Shown: positions 1 through 64,000 of the stretch, one piece after another | Layout: each line of letters opens with the position of its first letter | Position numbering within the stretch: the first letter of the stretch is position 1 | Assembly (NCBI GenBank): GCA_016987375.1 | Contig: PJRA01000506.1 | Coordinates: 892,766-956,765, forward strand | Source of the DNA: Brachionus koreanus | Taxonomy: Eukaryota > Rotifera > Eurotatoria > Ploima > Brachionidae | Direction: 5' to 3' | Length of the DNA stretch: 64,000 nucleotides | Position numbers and translations under genes: made by a program | The notes under the pieces: model-generated | Told to the model about the DNA's origin: nothing | Databases searched by the model: none | Seen by the model: the letters and a program-made list of their open reading frames with translations, nothing else

Positions 1-58
1 TAAGGATGGAAAAATTGACCTGGCTGAATTTACACAAGCATTTGTCATTTATACTTAA
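1..58 (+). CDS. 3' end of an EF-hand calcium-binding protein (partial)
   Basis: Reading from base 2, eighteen codons run to a TAA at 56-58. They encode KDGKIDLAEF followed by TQAFVIYT and the stop. KDGKIDLAE is the second half of a canonical EF-hand loop, with D at position 5, G at 6, I at 8 and E at 12, followed by the usual Phe. The protein therefore ends about eight residues after its last calcium-binding loop. The rest of the gene lies outside the window, so the family (calmodulin-like, recoverin-like or other) cannot be named. Confidence 0.75.
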   Translation, partial: KDGKIDLAEFTQAFVIYT

Positions 59-1802
59 TTATTGGTTTTTAGTTTAGTTGTAAATAATAACCAATTTTTA
101 AAAAAAATTCCGTTGATTTTCAAATTATTTGCCAAATAAAATAGCCTATTAAGTTTAAAATAATCATTCCTTTTTTAACAGCTTTTTTATGGGGATAATT
201 TCTAATTTTTGATAGAAAATTTTCAATAAATTTTAATAATGCAACTATATATTTCTTATTTCTAAATTAAATTTAATTAAAATTTATAATAAACTTGGAA
301 AACTACGAAAAATAATCTGAATTTATAAAAACAAGTTATCGTGAAAACAAAAGGAACTTAAATGTTGAACAATCTTCAAGAGATTTTTTCAAATTTCTTT
401 GTTTTAAATATTTTAAGAAAATACAATTTAATTGATGATTAAAAAATCATTTCCATTAAAATTGAAAAAATTTAAATTTCAAAAACGGTCATGTAAAACA
501 GAAACAGTTATTTATTAAATTAAAAATAATTTTCTTTTATTTTTGCAAGCAATAGCATTAGCAACACGCAAAAGCATTTTTTAGAAATAAAATTTTCAAA
601 TAATATTTTAATAAAAGTTTGTTAAAAATCAGAACTCAAGTTCATTGTTTATCTGCTTAGAAAATAAAAAGAATTCTAAAATAATAAAAAATATTCATTT
701 AATTGAAAATATTTATTTTAAAAGCATCATCAAAACAGAGTATTTGGTGTTTATTTTAATCGTTTCTTTAAAAAAAAAACTTAGTAAAATTCAATTGAAA
801 TTTTTACAAATTCAAATTATATCAATTATTCTTTTTTAAGTATTTTTACTACTTAAACACAATACTAATACACAAATCAAATTAATTGTTTAACTTCTTT
901 TTATATAATAAAAAATTCACAGTACAATTAAATAAGTGCCTTTCGAAAAAAAATGAACAATTAATTCTGAAAATGAAAATTTTATCGACAATTAATTGTC
1001 AAGTCTTGTAGGAATAAATTCAAAATTGAATTGTGTTAAGAGATATAAGAATATAACGAGTAAATTTAATAAAATAAATTGATAAAGATAAATTAATTGA
1101 CTTTAATAATATTCTGCAGCACTAATCCAATTCTCAAAAATTGCTTCCTTTTCTTTATATTAGTTTTTAAAAATTTGAAGCTGATTTTCAATTTGCATTA
1201 AAAATCAAAATAATGAGACAATAGCACCATTCGTGAGAGAATAAAGTGCTGATTAATAAAATAAAAATAATTCATTTGCTTGTAAATAGATGCATTTGAA
1301 TATATAATCTTTTTTATAAACCACACACAAGGCTTGGAGTTGAAATAAAATCCAAGTTAATTGAACTTTTAGATATTTGATCGATTTAAGATAATCTTAA
1401 AGTAACTAAAATTTAAAATAGATGTCGATTCAAATCTAAAAGTGTTCTCAAAGTTTTAAGGTTTTGTTTTTCTTCCCAATCTATTTGTTTTTCTTTTGAA
1501 ATAATCATTTCAAACCTAATTAATTGAAACATATTTTTGTAATAACAAATATAAAAATTCAATTTATACAAATCCATTTATTGCTAATAAATAGTTTGTT
1601 TATATGCTTGGCATTCATACTCAGACTTGAAGCACGATTTCTTAATGATTCATCTACTGCTACCAATAAAATTTTCTTTTAAATTTAATTCTATTTTTCC
1701 AGTTTAGAAATTTGTTAAATCATATAGAATTCATATAAAAACAACAAGGTATTAATTATACTTTAATATGTTTTAAAAGTTAAAAAACAGCAAAAGCCAA
1801 AA
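59..1802. other. AT-rich intergenic region
   Basis: This lies between the EF-hand gene end and the first glutamate receptor start codon. It is AT-rich with homopolymer A/T runs. Short ORFs here, such as 645-839, have biased K/I/L/F composition and no recognisable motif. It presumably holds the 3'UTR of the upstream gene and the promoter and 5'UTR of the receptor. I see no distinct element. Confidence 0.5.
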
Positions 1803-4800
1803 ATGAATTACTTAGTTAAATTATTAATTATATATGTGTTCACATTAAAATTTTTTTCAGCCAAACGAGACCAAAAATTCTACAAAATTGGTAAGTATTT
1901 TTGATAGTTAAAATTATATTTTAAATTAAAAAAAAAAAAAAAACTATTTTTAATTATTTTATTAATTTAATTAAATCAGCGGTTTTTTATGATGAAAACT
2001 ACGAGAGCGCTGAAGATTTAGTATCATACTCAATAGATACTTTAAATCGTCAATTCAGATATTCTGCATTTCAATTTGAGTTTTCTGTCACTAAAACATT
2101 AAAATCAGAGAGCTTTAAAATAACAAAATTTTGTGAGAATTTGTTATTTTTTATTTTTTTATAATTTAATTAATAAAAAAAGTATGTAATGAGCTAGAAG
2201 ATGGTCGTATAGCAATTTTAGCTATCGGTGAGAGTCCAGTATTTTCAATTGTTCATTCAATAGCTTCTTCTTTGAAAATTCCATATATTGCAATAAAATG
2301 GGACAAAATGAACGAAGAATTCAAGAATATTGAAAAGTTCCTAGGTGAACCAGATGAAGAACCCAAAAAAATAGAAAATTTGATTAACATTCACCCGCCG
2401 GCTAATAAAATAATAAAAGCAATTATAGATTTAATCGATTTTTACAAATGGGATCATATAACAGTACTCTTTCAAGAAACAACTGGACTTGCTAGAATCG
2501 AGGACTTGGTTAAACTTAATCTAAGAAAATTTTATAAAAATAGTGTTCATCCGAAATTTCGTGTTCAAGTTAGACAATTGAGCAAAGATATCACCGAATG
2601 GATATATTTGATTAAAGATGTAAAACTCAGTGGCTCTTCTCATATTGTTGTTGATATTCAAAAGCGTTATTTAAATAAATTTTTAGAATTGTCCGAAGAA
2701 GTTGGTCTCCTAACATCCTATTTTCATTTTATGTTTACTACTTTGGATCTAGCCTATTTAGAATATACTCCTTCTGCAAATGTAACAGCACTGCAAATAT
2801 TTGAGCCGAATGATATGAAAATTCGTAGTTTATTTGCTGAATTTAATCTAAAAAATATGGTTTCACATAAGCCAATGTTCAAATACATGCCGGTAAATAT
2901 TTTTATTCTATATTTAGTCATATCCTCTCATAAACTTTATTACTATTGAGCATTGATTTAAAAACTAAGTATAAGAGATTATGGTGATAATTCTATGGCT
3001 TTTTTTAACAGGTCTTAATTATTAACAAAAAATGTGGAAAATATTTATCTTCGTAATCAAGTAATCAATCATTAGACTCTTTGCTATTTAACCGTCAGAT
3101 ATTTGAATATTCTCTAATTCTAGCATCTATGGTTTTCAATTTAAAGGGATCAAAATAACTCACTAATTTTAAATACGGTCCTTTAATAAAATTAATCATA
3201 ATTTTGAAAATCAGTAATAGATTAATTATTTAATTTCTGCTAGATTCGAGTAAAAGCGTTTAGACAGAGGGTTAGTATGGAGCAAATAAAAAAGATAAAA
3301 ATCTAGCTTTATTAATATCCATTGAAAATTTTTTATTTGGTATTTATACTTAAAACCAAAACTTTTTATTGTAAAATTTTTTTGGTTTTTAAATTTTCTT
3401 TTGTCCCTTTTAAGAGTGAAGCTGCCCTAATACATGACGCGATTCACTTGTTAGCTCATACTATAGAATCAAAGTATCTGGTCGATGTAATTGCTGAATA
3501 TCCAAAAGCATCGTGTGAAAAAGAAATACCTTGGTCATACGGAACTGAATTTATGAATCACTTAAAAAAAATTAAATTTACTGGTCTAAGTGGGCATATT
3601 GAATTTGATGAAAATACAGGATTTAGAACAAATGTTACTTTGGCCATAGTAGACAAGACTAGATCTGGTGTTGATTTAGTCGGATTTTGGAGAGATTTTA
3701 ATTTGGATTATCCGATAGAAATAGTAAGAAGTTATGCTAAAGAAAAAGATCAAGTAATGGACAAACTCAACAGAAACTTGATCATTACCACAAAACTAGT
3801 AAGAATTTAAATTATTTGTTATTAAATTTATTATATCTTTTAATTATGAATCTTTAAAATTTAAAATTTCTAATTTTAATAGGGGTTAAATATCAAAAAT
3901 TATTAAACAAAATAACTTTATTAAAAAAAAACACAATATCTGGCAATTTCACTGAAAATTTTTTTATTCTAAAGAGGATTTTGACATCTCTTCAATTCTT
4001 AAATTTCTAATTATTTTTTAAATTTTTTTTAAAAGAAAATTCAAAATTTAATTTTTTATGGTTAATGAAATTTTTCCAATTCTGTTTTTAAATCGCTTCG
4101 AACGCTATTCTAAAAAATTGTATCCAAAATCCAAAAATCTTGAAAAAAAATAGATATCAAAATTACATAAACTGGTGCTTCTAGTCTTAAATAAAAAAAA
4201 GTTCAAATGTATTATATAAGAAATTTTGTTGTTAATACATTGACTTAATGGCTCTAAATTTGGTTTTATGTACAATTCAGCATACAAATATATATCAGCT
4301 TAGGATATTCCTAAAACCCTCCTCAGGCTTCCCGTGTGAGAGTTGTTTCCTTGCTTTAGATACTATTCCGAGTCTAGCAAAGGTACTAATTGCTTTAGCT
4401 TTCTTTTGACAAAGTGCGCAAAGAGTGTCTAGCTCTTAATGTCTTTGGCTGCTTCCACCGCTGTACTCTTGTTTTCTACATTACATACTCAATCAGCATA
4501 AGGAATAGATTTGGAGAGAAAACGCAGCCTTTTTTTGATTCTTGTAAAAATTTTCAAGTTCTCAGATTATCCTTTTTCCAGAATCATGCTACATTTGAAT
4601 ATGACCTAGAAGAGTTTTATCAAGTTAACTATCTTCTGGAAGCTATTTTTTATAATTCTTTTTGAATTTAAAAAAAAATTAGACCTTGAGCTCTTGTTCT
4701 AAATAAAGGCTCACAGGGTTTGTGTGTGTATGATTTCAGGACTTTCTTGAAGTCAATGAAGTTAAGATACACTGATATTTCCTTTAAACTTAATTTTACA

Positions 4801-7656
4801 TTATTCGGTAATATTAAGAATTTTATTAAAGAAATTATTTTCAAAAGCTAAAGAAAATATTTTTAGACATATACTATGGTGGTAAACTTAAAATTATCAA
4901 GAATCTGTTGAATTAAATATTATATGACTGAGCATAGGGAAATGCTGAGATAATTTTTCGGAATAGGATTTTAAATTTTTTATCCAATACAAAAAATACT
5001 GTTTCCGATATTTTTTAACCCTTTTATTGAATATTTTTCAAAAAAATTTTCTTTTTAATATTGGAAAAATCTTAATCATTTTTTAAACTAAGGAAGCGCC
5101 ATATGTTATTAGAAAAGAATCGGAAAATAATGAAACTTTGACAGGTAATGAACAATACATCGGATATTGTATAGATCTATTACAAAAAATAGCTTCAATT
5201 TGTGATTTCAATTATACAATAAAGCTGGTAGAAGATAATGTGCATGGTGCTCTAGTAAATGGAAAATGGAATGGAATGGTCAATGAAATAATTGAAAAAA
5301 AAGCTGATTTGGCTGTTGCTGGATTAACAATTACTTATCAACGTGAACAAGTTATTGATTTCACTAAACCATTCTTGAATTTAGGAATAAGCATTTTGTA
5401 CAAAAGACCAAAAAAAAATACTCCAAATCTATTCTCATTTTTGTCTCCTCTTTCAATTGAAATATGGCTCTACATGTTTGCAGCTTATTTAAGTATTTTG
5501 ACATAAAAATAAATTAATCAATTTATTAATTTTATTCAATTGAAAAATGTTTAGTTGTAAGTCTAATGCTATTTGTTTTGGCTCGTTTTTCACCGTACGA
5601 ATGGCAAAATCCACATCCGTGTAACCAAGACTCAGGTGTAGTAGTAAATCAATTTACTGTTCTAAACAGTCTTTGGTTTACGATAGGATCGTTGATGCAG
5701 CAAGGTAAACTTAAATTCAAATATCCTAATCCTTAACAATCAATTCTTAGGAACTGATATTAACCCACGAGCACCATCTGTACGCTTAATTAGCTGTGTG
5801 TGGGCTTTTTTTACTCTAATATTGATATCATCGTACACAGCTAATTTAGCTGCATTTCTTACAGTTCAGCGTATGCAAAATCCAATAGAAAATGCTGAGG
5901 ATTTGAGTAAACAAACTGAAATTAAATATGGCTCGGTTCGCAGTGGGTCGACTGAAAATTTTTTCAAAGTAATCAGGACTTTTCTAATCCTGATCTTTCT
6001 TAGATATCTTGTTCTCATTTGCTTTGATTTTATTTTAATCTTGCATGCTTTAAGGAAATGACATTCATACAAAATCGTGTAGTGCACGAATTTTAACGAC
6101 TGCTTGGTGGTTTTTTGCTCTTATTATGGTATCCTCTTATACTGCTAATTTGGCTGCTTTTTTAACTAGTAGGCGTTTGCTTTCTCCTATTGATAACACT
6201 GATGATTTGGCAAAACAAACTGAAATTCACTATGGTTGTTTGAACGGAGGCTCAACACAACAATTTTTTAGAGTATTTTTCGCCTTTAAACCCCCCATAG
6301 TACTTAATTTCCTTTTAAAAACCTATTTAAATGCATGAAATTTTTTCTATTAGTGTTTTAATAATTTTTAAATTTCTTGCTAATTCAATCATTTCAGGAG
6401 TCCAAAATTCAAACATATGAAAGAATGTGGAATTTCATGAAAAGTAATCCTGATGTTTTTGTTTCGTCACCAGAAGAAGGAATTGCAAGAGTAAAGAAAG
6501 GAGGCTATGCTTATTTAGTAGAATCAACTACCAACGATTATTTGAGACAACGGGATTGTGAGTTGATGCAAGTAGGCGGACTGATTGATACAAAAGGATA
6601 TGGAATCGGCACTCCACCTGGATCACCTTGGAGAGACCAAATTTCCAATGCTATTCTTCAGCTCCAGGAAAAAGGAGATTTACAAGAGTTGTATATAAAG
6701 TGGTGGGAAAAAGAAGGAAAGGATCCGAATCAAAAATGCGATCACTCTGAAGACAAAAAAAAAGATTCGGCTAGTGAATTGAGTTTAGCAAATGTAGGAG
6801 GTGTATTTGTCGTACTATCACTTGGTTTATGTCTTAGTTTTATAGTGGCTATTTTAGAATTTCTTTGGAAAGCTCGCCAAACTTCAAACGATCAAGTATT
6901 TTTTTCAAATATTTTTTAATTTATTTTCCTAAATTTTTGAATTATATGACAGTGGAATTTTTCTAAACGATGTAAAAATGGTTTTAGGCAAATTATGGAG
7001 AATTTTTTTAAGGCTGAATTTGATAATCCTTTTTTTAAATTTAAAAATATTGAATCAAATTTATCTATCGAAAAATTTGATGGTGAAGAATCAGTTCAAT
7101 TTTTGGAAAAAAAAACAAAAAAAGGCAAAGAATTGATTGAAACATCTTCAAAAAATATGTCAGATAACTATCTATCAAGTCCGCTTTATATTGATAGTGA
7201 TTCTAATCCAGTTACTAGATATGCCCATCATTTGTATACTCATCATAATTCTTAAGTAATTAAAAGATTTGAATTGAACTAACTGATTACTTTCCACTAA
7301 CATTTACTAATAAAAATCTAATTAGAAAATAATTTATATTTAAAATTTTTTGTTAAATACTAATATAATTTTTTATTATTAAACAGAGAAGTTTAAAAGA
7401 AAGGATCCTTGATGAATTTAAATTTGCAATGTGTCATCACAAAACAAAAAAAAGAACTGATATAGTACAAAATTTTGATCTAAATAATAATCTGAAAATA
7501 ATAGAACCAAAACGATATGTAAATTATTTTGAAGACAACTTAGACTACTCGTATTTAGCACCAATTGATCAATACAAACAACATCTTATAAGAGTTCAAC
7601 AGATGAGGCAAGCAAATTTGGATAATAATCTAGGATGTTCATGTCTATTTGAATAA
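1803..7656 (+). CDS. kainate-type ionotropic glutamate receptor, copy 1 (with mutually exclusive pore exons)
   Basis: Exons: 1803-1890, 1980-2132, 2183-2892, 3415-3798, 5093-5492, 5555-5704, then 5751-5968 or 6055-6272, 6398-6895, 7387-7656; 956 residues by either route. The start is the ATG before a hydrophobic signal peptide ([13 protein letters not shown]). Residues to about 445 are the amino-terminal domain. S1 contains [18 protein letters not shown], with the agonist-carboxylate Arg. M1 leads into RFSPYEW, and M2 has [14 protein letters not shown] with Gln at the Q/R site. M3 has [12 protein letters not shown]2 has YLVESTT with the amino-contact Glu, and M4 is [21 protein letters not shown] and [16 protein letters not shown] are closer to GluK than to GluA or GluN subunits. 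It should form a glutamate-gated cation channel at the plasma membrane. An AATAAA overlaps the stop codon. A homologous tandem copy lies 4.3 kb downstream. Confidence 0.92.
4290..4790 (-). mobile_element. decayed LINE reverse-transcriptase fragment in a receptor intron
   Basis: This lies inside the 3799-5092 intron of receptor copy 1, on the opposite strand, and is visibly less AT-rich than its surroundings. On the minus strand, about 4762-4707 reads NFIDFKKVL, matching reverse-transcriptase motif A (F-x-DF-KKAFDS type). Further along, about 4535-4485 reads [17 protein letters not shown], matching motif B (RQGCVLSPxLFNLY-EYVM type). Motif order fits one element, but frameshifts and stops separate the motifs. 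It is a dead relic. The plus-strand ORF 4414-4665 is its antisense shadow. Confidence 0.75.
5751..5968 (+). other. mutually exclusive exon 7a of receptor copy 1 (M2 end, M3, start of S2)
   Basis: This 218-nt exon is preceded by a 46-nt intron ending in TTCTTAG and followed by a GTAATC donor. It enters in phase 1 and leaves in phase 0. It encodes [15 protein letters not shown], then [22 protein letters not shown] (M3), then [11 protein letters not shown] and GSTENFFK (start of S2). It differs from exon 7b through most of the exon but keeps the [11 protein letters not shown] gate motif. The WW pair that usually opens M3 is W-A here. Mutual exclusion with 7b is inferred from phase and homology. 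Confidence 0.85.
6055..6272 (+). other. mutually exclusive exon 7b of receptor copy 1 (M2 end, M3, start of S2)
   Basis: This is also exactly 218 nt, 86 nt downstream of exon 7a, with acceptor TTTAAG and donor GTATTT and the same entry and exit phases. It encodes [24 protein letters not shown], then [12 protein letters not shown] and [11 protein letters not shown], then GSTQQFFR. It resembles the fused single exon of receptor copy 2 ([27 protein letters not shown]) more than it resembles its neighbour 7a. 7b is therefore probably the ancestral-type version and 7a the diverged one. Confidence 0.85.
7013..7255 (+). other. candidate alternative terminal exon of receptor copy 1
   Basis: An open frame starts after TTTTTTTAAG at 7012 in phase 0, which matches the phase-0 donor at 6896. 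It would add [12 protein letters not shown] and so on to YTHHNS and a stop, a cytoplasmic tail of about 80 polar residues. The competing terminal exon 7387-7656 is the one with homology to copy 2 (CHHK, then LDLNN-type residues), so it is the better-supported tail. Use of 7013-7255 is an inference from frame and splice site only. Confidence 0.45.
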
Positions 7657-10600
7657 AGTTTTAAATTATTAATTTTTTATATTTATAAATTTTAAAATCA
7701 ATCTTTATTAAAATATGATTTAATCTAGTTTCCATTTTTATTTAATAAATTTATATAAATTATAATCAATTTTCTCAATTTCTGACTGTTCGAAATTATT
7801 TCTTTTTTTTTAAATATCTTTTGGTGTTAGTTTTCATGATAAAATTTGATTTTCATAATAGAAATTACAAGTAAATCGCTAGAAGAAAATAATTTTCAAA
7901 ATTTTCTTTGCAATTTTCGATGATAAACAAATATTTCTTAATTGGAATGAAAAAAAAACAATGCAGATAAAAAGTTTCCTAATTGATTAAGAAAATCGAT
8001 TGATAAAACTATTATCGAAGAATCTTGGAGCAATATTTTTTAAACTGTTCCAGCTTCATTTGAGTCTTAATTAAAAATACAGGATATTAAATTTCGATTA
8101 GTTCCTTAGATTTAGAACTCGTAATATTTAATGACTTTGGAAAAAAAGTTTATCTATCACTAACATGAAACAAATTTAATTTAAATATCCGATTTTTCTC
8201 TCTAATTCACATATTTCTTTACTTTATCTAATTAATAGATTAATTGAAAACAGAATCATCATACAGTTATATTTTCGTTTCAAAATCTGAATTTAAGTTT
8301 AAAATGGAACGGATTTCAGATTTATGAATTCAAAAACAAAAATAAGGCTAAATATTTTCTAATGTCAAATTAGAGATAGTTAGAGTTAATATTTATTTTG
8401 TGCTATTCAAATAAAAAATTTAAAAAAAATTAATTTTAGTTTTTAATATAAATTTTTGTTTATAGATGCACATTTGTTTTATATTTCTAGCGTTGTTTCA
8501 AACTTAAGTCAATAACATTGCCATCATTTTAAACAATTTTATGTCAAAAATTCTATTAATTAGTTTTAAATCTAAAAAATTGTTATGTATAGATGAATAT
8601 TTGATCAATTTTTAATTTTTCCTATTTTAGTAATAAAAATATTGATTAAATTATAAATAGTAATTTTTTTCTTTTTTACTAAAAGCTGGACTATTAAATT
8701 AAATTAAAATAAAACTTATAATTTTATTTAGGCGATGTAAAGAAAATTAAATGTCAATTTTGAAATTAAAAAAAAATTCAGTTTTTATTTCCTTATTTTC
8801 TTAAAAATAACTCAAATTATTTATCATACAAAATTAAATTAAGTTAAAATAGTGTTTCATCAAGTCAGATGATCCAGTATTGTTACATTCAAAGCATAAC
8901 TCGATCAAAACACACGTAATTTTAGATTAAATTGTGTGTGCGAGTTTAACTATTCTTGTTAATTGCTTGCTAAAGTATATTCTCAATAAAATATTTTATA
9001 GCTTATCTGAAATTTTCAAAAGCGTTTATGGATAAATGATTATTGAAAATTCTTTTAACGGAGAATAATTCGTGCTATTGTATTTTTAGTTTTATAAAAT
9101 TCTAAATTAATCTATCTAATAGTTTTCGAAAAATAAATGATTAAACTAAAAATCTTAAATTAAGACACCAATTAATTTTTCTTTATAATTTTTTCTTGTT
9201 CAGATAAATTTATTTGTCTTGAAAATTGAAAATCTGGAAAGGAGCTTTATTTTAAAATTAATTGTATCTTGAGAACCATTCATTATTATTAGTCGTTGCA
9301 TTTTTAAAATAATGATATTTCTATCAAATATTTCTTTTAATCGATTAAACTGGAATTATCCAGAAAGAAAACAACACAAAATTGTACTTTTAAAAATTAT
9401 GGATTTCATATTTGTTAAAAATTTAAAATATTATCTAATAAATTAAGAAAATATTTAATTTATAATAAAAAGCTTATTCAAATATTGATTTTCTTCATTT
9501 AGAATAAAATAAAAAGCATCTTTATAGAGCATTAATCAATTTTTATTAATCAATCATGAATTAAAACATTTTTTTTTATGATATGATTTCAAAATCTATA
9601 ACATAATTCACAAAATGGTTTACAAGTCAAAAGCCTTGAAATGCAAGAAAATGTTTAAAATATTTCATTTTTTATTTGCTTTTAAATGAAAATTTTTTAA
9701 AATATAGCCAAAATATTCAGTAGAGTTTTCTTTTCTTATACTCTCTTTGTGGAACATTGGATCATTACTTTTGATTTCTACTCAGGTCGATCTTTTGCCT
9801 TTACTCTTGCTTCACTCCTTGTCATTTCTATTATAGTGAGCTCTTTCATGAATATTCATTGCTGGTCTTCCTACTTTTTGCCTGGCTTACGGTGTTTATT
9901 GCAGGGCTCTTTTCGTTATTCCATTTTCTTCCATCCTAAATATATGTCCAAGCCACCTTAATCTTTTGTTCTTTTTGCACAGGCTCATTGATTCAGAATT
10001 TGTTATTTTGAATAATTCGTCATTTTTATTGTATCAGATCAGTGTATTTTTTGAATTCTTAAGTTTCAAATGTGGAATGCTTTAATACTTTTTCTGCCAG
10101 CTTCAGGCATCCCCCAGCATTCAGTACCATACATTAGCGTTGCTTTCACTATACTATTGAAAAGCTTAAAATTTGTTTTATTGTTGAAGGTGGTAGATTT
10201 CCAAGCTGGTTTAAGTCTTGCAAAGTCACTTTTTGCTTTCGACAGTATTCTCTATGTCTTTATGTGATCCCATGATTCAGAAGAGTTGTTTCCAAAGAAT
10301 TAAAAAAAATTGTAATATCTTATAACTGTTAATTGTTATTTAAAGATTGTGTGCATTATTATTTGATGTTTCGGTATTTAATCAAAGAAAAGTAGAAATT
10401 TAATTAAGAATGAGAGCTAGTTAAGTTGATTAAAGGGTTCAAGAAATTGAACGAAAAAGCAAAATTTTATAGAATTTTTAACGTAGAAAAATAATCAATT
10501 TCAATTTAACAATAAAACTTGTCATAAAAGGCTTCTGAAAAATTTTCACGGTAAACATGAACATGAAATTTTCCCACTGAAAACAAGAATAGACAGAATC

Positions 10601-11953
10601 TATAAGAGACTAAAAATCGACAAAATCGATAATGGGTTTTTAAAGTCAAAATATGACTACGAACTAATTGCCAAGGAAATTAGTGATTTCACTGCAAATA
10701 AAATCACACCACATTTCAAACTCCTTTAGACACCTTATTTTAAACAACTACAAAATTTGATTTTTCCTAAAAGAAGAGTTGAAAAGAGGATTATCTAAAA
10801 AAATCTGAGTTTAGATAATTTCTTCTTTTTTTTGCGACTAGAGAATAATATGTCCTTAAAAATATGTTTAAATTGGAACATATTTATATAAATAAAATAA
10901 TTCTGAAAGAAGTTAAATAGATTTTGAAGGCAACCCGTTCATTCAAACTTCTAAATGTTGTACTAATACTAAACAGGAGACAAAATAAGAGCTATTGATC
11001 TTCGGCAAAATGAAAATAATCTCTAAATTTCCAGTTTTTTACTTATACATTTAGGTAAACTCTCAAAAATACTTTTATCATCTTTCTTATTCTTTTTTTT
11101 ATAAAATTCTAAAATTATTAATTTGAGAATTTAAACAAAAGCGAATGCTATTAAAATTAAATTAATTAGCCCAAATATTTTGAGAAATAACTTGCTTCCA
11201 TCAATGGATAATGACTCTTGTTATTATGATGGAACAATCAAGGAATGATTTCAGAGTAAAATAGCACAATTTATTTTGGCCTACGAACAGCTAAGATCTA
11301 TTTTAATTAAATTTTTTTTATTTTCTTCTCTATATGACATTTAATTAAAAAAAATAAATAAAAATATAAAAACTAATAATAAAGGGTATTAAGTCAATAT
11401 ATAAAATTAAAAAACTAAATTGCCTTGTTTAAATTAATATTCATTTTATGAAGTGGTAGATCTATTTAAACAATTTGCAGTGCACTTGTCAAATTTTAAA
11501 AGGTATTACATTGCGCTTGCAATCAAATGAAATTGATTCAAAAATCGATTAATTAAGCGTAAGTTGCTTCTAAATTTTTAGTTTGCACAATTAATTAGAT
11601 TTCCGCTATTTTTGCTGAAGCCTTCAAGTCAAAACTCAAAATTGAAAAATTAATCGAAAACGATAGAAATTTTTTAAATTGAATCTCTAAAATAAATAGA
11701 TAAATTAGCTTTTTTATGTATCTTTAAGCTATTTGTAATTAGAAAAAAGAGTCATGTAATAAGGAAATTGAATAAAAATTTCATTTTTCATTTAATACTT
11801 TTTTTTACTTAACACACACGGGAAATATCACTTTAATGGCATATTAATTCTTTTCTATTTTTTCATTTTTTTGATATTTTAAATTTTTCGATAATTACTC
11901 ACTTTTTAAAAACAAAATTCACTGTATTTTTTTTAGATTTTTACAAAGATCTA
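7657..11953. other. intergenic region between the two receptor genes
   Basis: This holds the 3' end of receptor copy 1 and the upstream region of copy 2. Apart from the decayed LINE fragment at about 9740-10290 it is AT-rich with no convincing ORF, RNA gene or repeat that I can identify. Confidence 0.5.
9740..10290 (-). mobile_element. decayed LINE C-terminal reverse-transcriptase fragment
   Basis: On the minus strand, from about 10235 downwards, the reading is DFARLKPAWKSTTFNNKTNF, then LFNSIVKATLMYGTECWGM. After stops and a frame change comes RLRWLGHIFRMEENGITKRALQ. This is the classic end of a non-LTR retrotransposon ORF (LKPIWKSxxxxxxTKLRLFNSxV, then LLYGCETW, then LxWLGHVxRMxxxRxPKxxL). 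It has several stops and no intact frame. It has the same orientation as the fragment in the receptor intron but covers a different part of the protein. The plus-strand ORFs here are antisense shadows. Confidence 0.8.
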
Positions 11954-14900
11954 ATGAACATAATTTCAACGAATTCTTTGATTGTGCTATCTCTGCTACT
12001 TAATTTGGTCTTCAGTCGAAGAGAGCAAAAAATTTTCAAAATTAGTAAGTATATTTAATTAGTTTTGTTTTAAAAAAAACCTTAATTCTGCTATATGTTT
12101 AGACTTTTAATTATAATACTTGATAAATTATTGTAATATGTTAGACGTTAGACATTACATTAAATCATGCTTTGAGGGCAAGTTGAAGTTAATGAAGATC
12201 AATTATTTCTTCATATTTTATAAAAAAATTTTAGGATTAATGGATTGCGAATTGAAGTGATATTTGAATTGAACATAAATTTCAACTTGTCGATTCGAGT
12301 TGGACCAGTCACATTTAGAAATTTTCAAATTTATAAGTATTTGTAAATAATTTAACTGAGTTTGATTTTTTAGATTTTGGAGAAACCAAATTCGATTAAT
12401 TAAATAATTATTTTTTGGAAAAAATTAAATTTAGTATAAGAAAATATATTTTTTTTATTTTGATTTATAAATTTTATGATTTAAATTTAATAGTTTTTGT
12501 AATGGGAAACAATGCAAATATCATTTTGAAATTTTGAATTGAATTTAATAATTTTATTTAAATAATCTTTTCTTATGAAGGTTTTTTCTATGATGATTCG
12601 TCTGAAAATATTGAAGATTTGATATCGTACTCAGTTGATGCAGTAAATCGCATTTATCGTCAGTCTAGATTTCAATTAGACTTCAATTCTCACAAAGTAG
12701 ATAAAACTAAGGCCTTTCAATTGATAAGAACATGTAAAAAGTTGAATAAAATTTTTACAATAGTTAATATTTTTTTTTAAGTCTGTGACGAAATTGAGGA
12801 TGGTCGAATAGCAATAATTGCAATTGGAGAAAGTTCGGTATTTAAAATAATCGAATCTATAGCTAGTTCACTGAGTGTTCCATACATTGAAGTTAAATGG
12901 AGCATATTGAGTGAAGAATACTCCATTTTATCGGAAATTATTCAAAATAATGAGAAATTTGTGACAAAATCTAACAAAATAAACATACATCCACCAGCTT
13001 TTAAGTTAATAAAAGCCTATATAGATATTATAGATTTCTATAAATGGGAATATGTTACCATATTATTCCAAGAGTCTACTGGATTAAATAGACTTGACGA
13101 TTTGCTTAAAATTCCAAAAAATTTAAGTGCTTTGAATGAATTTTCAAATCAGAATATTTTGAATAATAAATTCCGTGTAATTGCTAAGCAATTGAGCACT
13201 GATCAATCGCTTTGGTTTAATTTGATAAATGACATAAAGCTAAGTGGATCATCTCATGTGATAGTTGATATTTCAACCAAATATCTTAATAAATTTCTTG
13301 AAATTGTAATTAAATTTTATTTAACTAAAAAGATAATAAATAAATATAAAATCTAAGGCCGATGATGCTGGTTTGATGACAACTTATTTTCATTTTTTGT
13401 TTACAAGCTTAGATCTTGCTGCACTTGAATACACACCATCAGCTAACGTGACAGGATTTCAAATTTTTGAGCCAAATGACTACAATGTTAGAAATATTTT
13501 TGCGGAATTCAACTTGAAAAATTTAGTTTCTCAAAAACCTCTGTTTAAATACATGCCTGTAAATTTTAGATTTTTTGAATTTAAATTTTAGCTAATATAA
13601 GAGTCGATTATTTTATTTAGAGCTCTGCCATTTTCATACACGATGCTATTTGGCTTGTTGCACAAACAATAGATGAGAATAATTTAGTAGACTTTCTGCC
13701 CGAATCACCAGTGATGTCTTGTGACAGTGAGAAGCAATGGTCATATGGAGAAAAAATGATTGAAAATTTAAAAAGCATGAAAATAAATGGACTAAGTGGA
13801 AATATCGAGTTTGACAAATTAACAGGATACAGAAAAAATTTGACTCTTTCAATTGTGGATAGAACTAAAAATGGAGTTGAATTAATTGGTTATTGGAAAG
13901 ATAATAGCCCTAAGCCTATCAGTGTTGTAAGAAGCTATGCTAAAGAAAAAGATCATATTCTAAATAAATTAAATAGGAACTTGATAGTCACCACAAAAAT
14001 AGTTTGACATTTTTTTTGTATATCGTATTTTCTTGTAAATAATTTCTCATATAAGAACAACCTTTTTAATGCAAAAAAAATCTAATCTTTTTTGAATACA
14101 AAGGTCTAATTAAAATGTTTTATTAAAAAAAGATTTTTTTGTCAGTTTGAGTCCTAAATGTTTTGATAAAGAGGAAATTTAATTTATAATTATAATAATT
14201 TGTCGTATAACAATTCTTAACAGAATAATAGGCAAGGTGCTCATTTATTTTCATTTCAGTAGCTTTTTGAGCGATTGGTCCAATTTACATGGACCATAAG
14301 AATATGAAATTTAGTGGGAAATTATTTACAAGAAAATAAGGTAATTGATTGATATATTAAAAAAAAATATTAAAGGAAGCACCATATGTAATGCTAAAAT
14401 CTTCTTTTAATAATGAGACTCTTGAAGGAAATGATAAATATAAAGGTTATTGTGTTGATTTGTTAGTAAAAATCTCAAAAATTTGTGGATTTAATTACAC
14501 AATTAAGCCTGTTGCTGATGGTGTACATGGTACTTTAGTTAATGGAAAATGGAATGGAATAATAAATGAACTCATTGATAAAGTAATATTTATTTTTTTT
14601 AATTTTATCATAAATAGTTTAAATTTATATAAAAATCAATAAGTTTACGCTTTTTATGTTTATTGAAAAAATATTAAATAATTGAAGAGGAAATTTCATT
14701 TTGGTTTTTGCTTTGTTTTTGTTTAAAATGAAGATCATAAATTGAAGATTATCACAGAAATTATAAAAATAATTAATTAACTGTGTAAATTAAAAAATTA
14801 ATTTTATTTAAATATTTTGAGCCAAACAACATAAAATTCAAAATTTTAGAAAATGCAAAATTTTAGAAAAATTTTATCAAAATTATCAATTTATTCGCCT

Positions 14901-16570
14901 ATTTTTCAGTCTTAAAAATTAATGAAATAAAATGAAATTTTCAAACATATAATTTAATTAAATAATAAAATATTTAATTAAAATTTTATTTAGAAAGCGG
15001 ATATTGCTGTAGCAGGTTTGACTATTACATATCAGCGTGAACAAGCTATTGACTTTACAAAACCATTTCTAAATCTTGGAATCAGTATTTTATATAAGCG
15101 ACAACAAAAAATCAATCCCAACATATTTTCTTTTCTATCTCCGTTATCAATCGACATATGGCTTTATATAATAGCAGCATATTTGTGTAAAAAAAAAGCA
15201 TTTGAAAAAAAATTTTTTTTGATTGATTTTTACTTTAAGTTGTCAGTATATTGCTGTTTGTTTTATCAAGATTCTCTCCATACGAATGGAAAAATCCCTA
15301 TCCATGCAAAAAAGAATCTGATGTTGTTGAAAATCAATTTACATTGACGAATAGTTTGTGGTTTACAATCGGTTCATTAATGAAACAAGGAAGTGATATA
15401 AATCCGAAATCTTTTTCAGCTCGAATCCTCACTGGAGTTTGGTGGTTTTTTGCTTTAATAATGATTTCTTCATATACTGCCAATCTAGCGGCTTTTTTAA
15501 CCACTAAAAGACTAAGCTCACCCATTGAAGACGTTGAGGGTCTTTCAAAACAGAGCGAGATCAAATACGGATGCTTAATAGATGGTTCAACCCAGCAGTT
15601 TTTTCGAGAGTCGAAAATTCATACTTATGAACGAATGTGGAATTTTATGAACAGTCAGCCAAATGTTTTTGTCTCATCTACTGAAGAGGGTATTGAGAGA
15701 GTAAAAAAGGGTGGTTTTGCTTATCTTCTGGAATCAACTACCAACGATTATTTGAGACAACGTGATTGTGAGTTGATGCAAGTAGGCGGACTGATTGATA
15801 CAAAAGGATATGGAATCGGCACTCCACCTGGATCACCTTGGAGAGACCAAATTTCCAATGCTATTCTTCAGCTCCAGGAAAAAGGAGATTTACAAGAGCT
15901 ATATACAAAATGGTGGGAAAAGGAGAGCAAGAATCCAAACGATAAATGTGAGAAAATTGATGACAAAAAAAAAGATTCAGCGAATGAATTAAGTATGGAA
16001 AATGTCGGAGGAGTTTTTGTTGTTTTATTTGTTGGTTTGATCCTATCTTTTATTGTCGCAATTTTGGAATTTTACTTCAAAACTAGGAACCATTCAAAGA
16101 ATCATAGTTTACCAGAAAAAATTATTAGCCGTCTTAAAGTTGCATGTTGTCACCATAAACATATAAGGCGATCTTCTTCTTTAAAAAATTTAGATTTAAA
16201 TAATGAAATTAGATTAGTGGCGCCTAGTGAAAATGGTAATTATTCAAGACAAATTATGAACATGAGAAAAAAAAGACCGGAAAATTTGTTTAATAAAAAT
16301 ACTTTATTAGTTGGAAAACTTTCCAACTCAATGGATTTTGATCAGCCAAATGTTTTTGAAAAAAATTTTCCAAAAAAGTCTAAAAGTTTATTTTTTCAAG
16401 ATTTTAATAGTATTTTGGCAAGTAATAAAAAGTATCATTATTCGTTCGTAAATAAACCTGCGTACAGACTCGAAAACCATAATTTGAAGAGAAAATTGAG
16501 TCCAGTTCACTTGAACGAAATAAATACTGAGGTTTTAAAATTTGGAGATAATAATTTTTCAGGTTTTTAG
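11954..16570 (+). CDS. kainate-type ionotropic glutamate receptor, copy 2 (Lys at the Q/R site)
   Basis: Exons: 11954-12044, 12581-12733, 12782-13305, 13358-13558, 13621-14001, 14376-14582, 14994-15186, 15240-16570; 1026 residues. The architecture is that of copy 1: signal peptide, amino-terminal domain, S1 ([18 protein letters not shown]), M1 ([11 protein letters not shown]), M2 ([14 protein letters not shown]), M3 ([11 protein letters not shown]), S2 ([16 protein letters not shown]), M4 and a cytoplasmic tail. Extra introns split the amino-terminal domain at 13306-13357 and S1 at 14583-14993. Conversely, everything from M1 to the stop is one 1331-nt exon, so the exon pair of copy 1 has no counterpart here. 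The tail is about 160 residues, longer than in copy 1. The residue after M in M2 is Lys instead of Gln. It probably heteromerises with copy 1. An AATAAA lies about 20 bp after the stop. Confidence 0.92.
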
Positions 16571-17345
16571 TTTCATTTTAAATTTTTTAAATAAATTTTT
16601 ATTAAAAAAAAAACAATTTTTTTTTATTTAATTTAAAAAATCTAAAAGTTAAATAATTTAAACTTATAAAACACCTGAATGCTCATTGATCTAATTTTAT
16701 CATTTTTTGATCCTTTTTTACTTGGAAATTTTAGATTCAAAATTAGAATTAATTTTTCATGAAATTTGAATTATTAAGTTATCACAGAAAATTAAATTAA
16801 TTTGCATATGAAGTTTCAGAAAATGAAATAATAGAAGATTTTCACTATGATTTAAATGTAAAAATGGTGAGTTTAAGTTAAGCCTCATGGTTTTGTGAAT
16901 AAGTTGGACATAGATGTAAATAGTGTTTAGGTGACTTAAGTTAAATTCAAATTTCAAAATTGAATATAAATATGTGAATATGTAAATAAACTTTTTGTTT
17001 TTTATTTTTATTATGAAAGCAAACCTAAGATTGCGCTTGTGGTTGCTACATCACACTCTTGTTGCATCAGGATTTTTGTCTTTTTACTCATTCTAATAAG
17101 ACAAAGTAAATACAGTTAAATCATTAGAATTTTTTTAATTATTCCACAAGCGTTTAAAGTCTGGAAAAAGTTTATTTTATTTTAAAAGAAAAATCTTAAA
17201 TTAAACTTTCATTGTTGTACACATTAATATTTTACTCAATATTCTTTTCATGTTTTAAGGAACCAAATTTGATAAATATTAAATAAGTTCATAAAATCTG
17301 AAATTTATTAAAAGAAAAATAACTAAAATATTAGTTTATTTTAAT
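16571..17345. other. convergent intergenic region
   Basis: This lies between the stop of receptor copy 2 (+) and the stop of the first CHP-like gene (-), so it should contain both 3'UTRs. It is AT-rich and I see nothing else in it. Confidence 0.5.
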
Positions 17346-17912
17346 CTAAGACAAAAATTTCATACTCATTTTTTCATCAATATCAATCTTTTTTAAACAA
17401 TCACAAAATTTTTCGAATGAAATTCCTTCATTCACTGGCAAGCCCAGCTCAATTATTGTTCTATCTGCAATAGCGTTTAATTGATCATCTGGCAAATTAT
17501 CTCCAACAATCATTTGTAATATTGATAATAATTCAATTTGGCTAATGGAATTATCTTTATCGCGATCGTACATGTCAAAAATAAACCTAAGCTTATTTTC
17601 TAGCGAATTTGGACCATTCGAATTATGTGATTTACGACGAAAAATTGCCAAAACATTTACAAATTGCCTAAAGTTTAACTGGCCATTTTCACCATAATCA
17701 CTAACTAATACATCGATAATTCGATCTCGAACAGGATTATACAATTCTGGAATTGACGATAAATCTTCTCTTCGTAAATATCCTAAATTATCTTTATCCA
17801 AACTATTGAATCTGCTAAACAAACGTTTTATCTGACTGTGCGAAAATCCGGTTTCTTTACAAATATTTTCTATTTCAGTTGAATCTATGGTTATACTATG
17901 AGAAGAACCCAT
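17346..17912 (-). CDS. CHP1: CHP1-like calcineurin B homologous protein, copy with degenerate EF4
   Basis: A 188-residue, uninterrupted frame. I start at the internal ATG giving MGSSHS rather than the upstream in-frame ATG at 17951, because a Gly-2 myristoylation start is conserved in CHP/calcineurin B proteins. Sequence support includes KETGFSHSQIKRLFSRF near residue 20, the C-terminal DEKMSMKFL (DVEQKMSIRFLH in the vertebrate family) and an EF3 loop DRDKDNSISQIE. CHP proteins are regulatory subunits of Na+/H+ exchangers. EF4 reads GLPVNEGISFEK, so it has lost all three acidic ligands and the final Glu, unlike the paralogue at 20000. No intron is seen. Confidence 0.88.
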   Translation of the reverse strand: MGSSHSITIDSTEIENICKETGFSHSQIKRLFSRFNSLDKDNLGYLRREDLSSIPELYNPVRDRIIDVLVSDYGENGQLNFRQFVNVLAIFRRKSHNSNGPNSLENKLRFIFDMYDRDKDNSISQIELLSILQMIVGDNLPDDQLNAIADRTIIELGLPVNEGISFEKFCDCLKKIDIDEKMSMKFLS

Positions 17913-19999
17913 CTTTCTAAATAAAGGTCTTTTTTTAAATTTTTTTCGCATACATCTTATAATGCTTCTGAAAATTATTTTTTTTTAAATATATTTAAAA
18001 ATTTTTCTTTAAATTCAAAATTTATTATTAAACTACGGCTTTTAGTGTTTCATGCGGATCTAAACGCGTGATTATGCTATTAGTGCATGCGCTATTATTT
18101 AACACCCTTAAAGCATGTGTGAGATGTAATTTGGTGCATGATCCAAAGGCGTTTTTTAACTTGTATTGTAGCATAATCGAACGAGGTAATACTTGAATTA
18201 AAAAAAAGTAAATTTTTTTCAAAAGAAAATTTGAAAAAAGAAAATAAGCAGGTATTTTCTTAGATTCTTACCTAAAATATCTGATCAAAAAATATCACAA
18301 CTTTAAAGAAAATTAGTATTATTCTTTTTTTTTTCTTTTGGAACTTAAATATACCTAAATTTAATCTTTTTTTTCTTTTTTCTTTTTTTTTTGCCAAAAA
18401 TGTCTTAATGTACATGCTGATAATATATAATTAAAATCATGAATTTGAACAAAATATATATATATTTGTGGAATAATCCGGAATAGAAAGAAAAAAGAAA
18501 AGAAAATTTTTAATTAGTTAAAATATAAATACCAAATTAAGAAATTTAAATGAAATTATTCGATTCATTTGGTTGATAATAACTATACAATACAATTAAG
18601 AAGAAATTTTCTTATTAAGAAATATTAATTTATTGGGAGTAAAAAAATCAAAAAGAAAAATTTGAATTTGAATTAAAATTTGAAATTAACTTTAATTTTT
18701 TTCCATCTTTTAATCTATCGTAAATATTTGTATTAAAATGCCGGACAAACTGCTTTGTTGATGCTTTTTTTTGAAGCATCGATTTTTGTGAGGTGTTAAC
18801 AGACAAATATTTACGGTGTTTTTAAATTTAGTTCTAATACCATAAATTTACTAATTAGAAAATTTTTTATTACAATCAAATATGCTGTTTATAATAAAAA
18901 ACAAAATTAAAAATACATTTTCATAAAAGACTACACTGTAGAATTATGCCTAGTAACTTTTTTAATTCAAAATAATTTTTTTAAATTTTGAAAATATTAG
19001 ATTATTTATACAATGTTGAACTTAAACTAAAATTGAATCGACAAATCTAGAATTTTTATTTAAAATGGAGTTAAATGAAATTAAAATCTTAGTTATTTAA
19101 TAGACAACAAAATCACGAAAGACAAGAAACTGGTTAAGAGAAAACTTATATAAAATCGAGAATGCTTGAATTTTAATTGCCTGTAATAAATGATATCTTA
19201 GTAAAATAGTTTTAAAAACCGCGTATGATAACCATTTTTATGATAAATAAAGTTTGCTTTAAGCATAGTTTGCTAAATGCATTGACCTAAAACGAGCTTT
19301 TTTCTTTGCTTACTTAACTTAGATTCGACAAATTATGATTTCTAGCTAAATTCAATATTCTAGTCTTGAGGTTTGTTAAACTCAAATAAAGCATATAGCT
19401 AAATAGCTAGAAATTAAGCATAATTTGTTTACCAAGGCAAACACTTAGAAAATTTAATGTTTTACTTTACCAAAAATTAAGCATGTTCGTTTTCCTACTG
19501 AGAGAAACAAAAGCCTAAGAAAAAAAAACAAATTTGTTATTTGCACTCATGTCTTAATTATGCTTTTTTAATAATTTTTTTCAATCATTAAAAATGAGCT
19601 TGATAAAAAAAGTTTGAAAAAAATTATTAAAAGGGATTAGCTAGAACTGGTTCGAAAGAATAATTTTATTTTAACCTTTAATTTTGTTTAAGCTATAACA
19701 AAAAGTTAGAATTAATCGGTAATAATAATATTTTAATGACTAATTTCAAAATTTCTGCATTAAAATTAAAAAATTTTTATAAAACTGTTTTTATTTTTTT
19801 TATTAGATTTAATAATAAGTAATTTATTCATAGCCTAATGTTTCTTAAATGATTTTATTTATTGATTAAAAAAATTTAATAAAATCAAATTGAATCAAAA
19901 AATAATTTATTTAAAAACAAATTTAATTAATGACTAGCTGTAACCATAAAATGATTTTTCTATTAGCACTTGGAAAAATATCGCTTTTAATAAGATTAT
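17913..19999. other. intergenic region between the two CHP-like genes
   Basis: About 2.1 kb of AT-rich DNA. It contains a less AT-rich hairpin-bearing island at about 18030-18200, listed separately, and a short (TA)n run near 18454-18466. No convincing gene is visible in the remainder. Confidence 0.5.
18033..18190. repeat. GC-richer island with inverted and direct repeats upstream of the first CHP-like gene
   Basis: This stands out by composition. GATTATGCTA at 18070-18079 is perfectly inverted as TAGCATAATC at 18169-18178. A second similarity is direct: GGATCTAAACGCG at 18056-18068 resembles TGATCCAAAGGCG near 18139-18151. Several GCATG cores occur (TGCATGCGC, GCATGTG, TGCATGATC). It could be promoter or 5'UTR of the CHP-like gene, a small foldback element or a structured RNA. 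The sequence does not decide. Confidence 0.4.
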
Positions 20000-20557
20000 T
20001 TATGTCAAAAATTTCATGCTCATTTTTTCGTCAACATCAATTTTTTTCAATGTTTCGCAGAATTCCTCAAATGTAATAACTAGATCACCATTTTCATCAA
20101 GTTCAGTGATTGTTCTTTCAGCAATGGCGTTCATTTGTTCTTCTGGAATATTTGAACCCACAAGCATTTTCAAAATACCCAACAGTTCACCCTTATTTAT
20201 TTTATTGTCTTTGTCTCGGTCATAAATACCAAACAAAAATTTGAGCTTATTGTCTTTACTAGAATCATTCTTTTCTCGTCTAAAAGTAGAAAAAACTTTG
20301 GCAAATTGTCTAAAATTTAACTTTCCATCTTTTCCGTGATCGTCTATTAAAACTTCAATTATTCGATCACATAATGGGTTTACATGCAATTCTGGGATTC
20401 GTAGAAGATCCTGTCTACTCAAATATCCAGCATTATCTTTGTCCAATGTCGTAAAACGATTGTACAAACGTTTTATTTGATTTGGAGAAAATCCCGTTTC
20501 GTTTGCGATGGTATTTATTTCTTCTTTTTGAAGCAGAATAGAAGAATTTGATCCCAT
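20000..20557 (-). CDS. CHP1: CHP1-like calcineurin B homologous protein, canonical copy
   Basis: 185 residues, intronless, starting MGSNSS with a myristoylatable Gly-2. It contains NETGFSPNQIKRLYNRF, LSRQDLLRIPEL and NPLCDRIIEV as in CHP1. The EF3 loop is DRDKDNKINKGE and the EF4 loop DENGDLVITFEE; both keep acidic residues at positions 1, 3 or 5 and the final Glu, so two calcium sites are likely, as in vertebrate CHP1. It ends DEKMSMKFLT. Known role of the family: an essential myristoylated cofactor of plasma-membrane Na+/H+ exchangers. It lies in tandem, same strand, 2.1 kb from the degenerate copy. Confidence 0.9.
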   Translation of the reverse strand: MGSNSSILLQKEEINTIANETGFSPNQIKRLYNRFTTLDKDNAGYLSRQDLLRIPELHVNPLCDRIIEVLIDDHGKDGKLNFRQFAKVFSTFRREKNDSSKDNKLKFLFGIYDRDKDNKINKGELLGILKMLVGSNIPEEQMNAIAERTITELDENGDLVITFEEFCETLKKIDVDEKMSMKFLT

Positions 20558-21379
20558 TCTTAACCTATAAAGTTAAATTAATTAAATATTTAATGATTTA
20601 AAATAAAAAGATCGTAAAATATCTATTTTCTAAATGTTTGCTTGATTAAATAATTTATTTAGTGATTTAAACATTGCAAATTTATTTTAATTTTATTGTT
20701 ATTCTAGATTTTTAATTTATGGATAAATTTTAATAATTTATTTGATATTCTTTATTTGTTCAAGTTGAATTTAAAAAAAAAAACTTGGCATATAAAAAGA
20801 AACATTATCAAAAAATCAAAACTATAGAAATATCACTAAACGAATGAAATTATTTTATGATGTTCTTGTTTTTGTAATGTGATTCTATTTTAGATAAAGT
20901 GGTCTTATAAATCTAATATTTTGATTGATTTATTTTTTATGTTAAAATTTGTAAAATTCATACATTGTCAAAAACATTTGCATGTAAAAATGACTATTTT
21001 CTTTTTTGTCAGTGATAAACGGTTTGAAAAACTCTTTTCACTAACCAAGTGTTTATGATCCTGTGTTATTATCATCTTTCAATTCATTTTTACGACAAAA
21101 TCTCTTTTAAATCTCAATTTTATTTTAGAGAATAAAATCTCTAAAATTTATTTAATTATAATTTGTTTGTTTTAAATGATTATGGAAGTTGTAAATATTA
21201 ATGAATTAAAATGATTCTTCTATTGTATAGACTACTGATATACTAGCTATTTTTTTTTAAAATCCAATTATTTATCCACACTTTAATTATAAAGAAAAGC
21301 ATTATGAATTTAATGTAAGCTTTAAGAAAACGAATTTGTCTTATTTGTGAATCATTGAATAAATTTATTCTTTTATTCT
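20558..21379. other. AT-rich intergenic region
   Basis: Upstream of the canonical CHP-like gene and ending at the trinucleotide tail of the LINE. AT-rich; no ORF or RNA gene that I can support. Confidence 0.5.
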
Positions 21380-21555
21380 AGTAGTAGTAGCAGTAGTAGT
21401 ATATACTGCGACCCTATCGGGTTAAGCTTCTTCGAAGCTATGGCAGTAAATTAGACTGTTTCTTCAGCCATTTGTCTATGTTAATTTTGAAGTTATTAAC
21501 TGATACAGAATTGATGACGTACTGAGGGAGACCATTCCAAACATTAACTTTTCGG

Positions 21556-21825
21556 GGTTTTGTGAAATTTAGTACAATTGAACAGAACAAAATGTTAAAA
21601 ATTCTTATAACTTCTCTCTCAAAAGTCAAAAGCAAGTTCTGTAAATGCAACATGGTGCAACNNNNNNNNNNNNNNNNNNNNNNNNNNNNNNNNNGGTGCA
21701 ACTAAGTATGTTGCAGTTTATTGCACTTACAGAACTAATTATAAGCCTTCAGAAAAAAAGTTATTAGATATTTTAGCATTTTTTTTTGTTCTAATTGTTT
21801 AATTTGCATTAAATTTCACAAAACC
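21556..21825. mobile_element. foldback MITE with 9-bp target-site duplication, nested in the LINE
   Basis: The ends are inverted repeats: GGTTTTGTGAAATTT at 21556-21570 and AAATTTCACAAAACC at 21811-21825. Imperfect inverted similarity extends inward (for example TTCTGTAAATGCAA against TTCTGTAAGTGCAA on the other arm). It is flanked by ACTTTTCGG (21547-21555) and ACTTTTTGG (21826-21834), an 8/9 target duplication. Removing the element plus one duplication rejoins the LINE frame as LTDQKVNVWNGLP. It has no coding capacity. A 9-bp duplication with long inverted repeats suggests a Mutator-like origin, but that class assignment is inference. Confidence 0.8.
21662..21694. other. assembly gap of 33 N
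   Basis: Thirty-three undetermined bases in the centre of the foldback MITE, bordered on both sides by GGTGCAAC. A hairpin-forming element, or a short tandem repeat of that octamer, is a likely reason for the gap. The true length may differ from 33. Confidence 0.95.
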
Positions 21826-22640
21826 ACTTTTTGGTCTGTTAAGAAATTATATCGTTGCATACAATTTTTCGCATCTTCTCTAACGATACACGTGTTATGT
21901 CCTTTTAAGTTGTAAGAGTGATTTCTAGAAAAATTAATACCATTTTCAAAATTGATAGTTTCATATCTGTTGATAATTTTAAACAGTTGGATTAAGTCAC
22001 CTCTCATCCGCCTTATTTAAGATTAGTAAGGTTGAACATTTCCAGTCTTTTCGAGTAGTCATATTTCCGAAGTGAAGGGATTATTCTTCTCGCTCTTCTT
22101 TGGATCTTCTCGATTTCAGAAATGTCTTTTTCAAGGAACGGAAACCATCAACTAATGGCAAACTCTAAATGAGGTCTAACCAATGCTGCATAGAGCATTC
22201 TCAATGTATCAATATTCAACTTCTTGAAACTCTTAGCGATCATACCCAAAATACGGTTTCCACGACTAGTACAATATTTTACTTGGTTAATCCACTTTAA
22301 GTCACTTTCAATATAAACACCCAGATCTTTTTCAAGATTTGTTTTAGATAAATTCTTCGTTCCGTATCTACTAAATATTGTATAATTAAACAAAGGATTT
22401 TTTGAGCCAACATGCATTACACCGCATTTTTCAATATTTAAATCCAACAACAAATTAAGTGACCAGCTTGAAATAAAGTCAATATCTTTTTGAAGCACAA
22501 GATAGTCTTGTAAACTCTTAAATATAGAAAAAAATTTTGTAACATCGGCATATTTTTCACATTTATTAACACACCAATCGAAAGGTCATTTGTGAATATT
22601 AAAAATAAAAGTGGTCCCAATAAAATTTAAAAATAGTTTT

Positions 22641-23649
22641 AAGTAACAAACTCATTGTAGATTTGTAGATTATTTTTGGATAAATATAGGAAAAAAATTT
22701 GATTTTTTTTTCAATTTCTAATAGAGAAAGTAATATAAAGTGGAATGAAAACATAATACTTAATAAAAGGTTAAAGATTTAAAAAAACTAAGATGTTCAT
22801 TATTATTTTAGTTTAATTTATTGAATAAATATAAATAGTAGATTACAGTACAGTTGTGCTCATTAATTTTCTGTTTCTAGTCTCTTCTTCTTTGTCTTAT
22901 TTCGTCCCATGCAATATATGGTTATTTTAAGCGTACCAAACATGGCCTGGGAAGTGATAGTGCAAAGCTTTTATAACAATAATAATAAATAAAAAAGCTA
23001 TAATGTGGTTATTTTCGTTCGGATTTGCAACAGTCTGTTTGAATCGAAGCACACACATAAGTAAGATAGGGAAAATTTCCAAAATTAATAATAAATTTTT
23101 TGGCGCTAAAAAAAATATATTATGACGTTCACGATATTTCAATTTACTGTTTAAAACTTATTAATAAATTTATTTAACTTTGATCAAAGATTTTTTTCAT
23201 TCCTGTTATATTTTAATTTTAAAAATTAAACTGTATTGCCTTTTAATGCATTAAATTTCTAGTTTAACCGAATCATTTTAAATTGGATATTAAAAAAATT
23301 AAATAATTTTGACCAAATTAAATTCTAAAAAAAAAACTTTAATCTTAGCATTTTTAAAAAATTCCTTACTTTTTTTAAAAATAGGAAAACAATTTACTAA
23401 AATTGATTATAACTTAGCTTTACATGACGCAAAAATTTACAACTGTGTATTATTTTTTTTCTTTAAAGCTATTCATTTGATTTTTAATCAAGAATGTTTT
23501 CATTTTATTTTAAAACTAATTTTAAAATTATAAAAAATTAATTTATATTATATTAAAGAAATATTTAAATAAAAAGTTTCAACAAATCTAAGTCTAAAAT
23601 AAAATAATTTCTTTTTAGTTAAAAAAAATTTTCACAACACCAAAGCGAT
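22641..23649. other. AT-rich intergenic region
   Basis: Between the LINE and the divergent sulfotransferase gene. A 71-codon minus-strand frame at 22927-23142 has no recognisable motif or supporting context, so I do not call it. Nothing else is seen. Confidence 0.5.
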
Positions 23650-24636
23650 TTAAAATTTAAATGTTAAATTATTATAAATTGAATAGAAAGGTAATTTCTC
23701 TGAACAGTCATAGCCTAGTTGTCGCATATTTGGCACAATATCCGCTATTCTGTCCCACAAGCTACTTGACATTCTTCTTTGCCACTTGAATAAGTGTCGC
23801 TTATTAATTTCCATCGGTTTTTTACTCAAGTTTGTCAAATTTTTAAAAATTTTTCTTTTAGTTCCTTTAAAGTTTAGATATTTCATAACTTCGGTTATAG
23901 TTTGGTTTGTACTCAAAACTAATTTTTCATAGAAAACAATTTTGCATGCATCTTTTCCGAGGAGCCTACAATCTTTAATATAATCATCCATTATTTTATT
24001 CCAGCTTGAGAGGCCTTCTTCAAAATTATTCAGAAAAGTAGTGCGAGAAAAGTGAGCTCCTCTTTTAAGCAATGAGTCCACGGTGCTTCGAGGATCTCGC
24101 ACCATTAAAATAAATTTTACATTTTTGAACAGTTTTTTGATATATTTTGAATACAAAAAAATATCAGGATCTTTGTTGCATATGAAATTAGCAATTTTAT
24201 CATGTTTTAGAAGAATTTCTAAAATAAAAGCTGAAACTGAATCATCAATAAGATCTTTAGACATACCAGCATACTGTAGTCTCTCCCTTTCAATTTTTGA
24301 ATGAACCCATTCTTGGCGTCGGTATATTAAATCAGATATTATTTCTGTTTCTCTACCACATCTTATCATATGATTTTGATTAAGAAGCAATCGCATTAAT
24401 TCTAAACCAGAAGCTGGGAGTCCGGTAACAAAGATTAATGGAAGCTTACTATTATATGAGTAAACTCGTTTAATTCTAGGTGCTCTTATTTGATTATTTT
24501 CTAATTGAAAATTTGGATCAGCAATGATGTATGGTGGTTTCGGACAACTTGAATAATTTTTCATCACATAAATCAGCTTGATAAAAACTAAACTGCTTAG
24601 GATCCATAGGACCGTCTTCGTCAAAATCTTCAGCAT
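23650..24636 (-). CDS. divergent tyrosylprotein sulfotransferase-like protein
   Basis: 328 residues in a single exon. An N-terminal membrane anchor (VLWILSSLVFIKLIYVM) gives a type II Golgi topology, followed by a sulfotransferase domain. Family identity is clear from RERLQYAGMSKDLIDDSVSAFILEIL, NFICNKDPDIFLYSKYI, KFILMVRDPRSTVDSLL (3'-phosphate loop) and NMRQLGYD, all with close counterparts in the canonical gene at 51947. The 5'-phosphosulfate loop reads GLPASGLELMR where the family has [11 protein letters not shown], so the PAPS-contacting Arg and both Thr are gone. The segment after it is CGRETE instead of CGEETR; it keeps the proposed catalytic Glu but loses the following Arg. It is either a functionally altered paralogue or a non-catalytic one. 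The frame is fully open, so it is not an obvious pseudogene. Confidence 0.85.
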   Translation of the reverse strand: MLKILTKTVLWILSSLVFIKLIYVMKNYSSCPKPPYIIADPNFQLENNQIRAPRIKRVYSYNSKLPLIFVTGLPASGLELMRLLLNQNHMIRCGRETEIISDLIYRRQEWVHSKIERERLQYAGMSKDLIDDSVSAFILEILLKHDKIANFICNKDPDIFLYSKYIKKLFKNVKFILMVRDPRSTVDSLLKRGAHFSRTTFLNNFEEGLSSWNKIMDDYIKDCRLLGKDACKIVFYEKLVLSTNQTITEVMKYLNFKGTKRKIFKNLTNLSKKPMEINKRHLFKWQRRMSSSLWDRIADIVPNMRQLGYDCSEKLPFYSIYNNLTFKF

Positions 24637-25247
24637 AATTTTTAAAAGATTTCAGGTTTAACTATCAGAATTTATCATCTAATAAAAGATATTATTCTTG
24701 ATTTAAAATGATTACAGTTGATTATATTTGTTTACAAAAAAAATTTTCTATTTAATCATTTTATGTAAATTGAAGAAAATTTCAGAAGCTTTTGCTAATT
24801 GAGAAAAAGGAATTTTTGAAAAGCCTGCATTGAGATTATGTTTTAAAATATTTTTATTTTAAAATAATTTATTGATATTTTAAAATTTAATCACAGTGAA
24901 AATAATATTTTCTATTGATTTAGATGATCATTTTTCTTCAACCCTGTAGAATTTGTTTTTCGTCTTAGAAAATTCAATAATTAAAATAATATGATAATCA
25001 TTTCTTAGAGGAAAATTAAAATATTTTTTTTCACCAACATTGTGCATTTTTAAAAAAAAATTTTTTTAGACTAATTAGAATTTAGCCAATATTAAATTTT
25101 TTATGGGCTTATGTCATTACCATTTTTATTTTTTAATAAGCTTTGTGAAGATAAAAATTTTATTTTTCAAGTTAAAAACAAAAATCATATGAACTTTTAA
25201 CAAAACCAATCACTCATTCAAAATGAAAAATGAAAAATGTAATAATC
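24637..25247. other. AT-rich intergenic region
   Basis: About 610 bp between the start of the divergent sulfotransferase gene and the stop of the GT25 gene, both on the minus strand. It should contain the 3'UTR of the latter and the promoter of the former. No other feature is seen. Confidence 0.5.
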
Positions 25248-27605
25248 TCATAAATCTATGTGAATTTGATTCTTTATTTCTTTATTATCATAAATGGTTC
25301 TTGAATTTATAGTAACGCTTTCGAATTTAGTTGTATCTAAGAGTTGTGTATGTTCAGTATCTGAAATGTGACTAGGTTCACCAGTATAATGAGTAGGATA
25401 AATAATAGATGGATGAATGGCATATGCTAATATGTTTCTTTTCGGAAAAAATGAGCTCCAATATTCATTCGGTTGTCTGTCGAACATTATCGGTAAATAT
25501 TCATCTACTGGGAGTAGTTTTTTTAAAGGTTCATTTGAAAGCAACTTTTTAGCACCGTCCAAGCTCAATGCATATGCAACTGTCCAATGAGAGTATGCTG
25601 GTCTTATAAGGCCAAAGCTTTTGAATGGAACAATATCTAAATTCCATTCTTCTTCATTGAATTTCATTATTTTTCTTCCTAGATATCTAAAGAAAAACAA
25701 ACATTCAAAAAAGAACTTTGAAATTGAAATACTAACAGTAAATCCCATGAAAGCTTTGATTTTTCAATAGAATCAATCAGATTTATTAAAATACTTTTAA
25801 ATTCAAGAATAAACTTTGCATCATCTTCTAGTATAATTATTTTTTGATAATTTTTTGTGACCATCTAGAGTAAAATATTTATTTTTATGTAAAAAATACA
25901 AGAGAAAAAAACCTCTTGCCAAATAAAGTAGTGGCTTAAAAAGCATCCAATTTCACCATAGTTAAGAGGTCTGTCATTGTATGGATCCTTATAGTTTGGC
26001 AAACTTTTAATACCAAGAGTATTCAGAAATTGCTCATCAATTAATCGGCCATCAACGGCTTTTACAGTTTTGTAAGTAATTCCAAGATCATCAAGAGCTG
26101 ATTCTATTCGTTTGCGTCTATCTGCTCTTCGTTCCAAATTTATTACATATATTTCATCAAAACTTAATTTTGTTTTTTTTATTTTGGGAATTAAATCAAT
26201 GTCGATGTTTTTACTGATTTTCAAAGGCATATTATAAGTTTTGTCTGGACCTTTAAGTAAATGTTCAATTCTTAAATGCAAAAAAGCTTGATTTCTATCT
26301 TCAATTGAATCGGGAACATATCCATAAATGTCTCTGTTACAAACAAACATTGAAAGACCAATTTTTGTGGCCAGATAACTAATTCCTTCATCATCATTGA
26401 ATTCTTTCGAATTTAATTCTAAAATTTCGTTTATTTTGGGACTATTTAAGTTAATAAGAAATGACTCTTTAACACCATTGACTTTAAAACATCCAATTTT
26501 TTTCCTGTCGTATATTAACGAATATAACACTTTATCTGATTCGACATCAAGTGATTTAAAAGAAAAAGTTGAATGCCGGGTTTCACTTGACTCTAATAAA
26601 GGTGCAGAAATCGGTCTAGTAGAATAATTTTAATTTTTTTTTATTTTAAGATTCTTTTTTAAAGTTAATTTTACTTTTTCTTTCGGACTAAAATTTCAAT
26701 GACTTTCGCATTAGTCAAGATTGTATCTCCATTCATAAAAAAAATGTAATCAAACTTGTTTTTCAGAGCATATGCAAGTGCTCTTATTTTTTTGTTATTT
26801 GAAAAAAAAGCGTTTCCAAGTTCTGGCTAAAAAATCAATAAATATGATAGGGATTTTGGAATATAAAAGTTAGTAAAAGGCAAACAACTGATTAAAAGAG
26901 TCAAAAATTTCCAAGAATAAAATTATTCAGGTATTGTGAAATTCAAATTCAAATACAATTGAACAAGAGTTCTTCCTTTTTTGATAAGTTAAAATTTACT
27001 AAAATAAACAGCATTTAAAAAATACTGCTATAAGCAAAAATTTACTAAAAATAAGAAATATGACAGGGATTAAAATGAGAAATGAGATGCTTTTTTTTGT
27101 TTTTAGTAAAAAGTTAATAGAATTAATAATCATTAAGCAAAAAAAATTACGTGGTTTTGTTTGGTTTTTTCGTCATTATGAGTATTAATCATTAAGATAG
27201 TGTCGAATAATGGACGAGTTTTTGAGAGCCAATTGGTGAAAATTTCATAGCTGTTGTCCGAACATTTATCAAAAATAAACCTTTTTTTAAATTAAAATTT
27301 ATATAAAAAAAATAATTGTAAATTTACCATAGGTCACATTTTTTATTAGCATTCGGACATTCGATTTCTTCCAAAGTTGCCAAGAATGTCGGCAAAGAAT
27401 TTGAATTATCTTTTACAGTAACTGCAATCAGAAAGCGTGAATTTTGAAGAGTTTCATTCAAATCGTCCACTAAAGCAATTGAACCATTTGCTTTAATTTC
27501 TACTTTTTTAAACGCAGAAATTTTATCTATTTTGCTGCATTTAATGCTTTTTCGCCCGATCAAAAAAATATTTAAAATTACCATAAAATTAATAAAAATT
27601 TTCAT
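25248..27605 (-). CDS. COLGALT: GT25-family procollagen galactosyltransferase (COLGALT-like)
   Basis: Six exons on the minus strand: 27328-27605, 27151-27280, 26675-26826, 25913-26615, 25737-25864, 25248-25686; 609 residues, close to human COLGALT1. It starts with a signal peptide (MKIFINFMVILNIFLIG). The N-terminal glycosyltransferase half includes RALAYALKNKFDYIFFMNGDTILTN. The C-terminal half has FDEIYVINLERRADRR, RPLNYGEIGCFLSHY, IIILEDDAKF, YLGRK, LPVDEYLPIMF and IIYPTHYTGEPSHISDTE, all hallmark GT25 segments. The enzyme family transfers galactose to hydroxylysine of collagen in the ER. The C-terminus HIDL is a possible ER-retention variant in the position of the usual RDEL. The first Asp of the N-terminal D-x-D (FxDxDNFLTN) is Asn here. 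Confidence 0.92.
26930..27010. repeat. candidate MITE-arm remnant in a GT25 intron
   Basis: GGTATTGTGAAATTC at 26930-26944 followed by ACAATTGAACA at 26955-26965 matches the arm of the foldback MITE at 21556 (GGTTTTGTGAAATTT, then ACAATTGAACA). The downstream TTAAAATTTACTAAAATA also occurs in the similar segment at 54505-54615. It sits in the intron 26827-27150. No second inverted-repeat end is visible, so it is a fragment at best. Confidence 0.45.
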
Positions 27606-29937
27606 TATATCTAAAATAAAGATTTAATTTTTACTCATTCAATGAATCATATTCTTTTTTTTTGAATAGATATAATGGCTAGTTTAAGAATGCAGATTGA
27701 AAAAAAAATATTGAATCAAAAATATAAGTTCATAAATTGACCTGTATTCTTTCAGAAAAATTAATAATTTAGAGTATGAATCAGATTATTATTGAATTGA
27801 TAATTTATATCTATCTATGTCTGAAAAAGTGCCTTGTAAAATTTCTGATTTTTTAAGCTTTTTTAAATAGAATTGCAGTGCCATCTAAAGCATTTAAACG
27901 TACTTTATTGATCAAAAAAATTAGATTTTAATTAGAATTCGGTAGTCATGCAAGCAGAGTATCGAGAATTCAAAATCCGCTGAGGGTGGAAAAATCTTCA
28001 AAATATCTCTGCAATACGGGGCGCATGTTAAAACCCATTTAATCAAAAAATGGGGGACCGGTTTCAACTAGGTAATCATAACAGTGTAGATGATCAACTC
28101 GATACAGTTGCCTCTCGTTCCAGATCAGTGCTGTTGCTCAAAAAGGTACTTGAAAAGGAGATGAGTGACTCCTCCATTATCCACTAGTATAGAGTAGCGT
28201 CAATTATCATTATTATTATTTAATTTTAGGTTAGCCAATTTTGGTTGACCAAATTTAATTTAAACAAATTTTGTAATTTTTTAAATTTTGGGTTTAATAT
28301 ATCATAAATACTGAATAAAGATTATATAAAGACTGTTGTTGATCTTTAACCAATTTTCAAAAATTGAGATGCTTAATTTTAACTAGTTTTTATTTATAAT
28401 TTATTTTTTATTTAGGGACTAAATTTTGTGATTTTAATCGATCAAGCGTTGGTTACCAACATCACTTATCATTTGCTATTCAATTGCGATTGAATTAATA
28501 GAAATTTGATCAATTAAATAGGATAAATATAAATATTTTAATTTTTAAACATATTTAATGTTGATGATTATAGTTATTAGCTTTTCAAGTAAAAAAAATT
28601 TAAATTTTTATTAAATTAATTAAAAAATTCTAAAATTAATTAGAATATTATTTGAATATTTTAATACAACTGAGTATTAAAAAATTTAAAGAAAAATCAA
28701 ATTTTTCAAAATTAGCTTTTAAGATCCATTTTTGACCAGCTCGCTTAGCCAAAATTACAAAATCATCAGAATATAGAAATCCTTTAATGGGCAATAGGTG
28801 TGCTTATATTTTATATTTAAGCTAATATTTACATAAACGAATTTTGAATTAAGATTTTAAGGCTTCATACTTTTTGAAATCTGTAAATTTTCATTAAGGC
28901 AAAAAGTTTTTCTACATTTTTTTAATTACTAAACCTTTGAAAATTTTGATTTGAATGTCTACATTTTTCATTTAACTTAAAAGACCTGAAAGATATAAAG
29001 CGTCCTAAAAATTTAAAGAATATTTAATTAATAAAATCGAAACTAATCAATCAATTTTTTAAATTTGTTCATTTTTATTAATTTAAATTTAGTATTAATA
29101 TAATTTTAATTTTTTTATTTAGCTTTATTTTTAAAGAATTTAACACTAAAATGCACAAGGGATTTTTGAGCCTCCTTTTAAAAAATTTAATTCTGGTGTC
29201 AATGGAAAAAGTTAAGATTTTTTATTTTATAAAAGAATTTAATATAATTTAAAAAAGAAAATAAATAAATAAAAACTTTAAATGATGAATAATATTTAAA
29301 CTAATATATATTGAAATAAATTTTGAAAGAGCATCAAATAATTGGTATTAGACAACAACACTAAAAGAAAAAAATCAAAAAAAAAAAGAGAGGAAATATG
29401 ATTTATTTAACTAGCATACAGTTTCCAAGCTTTAGAAATTATTTTTTATCTTAAATCTGTGTTAGAAAAACTCTATTTGATCTTTGGACTATGTTTGTAT
29501 TCACAGTTTGTTTGAAGTAACTGTATCACTAGTTTAATTAAGACATACGCAATAGTTTTTTTTGTTTTGTTTTTCAGCTAATTTTTGTACTTTTAAATAA
29601 TCTTATTAATTTAATTTCAACTATATTTTTTAAAATCAAACAACAATTTTTCTAGCCTTCATCCAAAATACTAAATAAGCTTAATTAAATTCTAAATATT
29701 TATTTTCATCAACAAAAAAAAATAAAGAAAAAAACAACAAGTCGAAAAAAAAATAAGAAAAATTTTTTCTGATAGTTCCACTATTACTTTATCCAGTTTT
29801 AGGCCATTCAACTATTTTTTATGCTTAAAAAAAAAACAAAAAAAAAAAAAACAAAATCAATAAAAAAAATGAGTCAAAAATTTTATTTTACAAAATTCCC
29901 CCTAATAAATAAACATAAATGACTACCATAGCGTTGA
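27606..29937. other. intergenic region upstream of GT25 and downstream of NCoR
   Basis: About 2.3 kb. It is AT-rich except for a less AT-rich segment at about 27940-28230, listed separately. The last 600 bp before 29938 are A-rich on the plus strand and probably hold the NCoR 3'UTR. No other gene is seen. Confidence 0.5.
27940..28230 (+). repeat. possible truncated SINE-like repeat with (ATT)n tail
   Basis: A roughly 290-bp patch of near-balanced composition in very AT-rich DNA. It starts with a stretch resembling the T-arm/B-box half of a tRNA (GAGAATTCAAAATCC), contains a possible hairpin (CCCATTT with AAATGGG) and ends in ATCATTATTATTATT. That layout suits a 5'-truncated tRNA-derived SINE, but no A box is apparent and no second copy occurs in the window. 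Low confidence. Confidence 0.3.
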
Positions 29938-32900
29938 TTAATTTTCAGTGTCGGACATATATTCATATTGATTGTGATAAGAATTTAGAATAGGACCGAT
30001 TGTCGAGTGTTGATTAGGCTTGAGCATTTTGGGATAATTGGGCGGCAAGTGTTGCGAATGATGGGAAGAAGGTGGTGGTGGCGCATAAACGCCGTGTTGA
30101 TGAAAAGCGCCGCTAGACGGCGGAGGCATCGACGATGGTATCATGTGAGAACCGCTAATTGAAGGTCTGCTATATTGCTGCGATTTGCCCATAGAATGCT
30201 CCATAGATGAAGTAGACAAAAGTCTCTTTTTAAAGCTCTGCTGCTGTTCATGATGATGCATTTGCTGTGCCATTTGATGCTGGAACGGCATCATGACCGA
30301 TGACGACTGACCATACGAACCGGATTTGGATGGTGAATGGTGGGTCTGCATATGGTGTCTACCATGATTGTTTGATGCCGATTCTTGAATAATTACGTCG
30401 GGCGAATGATGCATCATTTGACCATGATGCATTTGTGGGCTTTTTAAACCGGTTCTGACATGATGATCATGTTGACTTAAATGTGGAGGTACGTGATGAG
30501 AAGGCGCAAAACCGTGTGAGTCGTTCATTAAATGAAGAGCCGAAGGTGTCGATTGAGAATTATGTGACGTTTTTTTGTTGCCAAGCGACTCAGAACCTTG
30601 TTGAAACTGATTCATCATGTTGGCAGCGCTGAGAATACTTTGTATTAGCGATTCGGCTCCGTTCGATGAGCCTGATTGAAACATGTTCGAATTCATACAA
30701 GCCACAGCAGCGGCTGCAGCTGCTGCGGCCGCGGCTGCCGAGTTATTCGAGTTCGAAGCAGCCGAAGTGGCCGCCTGAATTATGCTCGCTATTTGAGCAG
30801 CAGTCAAGCCTGAATTTTGATTACTCGGCGAATTGGTTGGATTGTAAGAATTTGTTTGAGATTGGACTGGTGGATGCGGTGGTGGAGAAGGAGACATCAT
30901 TTGTTGATTTGATTGCCTCGACGCATACTGTCTAGAACGATTAGTCGGATAGCCTTGTTGATCCAAATCGTGCAATTCTTTGTGTATTAGCATAGCGACA
31001 GAATTTTGTGGCATAGAACTCGGCGATAGATTAGTAGATGCTGATCTAGCTGGTCCTGGACTATTTATTGGATAGTTCATGTACTGTTGACCGATTGGTC
31101 TGTGCGGTACAGGCTGTGCAGGCGGAATTTTTTGTGGCACTGGCGTGAAGCCTTTTTTGCTTGAGGGACTCGGTGACGATGGTATACTCTGGACTGGCTG
31201 AGTCGAATTGGAGCCTGGTTGAGCGTAGCTACGCGCCTGAGCAATCAAATTCAAGTCCTTGGTGGGTTTAGTGGACTGTCTAGAGGGCGATATAGCTCTT
31301 TGTAGCAGCTGTTGTTGTTGTTGTTGCTGTTGCTGTTGATGGTAGTGTTTTATTTGTGGCGATCTGCTAGGATCAATTGGGGGTATGTTAACTGGTGGCG
31401 GAAGTTCTTCATTCAAAGACTTCATTATGACACCACCTAGCATTGATCCGATCCAATTTTCGGATTTTTCGCTGGGTGATTGCCGCTTTGGAGACGGTGA
31501 TGGTCTTGGCGCTGCTTGACTAGGACTTTGCGTCGGTTTTGGTGAAGTTAAATTTTCCTGTAATAGTTTCATTGTAAGCGAACTAGTGCGAGCTCTAGGC
31601 GTTTGATCATCGCTTAAACTAGCCAATTCGCTCTCAATTATACTCTCGATTCGATTTTTCATTCTAGGCTGTTGAGATTCTATTTTGTCATCTACTTGCT
31701 GATTTTCCATTTTGTTATTTGTCTCTTCATTGTCCGACTCTATAAGTATCTCTTGTCTTGTCTTATTATTGCCAGGCGACGAAGCCACACTTGAACAACT
31801 CGACTCGTCTGATTGACTTTTTTTAGCTTTAAGCAAATTGGCCGCAGCATTGTTCTCATTAGACGACATGGGTAATTGATCCTTAAATTTTTGCATGTCT
31901 ATTTCATCGACTGGTTTGTCATTCATTTTGACAATAATTGTATCGACCCATCGGCCTAATGTATACTTTTTTTCATTTTCCAAGTCGACATCGTCGTTTT
32001 GTGCGAGCACAACTCTCGCCGGATTTTGCGCTTGTTGATTAGTGTTCATCTTGGTCAAATTAGTATGTAGCTGTTCGCTAATTAAATCATTTAGAACACT
32101 ATAGCAATTTGCTACTTCGGGCGTGTCATTTTTTTTTTGTATCATTAATTCTTTTTTGTCTATAGACGGAGGCCGTGAATCGCTTTGTTGCTTGGATTCG
32201 GCCTGAACAGAAGTGCCTTTGGTTATTGAGCCGAAAAAAGAGGAATTTTGCGAGCTAGTTGATGAGACGGGCGATTCAACCGGTGACTTGGGCTTCTCGT
32301 TCACGCTCACTTGTAAAGCGGTCTTAATCGCATCGTTTATCACCTCGCTTATTTGTTTGGCCGGAACCTTGGGATCGCACGCATTGTTATTTATATCGTC
32401 GTGCTCGTCGGTTTTCATTATTTTAGACTTTTCTTTTGAATTTTCGATTGCTTGAAAAGATGAATCAAATGAGTTTTGTGATATGGTAATTTGTTCGGTC
32501 GGCGATACAGTCTCTATTTTAGTCTTATTTGGCGAAGTGGTTGATGAAATTCGATTTTCCTGCGTGTCCTCGGACGATTCGGATATTGGCTCGTCGTCGT
32601 CGTCATAATCGTGGTATTCGTCATCGCTTACCGCCATGGCACTCTCGGCCGGCTTCGCCTCTTCCTGGCGGCACTTGAGCTCCTCGGCCAAAAGCTCGTT
32701 GAGACGCGTCAGCAGTCTTTTAAAACACTCGAGACAAAGTCTAATTCGGGGCGCTTCGCTCGGCTCTTTTGCTTCCGGAATGTCTAGATTGAATTCGTGT
32801 CGCACTATTTCCTGTTTGCTAGATGAGAGAGAAAAATATTTTCTCGGCACACATCGTAGACCGATTCGTCGCGATGACTTGGTCGATCTCGACTTTTTTT

Positions 32901-35900
32901 TGGCATTCTTTAATTTTTTACACGAAATGCACAAATTGTCCGCTTGACTAAAATTTTTGGAATTTTTTGTCGAATTCGACTTGTCGTCGTCATCATCGTC
33001 CTCGTCGTCTTCGTTTGCCTCATCGCCGTTCTCGTTCTCGCCACTATTTTTATTACTAAGCGGCTCATTGTGTTTTTCGCTCTTTTGCGACTGCTCATTC
33101 ATCTCATTTTTACTCTTCTCTTCTCCTCCATTCGAGTTGTTCGATTGATCGTTAGTCATTATTTGATTTCCTTGATTTTCAACCGAGTGACTTTCCGTGT
33201 CTTGACAAAAAAAAATTTAGAAAAAATCCGAATAAATTTTCGTTGCTTAGCAAATTTTATTCAAAATAAATTAAAACTAGAAATTTTTAGCTTAAATTAA
33301 GTTGGCTTTTTGGGCTATGAATTCTTAAACTCACTGGTGATTTTATGTTCTCTTTGTTTAAATTTTAAATTAGCATTTTCACAAGTGTAATTTTTTCATT
33401 TCGAATTTGCAAAAAAACTGGTTAATTTAAAAATTAATTTTTTCTATTAAATTGCCTAATTTAAAAAAAAAAAAACCTGATTTAAAATCAATCCAATTAA
33501 CTTGATGGCAAAAATATGAAATTATTACTAGGTCTTGATTATATTTGAATGAAAAATTAATTGAAGCTAAATAAAATTTTGTCTTATAAATAATAAAACT
33601 TATTGCAAGAAAATTTTATTTTTTTATTTGAATTTTATCTGATTTATTGAGACCTAAGATATCAAAATATCAAACTATTAAAACAAAAATCTTTATGTAT
33701 CCTAAGATTTTTCAAACAACTACTTGGTTAAAATTTAGTCACCTGTTCAAAATTTTTCAAAAATTAATCATAAAAATCTATATTTGAAAAAATTATGCCT
33801 ATAATTATTAGATGCATGAATTTTCACTATGGTCTTATGTATATAAGTAAAATCTAATTAGCTTCTATTGGAAAAAAAAAAATTCTAAATCGTTCAAGCG
33901 AAGTTGGATTTATTTTTTGAATTTTGAATAAACTATTAAATGCTTATCAACTAAGCTTATTTTAAAATCAGTTAGACGAGTTCTTATTTAGCTTACTTGT
34001 TTAGTCTGACCATAGGCAGATGGTGTTGATATTTTTCTAGAAATTTAAGCAAGAACAAAAAAAAAGCTATATTTTTGATTTGACTTATAAAATTTGGGAT
34101 TTAATTATTCTTTTTATTAGAAATATTTGACGGATCTAGATCGTGATTTTATCTATCATTTGTTTTTGAACAGTGGCTTCATGTGGACATAATAAATGAA
34201 CATTACTAACCTAGTTTAATCGAATCTAGACTCAATAAATAATTAAATTTAAACTGAAATTTTAAAATCATATTTCAAAGTCTTTTTTATTAGATGACAC
34301 GACTAAAAATTGAAATCTTTTAGTAATACATTTTCTGATGAAGCTTTTCATTTTGCCTAGTAGAAAATATGTACTTAATGATCGAAAATTTTAGGAAAAT
34401 TTGGTTTCTATAGTGAGAAATAAGAGTTCATTTTTGAAGTCATTTAATAAGATTCAATTTTATTGTAGGGACGCCCCAATGAACTTATTTCTGTACTAAA
34501 ATCGCATTAGAAATTGAAAGATTGCATTTTCGCTATAAATTAAGTGTCATTCATAACTCAAGGTAGCAAACATACGATTTTAATATATCACATCATTTAA
34601 TTTACGTAAATAAGATTTTTAAACTTCAATGTGTTTTGATTTACAGAGACTTTATTTTAAAGATTAATCAATTTAATTCTTCAAAAAAAGAATCAAACTC
34701 TTGAATATGAATAACTCTAAAATTTTATTAATGATTTTAAAAAAACGCTTTTGGATATTTAACTAAATTTCTACTTACTTAATTTGAATAAAGAGTCAAT
34801 CTTTTTTTCAATCGTTTTTTCAATATCAAACTTAGTAGCCAAAATGAAAGTTAATATTTTTTATGGTATGGTTGATTTCATTTTTAGTTTCCACGTTTTA
34901 TTTATAGTTAAGACCAATTTTATGAAAAAAAATTTATAATTATTTTCTTTTTATTTTTTATACTCAAAAATAAACAATTTTATTTTATTTTTTTATTTCT
35001 AGTTAAGAGGTAAATTCTAAAATTTAAATGAAAAAAATCCTATTTTACTTGGCATAACTAGGTTAATGGCTTAAAAATAAAGCAATTCTTTAACTAATTA
35101 AATAATCAGATTTTTTACCAACATATTTTTATCAGTTGTGCTAAGCTGAAATAATCAGAAACTTTTTATTAAAAAGAAAAATTCGTTGGCATTTAAGCAA
35201 TTAGAGAAAAGTGCCAACAAAAAAATCAAACTTACTTTGGTCATTAATCAAAATTCCAACTTGATCGATGTTTGCATTGTTGGATAAATTATTTACATTT
35301 ATTTGATTCGGGTTTGATTGATTATTGGAATTATTAGTGTTCGAATTATTCGAATTTGAATTAGAATTTAATGAGGTGTGGCTTTGCATAGAAGGATTTG
35401 TAGAGTTTGTCGTAGAACTACTTGAATTTCCTCCATTATTATTATTGTTATTTGTATTCGACTTTAAGTCCTTTTTTCTTTTACGCTGATTTTTTCTTAT
35501 CAATAATTTATAGTTTACTTTTTTTTTCGTCAAGTAATAATACTCGATACAATCACCAACTGTTTTTTTATCCAAAAATGAAGCAATTGCATCGAAATTT
35601 TTGCCATAAATGAGCATTTTCTCCAAGAAAATTTCTTTTTCCCTTTCGTTCCAGAAGACTTCATTCTTACATTGTTTGAAAAGAGCAACTGGGTCGACAA
35701 CGAAGCCGTTTTCATTTACAAAAGAATATTTACGCTGCTTTACATCATAAATAACTGGAGGCACTACTGACAACGCTAGCATTCGTTTACGTTCATCTTC
35801 GGTTAGCTGACTTGCTTCCAATATTGCCATTTGGGCTTCTATTTCAGAATGAGTGCGCTGGTACTTTTGGGCTGTTCTTTCTCGCTCTTCGCGCTGTTTT

Positions 35901-38900
35901 CTCAGCTCAGGAAATATTTTTTCGTAAAATTCTCGACTTTTTGCTTCTTTTTGTCTCTTTTTTTGTACACATTCTGATTTATCCAAAGTTTTCTGCCACT
36001 CAACATGCATGTCATCATACTTTTCTATCAAGTATTTCTCACGCTGTCTATTCAGCAATTGCTGGCGCTTGAAGTATTGAATTAAGCGCTTTTTCATCAC
36101 TGCATCAAAGCTTAAAAGAAATCTTTTATTCAAAAAAAGGATCTAAAGTCTGAAAGATAAAAATAGAATTTATCTTAAGTTGAAAAATTCTATTATCGGA
36201 TATATTTTACATAATTTATACCTTAAGTTAAAATTTAATACTTTAATTCTTTAGCTAGTTGAAATTTTTGAGCAATGATAATTGGATATCAAGTAAATAG
36301 AATTAAAGAAAAGAAACAACTTTAAAATTAGAAAATGAGTTTAAATTTAAAATCTTACAAAATAAATTTAATTTGGCTATTAATAACATTAAATAATTTA
36401 TTTTTCTAATAAAAAAGTCTAAGTTTTATTGGTTTTATTAGTTTTAAGTGCTTAAACTCCTCAATAGAAACACAATTTGAGAAGCACTTTTTGGTAAGGA
36501 TTTATGGTAAAGCTAGTATTTTATATTAAAAAATTACGACTTTTTTTCACGAATTTGAAATACATATTTTTTAAAACGCTTCAAAATTTTAACAATAAAA
36601 GCCAAGATTGATTTTTTTTTTAAATTTAAAAAAATCTTATTTTCAATTAAACCATCATTTCGTTTCAAATTTATATTTTAAAGTGATTTTGATTTAATTC
36701 TAAATATAATTTTGTAAAATCAAAAATAGATTTTTTTTTTATAAAATAAGACAATTATTTATAAAAAGTAATCTGATAATTTCATGAACTTAATTAAATC
36801 TAAAAATTAATTAAACGCTATTCAAACTGTAATAGCATTATTGATCCATATAAAGAAGTAAAGAGTTTTAAATCGTAAGGATTCTTTAAAAAAATTTTCC
36901 TATTTTTTCTATGTAAATAAGTATTAATGTTATTTTAATATTTACTTAATTATTATTCATCTAAAGCTTGAATTTAATATGTCACAAAATACAATATTTA
37001 AATCTCTGGATACTTTTTTTAAGTTATCTAGGAGATTTTAAATTGTTTTTGATACACACTATTATTTTGAATATGAATATCCATCTAAAAAGCAAGATTT
37101 TCAGAGATCATAACTTTTTTTTAGTATTTAACTTTTTTATTGAAAATATTTCAAATATGTCTTTTATTGATACACTAAATCTAATGTTAATAAACTAAAT
37201 TGAACCTTAAGTTCAAAGAAAAAAAAATTTTAATTAAATTTACTTTTTTAAAATTTAAAATAATATGGATATTTTAAAAAAAATAAATTTTCATTTTCAA
37301 ATCTCAAATCTAATATTTAAATAATAAAACTATTCACAGATTAGAAAAATTTAAATGTATTAAGAATTAATCTATTCGTGAATAAACAAGCAAGAAAAAT
37401 AAGTTTCTGTAAAAAGAGATGGTAAAAATAATATACATGGAAAATTAGATATAAATATTTAAAAGCCATATTACTTTATGTATTTTGTGGTTAATTCATT
37501 CATTTTATTAAAAATTTAATGTGTAACGGATTTCAGTGCGGAACTCTGGTCTAAGGATTTGAGTATGTTATAGATAAGAAAAGAACTATTATTTAAAATT
37601 AAAATAAATAACTGAACTTTTAAATAAATAAAATCTTAATTTTAATTTCCATTGAATACAAAAAGTACAGAGAAATATTACTTTATAATTTTCTCATTGA
37701 CCTTACCTCATTTAATCGAATCAAAAAAATTTCATTGACTTTTAGAATTGATGCTAAAAAAAGGTTAAAAAAAAATATTTACTTGGCTTTTATTTCTTGT
37801 GATATTTTGGTATCACTAAATTCATGATAAAATGGTATACATTCGTCAAAGCTTTCATCTGTTTTTGGTGTACTATTTACAATTTGTTCTGTTGAATTTG
37901 AATTCAATGGCTTTAATATTTTCCGGTGTGATTCTTCGGCTTTTTTCTAAAATAGAATGAAACAATTAAAACTTGAAGAAAATTAGTATAAGCAAAATAA
38001 TTATCTGTTTCAATCATATCAACTAATAAATTTTAATCAAAATTTAGCATTGAGAATTTTTTTTTTAAGTCTGATAAATGATTTATATTTATTTTACAAA
38101 AAATTCAAATTTTCATTATTCTGAGTTTCTTGAATGTAAACATTGAAAGATCCAAGAAGCTAATCAACCATTATTTTTTATTTGTCGGTTATTTTGCTAT
38201 GTTGGTTATTGAAGTATGAACTGAAAATAATTGAAAATTTTTGTACATAAAATAGATTTGCCAATTGAACCCAATATCTCTGATTTTATAATAATTCTAT
38301 ACCCATAAAAAGAAGAAATAATCATAACTTTTATTAGATTTTTTGTAAAAATTAGTCGACACACACACACACAAAGCCTTTAGGGCTTTTTTTAAGTAAA
38401 TGCAAATACGTTTTTTTTTTTAAATTGCTTAAATTCACAAAAAAAATAAAAAATATTAATTCACCTTAAATAATTGAAAATATTGTATAAATTAAAATTT
38501 CTATTCATTTTTTTTGCTGTTTTAGCATAAGCACTCCTCTCAAAACGCCTACGCATGATTTTTAACTTAAACAGTGATGCCTTTAAAAACTCTAAAAAGT
38601 TAAAAAAATATGTATTACAATTTAATATTTAAAATAAAGCCAAATCTGATAAAATTAATTAAAACTAAATTATAATTTAAAAAAAAAAACTAGCGAATGA
38701 TTCATTCAATTGAAAATGGGACATTTTTAACAAAATAGATCAATGTTTTTGAAACTTTATTGGTAGCTTTCATTATTAAAATGCGTCTTTGTTGCCAATA
38801 AAACACCATAAACTTAAACAAATTTATCATACTAATTGAACAGTTTTAAAAAATCATTTTTTTGTTTGACCTTAAATACTTAGAGATTTGCGAAATATGT

Positions 38901-40301
38901 CTAAATGATTTTCCTTTTTACCAATATAAAAATCAAATACGTTGCGTTCTATTTTTTAAAGAAAAAAAATTAAATTATCACATCATGAATTGAACGAATA
39001 AGTGTTATTATCCGAAATAATTATTTTAATTGGTAAAAATAATAAAATTAATTGAATTTGTTGAATTAATTGAATTTTTTTTTAGTTATTTATTCTAGAA
39101 TTATTTTTTCTATTTGAAATAAATTTAATAATTTATTTAATTTTAAAATTAGCAAAATGGTTTTTTTAACACTAGAAAGCCCGTCTGATTTTTCATGATG
39201 AAAATTTAAAACAAAGTTATTAAGATAAATTGAAAATTTTCTTTGAGAATTTATTCATTTTCTAAAAAATTAAAATTAAAATTTTTAGTTTATAGAAGTA
39301 ATTTTTTAAAATTTTATTTATATGTGATAAAATTAAAGTTTCAATTTTTCAAAAAGGGGCCCTAAAAAACCCTCGGACTTTCTAGTGTTAACGAGGTAAA
39401 TTTAGAAAACAAATTTAAAAAATCTTACTTTATTTTCAATGTAAATTTTTTCTACCAATGTTAAATTGTTTATCGCTAAATCGTCTACTTCGTTTTTGTT
39501 GAACTTTTCATGCTCGATTTCAAGTTGTTTTCGTTTGAGCAAATCGTACTGATATTGAGTACTGGCAATATCTTTATCGACACGTTCGATGTCATGCATT
39601 AATTTTTCTTTGAACTCTTGCAAATTTGAATTTTCTTTTTGATCCTCTGGTGTAGGCGATATGGCCTCGACTTGGGGTATATAGCAGCTTGCTTGACTTT
39701 GTCCGCTATTTTTAGAAAGCATTTGAGGCGGACCCGATGACGATTGACTTACAGAAGACAAGACAGGCTGAGGTGTATTGACTTGCTCTTTTTTTGGAGT
39801 TTCACTTTTAGACAAAAATTGCTGCAATTGTTGTTGTATGATCTGAGTATAGTGAGGATGACTTGTATTAATTCCCATAGACGAAAGAGAAGAAATAACT
39901 GCTGCAATAGTAGATGGGCTGAAATTCAAAAGTTGCTGTGGCAGCTCTTGAGGAGGCCCCGGCGCCGGTCCCGGTCGACGGGGGTTTCCTCTATACTGGT
40001 TTAGATAAGAATTTGTTGCAGCTATGGTGGCAGCTTTTGCAGCTTCTGTAGAATTGTACATCTGTGATTGGTTTTGGCTAGCTAAAGCCGATGCGATTGC
40101 CGCAGCAGCTGCACTCTGACCCTGGGAAGTGAACCTTGGTTCAGTGCTGGCTTGCAACAGTGAGGGCTTTCGACCTGATTGAATAAACATTTGATCGTGA
40201 GATTGATACATCGAGTTATTCAACGTGCGCTGAATATGTTCGTTTAGGGATGGAGTCGGAGACGGTTTATGTGAGGGTGGATTTGTACTTGGACGAGACA
40301 T
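29938..40301 (-). CDS. NCOR: nuclear receptor corepressor (NCoR/SMRT-like)
   Basis: Four exons on the minus strand: 39429-40301, 37783-37946, 35236-36110, 29938-33200; 1724 residues. Evidence in order: the N-terminal coiled coil MHDIERVDKDIASTQ; the KKAEESHRKIL and PFYHEFSDTKIS segments; EFYEKIFPELRKQREERER; then VPPVIYD and the deacetylase-activating SANT1 domain at about residues 495-553 (WNEREKEIFLEK, KNFDAIASFLDKKTVGDC, YYYLTKKKVNYK). The last exon holds FFGSITKGTS (the GSI-x-x-GTP repeat type), CoRNR-like helices, poly-Q near 1259-1268, a poly-Ala run and the C-terminus QYEYMSDTEN, matching the family's QYETLSDSDD. The protein recruits HDAC3 to unliganded nuclear receptors. I find no SANT2; a CxxC pair at 728/731 and another at 793/796 lie in that part. 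The first intron carries a piggyBac-type MITE. Confidence 0.88.
38359..38373. repeat. short (AC)n microsatellite in NCoR intron 1
   Basis: A run of AC dinucleotides (about seven units) within the NCoR intron 37947-39428. No associated feature. Confidence 0.8.
39166..39391. mobile_element. piggyBac-type MITE with TTAA target duplication
   Basis: A 218-bp non-coding element (39170-39387) flanked on both sides by TTAA (39166-39169 and 39388-39391). The ends are inverted repeats CACTAGAAAGCCCG and CGGACTTTCTAGTG, 13/14 complementary. TTAA duplications and a CxCTAGAAAG-like end are diagnostic of piggyBac superfamily elements. It lies in the first NCoR intron, 37 bp from the exon 1 border. It has no transposase, so it depends on a copy elsewhere in the genome. 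Confidence 0.85.
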
Positions 40302-43300
40302 TGTACTAATATAGTTTACTCAAAAACTTGGAATATTATAAAATGTCTAAGTGTTACTCGTTTAACATTTAATCTAAAATAAATCAGAAATAATCATGTT
40401 TAATTTTTATCTTACGTTAACGACTAATTTTCTTGATCTAGTTTAAATAAAGCTCAAAATAAAAAATTAAAACATTCAAAGTTTTTATATCAGTATGGTG
40501 TATGAAATTGCCGACTTGTTTGCCTGCAAAAAAATTTTGATTTTGGTTTATTTTAAGCCAAGCTGTTTATCATAATTTATGTGGGAATGCAAACTTTCGT
40601 TGCTTCAAACGTCGTTACAAGCGTCGACTAAAACATCGATCAATAACATGGTATGCATAATTCTTAAGTTGATTATAATGGTAATTTTGCAAAAATTAAT
40701 TTACAATAGTTCTGCCTTGCAGTGAACACGAGATTTTGTTTCAATTAAGGAGAAAGATAATAAAAAAAATCTCATTTTATTGTCTTTCGTCATTTTAACC
40801 TGAATTGGTATGCTGAAAAATTAGCAAAAAATCACAGACACACAGACACACACACTATTTTAATGTTAATGTGTTTTATTAAAATTAGACTGGCACGAAT
40901 TTTAATTTGAAAAAAAAAATATACTTAAAAATTTTTTTGAAATATTTTCCTCTTTATTTTAAAAAAGAATTAAAATTCTTCAGGAAAAAATGTAACTTTT
41001 TGGAAATTATCTTATTTTTTAAATAAGGAAAATTGCTTCTAATTTAATTAAAAATAAATGTTTGCCAACAAAAATTCAAATTGCTTATTTTAATTAATCA
41101 AAAAAAAATTAAAAAAAAAACCCTATAAAAATTGACTATTATTTGATTGACCATTGAAGTCATTTCTTATTTATTAACCTAAAAGCATTATTTTATCTAG
41201 TAAATATTATTATTTACAATTTTCGGACTTAAATCAAGCTTTTAAATATTGAGAACAATCACCACGGACAATTTTCAGCTTAGTCATGCTTTTTGTCGGC
41301 CATTAAATCTCATTTTTATTAAGCCTTAATCATACAAGTTTTTACTCTCATTTATAGTAAGGTTTATTTTTAATTTTTATAATTATAATTGAAACTTTAA
41401 AAAAAATTGGAAAAATTTTATTAATGCAATAATATTGATCTCTATAATCACATATTTACTTTTTATTTGAACATTTTTTTTGCTTTCACTAAATTGAAAA
41501 AAAAATTTAGAAAATTCAATTAGTTAATTTTTATGCAATTATTTAGATAAAAATATTGCACTTTATCAAATATAATAGATATTTAAAATTTTTAAAAATT
41601 AAAGCTAATTTAATTACATATTATTGAAACTGCAATTGTAAATTTTAAATATATGTTTTATCTTATCAATTAAAAGAATAAAAATAAAATAAGAAAACTA
41701 GTTAATTATGCTAAATTTTTGTTTTGAATTTATAACGAAAGTTAAATTTTTATTTTAATTCTACACGACAAAAGAAACGTAATTTTTTTATAAATGATCT
41801 AAATAAAATTAATAAAAGCTTCTAAATAATTCCAGCAATCAGTAAAATATACACAATCAAAAGAAAGTAATATTTTTCACACTGTGTTTAATAGCAGATA
41901 ATACCTTTGAAAAAAAAGTCTATGACTCATTTAATATTTATCTCTTAAATGCTTCCTATGACCTTTTTTTTTATCTTATAAATCTTCCTTTGACCCTATC
42001 AAATTTTGTATTTCAAAAGATAAAATAAGAACGCTGAAAGCAACATTTAGGGGAGTCATCACCCTTTTATTATTATTTTAATTATTTAGTCTCCTAATTT
42101 TTCGTTGTAAAACGATAACTTTTAAAACATATAAATTAATTAAAATTTTACTCAATTTATATTTATGATTATTTTTTATAAAATAATTAATAATCGATTT
42201 AAAAAAAATAATTTAAATACAAATTTGATCTAAAAACTAAAATCAAATCGAATAAAAATAAAATTAAAGAAATCATTTTGATATCAATAATTTTAAAAAA
42301 AAAAGTATTGTGCAATCTAAATTAATTTTTTTCTTATTATTACTGATATAATTTTGACTGATAGATTACTTAATATCAGTCTATTTTTATCCTAATTAGT
42401 CTTTATTATCTTAAATTATTTCAGCACCAATAACTAATAGTGGAATCACTCACTAAATTTTTGAAAACTTTACAATTTTAGACTTTTAAATAAAAAATTG
42501 CTTTAATCTACTAGTATCCAGCTTTTAAAAATAATATTTTTGTCTGCTGAACAAAAAACTAAAAAAGATTTCAATAACATAATTTTTTGTCGTATCTTTT
42601 GGAAAAAAATTCCTAAAAGTATTGGTTATGATCACGTGATGAAAAAATCTTTTTGATCAAATGACGACGTGCCAAAAATAATATTATAAAAAATTATGAT
42701 ATTTTGTTAAATTGTAGTAATTATGAAATTAGGTTCTAAATTTTGGGGTTAACTTAAGTAAGCGTTCCTAACAATCTAAAATAAAAAATGCTGAATTTTC
42801 GCTTTCTTAAAAAAGGCAACATAAATCTCGAACTAAAAAAAATTCTAAACTTTGTTATTACGTTAAAAAATATCAAAATTTAGAGTAGTAAACTTGTTTA
42901 TTTTAAAATGCATTATTTAATTAAAAATCTACCGAAAAATTCAATTACCCACCTGTTGAATTTATTGAATTTAAAGATTTAAAACTTTGCTTTAATATGT
43001 CTTTAGGAATTAAAAAATTATTATATCTAAAAAGTAATTTGCAAAAAAAATTCAATCATTCAATAATTGGCTATATTTCACCAAAATTTTCAGACTCTTA
43101 GGTTACATAAAATTTTGGGCATAATTTTTAAAAATTAGCTATTCTGTTTACGATTAAAATAATAAAAATGAAGCATTAAATTTGATCGTTTGTTTAAACA
43201 ACATTTGCTGACAACTCAAAAATATTCATAATTAAAATAAGTCACTCAAAAAAAATCATTTAACTAGCATTTAATGCAATTTGTTACTTATTTAAAAATA

Positions 43301-45273
43301 TTTGGATTAATATGATTTTTTTTTGAAATTCTGTTTATTGAGAAAAATCGATTCTAAATATAAGCAGAAATATCACATTTATTTTTAGTATTCAAAATCA
43401 AATTCTAAAAAAAAATTGAAAAATATTAAATTATATATTTTTATAAAGTTAATTTCAAGCTATTTATCGATATGAGTGAACAAAAAGAAAAAAATTTACT
43501 GAACAACCTTTCTTTATTCATCTAATTATGATAAAATAAAAATTAACAAATTAAACTTAAAAGAAACTAATATCAGTTTTCATCTATTTCGAATTAAATG
43601 CAAAATTCAATAATTCTAAAATCTAAAATACTTTTTTCAATCGATTTTAGTGTTTTATTCAAAGATTAATTTAATTTTTCTGAAGCCATAAAAATAAATG
43701 ATATTGACTGATACCAAAAAAAAACAGTTACCCGTTCAAAATCAAACATTAAAATAAATCTACGAAATAATATTCTAAATTTTAGAAAAGAAAAATTAAG
43801 TTTTACATAGAATCATTAAATACCATAATTTCGTTGTAAATAACAAATGTTGTTAGTTAATAATAACTATAAAACAAATTCAATGGTAAATTTTGTTAAT
43901 ATTTTTCTTAAAAAAAAGATAAGATTAGTAAAATGAACTTAAAAACCATGTTTGCAAAGATATTATTTTAATTTAGATTCTGTAAATATTTAGAGCATAT
44001 ATTGTTACTATTATAATTAAAATTATTCTCAATGAAACTTAAAAAGAAAAGCTAAAATTAAAATTTTTTATTTTTAAAACTTACTTTTAATTAAAATTCA
44101 ATAGCGATGATTTAATTTCTTTTAAAACAATAATAAAAATAAATTAAATTTTAACCCAGATTTCAATTGCAAAACAAATTTAGAAAATAAGCAGACAATT
44201 TTTGTTAAAAAACTAGAAATTCTAATATAAATTTTTATTATTTGATATTTTCTTTTTTTACTGTCGATCCTATTTTATGATTAAAAAAAAAGTTTTCATG
44301 TTCACTTAATTGATAAGAAAAATACTATCTTTAGGCTTTAGATTCGAAAATGACCAATGAATTAAAAAAAATTAATTCTTATTAATCGTATTTTGCTTTC
44401 TATAAAGATAAATTTACAAATAAGGAAAAATTAAAAAAAAGATTATTAATAATAGAACTACTATTTTAAATTGAACAACTGAGAAAGACCGTAGAATAAT
44501 ACTTAGCTCACAAATCAGGTTTAGAAATCACTTATTTGATTATCTATTACATTTATGGCCAAAAAAAAATTTGAATAAAAATTTAGCTAACTTTAGATTT
44601 TCATGCACGTAAAATATGAGATTGAAAATCGAATCTGAAGACAGTCTGGAAATTTTGCGTTGCGCTAATTTATTGATTATTGACTATATAAAATACATTA
44701 AGAATACAGAAAAATTTCATTACATGAAATACGTAATCAGATTAAAAATTAAAAATAGACATATTTTTAATAATCTTACGAAATTAATAATTTCAGTGAC
44801 TATATTCACTTAATTTAAATATTTTATCTATAAAAACCTCATTTCCAAAATTATCTAAAAGAGTATTAAATTTCAAATATTTGAATTTTAAGTTTTATAT
44901 GATTTTTAGTTTTAATCAATAAAAAGAATTAACATTTTTTTAACAATGTTAACTTGTCTTTTTTGTTTTTATGAAAATTTTTGGACTAACAATAACTCTA
45001 GTCAAATTCTTAAGTCTAATATTATAATGACAGATATTTTTTAAAAAAAAAATACATTTATTTAAAGAGATTCGAAAATCTTGATTTTTATCTCTCAATT
45101 CAAATTAAAAAAAAAAACAACAACAAAAATTTAATCTGTTGAGCTATGCTCAAATTTTAATTTTAATTTTTTATAATTAAATAAAAAAAATGAACAAAAA
45201 TGTATAAGCGCTTTATGTTTAAACAAAAAATCTAAATTGGATTAAAGTAAACTCATAAATAGTCTTTCAGGGT
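40302..45273. other. long AT-rich intergenic region
   Basis: Almost 5 kb between the NCoR start and the HORMAD-like stop. A CA-rich microsatellite lies at 40833-40855. The first few hundred bases upstream of 40301 are slightly less AT-rich and probably include the NCoR promoter and 5'UTR. The rest shows only A/T homopolymers and meaningless short ORFs. Confidence 0.5.
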
Positions 45274-47060
45274 TTAAATTTGATCAATACTATCATTGCT
45301 AATGCTTGTTTTAATTTTTTTCATAGGCTGCAAAACAGTATCTGAGAAATTTCTATGTCTCCTTTCGTTCATGCTTACTGAACTGGGCTCTGAAATTAAA
45401 CTATGATTGTTATTATTTTCCTCAATTCTTTTTTCTGTATTTTTTTTAGTAGGATCGATGCAGTTATTTTTTATGTAATTGGCCAAATTTGACTTGAGTA
45501 TTTTATAGACACCCCTTAAAATAAATTTGAATAGTAATAATAAAAAAAACACTTAAATGTACTCTTTTTTATCCAAACATTGCAAAAAGCTAGCATCTTC
45601 CAGCTTTTTGACTAAACCTTTAATTATATTTGGTTTTAGAGACATAAGCTCCATTAATTCAGTCCTGTACAGTTGATCAGTGTCTCTTTTGTTTATTTCA
45701 TAAAGTGCTTTTCTCCATAAACCAATTCCAACCAATTTTTTCCTATCTATTTTAATTAGACTGATATCAATTGTTTTGAGACTGTGATCTTTTTGATAGC
45801 AATCTAAACAACACTGAACGAATTCTTTTCGCCAGTCAAAGTCACTATTCTCCTGATCACAAAAAATATTGTAGCAAATTGCGTGCTGATATGTTCCGCA
45901 TATCGAACACTTAATTAATTTTAGGCTATCCTCTTGGTCCGAGTTACAGATGCATTGAATTTTTTTATTTTTTAAATCACTTGAGCTATGATTAATTGAA
46001 GATTCAAATTTAAGGCTGTCAATTTTGCTAGTTAAACTATCTTCAGCGCTTTCTGTTTTATTAATATTATTATTATCAACTGATACATTAATAGGAACTA
46101 GATCAACAGTTTCATTAATGTCTTTTTTCGATGTAACACTCACGTCCATATTTTCATTAAATTCATCTTTTTTTAGCATTTTATTTGAGCAATTAATTTC
46201 CATGATAACTTGATGCCACAAACAATTTACGTCACCAATTTTAATTCGACATTTTCCCTGCTCATAATTGTATTTATCAAAATTACATGACTTGAATCCA
46301 GGTGGTTCGTAATCTTGTGGAGTGTTTTCATTATAAGTCAATTTCATGTTCATGCTTAAGCGTATTGGTAATTCTTCCAATGAGCTAATGGAAGCCGCAA
46401 TAGTCCTAAGCACTCGAAGACTAGTTAATTTTACTTTTTGCGAAAAATTTTTCGAACTAAAAATTTCAAATGTAGAAAACTTGAACTTTTAACTTTTTTA
46501 TTTACTATTACATTTGTAAGTTTACATTTTCGCCATATGATAAATGAAAGTCATATGTTTCCAAAACAAGCTTAATAAATTAAATATTACTTAAGTTCTA
46601 AATGAATTAAATATTTACTTGTGGATTTTTAGGATCCGTGTAAATAGCCAAACTTATGGTGTTTAACTTTTAAAAAAAATAATATCAATATCTAAAACTA
46701 TTTTAGTTTCAAAGTGAAATCTCACATATTTCTTTTCTAACGCATCAAATGCTCCTTTGAGCCAATTGACTAATGTATGCGAATCCTTGTTGCGTGATTT
46801 TATTATTTTGAATTTCATTTTTTCAATTTCCTTAGTGCTAAAAACTTCCTCAGGTAGGATAGATCTCAGATAGGATATGGTAGATACGGCAATTAAAATA
46901 AGTTTTCTAGTATAGGCCAAAGAATCATCATATGACTGAATATTATAAGGTAAATATTCCTAACAAATACAAAACTTTAAATTAAATGAAAAAAAAAAGT
47001 GTTGCATTTTTGGTTTACTGTTTTTTGGCGATTATCTTCCGATTGAAAAGAATCATTCAT
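45274..47060 (-). CDS. HORMAD: meiotic HORMA-domain protein (HORMAD/Hop1-like) with PHD finger and winged helix
   Basis: Six exons on the minus strand: 47019-47060, 46726-46959, 46619-46666, 46526-46570, 45563-46479, 45274-45514; 508 residues starting MNDSFQSEDN. The HORMA domain spans roughly residues 20-225: RKLILIAVSTISYLRSILPE, LVNWLKGAFDALEKKY, LAIYTDPKNPQ, MNMKLTYNENTPQDYEPPGF, all close to HORMAD1. A C4HC3 PHD-type finger lies near 299-350 (CICN, CSIC, H, C, CxxC), then a winged-helix region around 375-435 (LWRKALYEI, NIIKGLVKKLEDASF). The tail is basic and Ser-rich (VLQPMKKIKTS), a possible HORMA closure motif. Family role: a meiotic chromosome-axis protein promoting double-strand breaks and homologue bias. 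An in-frame stop after KKEYI is avoided by the donor GTACAT at 45562. Confidence 0.85.
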
Positions 47061-47545
47061 TTTTTTGTCTTAAGCTAACTGAAATTAAATATATAATATA
47101 TAATTGTGTCGAATTTATATCGACACAATTACGCAATCATTTTAATTATTTCTATTCTCTTTATAACAAAATCAATCCCATTTTAGACTAAATCAAATTT
47201 TCAAGAAATTAACCATCCAAACTAAAAATATCCTAGTAAATTTTTATTTTCTCGAAGAGGATTTAAAATTGGAAAATTTTATTTAGCAGTTGAAACTGAA
47301 AATTTTATTTTTGAATAGACTATTTGAGAATATTTTTAAAGACTCGTTTTAATGTAAAGTGATGATTTTAAGTGATTTTCAATTTAAAAAATTAAGCTAA
47401 AATCTTAATAAAAAAATTTATTTAAATTTAAAAAAAAAATTTAAAAATAGAAAAATTCTTATCAAGTGTAAAAAAGCATCTATAAAAATAATCTAATAAC
47501 TAATTTTTTGATAAAATTGATTAATTATTTAGTATTTTATTTAAT
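47061..47545. other. short intergenic region between HORMAD-like and SPFH genes
   Basis: About 485 bp containing the promoter of the HORMAD-like gene and the 3'UTR of the SPFH gene, both on the minus strand. The only distinct feature is the inverted repeat at 47101-47131. Confidence 0.5.
47101..47131. repeat. perfect 12-bp inverted repeat just upstream of the HORMAD-like gene
   Basis: TAATTGTGTCGA (47101-47112) and TCGACACAATTA (47120-47131) are exact reverse complements separated by seven bases. It lies 41 bp upstream of the start codon on the minus strand, where a promoter or 5'UTR is expected. A bound palindromic site or RNA hairpin is possible; function unknown. Confidence 0.6.
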
Positions 47546-48786
47546 CTATCTCGTGTTGGCAATGAAAGTGTTGAAGTCAATTGAATACTTAATTTTCTCG
47601 TGATTTTTGAGAGACCTAATGTAATTTATTGAAGATTTGTGTTTGGGTGAGGTGAGACCAAGCTCTTTGAATATTTTCTGCAAGCCTTTATTGTGCTCGT
47701 CTTCAATAATTCTAGAATAGTTGCTTTCTGCTTGATTAATCATTAGTTCGTATCTTGCTTTAGCGTTTTCAACTATTTCTTTAGCTTGATTAGTAATTTT
47801 AGCCACTTCGTATTCGGATTTTTTTCGAACAATCATTTCCTCTTTAACTGATTCTTCTTTTTCTTTTTCCAAATCTCTGATTAATGAAAGAAGTTTACGC
47901 TCATTAACTTGTAAAGGAATGTCGATGTCTTGCAGCTGTAAATAGCGAACTTCAACATAAAAGCCCTTCTCTTCATTAGAACACGTCGCCCTTGGCTTAC
48001 AATCTATGTCACATTTTTGCCATTGCTGACATCTTGGGCAATCTAAAATAAGAAGGTTTATTTTTTAATAAAAAAAATCTATTTTCAATAAAACATTACC
48101 AGTTTTACAATTTGGCAAACAGCATATTCCACTTAGTCGACGTCTAACACCAAAAAATAAGTCGTTTTGTATAACTGAACGATTTGAAATAAACTCATCA
48201 GTGTCAAATTTAGTGATTGAATTCTTAATTTTAAAAGTGCAATTAAGATAAAATTTTTTGATCAAAAACTTTCTATTTACCTTGATAGCATCTCTTGCAT
48301 TATTAACAATAATCGGATGATATTTAATATCGTATGAATCATGTAAGAGTTTCAAGTCTTCTTTTATTAAGAAGTATTGAAGCTCAGCAGTAATTTTCAC
48401 CTAAAATTTAAATTTTAAATATTAAATATAAATTATTAAGATTTACTTCTAAATTGTCTTTGGTAAAAATTGGAATATGCGAAAAGGAAATAAATTGAGC
48501 GGCTGAATAGAATTCTTTAAACTCAAAATCAGGTCCTATCATATGACGACCACCGTCGTACACTTTGTTCGTGTCAACTTTACCAGTTGTTCTTCGTCTA
48601 ACAAAACCATACTTAATAGTTAAAATTTTTTTAAAATTAAATTAAGAGGTCATTTTAAATATTTACTTCATAAAAATCTAAATAACTAAATGATAGAGGA
48701 AGGAGTATTACGAGTAGGATGACACCAACTCCTAATACAATACTTCCAATCAATGAAATCAGCTTAATTGTTTGCTCATTTGCCAT
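47546..48786 (-). CDS. SPFH/band-7 domain membrane protein with cysteine-rich insert
   Basis: Five exons on the minus strand: 48667-48786, 48447-48611, 48281-48400, 48100-48223, 47546-48042; 341 residues. An N-terminal membrane helix (residues about 8-31, LISLIGSIVLGVGVILLVILL) is followed by an SPFH domain: FYEYGFVRRRTTGKVD, VYDGGRHMIGPDF, FTKDNLEVKITAELQYF, VNNARDAIKNSITKFDTDEF. Eight cysteines occur at residues 169-196 (CCLPNC, CPRC, C, C, C) inside the domain, before YVEVRYLQLQDIDIP. A charged coiled coil follows (LIRDLEKEKEESVKEEM to residue about 300). The 57-nt intron 48224-48280 is in frame and I remove it because ARDAIK-NSITKFD then matches the SPFH consensus. SPFH proteins form membrane-attached oligomers; the substrate here is unknown. 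Confidence 0.8.
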
Positions 48787-51700
48787 TTCTGATGAATTTC
48801 AATAATTTATTTTTCTTTTAAAGATTTGAAATAATTTTTTTTTTGCATAGAAACTGTTAAATCAACGTAAAGGTAAAAAATTTTAAAAGAATAAATCTGA
48901 CAAATTTTGAAAATTATTTTTTTTTGATGAAAAATGCTAATTTAAAATCTTAAAATCATAATTTTTATGTTCTATAATGAATTGTCTGCATTTGCGAAAA
49001 AAAATTTCAAGCTCAACTCAAAATTTTATTCAAATGAATTTACATCACTAAAAGTTCTATTTAAACCTTTATTTTATTTTTTAAAAAAACATTATAAATC
49101 ATTGTATTATTTTATAAATATTAATCAAAAATTTGGTAATTAACTATTTACCGATTTTAAAATTTGTTGATTATTCAGATTTTTTTTTAAAGCAAGCATT
49201 ATATAATTTTTTTTTTATTTTTATTTTTAATATACATTATTCATTTGAATTAGTTAACGAAAAAAATTCTAAACCTTAAAAAAAAAATTATATTGGAAAA
49301 TCATTATTTACAATAGTGTCGATACAATCATCAATAAACAAATAAAATATTATTTTTTAGCAAGATAATTTCTAGAATATTACTTTATTATATTTATTCA
49401 TGATTTTAAATTATTGCATTCAATGAAAAATTCATAAATCAAAAAGTTTCGAAAAGAGAATTCTTACATAATTTCATTTAATTTTAGATAGTTGAGAAGT
49501 TAAAAAAAGCAAATTGAGAAATTAATGCGAGTTGCTGGTTGTAGATTGATTTATTATTTTGATTTAAAATGAGTCAGATATTTTATCAGCCTAAGAGAGA
49601 CTTGGACTTTTTTCTAAATTTAATAGAAATCGATTCATTATGTGTTAATTTAAAAAAAATCAAATTGGGTCATTGTCAAATATTGAAAAAAAAATTGAAT
49701 CATAATTACATGAGGAAATCGTCAAAAAATTAAATACTTGACTTGCAATTCAATTGAAAATGAAGAAAAGTGCATAAGAAGAAATTTAATTTGAAAAAAT
49801 TGATTTTTAAAATGATATATCTCAAAATCCTTCCCTGTGTTTTATTTTTGTTTTTTGGAAAAAAAAATGTTAGGTTTATATTTTCAATTAACGTTTTTCA
49901 ATATTAGTTTATTCTGATGAAATTTATTTAAGGAAATCATATCTATATAGCCCATTTTTTAATATTTATTCACAACGTATCCTTCTAATTAATCAATTAA
50001 CTAGTTTATTTATAAGAATTCTTCGATAAATTTATCTCAAATATTTGCTTTGAATAAATAAATATTTCTTTTTTAAAATAAATTACTTTGTTATTTCGCG
50101 TTTCTTTCGATAATAATATGTCAATTCTTGAAGAGGATTCTTCAATTCTCATTTATCCATTTCAAAAGAAATATGCTCATCAAAATTGGAGAATTCTCAA
50201 ATCTAGGTTTTTGAATAAAATATCTATTAATTTAATTTTTTGATTTAATATTCAGATTTAGGCTCTCGGATTGAGTTTTGTGATCAAAGTAATGCAATTT
50301 TTTTTTGGTTTTCAAATTTTATTCATTTCATTTTTTTCTATATATCAGTTAGTCTATGGACTATAAGCATTTGGGTTTAAGTTTATAATTCTCTTAAGAA
50401 TTCTAGTAAATTCTCTAAGCATTTTTTCTGAACTTTTGTGATTTTATTCGCATGTAAAGGATACTCTAGTTCAAAAATCGATGATGATTAAGAACCGCTT
50501 TCAAAAAAAAAAAACTAAAAAACAATTCAAAGCTATTTCATAAAGCTATTAAAACAAATAAGTTTTAAGAATTAATTTTAAAACAAAATTAGAAAATTAG
50601 CAAAATGCTTGAAGATAAGATAATAGATGCTGAGGAAGCAAAATGCGAAATATGAAACGAAACAAGATAAATGTATGCTTCGAGGCATTTTGCTGAATTT
50701 CTTACCATTATTTAATTCAAATATAGAAATAGATGAAAATTTACTCAGACTCAATTTAATCGATGTTAAGTTTTTGTCTGCAAAAAAAAATCATAATTTA
50801 TTAGTTTGAATTCAATATTTGGGTCAAATGTGTATTTTAGTTCAATAGACAATAAATATTTAAAAAAAATTCAACTCAATCAATCTCTTTTGATAATTTG
50901 TGGCCGTTTTCACAATGAATATTTGATTATGTCTTTTAAACGGAAAAATTTTTTATTCTTTATATTTTAATTTAGTATTAAATTTAAAATTTTCTGATAT
51001 CTTAAAATTATTCAATTTTCGTGAATATGATGCTGATATCGATTTTTTCTTACAAACTAAAAGCCATAGCATAAAAATCTTCTAAGACTGTTATTAAATT
51101 ATCAAATTTCTTTTTACGCTTAATGATTATTTTCTCATTAACAGGTCTAATTGAAATAAAAATCAAGTTAAGCTTGTATTTAAGCATAATATTGGTAAGA
51201 TGAGATCAAAATAAGAGATTATTGCAAATGAATAAACTATAATAGAAGACCAGCACAAGTAAATCTGATATTATTGTGTCATCACCTCAAATATGCTTTT
51301 AATTTAAACTAAATATTATGTAAATTTTAATAAAGAAAATTATTTTTATTAATTTTAAAATAAATATAATAAACAAATTGATTTATTTATTTTTTTTTGG
51401 ATAAGAAAATAGTTAATATTGATTAAGAAACTAATTTATTGCTATAATCAAAAACGGTTAAATAAAATTTTAAATTAACATCCATGGAAACAAAAGGAAT
51501 CGAAATTTTCAAATTATTTCGATTATTATTTTAATTTATCTTTTATTTTAATGCAGTGATTGTGTCAAATTTGATTCTTTGCTTGCAGTTACATTATTAA
51601 AAAAAAGTTGCTAACAGTTATGCCAAGATTAGATAACTACTTGGCACTTGCAAACTCGAATTTCTCGTGACAGGTAATGAGAAAAATTCACAACAAATAG

Positions 51701-51946
51701 AGGACAGGAAAAAATTTTTTAATTTTATGTTAACTTGTTTTTTTTTTATTTTGAAAATTAATTGCTCATTTTTAACTTTTTTCTAAGAGCTAAAAACTAG
51801 CAATTCATAAAATTATGTTTTTATTAAAATAAAAAATTTAACATTTAGACTAGTTTTTTTTTTATTTTTATTTAGTTGATCAAAAAACTGATCAAAATTA
51901 ATTGAAATCAATATCCACAAAAATAAAATAGTTTTCGTATGTTAGA
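48787..51946. other. divergent AT-rich intergenic region
   Basis: 3.2 kb between the SPFH gene start (-) and the sulfotransferase start (+), so it contains both promoters. AT-rich throughout. The 60-codon frame at 50627-50809 has no support. No repeat or RNA gene is recognised. Confidence 0.5.
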
Positions 51947-53128
51947 ATGATATTTATTCGATTGCTACGACGGCGTTTAAAATTCATGGATGTCAAATAT
52001 TTCATAATTTGGATATTGAGTATTCTTCTAGTAATTTGGATAATAGAAAACGATGTTTTCTCGATGTCCGAATGCATAAAACCTATTAGAGAAAATGGAA
52101 ACGCTGAATCTGACATAAACTTTGTAAGACTAAACGACGACGTCAAAGAAAGCGAATTTAAAAAAGTAAATGAAGAATACGCTCAGTATTCTGATAAAAT
52201 CTATCCGTATAATAGAAATACGCCGCTTATATTCGTTGGCGGAGTTCCTCGATCAGGTACGACATTGATGCGTGCAATGCTTGACGCACATCCTGGCATT
52301 CGGTGCGGCGAGGAGACGCGCATTATACCCCGGTTAATTTACATGCGTAATCAATGGACTAATTCAAAAAAAGAAAGAGAAAGACTCTCAAATGCCGGTA
52401 TGAGTGATGATGTAATAGACTCGGCAGTAGGTGCTTTTATTCTAGAAGTAATTGTAAAGCATGGAAAATCCGCGCCACATCTATGCAACAAAGATCCGCT
52501 TGTTTTACGCTACTCAGCTTATATGAAAAATGTTTTTCCTAATTCAAAATTTATTCTAATGATTCGAGACGGACGCGCAACCGTTCATTCAATTATTAGC
52601 CGCCGCGTGACCATAACTGGATTTAATTTAGAGAGCTACAGAGATTGTTTGGTCAGATGGAACACTATTATCGAACAGATGTACGCACAATGCATTGAAG
52701 TAGGCTCGGAAAGCTGTATGCCAGTCTATTATGAACAGTTGGTTCTACACCCTGAGAAAACAATGAAAAATATCCTCAATTTTTTGAATATTAGTTGGAG
52801 TGATAATGTAATACATCATGAAAAATTTATAGGAGATGAAATTTCACTATCAAAAGTTGAGAGATCATCTGATCAAGTGATTAAACCGGTTAATTTGGAG
52901 GCATTGAGTTCGTGGGTTGGTAAAATCCCATCCGATGTGTTGAATCAAATGGACATGGTTGCTCCAATGTTAAGAAAACTTGGGTATGATCCGTTTGCCA
53001 ATCCTCCTAATTATGGTGATCCAGATTCTAAAATTAAGGAAAATACGTTCCACGTTCAGCAAAACAAGGAATATTGGAGACAATTAGCAAAAAAGTATTC
53101 CATTCATATTAAAGATGGTATAAACTAG
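51947..53128 (+). CDS. TPST: tyrosylprotein sulfotransferase
   Basis: 393 residues, single exon, noticeably less AT-rich than the flanks. A basic N-terminus and one membrane anchor (about 16-33, [16 protein letters not shown]) give a type II Golgi enzyme. The 5'-phosphosulfate loop is intact ([19 protein letters not shown]), followed by [11 protein letters not shown] with the catalytic Glu. Then come [16 protein letters not shown], the 3'-phosphate loop [32 protein letters not shown] and [14 protein letters not shown]. The enzyme transfers sulfate from PAPS to tyrosines of secreted and membrane proteins. A second in-frame ATG at residue 14 is an alternative start. The vertebrate genes contain coding introns; this one has none. 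A divergent paralogue lies at 23650. Confidence 0.95.
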
Positions 53129-55598
53129 TCTTCTTTAAGGAATTAGCTCAAATTCTCTTAATTTATATCTTCTAAGTCCGCTTTTAAAATACCCTCAATT
53201 CTATAATTTTAAATAAATTTCAAATTTTTTAAAAAATATGTGAAATTAATAGTTGTTAAAAATTATTCCAATCATTTTCAAATAGTATGTTGATTTCAAT
53301 ATTTTTTTTATCTGATAAATCTATTTTTTAAAAACTGTACAAAAAAAATCAACTAATTTAATTATTAGATCTATTTGTCTAGAAATTTTTTTAAATAAAA
53401 TGTATGAAAACTTAAGTATTTTTATCAAAGTTGATTTATTTAGATATATTAGATTAATTTAATTTATTATAATGTGATCAAAACAACTATATAGCTCATC
53501 TTATCAATCAAAATTTATATCAAATAACTTGCTTGTGTGATCTAGATTTATCAATCTAAAAAATTAAATATGAATTAACATGATCGGGAAGAAAAAAAAA
53601 AAACGGAAGGAACAAAATGAAATAAGAAATAAATTTTAATTAAATACAATTTTTGATAGATTTTCAATTTTTTATTTAGAAAAAATCATTCGTAAACAAA
53701 CTGGTATAAAAGTTAAAGTCGAGATTTAGATTGAGGTCTTAAAATTTTTAATTTTAGATGTCTTGACTTTGACTTTTGGAAAAAAATTTAAAAAGTAAAA
53801 GTTACGACTTGCAGATAACTTGTAATGAATTTATTCTAAAAATTTTTAAGATTTTTATTATCTAAATATTTATCTCCAAAGGCAAAAACTTAATTTTAAA
53901 ATTATTTAGATCTAGATCTTAAATGATCTCAGATCTCATCTTTTTAAATAAAATAACTCTGCTCGTAAATAGTTTTTATTAAAAAAAAATCTTATTTCAA
54001 ATAAATGGATTTTTTATTCTTACCTCTAGTAAATCTTGTCCAAACTAAAAGGTGACAGATAAATTTGGGTCCTTTTTATGGCTATAATCAAGTTCAAAGC
54101 TAAAAATAATGAAATTGAAAATAATTAATTTGAATTTTTTCTTAGCTCCAAGTCATTAGAAAAAAAGAAAAGTTTTCACTGATATAGACTCCTTAACCGC
54201 AGTTACTACTGCCAATACTACTAAATATATCCATTAATAAAAGAATGGTCAAAACTTGGTATTTTGAACATCAAATACAAACAAAAAATATTATTCTTCT
54301 CTACAATACAAAAAATCTTTTCAAAACTACTTAAATAAAATATTTTAAAAGGATACTGCAAAAAAGTGCAAAATACTATGATGCTCCCTTTTACTTGAAA
54401 TATTTTTTTCTTATTCTAAAAAAGGGCAAAAAAACATCAACAAGATTTCAATTGATTAATCTGATTTCCTAAAAAAATAAGAAAGCAAAAATTTTATTTT
54501 AGATGGTGCTACAAATTATGTTGCACTTTTAAACAGTATTTTTTTTTGGTAAATTAAAATTTACTAAAATAGGTAGAATTTTTGTTTTTTTTTTGTATTT
54601 GAATTTCACAATACCCAAAATTTATTTATTTTAAATTTTAATATTGAAGTCGATAAGCCTTTAATTCAAAAATTCATGTTAAAAACTTTTTTCTTTCAAA
54701 GTTTGGCAAGAGCTCTTTTTTTCATTCTAAAATTATATTATTTAATAAATTAACTTTTAAATTTTCCATTAAAAAGTGGTGCCATCAAATTTGTAACTTT
54801 TTGATATGACACTAAGGCTGAGAATTATTAAAAAAAGTTTCTAAATAATAAAATTTGAACATCCATCTTAACTTCAATCTCAGCCTAATCTCAAAATGTT
54901 ATCAAATTAAAAAATTTAGTCAAAATTTTTTTAAGTACTGCAGGTTGTAAGAAGCCTTGCTTCTGAACAACCTTGAGAGTTAGTCTCAAAAACTAGTCTA
55001 CCAAAAAAATTTAATTAGATATACTTTTTTTTATTTATCGAGATTTTTTAAAAAATTATTTTATTAATATTTTAAACTGAAAAAATCTTGCGACTTATTA
55101 TTTTCACAGTGGTACTTCGATATCTGAATTTTTAGTAAATTCTCTTTTGTAATTTTTTTTTTATTAGAAAATTTAATATATTATCAATTTATTTATTGAT
55201 ATATACCAGAATTTACATTAAAAAAATTATCCTAGAATCTCTGAATAACTTTTAACATACAAGGCAAGTTAATTTTAATTTATTAAAACTATTTTTTGCA
55301 AAAAAAAAAAAGAAATCAATTTTTAAAAATTTATTTTTTTAATTTACTAAATAAATAAAATAATAGAAAAAAAAAACATATAATTTGTCATTTGATAACC
55401 TAAAACAAGACCTAATAACGAATTTTTTTTCAATTTATTGATTTGATTGAATAAAAATCAACAGACAATTTTCAAAACTCCCAGCGAATATAATATTAAT
55501 TAATGAACAACTAAGTAGCGGAGCTTTCAATCAATTGAATAAATTGTGCGTACCCAAACTATTTCAATTACTGTTTATACAAACAAAGTCTAATTTAG
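53129..55598. other. convergent AT-rich intergenic region
   Basis: 2.5 kb between the sulfotransferase stop (+) and the Ig-gene stop (-). It contains a candidate MITE remnant at 54505-54615. The rest is AT-rich without recognisable features. Confidence 0.5.
54505..54615. repeat. candidate MITE half-element related to the copy at 21556
   Basis: The right end TTGTATTTGAATTTCACAATACC has its last 15 bases (AATTTCACAATACC plus one) close to the terminal repeat AAATTTCACAAAACC of the nested MITE. The left part GGTGCTACAAATTATGTTGCA resembles GGTGCAACTAAGTATGTTGCA beside the assembly gap at 21695. The internal TTAAAATTTACTAAAATA is shared with the segment at 26930-27010. It looks like one arm plus centre of the same family; no clear target duplication is seen. 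Confidence 0.45.
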
Positions 55599-57912
55599 CT
55601 AATTCTCAGGCGTTCTAATCAAAATAATTGCAATAAATAAATAAATATAGACATTAATAATTTTTAAACTATTCGAAGTATTGTAAGTGCCCTGGATCAT
55701 TTCGGCACTTTTAGTCAAATTGGATTTAGAACCGTGAGAAAACTCATGCATTAAACTAGTTTGTACAATTCGACCGTTCGAATCTTGGCTATTCAAAATG
55801 TTGAGATTTTTCTGAGAATACTTGTCATTTTTTTTCAAAATCAAGCTTTTATCCGCTTCATCCAAATGCCACCTAGACCTCAATTCTTAAAAAAATAAGT
55901 TTCTTTTAATTAATCATTTTCAAAGCATACAGTGATAAAAATACCATTTATATTCAAGGATTTTGAATGATCACCTTCAAAACCATTTACTGAACATTTA
56001 TAATTGCCATTTTCGGACTCATCAAAATTCTATTATTTCAATTTTAAATTTGCTCAAATAAAAAACAAAAAAAAAGAAAGCTAACCTTAATCCTCAGTTT
56101 TGATATGTATCGAAAATTTTTTTCGTGATGGGTAGTTTGAATAGAAACATGTTTGGGATATTTTTTTTTCAAAATACTTTTGGGCTCATCGGTTGGACTG
56201 TATGTTGGTACAAATCTATAGTTGTTATTTCGATAGAAGCGGTGTCTTCGATTGTGATGATCGTCTTTTATTTTTATTCCATCTTTAAACCAACTAATTG
56301 AATTAATCGGATTTCTAAATTGCAACCATGATAAAAAATTAAAAGTTAGAAAAAATAATAAAATTTTATACCCAGTTATTTGACAGACCAACTCTAATTC
56401 ATTTAAAATGTGTCTATTACTATTATTTTGATAATCAGCAAATTGATACATCAAATGGATTATTGGCTTAACTAAGAAAAAGAAATTAGCTCAAAACATC
56501 AAGGAAAAAATTTTAGTTTTACAATTTATGTTGACTTTGAAAAGTCGGCTTGGATCAGGTTCTATTCCATTTCTAGCCACACATTCATAAATGGCACTAT
56601 TGTAGCGTGATACGTTATTTTTAAAAAGCTGAGTGCCAGTAGCTATAAGTTTATCTTTTGAAAATAATTTCAAATTTAGCTTTTGTCCAGTCTATTATCA
56701 TGTAAATTTAGCTTACTGTTTCTGTACCAATAAATTAGAGGCGGAGGACTTCCTTCTGCTTCACAAGTCAGTGTGACATTATCTTTTTCCTGAGCATTAA
56801 TAATAACATGGGTATCGTTGCTTCCAACAAAGACAGGAGGCACTTGAATTTTAAAATCGAATAAATTAATGATAAAATTCTTTCCAATTTTGATTCTTAC
56901 TTCCAACTTTGAGGTTAATGTTTTTTTTTAAACCGTTATTCACATGACAGCTATATTGACCATCATGAATTGTATTTACAGGGTCAATTACAAGAATCCA
57001 TTCATTTGGCTGCGGATTTTCTATCGAAAAGTGTTTGTTATTTATTATTCTAATACTATTCAGTGATAACAGAACGCCATTAAAGTACCAAGCGATCTTA
57101 ATTTGAAAATAATTAAAAATATGTTTGTTATTTTTTACATGCTTGATCAAAGAATTAAACTGCTTTAAAGATTAATCTAATTAAAAAAAAATTAGAAACT
57201 CAAGTGGTCATAAATTTCAAATTTATTATTTGGACAATATTTTTTTATTTGAACATAAAATCTGTCTTATCGTAAATTTTATTTGTTTCTACTGATAAAA
57301 ATTCTCATATTTCAGTTTCTGTTAGCTTATCTGGCTGCCCTTATTTAAATAAACCAGAACCGAAAAATACTGAATTAAATACTCTCCTGGGTAACTATCT
57401 TTTTTTTTTTACTAAATAAACTTAATTAGCACAAACCTTATAACTCTTTAAATTGTGAACAATACATCCAAGCGAAACTGATTTGCCAACAGTTGCATTT
57501 TGATTATCATGTGCCTCGATAAACGGAACTTGGTTTTCTGTTTCCAAATTGTAGTTTGACTCATAGCTAGCTTTGACAACTATAATAAAAATAAATAAAT
57601 AAAATAAATATTTTGATATTTTTAAAGAAAAAATATTCTGGATTCATCTCAACTATAAAAAAACGTAAAAATTTAGCAAAAAAATTAAGTCTTTCAATAA
57701 TGAAATTTAAAAAAAATTAAAAAAAATAATTTTCGACTTAATTTGTTTAAAAGCATTTTTAAAAATAAACTGTGTTAACTGTATTTATTTTTTTTTAATT
57801 TATTATACTTTAAGAAATAGTTAAGAAATAAAAATAAATGAAAAATAAAACACTTACTTTTTGATGCGTTGTAAAGCATTAAAATTATTAAAGCACTTAG
57901 ATTAAATTTCAT
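55599..57912 (-). CDS. three-Ig-domain, GPI-type cell-surface protein (lachesin/IgLON/DIP-like)
   Basis: Nine exons on the minus strand: 57858-57912, 57437-57579, 56901-57096, 56717-56842, 56523-56654, 56372-56471, 56086-56314, 55945-56029, 55599-55885; 450 residues. It begins with a signal peptide (MKFNLSALIILML). Ig1 has VSLGC, IAWYFNG and DGQYSCHV. Ig2 has VTLTCEAEGSPPPLIYWY and SAIYECVARNG. Ig3 has LELVCQITG, SISWFKDG and NGNYKCSV. Ig3 carries a long basic/Tyr-rich insertion between the W and second C strands. The C-terminus is a hydrophobic stretch (VYIYLFIAIILI) with a very short end, typical of a GPI-attachment signal. The order and spacing match the lachesin/IgLON/DIP group of neuronal adhesion proteins. 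Exact orthology is uncertain. Confidence 0.82.
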
Positions 57913-60900
57913 TTCAGCAAATTGTTACTTTATCGGCTGACAGTTCTTTTTTTATATTGCTTAAATCATTTCAAATATTTGGCTAAATTAAATCTAAATT
58001 TAAAAAAAAATTAATTTGCTTTTATAATTACAAATTATCAGGGGAAAATAATAAAATTTTTGATTTAATTTTGATTTCTAAATTTGTTTTTATATAGCCA
58101 TTAATGATACTCGGACTTTGGTTGTTAGTCAGAGAAAAATAAAATAAAATAAAAAAAAAAAACAAATCAAATAACAAAATTCTTTAATGACAAAATTGAT
58201 GTTTCCTGATTTCGAGTATGCATCATAGTATGCCCAAAGACGAATGGATTATTATCAAAACGGAAATTTGAATGCTTAATTGTAATTAACTCGGAGAGAT
58301 CTCTCTCCGAAAATTCATCAATGACTTAAAAAATGAATAATCACGAGTTTTGGGAAAAGTTGTGCCTAAACGAGGCCAATTCTAAGAATTAATATTTCCT
58401 GAAAGCCAAAACTTGCACTATCATTAAAATTGCGTCTCAATGCTTGTATGTGTTAAATCCCCAAACATTTCTTCTAATCTAATTTAAATATATCTCAAAT
58501 AGCTTAATATTCACAGATAGATAAAAATTGATTTGATCGATTTTTTATTGATCATTTGACATTTAATCGAAGGTTAGAACACTTGTGCCTTCTTTGAAAA
58601 ATATCAAATTTAACAATACTATCGAAAAATCATTAATTCTAACGGAACAATTCTTGCCGAGATAAATTTGAATGTTTGAGACAGATTTTTTTTTATCTTT
58701 TTGACACATTGATTTCTAAAAAATTAATTCCTACTATTAGAGTATTGACCCTGTCGAATAAATCAAAAAATTTCTACTTAAATTGCTAAGAATACTCGAG
58801 AATTAATAAACTATTTGAACTAATCTATATCTTATTTTTATTATTTTTTTTTTAAATATTTTTAGGCTCGTATTTGACAGCATCCAGCAAGCTTTAATTT
58901 AAATTTTGATAAATAAAATATTGAAAATAACTTAGAATAATAATTTTCCTATGTAATCATAGAACCCAGTTGTACAATTAGAAATGCACGCATCTGGACT
59001 GACTATGCTTGTGGATCATCTTAAAATCTTAATTGATAAACTTGACGTAAATTAAAAAAAAAGTGAGAATTTGTGAGAATGCTAATTATTGAGTATTCTT
59101 GAAGAGTTATTTTAGCATTTTGCTTAATTATGAAGCAATAAACATCAAGTGGCTTTAGTATGGAAACAAAAAATAACAACTGTCTTAAACATTAAGTCAA
59201 AAAATCAATAGCATTGAGCACAGATAATATTTAATATCGAGGCTAGTCTCTAAAGCTAATAACCAAATCAATATGATATTATTTGGTAAATATTTATCAT
59301 TAATCTGCATTTTTATTGAAATTAAACTAAAGAAATTTTTCTTAATCAATAAAAAGAAATTGAATTAAAGAAAAAAATTTGAATCCAAAAAGATAGAATC
59401 GCGTTCGAATTTTGTTTACTTAAAAAAAAAATTAGACTGGGTTTTATTGATTTTCAAGAATCTAATCTATTTTGCTCGAGTGGAATGCACCTGAGAGAAC
59501 GAAAAATTTATATCAATAAAATAGATTGATTTTTATTCTCCATTTCTCGTCTCTAAATGATAAATTTGGTTAAATTAAATCCTAAGCTTATAATAGTCAT
59601 GCTCCAAGCGAGCAATTTATATAATACGTGTAAAAATTATCAGTCCTCAATTTCATGTTCGGAATGATTTGCTGATTATTTTGATGAAAAAAATTCAATT
59701 ATTTCTTAAATTAATGTATCCAATATGACGTGATTATAATAAGCATTTAATTATTATTTTCACTGGAATAGTCTTGAAATCAAATTATTGACACCCACTT
59801 CTTAGAAAACAAATATAATTTTCTCAAAGCCATAATAAACTTTTTTAACAAAAAAAAAACTCCACTAAATTTAAATAGCGAAATTTATTTTTAATTAATA
59901 CAAGAGATTTGATGCAATAACAAGTAACAAAAGAAGCCAATTTTAGTTAGATAATAATTAAATAAAATATTCTATTTCATTTAAAACTATACACCATTCT
60001 CTTTAGTATCATTAAAGTGCACTTATTTATGAGACCATTTTACGCTTTAAAATTTTTTTCTGTCTCTACAAGGGCTCTCAATAAACAAGTGCTTAAATAA
60101 ATATACCTAAACGACTCAATAATGACTATTATTAAATAATGGATAAAATTAGCTGATAAATTCATTTTTTTTGTTGAACACGAAAATACTTAAATCTATT
60201 TTTTTTAGTAAAAAAATATGCACACTTTATTTAACATGTATATCCTATTTAATTCTATTTTATTGCATTTTTGAATTCCAGATGAGTCCTAAAACTTGTT
60301 TATCAAAACTAATAAAGAAAAATTGATATCCCAACTAATAAGCTAAATTGATTTTTATTTCATTCTCAAATAATTTGCAGATATTGTACCCGAAATGAAA
60401 AATAACTAATAAAATAACTAGGGATAATAAAATATTTTATAATTAATCGTGTAAAAAAAAGGAATGCGTCCAGAATATGAGCGCAATTTATAGCTAACTT
60501 TTTTGTTTGTCAAGATAAAATCTATATTCTTTTTATTTATCTATTTTTGAAGCGAAAATTATCTATTTCTAAGATTTAAATCGGCTTATTAAAAAAGAAT
60601 ATTGAAGAGGAGTCAACTACGATTCAAATAAAGCCCTTGCAAAATTCACAAGTAGCATTTTCAATTAGTCTTTGCCTTTAGCAGATAAATAACTAATGAT
60701 AAAAAAAGATAAAATTAAAATTTTTTTTGTTTCAAATAGCTTAAGAAAACATCAATCAAGATTTGATTTTAATTAGAAAAACTCCTATTTGCGCTTGAGA
60801 TTTAACTCAAGGTTTTCTTTCTAAATACAATTCACAATGACTGATTGTCATTTTTGTAATTAAAAAAAAATCTATTTTCAAAAATATTTTTAAGTTTTTA

Positions 60901-63900
60901 GCGGTAACTGGTGCAAATTACTACTTTGAAAAATATTTTGGTTTTGTCTTTCTGATTTCTTTTTTTTGTGCAGATAAAAAATTAGCTTATTTTTTGTTTT
61001 CGGCAAGCTTTCTTGGTCCCAGTTGTTTAATATAAAATCAAAATAGATTTAAGCCAAAATATAGGGGAATATTTTTCTGGAATATAAAAACAATCTAAAA
61101 TTAACTATTGAAATTAAGTAGATAATTTCATACTGTGCTCAGAAAAAAAAAAGCTACTTGGATATTAAAAAAATAAAAATTATTGTTTTTATCTATTTCT
61201 ATTTGGCTTTGTTTTTTACTTTGTTTTCTTTCAACTAGATTTAGTAATCAATCAAAAATTTTGCTTATGCTACTTAGATTAATCTGGATTAATCAAACAC
61301 TCGCTGACACTTATAGAATTAAATTTTCGATCTCTAGGAAGCTAAATCGAAAATTGTAACTTTAAATTTTACTTAGGCGATTATTTTTAAATAGAAAAAA
61401 AAGCTTAACTTTGTCTTTTTTCCTATTGTATTATTGGTATAAAAGCTTTTAGAAAATGAAACAATCTTCCCAAATAGAGTTTGAGCAATTTTAAACAAAA
61501 GATACATTTCGTGTGTTTTAAAAGAAAGAAAAAGCTTGTTCTTCCGTAATACGAAGCTGGTTATGAGCATTGAACATTCTAAAAAACTAATTTCAAATTG
61601 TTACTTCATAAAAGGTAATCGATTGATCAATAAAGCTTGAGTTTATTTTATTAAATGCTTGTTGTTTGCTATTAATTAAATTTTTAATAACAAACAAAAG
61701 TGAACAAATGAAAATTTTTTCATTAGAGCAAATTTTTTGTAGCATAAAATTTGTCCAAATAATTGAAATTTTCCTGGCGGCATTAGACATGTTAAGAAAA
61801 AAAATACGGCAAATCTAAATAGACATACTTGATGAATTCAATTTGTTTAGTTTAATAGAAATTAAAAGCACTTAGGTTAAGATTTAAATTAGTTAAAAAA
61901 AAAGTTCTAGACCCAAAAACTAAATTGTTAAACACGAAATCTTGCGTTAAATCGAAAATATAATTGTTAATTTTCTCTTAAACAAAGTATAACTTAAAAT
62001 ATTAAAATTTTGCAAATATACATATATAACGCTTAAAAATGAAAAAAAATCTAGAAAAAATTACCCAACTTGTTAAACTAATGAGAAATTAGTCTATTCA
62101 TGAAAAATTATTTGAATATATTTTTATAGAGTTTTTCACTGAAAATATAACATTTCAAAATGAAATAAAATGGTCATTTGTTTCAAGGCTTTAAAGCATT
62201 TATTTAATTGCTTGGTTGAAATACCTTGGTTACTAAACAGCTAGAAACTAATTGATTTTTTGAAAATAAAAAAAATCTAATTTTAGGTTATGCATAGGGT
62301 GTTATCGCAAAAGCGATCATCATAGTTAAATCAAGTAAATTCATTAATTTAAATTGAATAAATAACAATTTCCAGTAAATATTAGACATGTTCAATTTAA
62401 AATACAATATTTACCTTATAGATTTTTTAATCGAAAATTGTTTAGCTCAAAAAAACTTATAGGAAATTGATTCTGGTACACAAATAGAATAAATTACTTG
62501 TTTTTCTAAACAATTCAAATTCACAATTTCTAGGTTTTAATCGATTTTGTTTCATTTAAATTCCTGTTTTACTAGAATATCAAGCTAAGAGATCCAAACA
62601 AGTCAATTTAAACAAATATTTAATTGAGTGAGAATAAACTTATTAATACAATTCGATTTTTTAAGACAAATAAAAAATTATTGTTATATAACAATATTTA
62701 TGTTCATCTAGACCCTAAAAACTCTCTATTCAACTTGTTGAAAAAAATTTTCACCAACTCGTGCAAAATAGAATTAGTATTATATCAAATTTCTTCTTAG
62801 ATGACAAATATCGCATTCGAGCACTTTTATTTAACAATCAATTCCTACTTTTTAGCCCAAATATACAAAAAAATTTAATTTAGTAAATTTATTTTTGAAA
62901 CTAAGCATATTAGAACTCTTGATTTAATAATTAGATGAAAATTCCTCTCGATGATATTAAAAATGAATATCGGAAAAATGAATATCTAAAAAAACTCAAA
63001 AGCTTGTAATGCTATTGTTCTGAGCATTAACCCATTTTCGAAAATTCAATTATATCCACAGGTTTGTTTTAAATATTTGAAGCTTTATCAATACAATTTT
63101 GCTTAATCTATGGTTTGGTCTTTTATCAAAAAGCAAATAACTTGCCGAATACAAAATGACAAAAAATTTTATTTCTTTTTAGAAAATTAACTAAATTTAT
63201 TAGAAGATTTTCAATATAATTTTCTAAATCAAACAAAAATTGGATTAAAATTAAACTGAAACAGTTTGTTTCCATTATTTTCTGCTTGGTTCCAATTTTG
63301 ACCTTAATTTAATTAAATCCTTCAAGTTCATTTTGAAAACAAAACAAAATCTAAACTAATACTTTGAGGTATTTACCTTAAAGGCATAAATTAAACCAGT
63401 GATAACATATGCTCATATAAAAATTGTGCTAAGACTTTTATTTAATGATTAATGACCCATTGTTGGCCAATTAAAGATAAAAAAGTCAATATTCATCCAA
63501 AGTATACTTGACATTGAGCATTAATTAATAGAGTATTCTAATTTTTAATTTGTAAAACATAAGCAAAATTTATTGGTTTTTAAAAAGAATATTAGAAAAA
63601 TCACGAAAAAAGGAGTTTTTGTTGTTATTTTTATTTTTCAAATAAAAAGGCACGTTCAACGTCATTTTTCTTTGAAAATAATCTTAAATTACCACCTTTG
63701 ATTTAAAAAGCTAAAATAAACCAAGAAAAGATCAATACTTATATGAGATACTTTGAACTCAATTCCTTAAAAACAAAAAATTATAAATTCATGTAAATTT
63801 CAAAAATTTTATTCAAAATTTAAAAATTGAATGCAATAAAATGGAAAAAAAAGACTTAAAAAAATTAAATTGATTTAGAAAATGAAAAATAATTTTGACT

Positions 63901-64000
63901 GTAATTAAAAAAAAATTTTTTCAGTTTTTCAGAAAAAAAAAATATCATTTGATGATAAAAAATAATTATATTTTGAAATATTTTATTAAAAATTATCTAT
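57913..64000. other. long gene-poor AT-rich region to the window end
   Basis: About 6 kb upstream of the Ig gene. The first 600 bp, including a small palindrome (GAGAGATCTCTC near 58295), are slightly less AT-rich and may be promoter or 5'UTR. The remaining ORFs, such as those near 61373-61790, are short with random composition. It may be an intron or upstream region of a neighbouring gene. No repeat, RNA gene or exon can be supported. Confidence 0.5.

What the first reader, a model, noticed from the sequence alone, without database searches (positions are those of the whole stretch)
5751..6272. Mutually exclusive exons swap the M3 gate of a kainate-type receptor
Two adjacent exons of exactly 218 nt encode alternative versions of the post-Q/R pore loop, the complete M3 helix and the start of S2. 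Both have good splice sites and identical entry and exit phases. Using both makes the second read out of frame and stop after about 13 codons. Skipping both also shifts the frame and stops within a few codons. Only one-or-the-other is productive. M3 is the channel gate, so splicing would change gating, permeation or the gate-to-ligand-domain linker. The known vertebrate flip/flop exchange is elsewhere, in late S2. I do not know of a described M3-swapping exon pair in glutamate receptors.
Basis: partly seen in the sequence, partly recalled or inferred. Interest (0 to 1): 0.88.

Follow-up and report, generated by a model that had tools for sequence, protein, structure and literature searches.

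The report
Swappable pore exons in rotifer receptor
A rotifer-like glutamate-receptor gene carries two old, alternative versions of the exon that encodes the inner pore helix and the strut linking it to the glutamate clamp, apparently used one at a time, so that one gene could make receptors that open and close differently.

Summary
Confirmed in the DNA: two adjacent 218-nt exons (A 5751-5968, B 6055-6272) in a complete kainate-type receptor gene (1803-7656, +), same phases; A+B or neither stops early. Either exon gives a full-length receptor, closest in the PDB to GluK2. Neither artefact nor recent copy: A and B share 39/72 residues and synonymous codons match no better than chance. A is 71/72 identical in Brachionus calyciflorus; a B orthologue (55/60) lies on an unnamed contig. 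The tandem paralogue (11954-16570) has one M3, of type B. Correction: the gate motif is identical in both; the swap changes the post-filter loop, lower M3, M3-S2 linker (Q or R at GluK2 E662) and early S2. The logic is that of AMPA flip/flop at another site and in another receptor class; ten full-text searches listed no M3-exon pair in a glutamate receptor. No RNA data could be consulted: use of B and mutual exclusion are inferred, and the splice sites are canonical but not strong. New variant of a known kind.

The parts
1803..7656 (+). Gene 1: kainate-type ionotropic glutamate receptor. Constant exons 1803-1890, 1980-2132, 2183-2892, 3415-3798, 5093-5492, 5555-5704, 6398-6895, plus the alternative exons below
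   Evidence: gene model (exon ends set by eye on GT/AG, frame and homology to gene 2); Pfam ANF_receptor, Lig_chan-Glu_bd and Lig_chan in both isoforms; best PDB match GluK2, 532 bits
5555..5704 (+). Constant exon upstream: end of M1, M2 and the Q/R site (MQQG); ends 1 nt into the Gly codon
5751..5968 (+). Alternative exon A (218 nt, phase 1 to 0): post-filter loop, M3, M3-S2 linker, start of S2; equals GluK2 residues 624-695
   Evidence: 71/72 identical in B. calyciflorus P0001; 79% in P0197
6055..6272 (+). Alternative exon B (218 nt, same phases), same segment
   Evidence: orthologue P0178 55/60; 52/72 to the gene 2 M3
5969..6054 (+). 86-nt intron between A and B; longer than the 46-nt intron upstream of A, so not obviously too short to be spliced
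6398..6895 (+). Constant exon downstream: rest of S2 and M4
6953..7255 (+). Alternative last exon c1 (ends ...HHNS, stop)
   Evidence: open in phase after 6895
7387..7656 (+). Alternative last exon c2, homologous to the C-terminus of gene 2 and to that of the annotated B. calyciflorus protein P0001
   Evidence: seen by eye
11954..16570 (+). Gene 2: tandem paralogue. Last exon 15240-16570 runs from M2 to the C-terminus without the introns that gene 1 has there; Q/R site is K (MKQG)
   Evidence: orthologue P0045 in B. calyciflorus
15392..15607 (+). M3 segment of gene 2, type B
   Evidence: 72% to exon B, 61% to exon A; groups with B
6518..6697 (+). Recent gene-conversion tract with gene 2 (15728-15907) in S2
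   Evidence: 174/180 nt identical; 68/90 in the 90 nt just upstream, 128/180 in the 180 nt just downstream

Best explanation
Gene 1 encodes one kainate-type subunit in two main forms by splicing in either exon A or exon B between constant exons 5555-5704 and 6398-6895. The length (218 nt, 2 mod 3) makes A+B and neither frame-shifted, so such transcripts should be lost to nonsense-mediated decay, as argued for flip/flop. Shown: two intact, homologous, phase-matched exons; full-length frames with either; relatives of each elsewhere. Inferred: that both are used in RNA, that the choice is regulated by cell or stage, and that the effect is on gating. The gate motif is kept, while the post-filter loop, the lower half of M3, the M3-S2 linker and early lobe 2 are exchanged, so the forms should differ in coupling between the clamshell and the gate (activation, desensitisation, recovery) and perhaps in assembly, rather than in permeation. 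Most likely origin (inferred, about even odds): the A/B pair is older than the split of gene 1 and gene 2, gene 1 kept both, and gene 2 kept only the B type.
For: Frames and phases. Complete receptor with either exon, nearest to GluK2 (532 bits; best AMPA receptor 460). Constraint: B against gene 2 M3 pN 0.19, pS 0.87; A against B pN 0.30, pS 0.62, with silent sites saturated (A-B 17 identical codons of 38, 17.1 expected). Exon A is the most conserved of the segments compared with B. calyciflorus (99%; ATD 69%, S1-M2 89%). A-type ORF P0197 reads what looks like intron before a Gly at the same place and a GT-compatible V after it. B orthologue P0178 runs into the same intron start (VFFA) as the window. 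Trees: A types 96/98 with paralogue C17 (98/93 without it), B types 99/98 including gene 2 and bdelloids (99/95), whereas the S1-M2 part of gene 1 groups with gene 2 (99/98) to the exclusion of bdelloids, and so does the post-M3 part (SH-aLRT 96). Flip/flop shows the same logic: 115-nt exclusive exons whose double inclusion or double skipping shifts the frame and should trigger NMD (PMC8257547, passages). E662, which in GluK2/K5 marks where chains of two closed states diverge (PMC7997659, passages), is Q in A and R in B, and E in 262 of 279 rows held, many of them closely related arthropod models.
Against: No RNA evidence for either exon. The annotated B. calyciflorus protein has A only (P0001), although the 90% clustering of that database would hide a B isoform. 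P0178 and P0197 come from unnamed contigs, and A and B were not seen side by side in a second species. Splice sites of both exons are not strong and B's acceptor is the lowest of the six scored. The intron between A and B is long enough to be spliced and no intron-intron pairing above shuffles was found, so no device enforcing exclusion was identified. Forcing A types and B into one clade is not rejected (p-AU 0.128; 0.296), and the bootstrap had not fully settled, so the age of the split is not settled.
Confidence: 0.78

Rival explanations
1. Only exon A is used; exon B is a relic or very rarely used exon.
For: P0001 of B. calyciflorus is annotated with A only. B's acceptor scores lowest. B differs from its orthologue P0178 at 5 of 60 positions where A differs from P0001 at 1 of 72 (the two comparisons may be of different species). 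Residues of B at several near-fixed columns are rare: A at exon position 21, V at 25, R at 39, L at 41; but exon A also has such a residue, A at 18.
Against: B is intact in frame, phase, length and splice sites, its relative P0178 is equally open, and B against gene 2 M3 shows strong constraint. A relic with saturated silent sites should have gained stops.
Confidence: 0.13
2. Origin by ectopic transfer: gene 1 had only A, and exon B was copied in from the tandem gene 2 (or its ancestor with introns) by unequal exchange.
For: B is closest to gene 2-type M3 among M3s other than its orthologue. Recent gene conversion between the two genes is seen at 6518-6697. Gene 2 and the bdelloid proteins P0125, P0128 and P0131 share K at the Q/R site and type-B M3, as if gene 2 were the old B lineage and the rest of genes 1 and 2 had been homogenised.
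Against: Gene 2 is intronless around M3, so the transfer must predate its intron loss; B and gene 2 are about as diverged (72%) as the neighbouring S1-M2 segments of genes 1 and 2 (76%), so a common ancestor with both exons needs fewer steps. This rival concerns origin only and is compatible with exclusive splicing.
Confidence: 0.3
3. Origin by plain tandem duplication of one exon inside gene 1 after the gene 1/gene 2 split, with B converging on gene 2.
For: The tests holding A types and B together are not significant (p-AU 0.128 and 0.296). pS of A-B is lower than that of A-gene 2 and B-gene 2, although at the level expected from codon usage.
Against: Best trees place B inside a 99/98 (99/95) clade without A in two taxon sets; B and gene 2 share SARILT, FFALIM, YGCL and STQQFFR.
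Confidence: 0.2
4. Assembly or annotation artefact: a duplicated or collapsed stretch, or two fused genes.
For: None found.
Against: A and B differ at 80 of 218 nt with silent sites at chance; no direct repeat pairing the flanks of A and B was listed (which misses copies under about 65% alike); relatives of A and of B occur in other sequence sources; the gene model has one ATD-S1 half and one S2-M4 exon.
Confidence: 0.01

Closest known systems
AMPA receptor flip/flop exons (GRIA1-4)
   Same: Tandem, equal-length, mutually exclusive exons in an ionotropic glutamate receptor; using both or neither shifts the frame (PMC8257547, 12 of 26 passages shown)
   Different: 115 nt, end of S2 and S2-M4 linker, AMPA class, 8-10 of 38 residues differ; here 218 nt, M3 to early S2, kainate class, 33 of 72 residues differ
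Insect nAChR alpha6 alternative exons 3 and 8
   Same: Old exclusive exons in a neurotransmitter-gated channel, with unequal conservation and usage of the copies (PMC1919356, 12 of 20 passages shown)
   Different: Cys-loop receptor, unrelated fold (recalled); that exon 8 covers a channel-lining helix is recalled, not seen in the passages
Kainate receptor splice variants of vertebrates (GluK1 exon 9 insert, C-terminal variants)
   Same: Alternative splicing of kainate subunits; gene 1 here also has two possible last exons
   Different: Those change the ATD or the C-terminus; the passages that I saw of the human survey name no M3 alternative (PMC8257547; PMC11540303 seen only as listing and start of abstract)
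Gene 2 of the same window (11954-16570) and bdelloid relatives P0125, P0128, P0131
   Same: Same receptor family with a type-B M3
   Different: A single M3, K at the Q/R site, fixed by gene rather than chosen by splicing

Membership tests
Kainate-type ionotropic glutamate receptor | ATD, two-lobed glutamate-binding domain and ligand-gated channel domain | tested here: met
   Pfam PF01094, PF10613, PF00060 above cut-off in both isoforms
Kainate-type ionotropic glutamate receptor | Sequence closer to GluK than to GluA | tested here: met
   GluK2 532 bits, best AMPA receptor 460 (isoform A); S1-M2 tree separates it from the three AMPA rows 100/100
Kainate-type ionotropic glutamate receptor | Gate motif SYTANLAAF | tested here: met
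   Identical in A and B
Kainate-type ionotropic glutamate receptor | Response to glutamate or kainate | not testable with these tools
   Needs expression; the S-T pair at positions equal to GluK2 689/690 is present in both exons (its ligand role is recalled)
Mutually exclusive exon pair | Adjacent homologous exons, same phases, similar length | tested here: met
   218 and 218 nt, phase 1 to 0, 39/72 aa
Mutually exclusive exon pair | Joint inclusion or joint skipping unproductive | tested here: met
   Stops after 13 and 7 codons
Mutually exclusive exon pair | Each exon seen alone in transcripts | not testable with these tools
   No RNA data available; only A is seen in an annotated relative (P0001)
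Mutually exclusive exon pair | First exon conserved in another species | tested here: met
   71/72 in B. calyciflorus P0001
Mutually exclusive exon pair | Second exon conserved in another species, next to the first | tested here: inconclusive
   P0178 is 55/60 identical but from an unnamed contig whose DNA I could not read
AMPA flip/flop pair | Alternative segment at the end of S2 in a GluA subunit | tested here: not met
   Segment is M3 to early S2 in a GluK-like subunit

The most novel reading that the evidence does not exclude
The A/B choice of M3 is older than the split of monogonont and bdelloid rotifers, and the tandem gene 2, whose 3' half lacks the introns that gene 1 has there, was remodelled by a reverse-transcribed B..c2 mRNA. 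Gene 2 would then be a fossil of the B splice form, and rotifers would have traded an ancient splice choice in the pore for a second gene, with an exon that retunes the coupling of clamshell and gate.
Probability: 0.25. Interest if true: 0.8.

Novelty: new variant of a known kind. Interest (0 to 1): 0.62.

Why it matters
The exclusive exons known to me in ionotropic glutamate receptors (flip/flop) touch only the end of S2. Here the element between pore and ligand clamp is exchanged while the gate motif is left untouched, a ready-made pair of chimeras for asking what the M3-S2 linker and lower M3 do. It would also be a case in which the same two channel variants exist both as splice forms of one gene and, in part, as a separate neighbouring gene.

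Tried and rejected
Viral contig scans with exon B, exon A and the last exon of gene 2 found no relative. Intron-intron base pairing as a device for exclusion: no pair stronger than shuffles (355, 459 and 496 of 500 shuffles reached the observed energies). Rfam at gathering scores: no match in 1-20000. Steric exclusion by a short intron: rejected as the sole device because the A-B intron (86 nt) is longer than the 46-nt intron before A and seven others of the two gene models. Silent-site dating of A against B: saturated, no date. Structure prediction was not run: I took the tool's description to cover only sequence readable straight from the window or fetched loci, and a spliced protein is not; a model of a fragment would not have decided anything.

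Own-genome search with A found 11 places at E <= 0.001 and with B 9 at E <= 0.01, A and B themselves included. The others are gene 2, two neighbouring AMPA-type genes on C5, a kainate-type gene on C47, two near-identical copies on C17 and weaker matches on C16, C30 and C51. In the stretches that I read of the C5, C17 and C47 genes I saw one M3 each. C16 I looked at only as open frames; C30 was fetched but not read.

Rows of the trees were picked by hand: the M3 tree used 7 window-genome rows and 28 of the 297 proteins held, leaving out for example P0130, P0240 and P0285; one search dropped a further 3 rows with long branches. The AMPA outgroup was not a clade by itself, and C17 sits on a long branch (0.88), so its place beside A is unsure.

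Literature: ten counted full-text searches on exclusive exons and glutamate, kainate, rotifer, Brachionus, mollusc, insect and M3-S2 terms; the listings (at most 25 rows each) showed no M3-exon pair in a glutamate receptor. Passages of five papers were seen (searches cover PMC5740500, PMC1919356, PMC6307864, PMC8257547, PMC11186766, PMC7997659, that is six; a seventh, PMC9013439, held none of the terms asked for). The library lacks most subscription papers.

Full report
What is there. The window (25% GC) comes from an 83-Mb, 92-contig genome. Gene 1 (1803-7656, +) is a complete ionotropic glutamate receptor: ATD, S1, M1-M2, M3, S2, M4 and C-terminus, with Pfam ANF_receptor, Lig_chan-Glu_bd and Lig_chan in both isoforms. 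Of 317 solved sequences at E <= 1e-50 (60 shown), GluK2 is best at 532 bits; the best AMPA receptor shown has 460. Exon ends of the model were set by eye and are not backed by RNA.

The exon pair. Exon A (5751-5968) and exon B (6055-6272) are each 218 nt and sit between 5704 and 6398. The upstream exon ends one base into the Gly codon after the MQQ glutamines; both alternatives complete that codon and end in phase 0. A or B gives an open receptor; A+B stops after 13 codons of B; neither stops after 7 codons. Introns are 46, 86 and 125 nt.

Not a recent duplication or artefact. A and B share 138/218 nt and 39/72 residues. Among 38 codons with the same amino acid (Met and Trp left out), 17 are identical where codon usage predicts 17.1: silent sites are saturated. 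Non-silent change is restrained (A-B pN 0.30, pS 0.62; B-gene 2 M3 pN 0.19, pS 0.87).

Relatives. Three protein searches were run. The first (7486 hits among 7972 scored, 120 listed) gave B. calyciflorus P0001, orthologue of gene 1, and P0045, orthologue of gene 2. P0001 carries exon A with 71/72 identity; the ATD is 69% and S1-M2 89% identical, and exon A is the most conserved segment compared. The second, with exon B scored inside the full protein (62 hits among 91), found no annotated protein with exon B: the best were P0045 (77%) and P0001 (74%). The third, exon B alone (941 hits among 957, 120 listed), put first a 70-residue open frame P0178 from an unnamed 2.3-kb contig, 55 of 60 identical, which runs on into the same intron start (VFFA) as in the window. 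It is presumably from a rotifer, but the source is not named. P0197, an open frame on a 13.2-kb contig, is an A-type M3 (79%) that reads what looks like intron before the same Gly. I could not read the DNA of these contigs, so I have not shown A and B side by side in a second species. The protein set is clustered at 90%, and isoforms A and B would fall in one cluster, so absence of an annotated B isoform means little.

Trees. In the M3 tree (35 hand-picked rows, 72 columns) A, P0001, P0197 and the long-branched paralogue C17 form one group (96/98); B, P0178, gene 2, P0045, five other unnamed frames and three bdelloid proteins form another (99/98; 99/95 in a set of 32 rows). The S1-M2 part (25 rows, 183 columns) instead joins genes 1 and 2 of both species (99/98) without the bdelloids, as does the post-M3 part with the conversion tract removed (24 rows, SH-aLRT 96). 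B is about as far from gene 2 M3 (72%) as the neighbouring S1-M2 segments are from each other (76%), whereas A is farther (61%). The plainest reading is that A and B are older than the split of gene 1 and gene 2. It is not proven: holding A types and B together is not rejected (p-AU 0.128; 0.296), nor is holding A types, B and gene 2 together (0.213). Recent gene conversion between the genes (6518-6697, 174/180 identical) shows that exchange happens, so copying of B from gene 2 remains possible.

Where the swap acts. By the alignment and the residue names in two GluK2 papers (PMC11186766: L655, S670; PMC7997659: E662; passages), exon position n equals GluK2 residue n+623. The gate motif and the hinge L655 are identical in A and B, within the identical run [12 protein letters not shown]. 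Identity is 4/15 in the post-filter loop, 17/22 in M3 (all five differences in its first half), 6/15 in the M3-S2 linker and 12/20 in early S2. Notable positions among 279 rows held, many of them closely related arthropod models: 18 (A in exon A; W in 256 rows), 21 (A in exon B; T in 251), 39 = E662 (Q in A, R in B; E in 262). [quoted passage not shown] PMC11186766 describes tension in the M3-S2 linkers as what kinks M3 and opens the channel. The S-T pair at 689/690 is kept. So the inferred effect is on coupling and desensitisation; ion selectivity should change little because the Q/R site is in the constant exon.

How exclusion may work. Frame plus NMD would suffice, as argued for flip/flop in PMC8257547 (passages: 115-nt exons; junctions linking flop and flip up to 12% in human data, expected to be removed by NMD). 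No RNA pairing between introns beat shuffles, and the A-B intron is not too short. Splice sites of the pair are canonical but not strong, which suits regulated exons but also leaves room for B being rare.

Gene 2. Its last exon (15240-16570) lacks the three introns that gene 1 has from M2 to the C-terminus and matches, in order, constant exon, type-B M3, S2-M4 exon and c2. Loss of several consecutive 3' introns is what recombination with a cDNA would give (general knowledge). If so, the cDNA was of a B form. Against a single event: P0179, a type-B frame from another source, lacks the pre-M3 intron but seems to keep the post-M3 one, while P0180 and P0181 seem to keep both (introns inferred from reading frames only).

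Verdict. Observation confirmed; interpretation right in outline, with the correction that the gate itself is not swapped. RNA proof is missing. New variant of a known kind, interest 0.62.

Noticed in passing
window 6518-6697 and 15728-15907: Recent gene conversion between the tandem receptor genes: 174/180 nt identical, against 68/90 just upstream and 128/180 just downstream.
   Followed up: partly
window 6953-7255 and 7387-7656: Two possible alternative last exons of gene 1, both in phase after 6895; the second resembles the C-terminus of gene 2 and of B. calyciflorus P0001.
   Followed up: partly
window 15240-16570: Gene 2 lacks three consecutive 3' introns that gene 1 has and carries K at the Q/R site, as do the bdelloid relatives P0125, P0128 and P0131.
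   Followed up: partly
arthropod kainate-type proteins, for example P0005-P0011 and P0034-P0037: 86 of the 177 held proteins of 500 aa or more carry two M1-M2 signatures in a row, in the 40 listed mostly 85-86 residues apart, in insects and crustaceans (the search favoured such proteins). Possibly alternative M1-M2 exons that annotation joined.
   Followed up: partly
protein P0019 (Mercenaria mercenaria): A bivalve kainate-type model holds two different M3 segments (signatures at 637 and 762): possible independent M3 exon duplication, or a mis-joined model.
   Followed up: no
G000 C17 335085 (+) and 482474 (-); L016, L017: Two near-identical, oppositely oriented copies of a divergent kainate-like gene; they seem to share both introns flanking M3 with gene 1 and to have one more inside the M3 exon (by eye).
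   Followed up: partly
window 17346-20572 (-): Two neighbouring EF-hand genes that look like calcineurin B paralogues (naming from recall).
   Followed up: no
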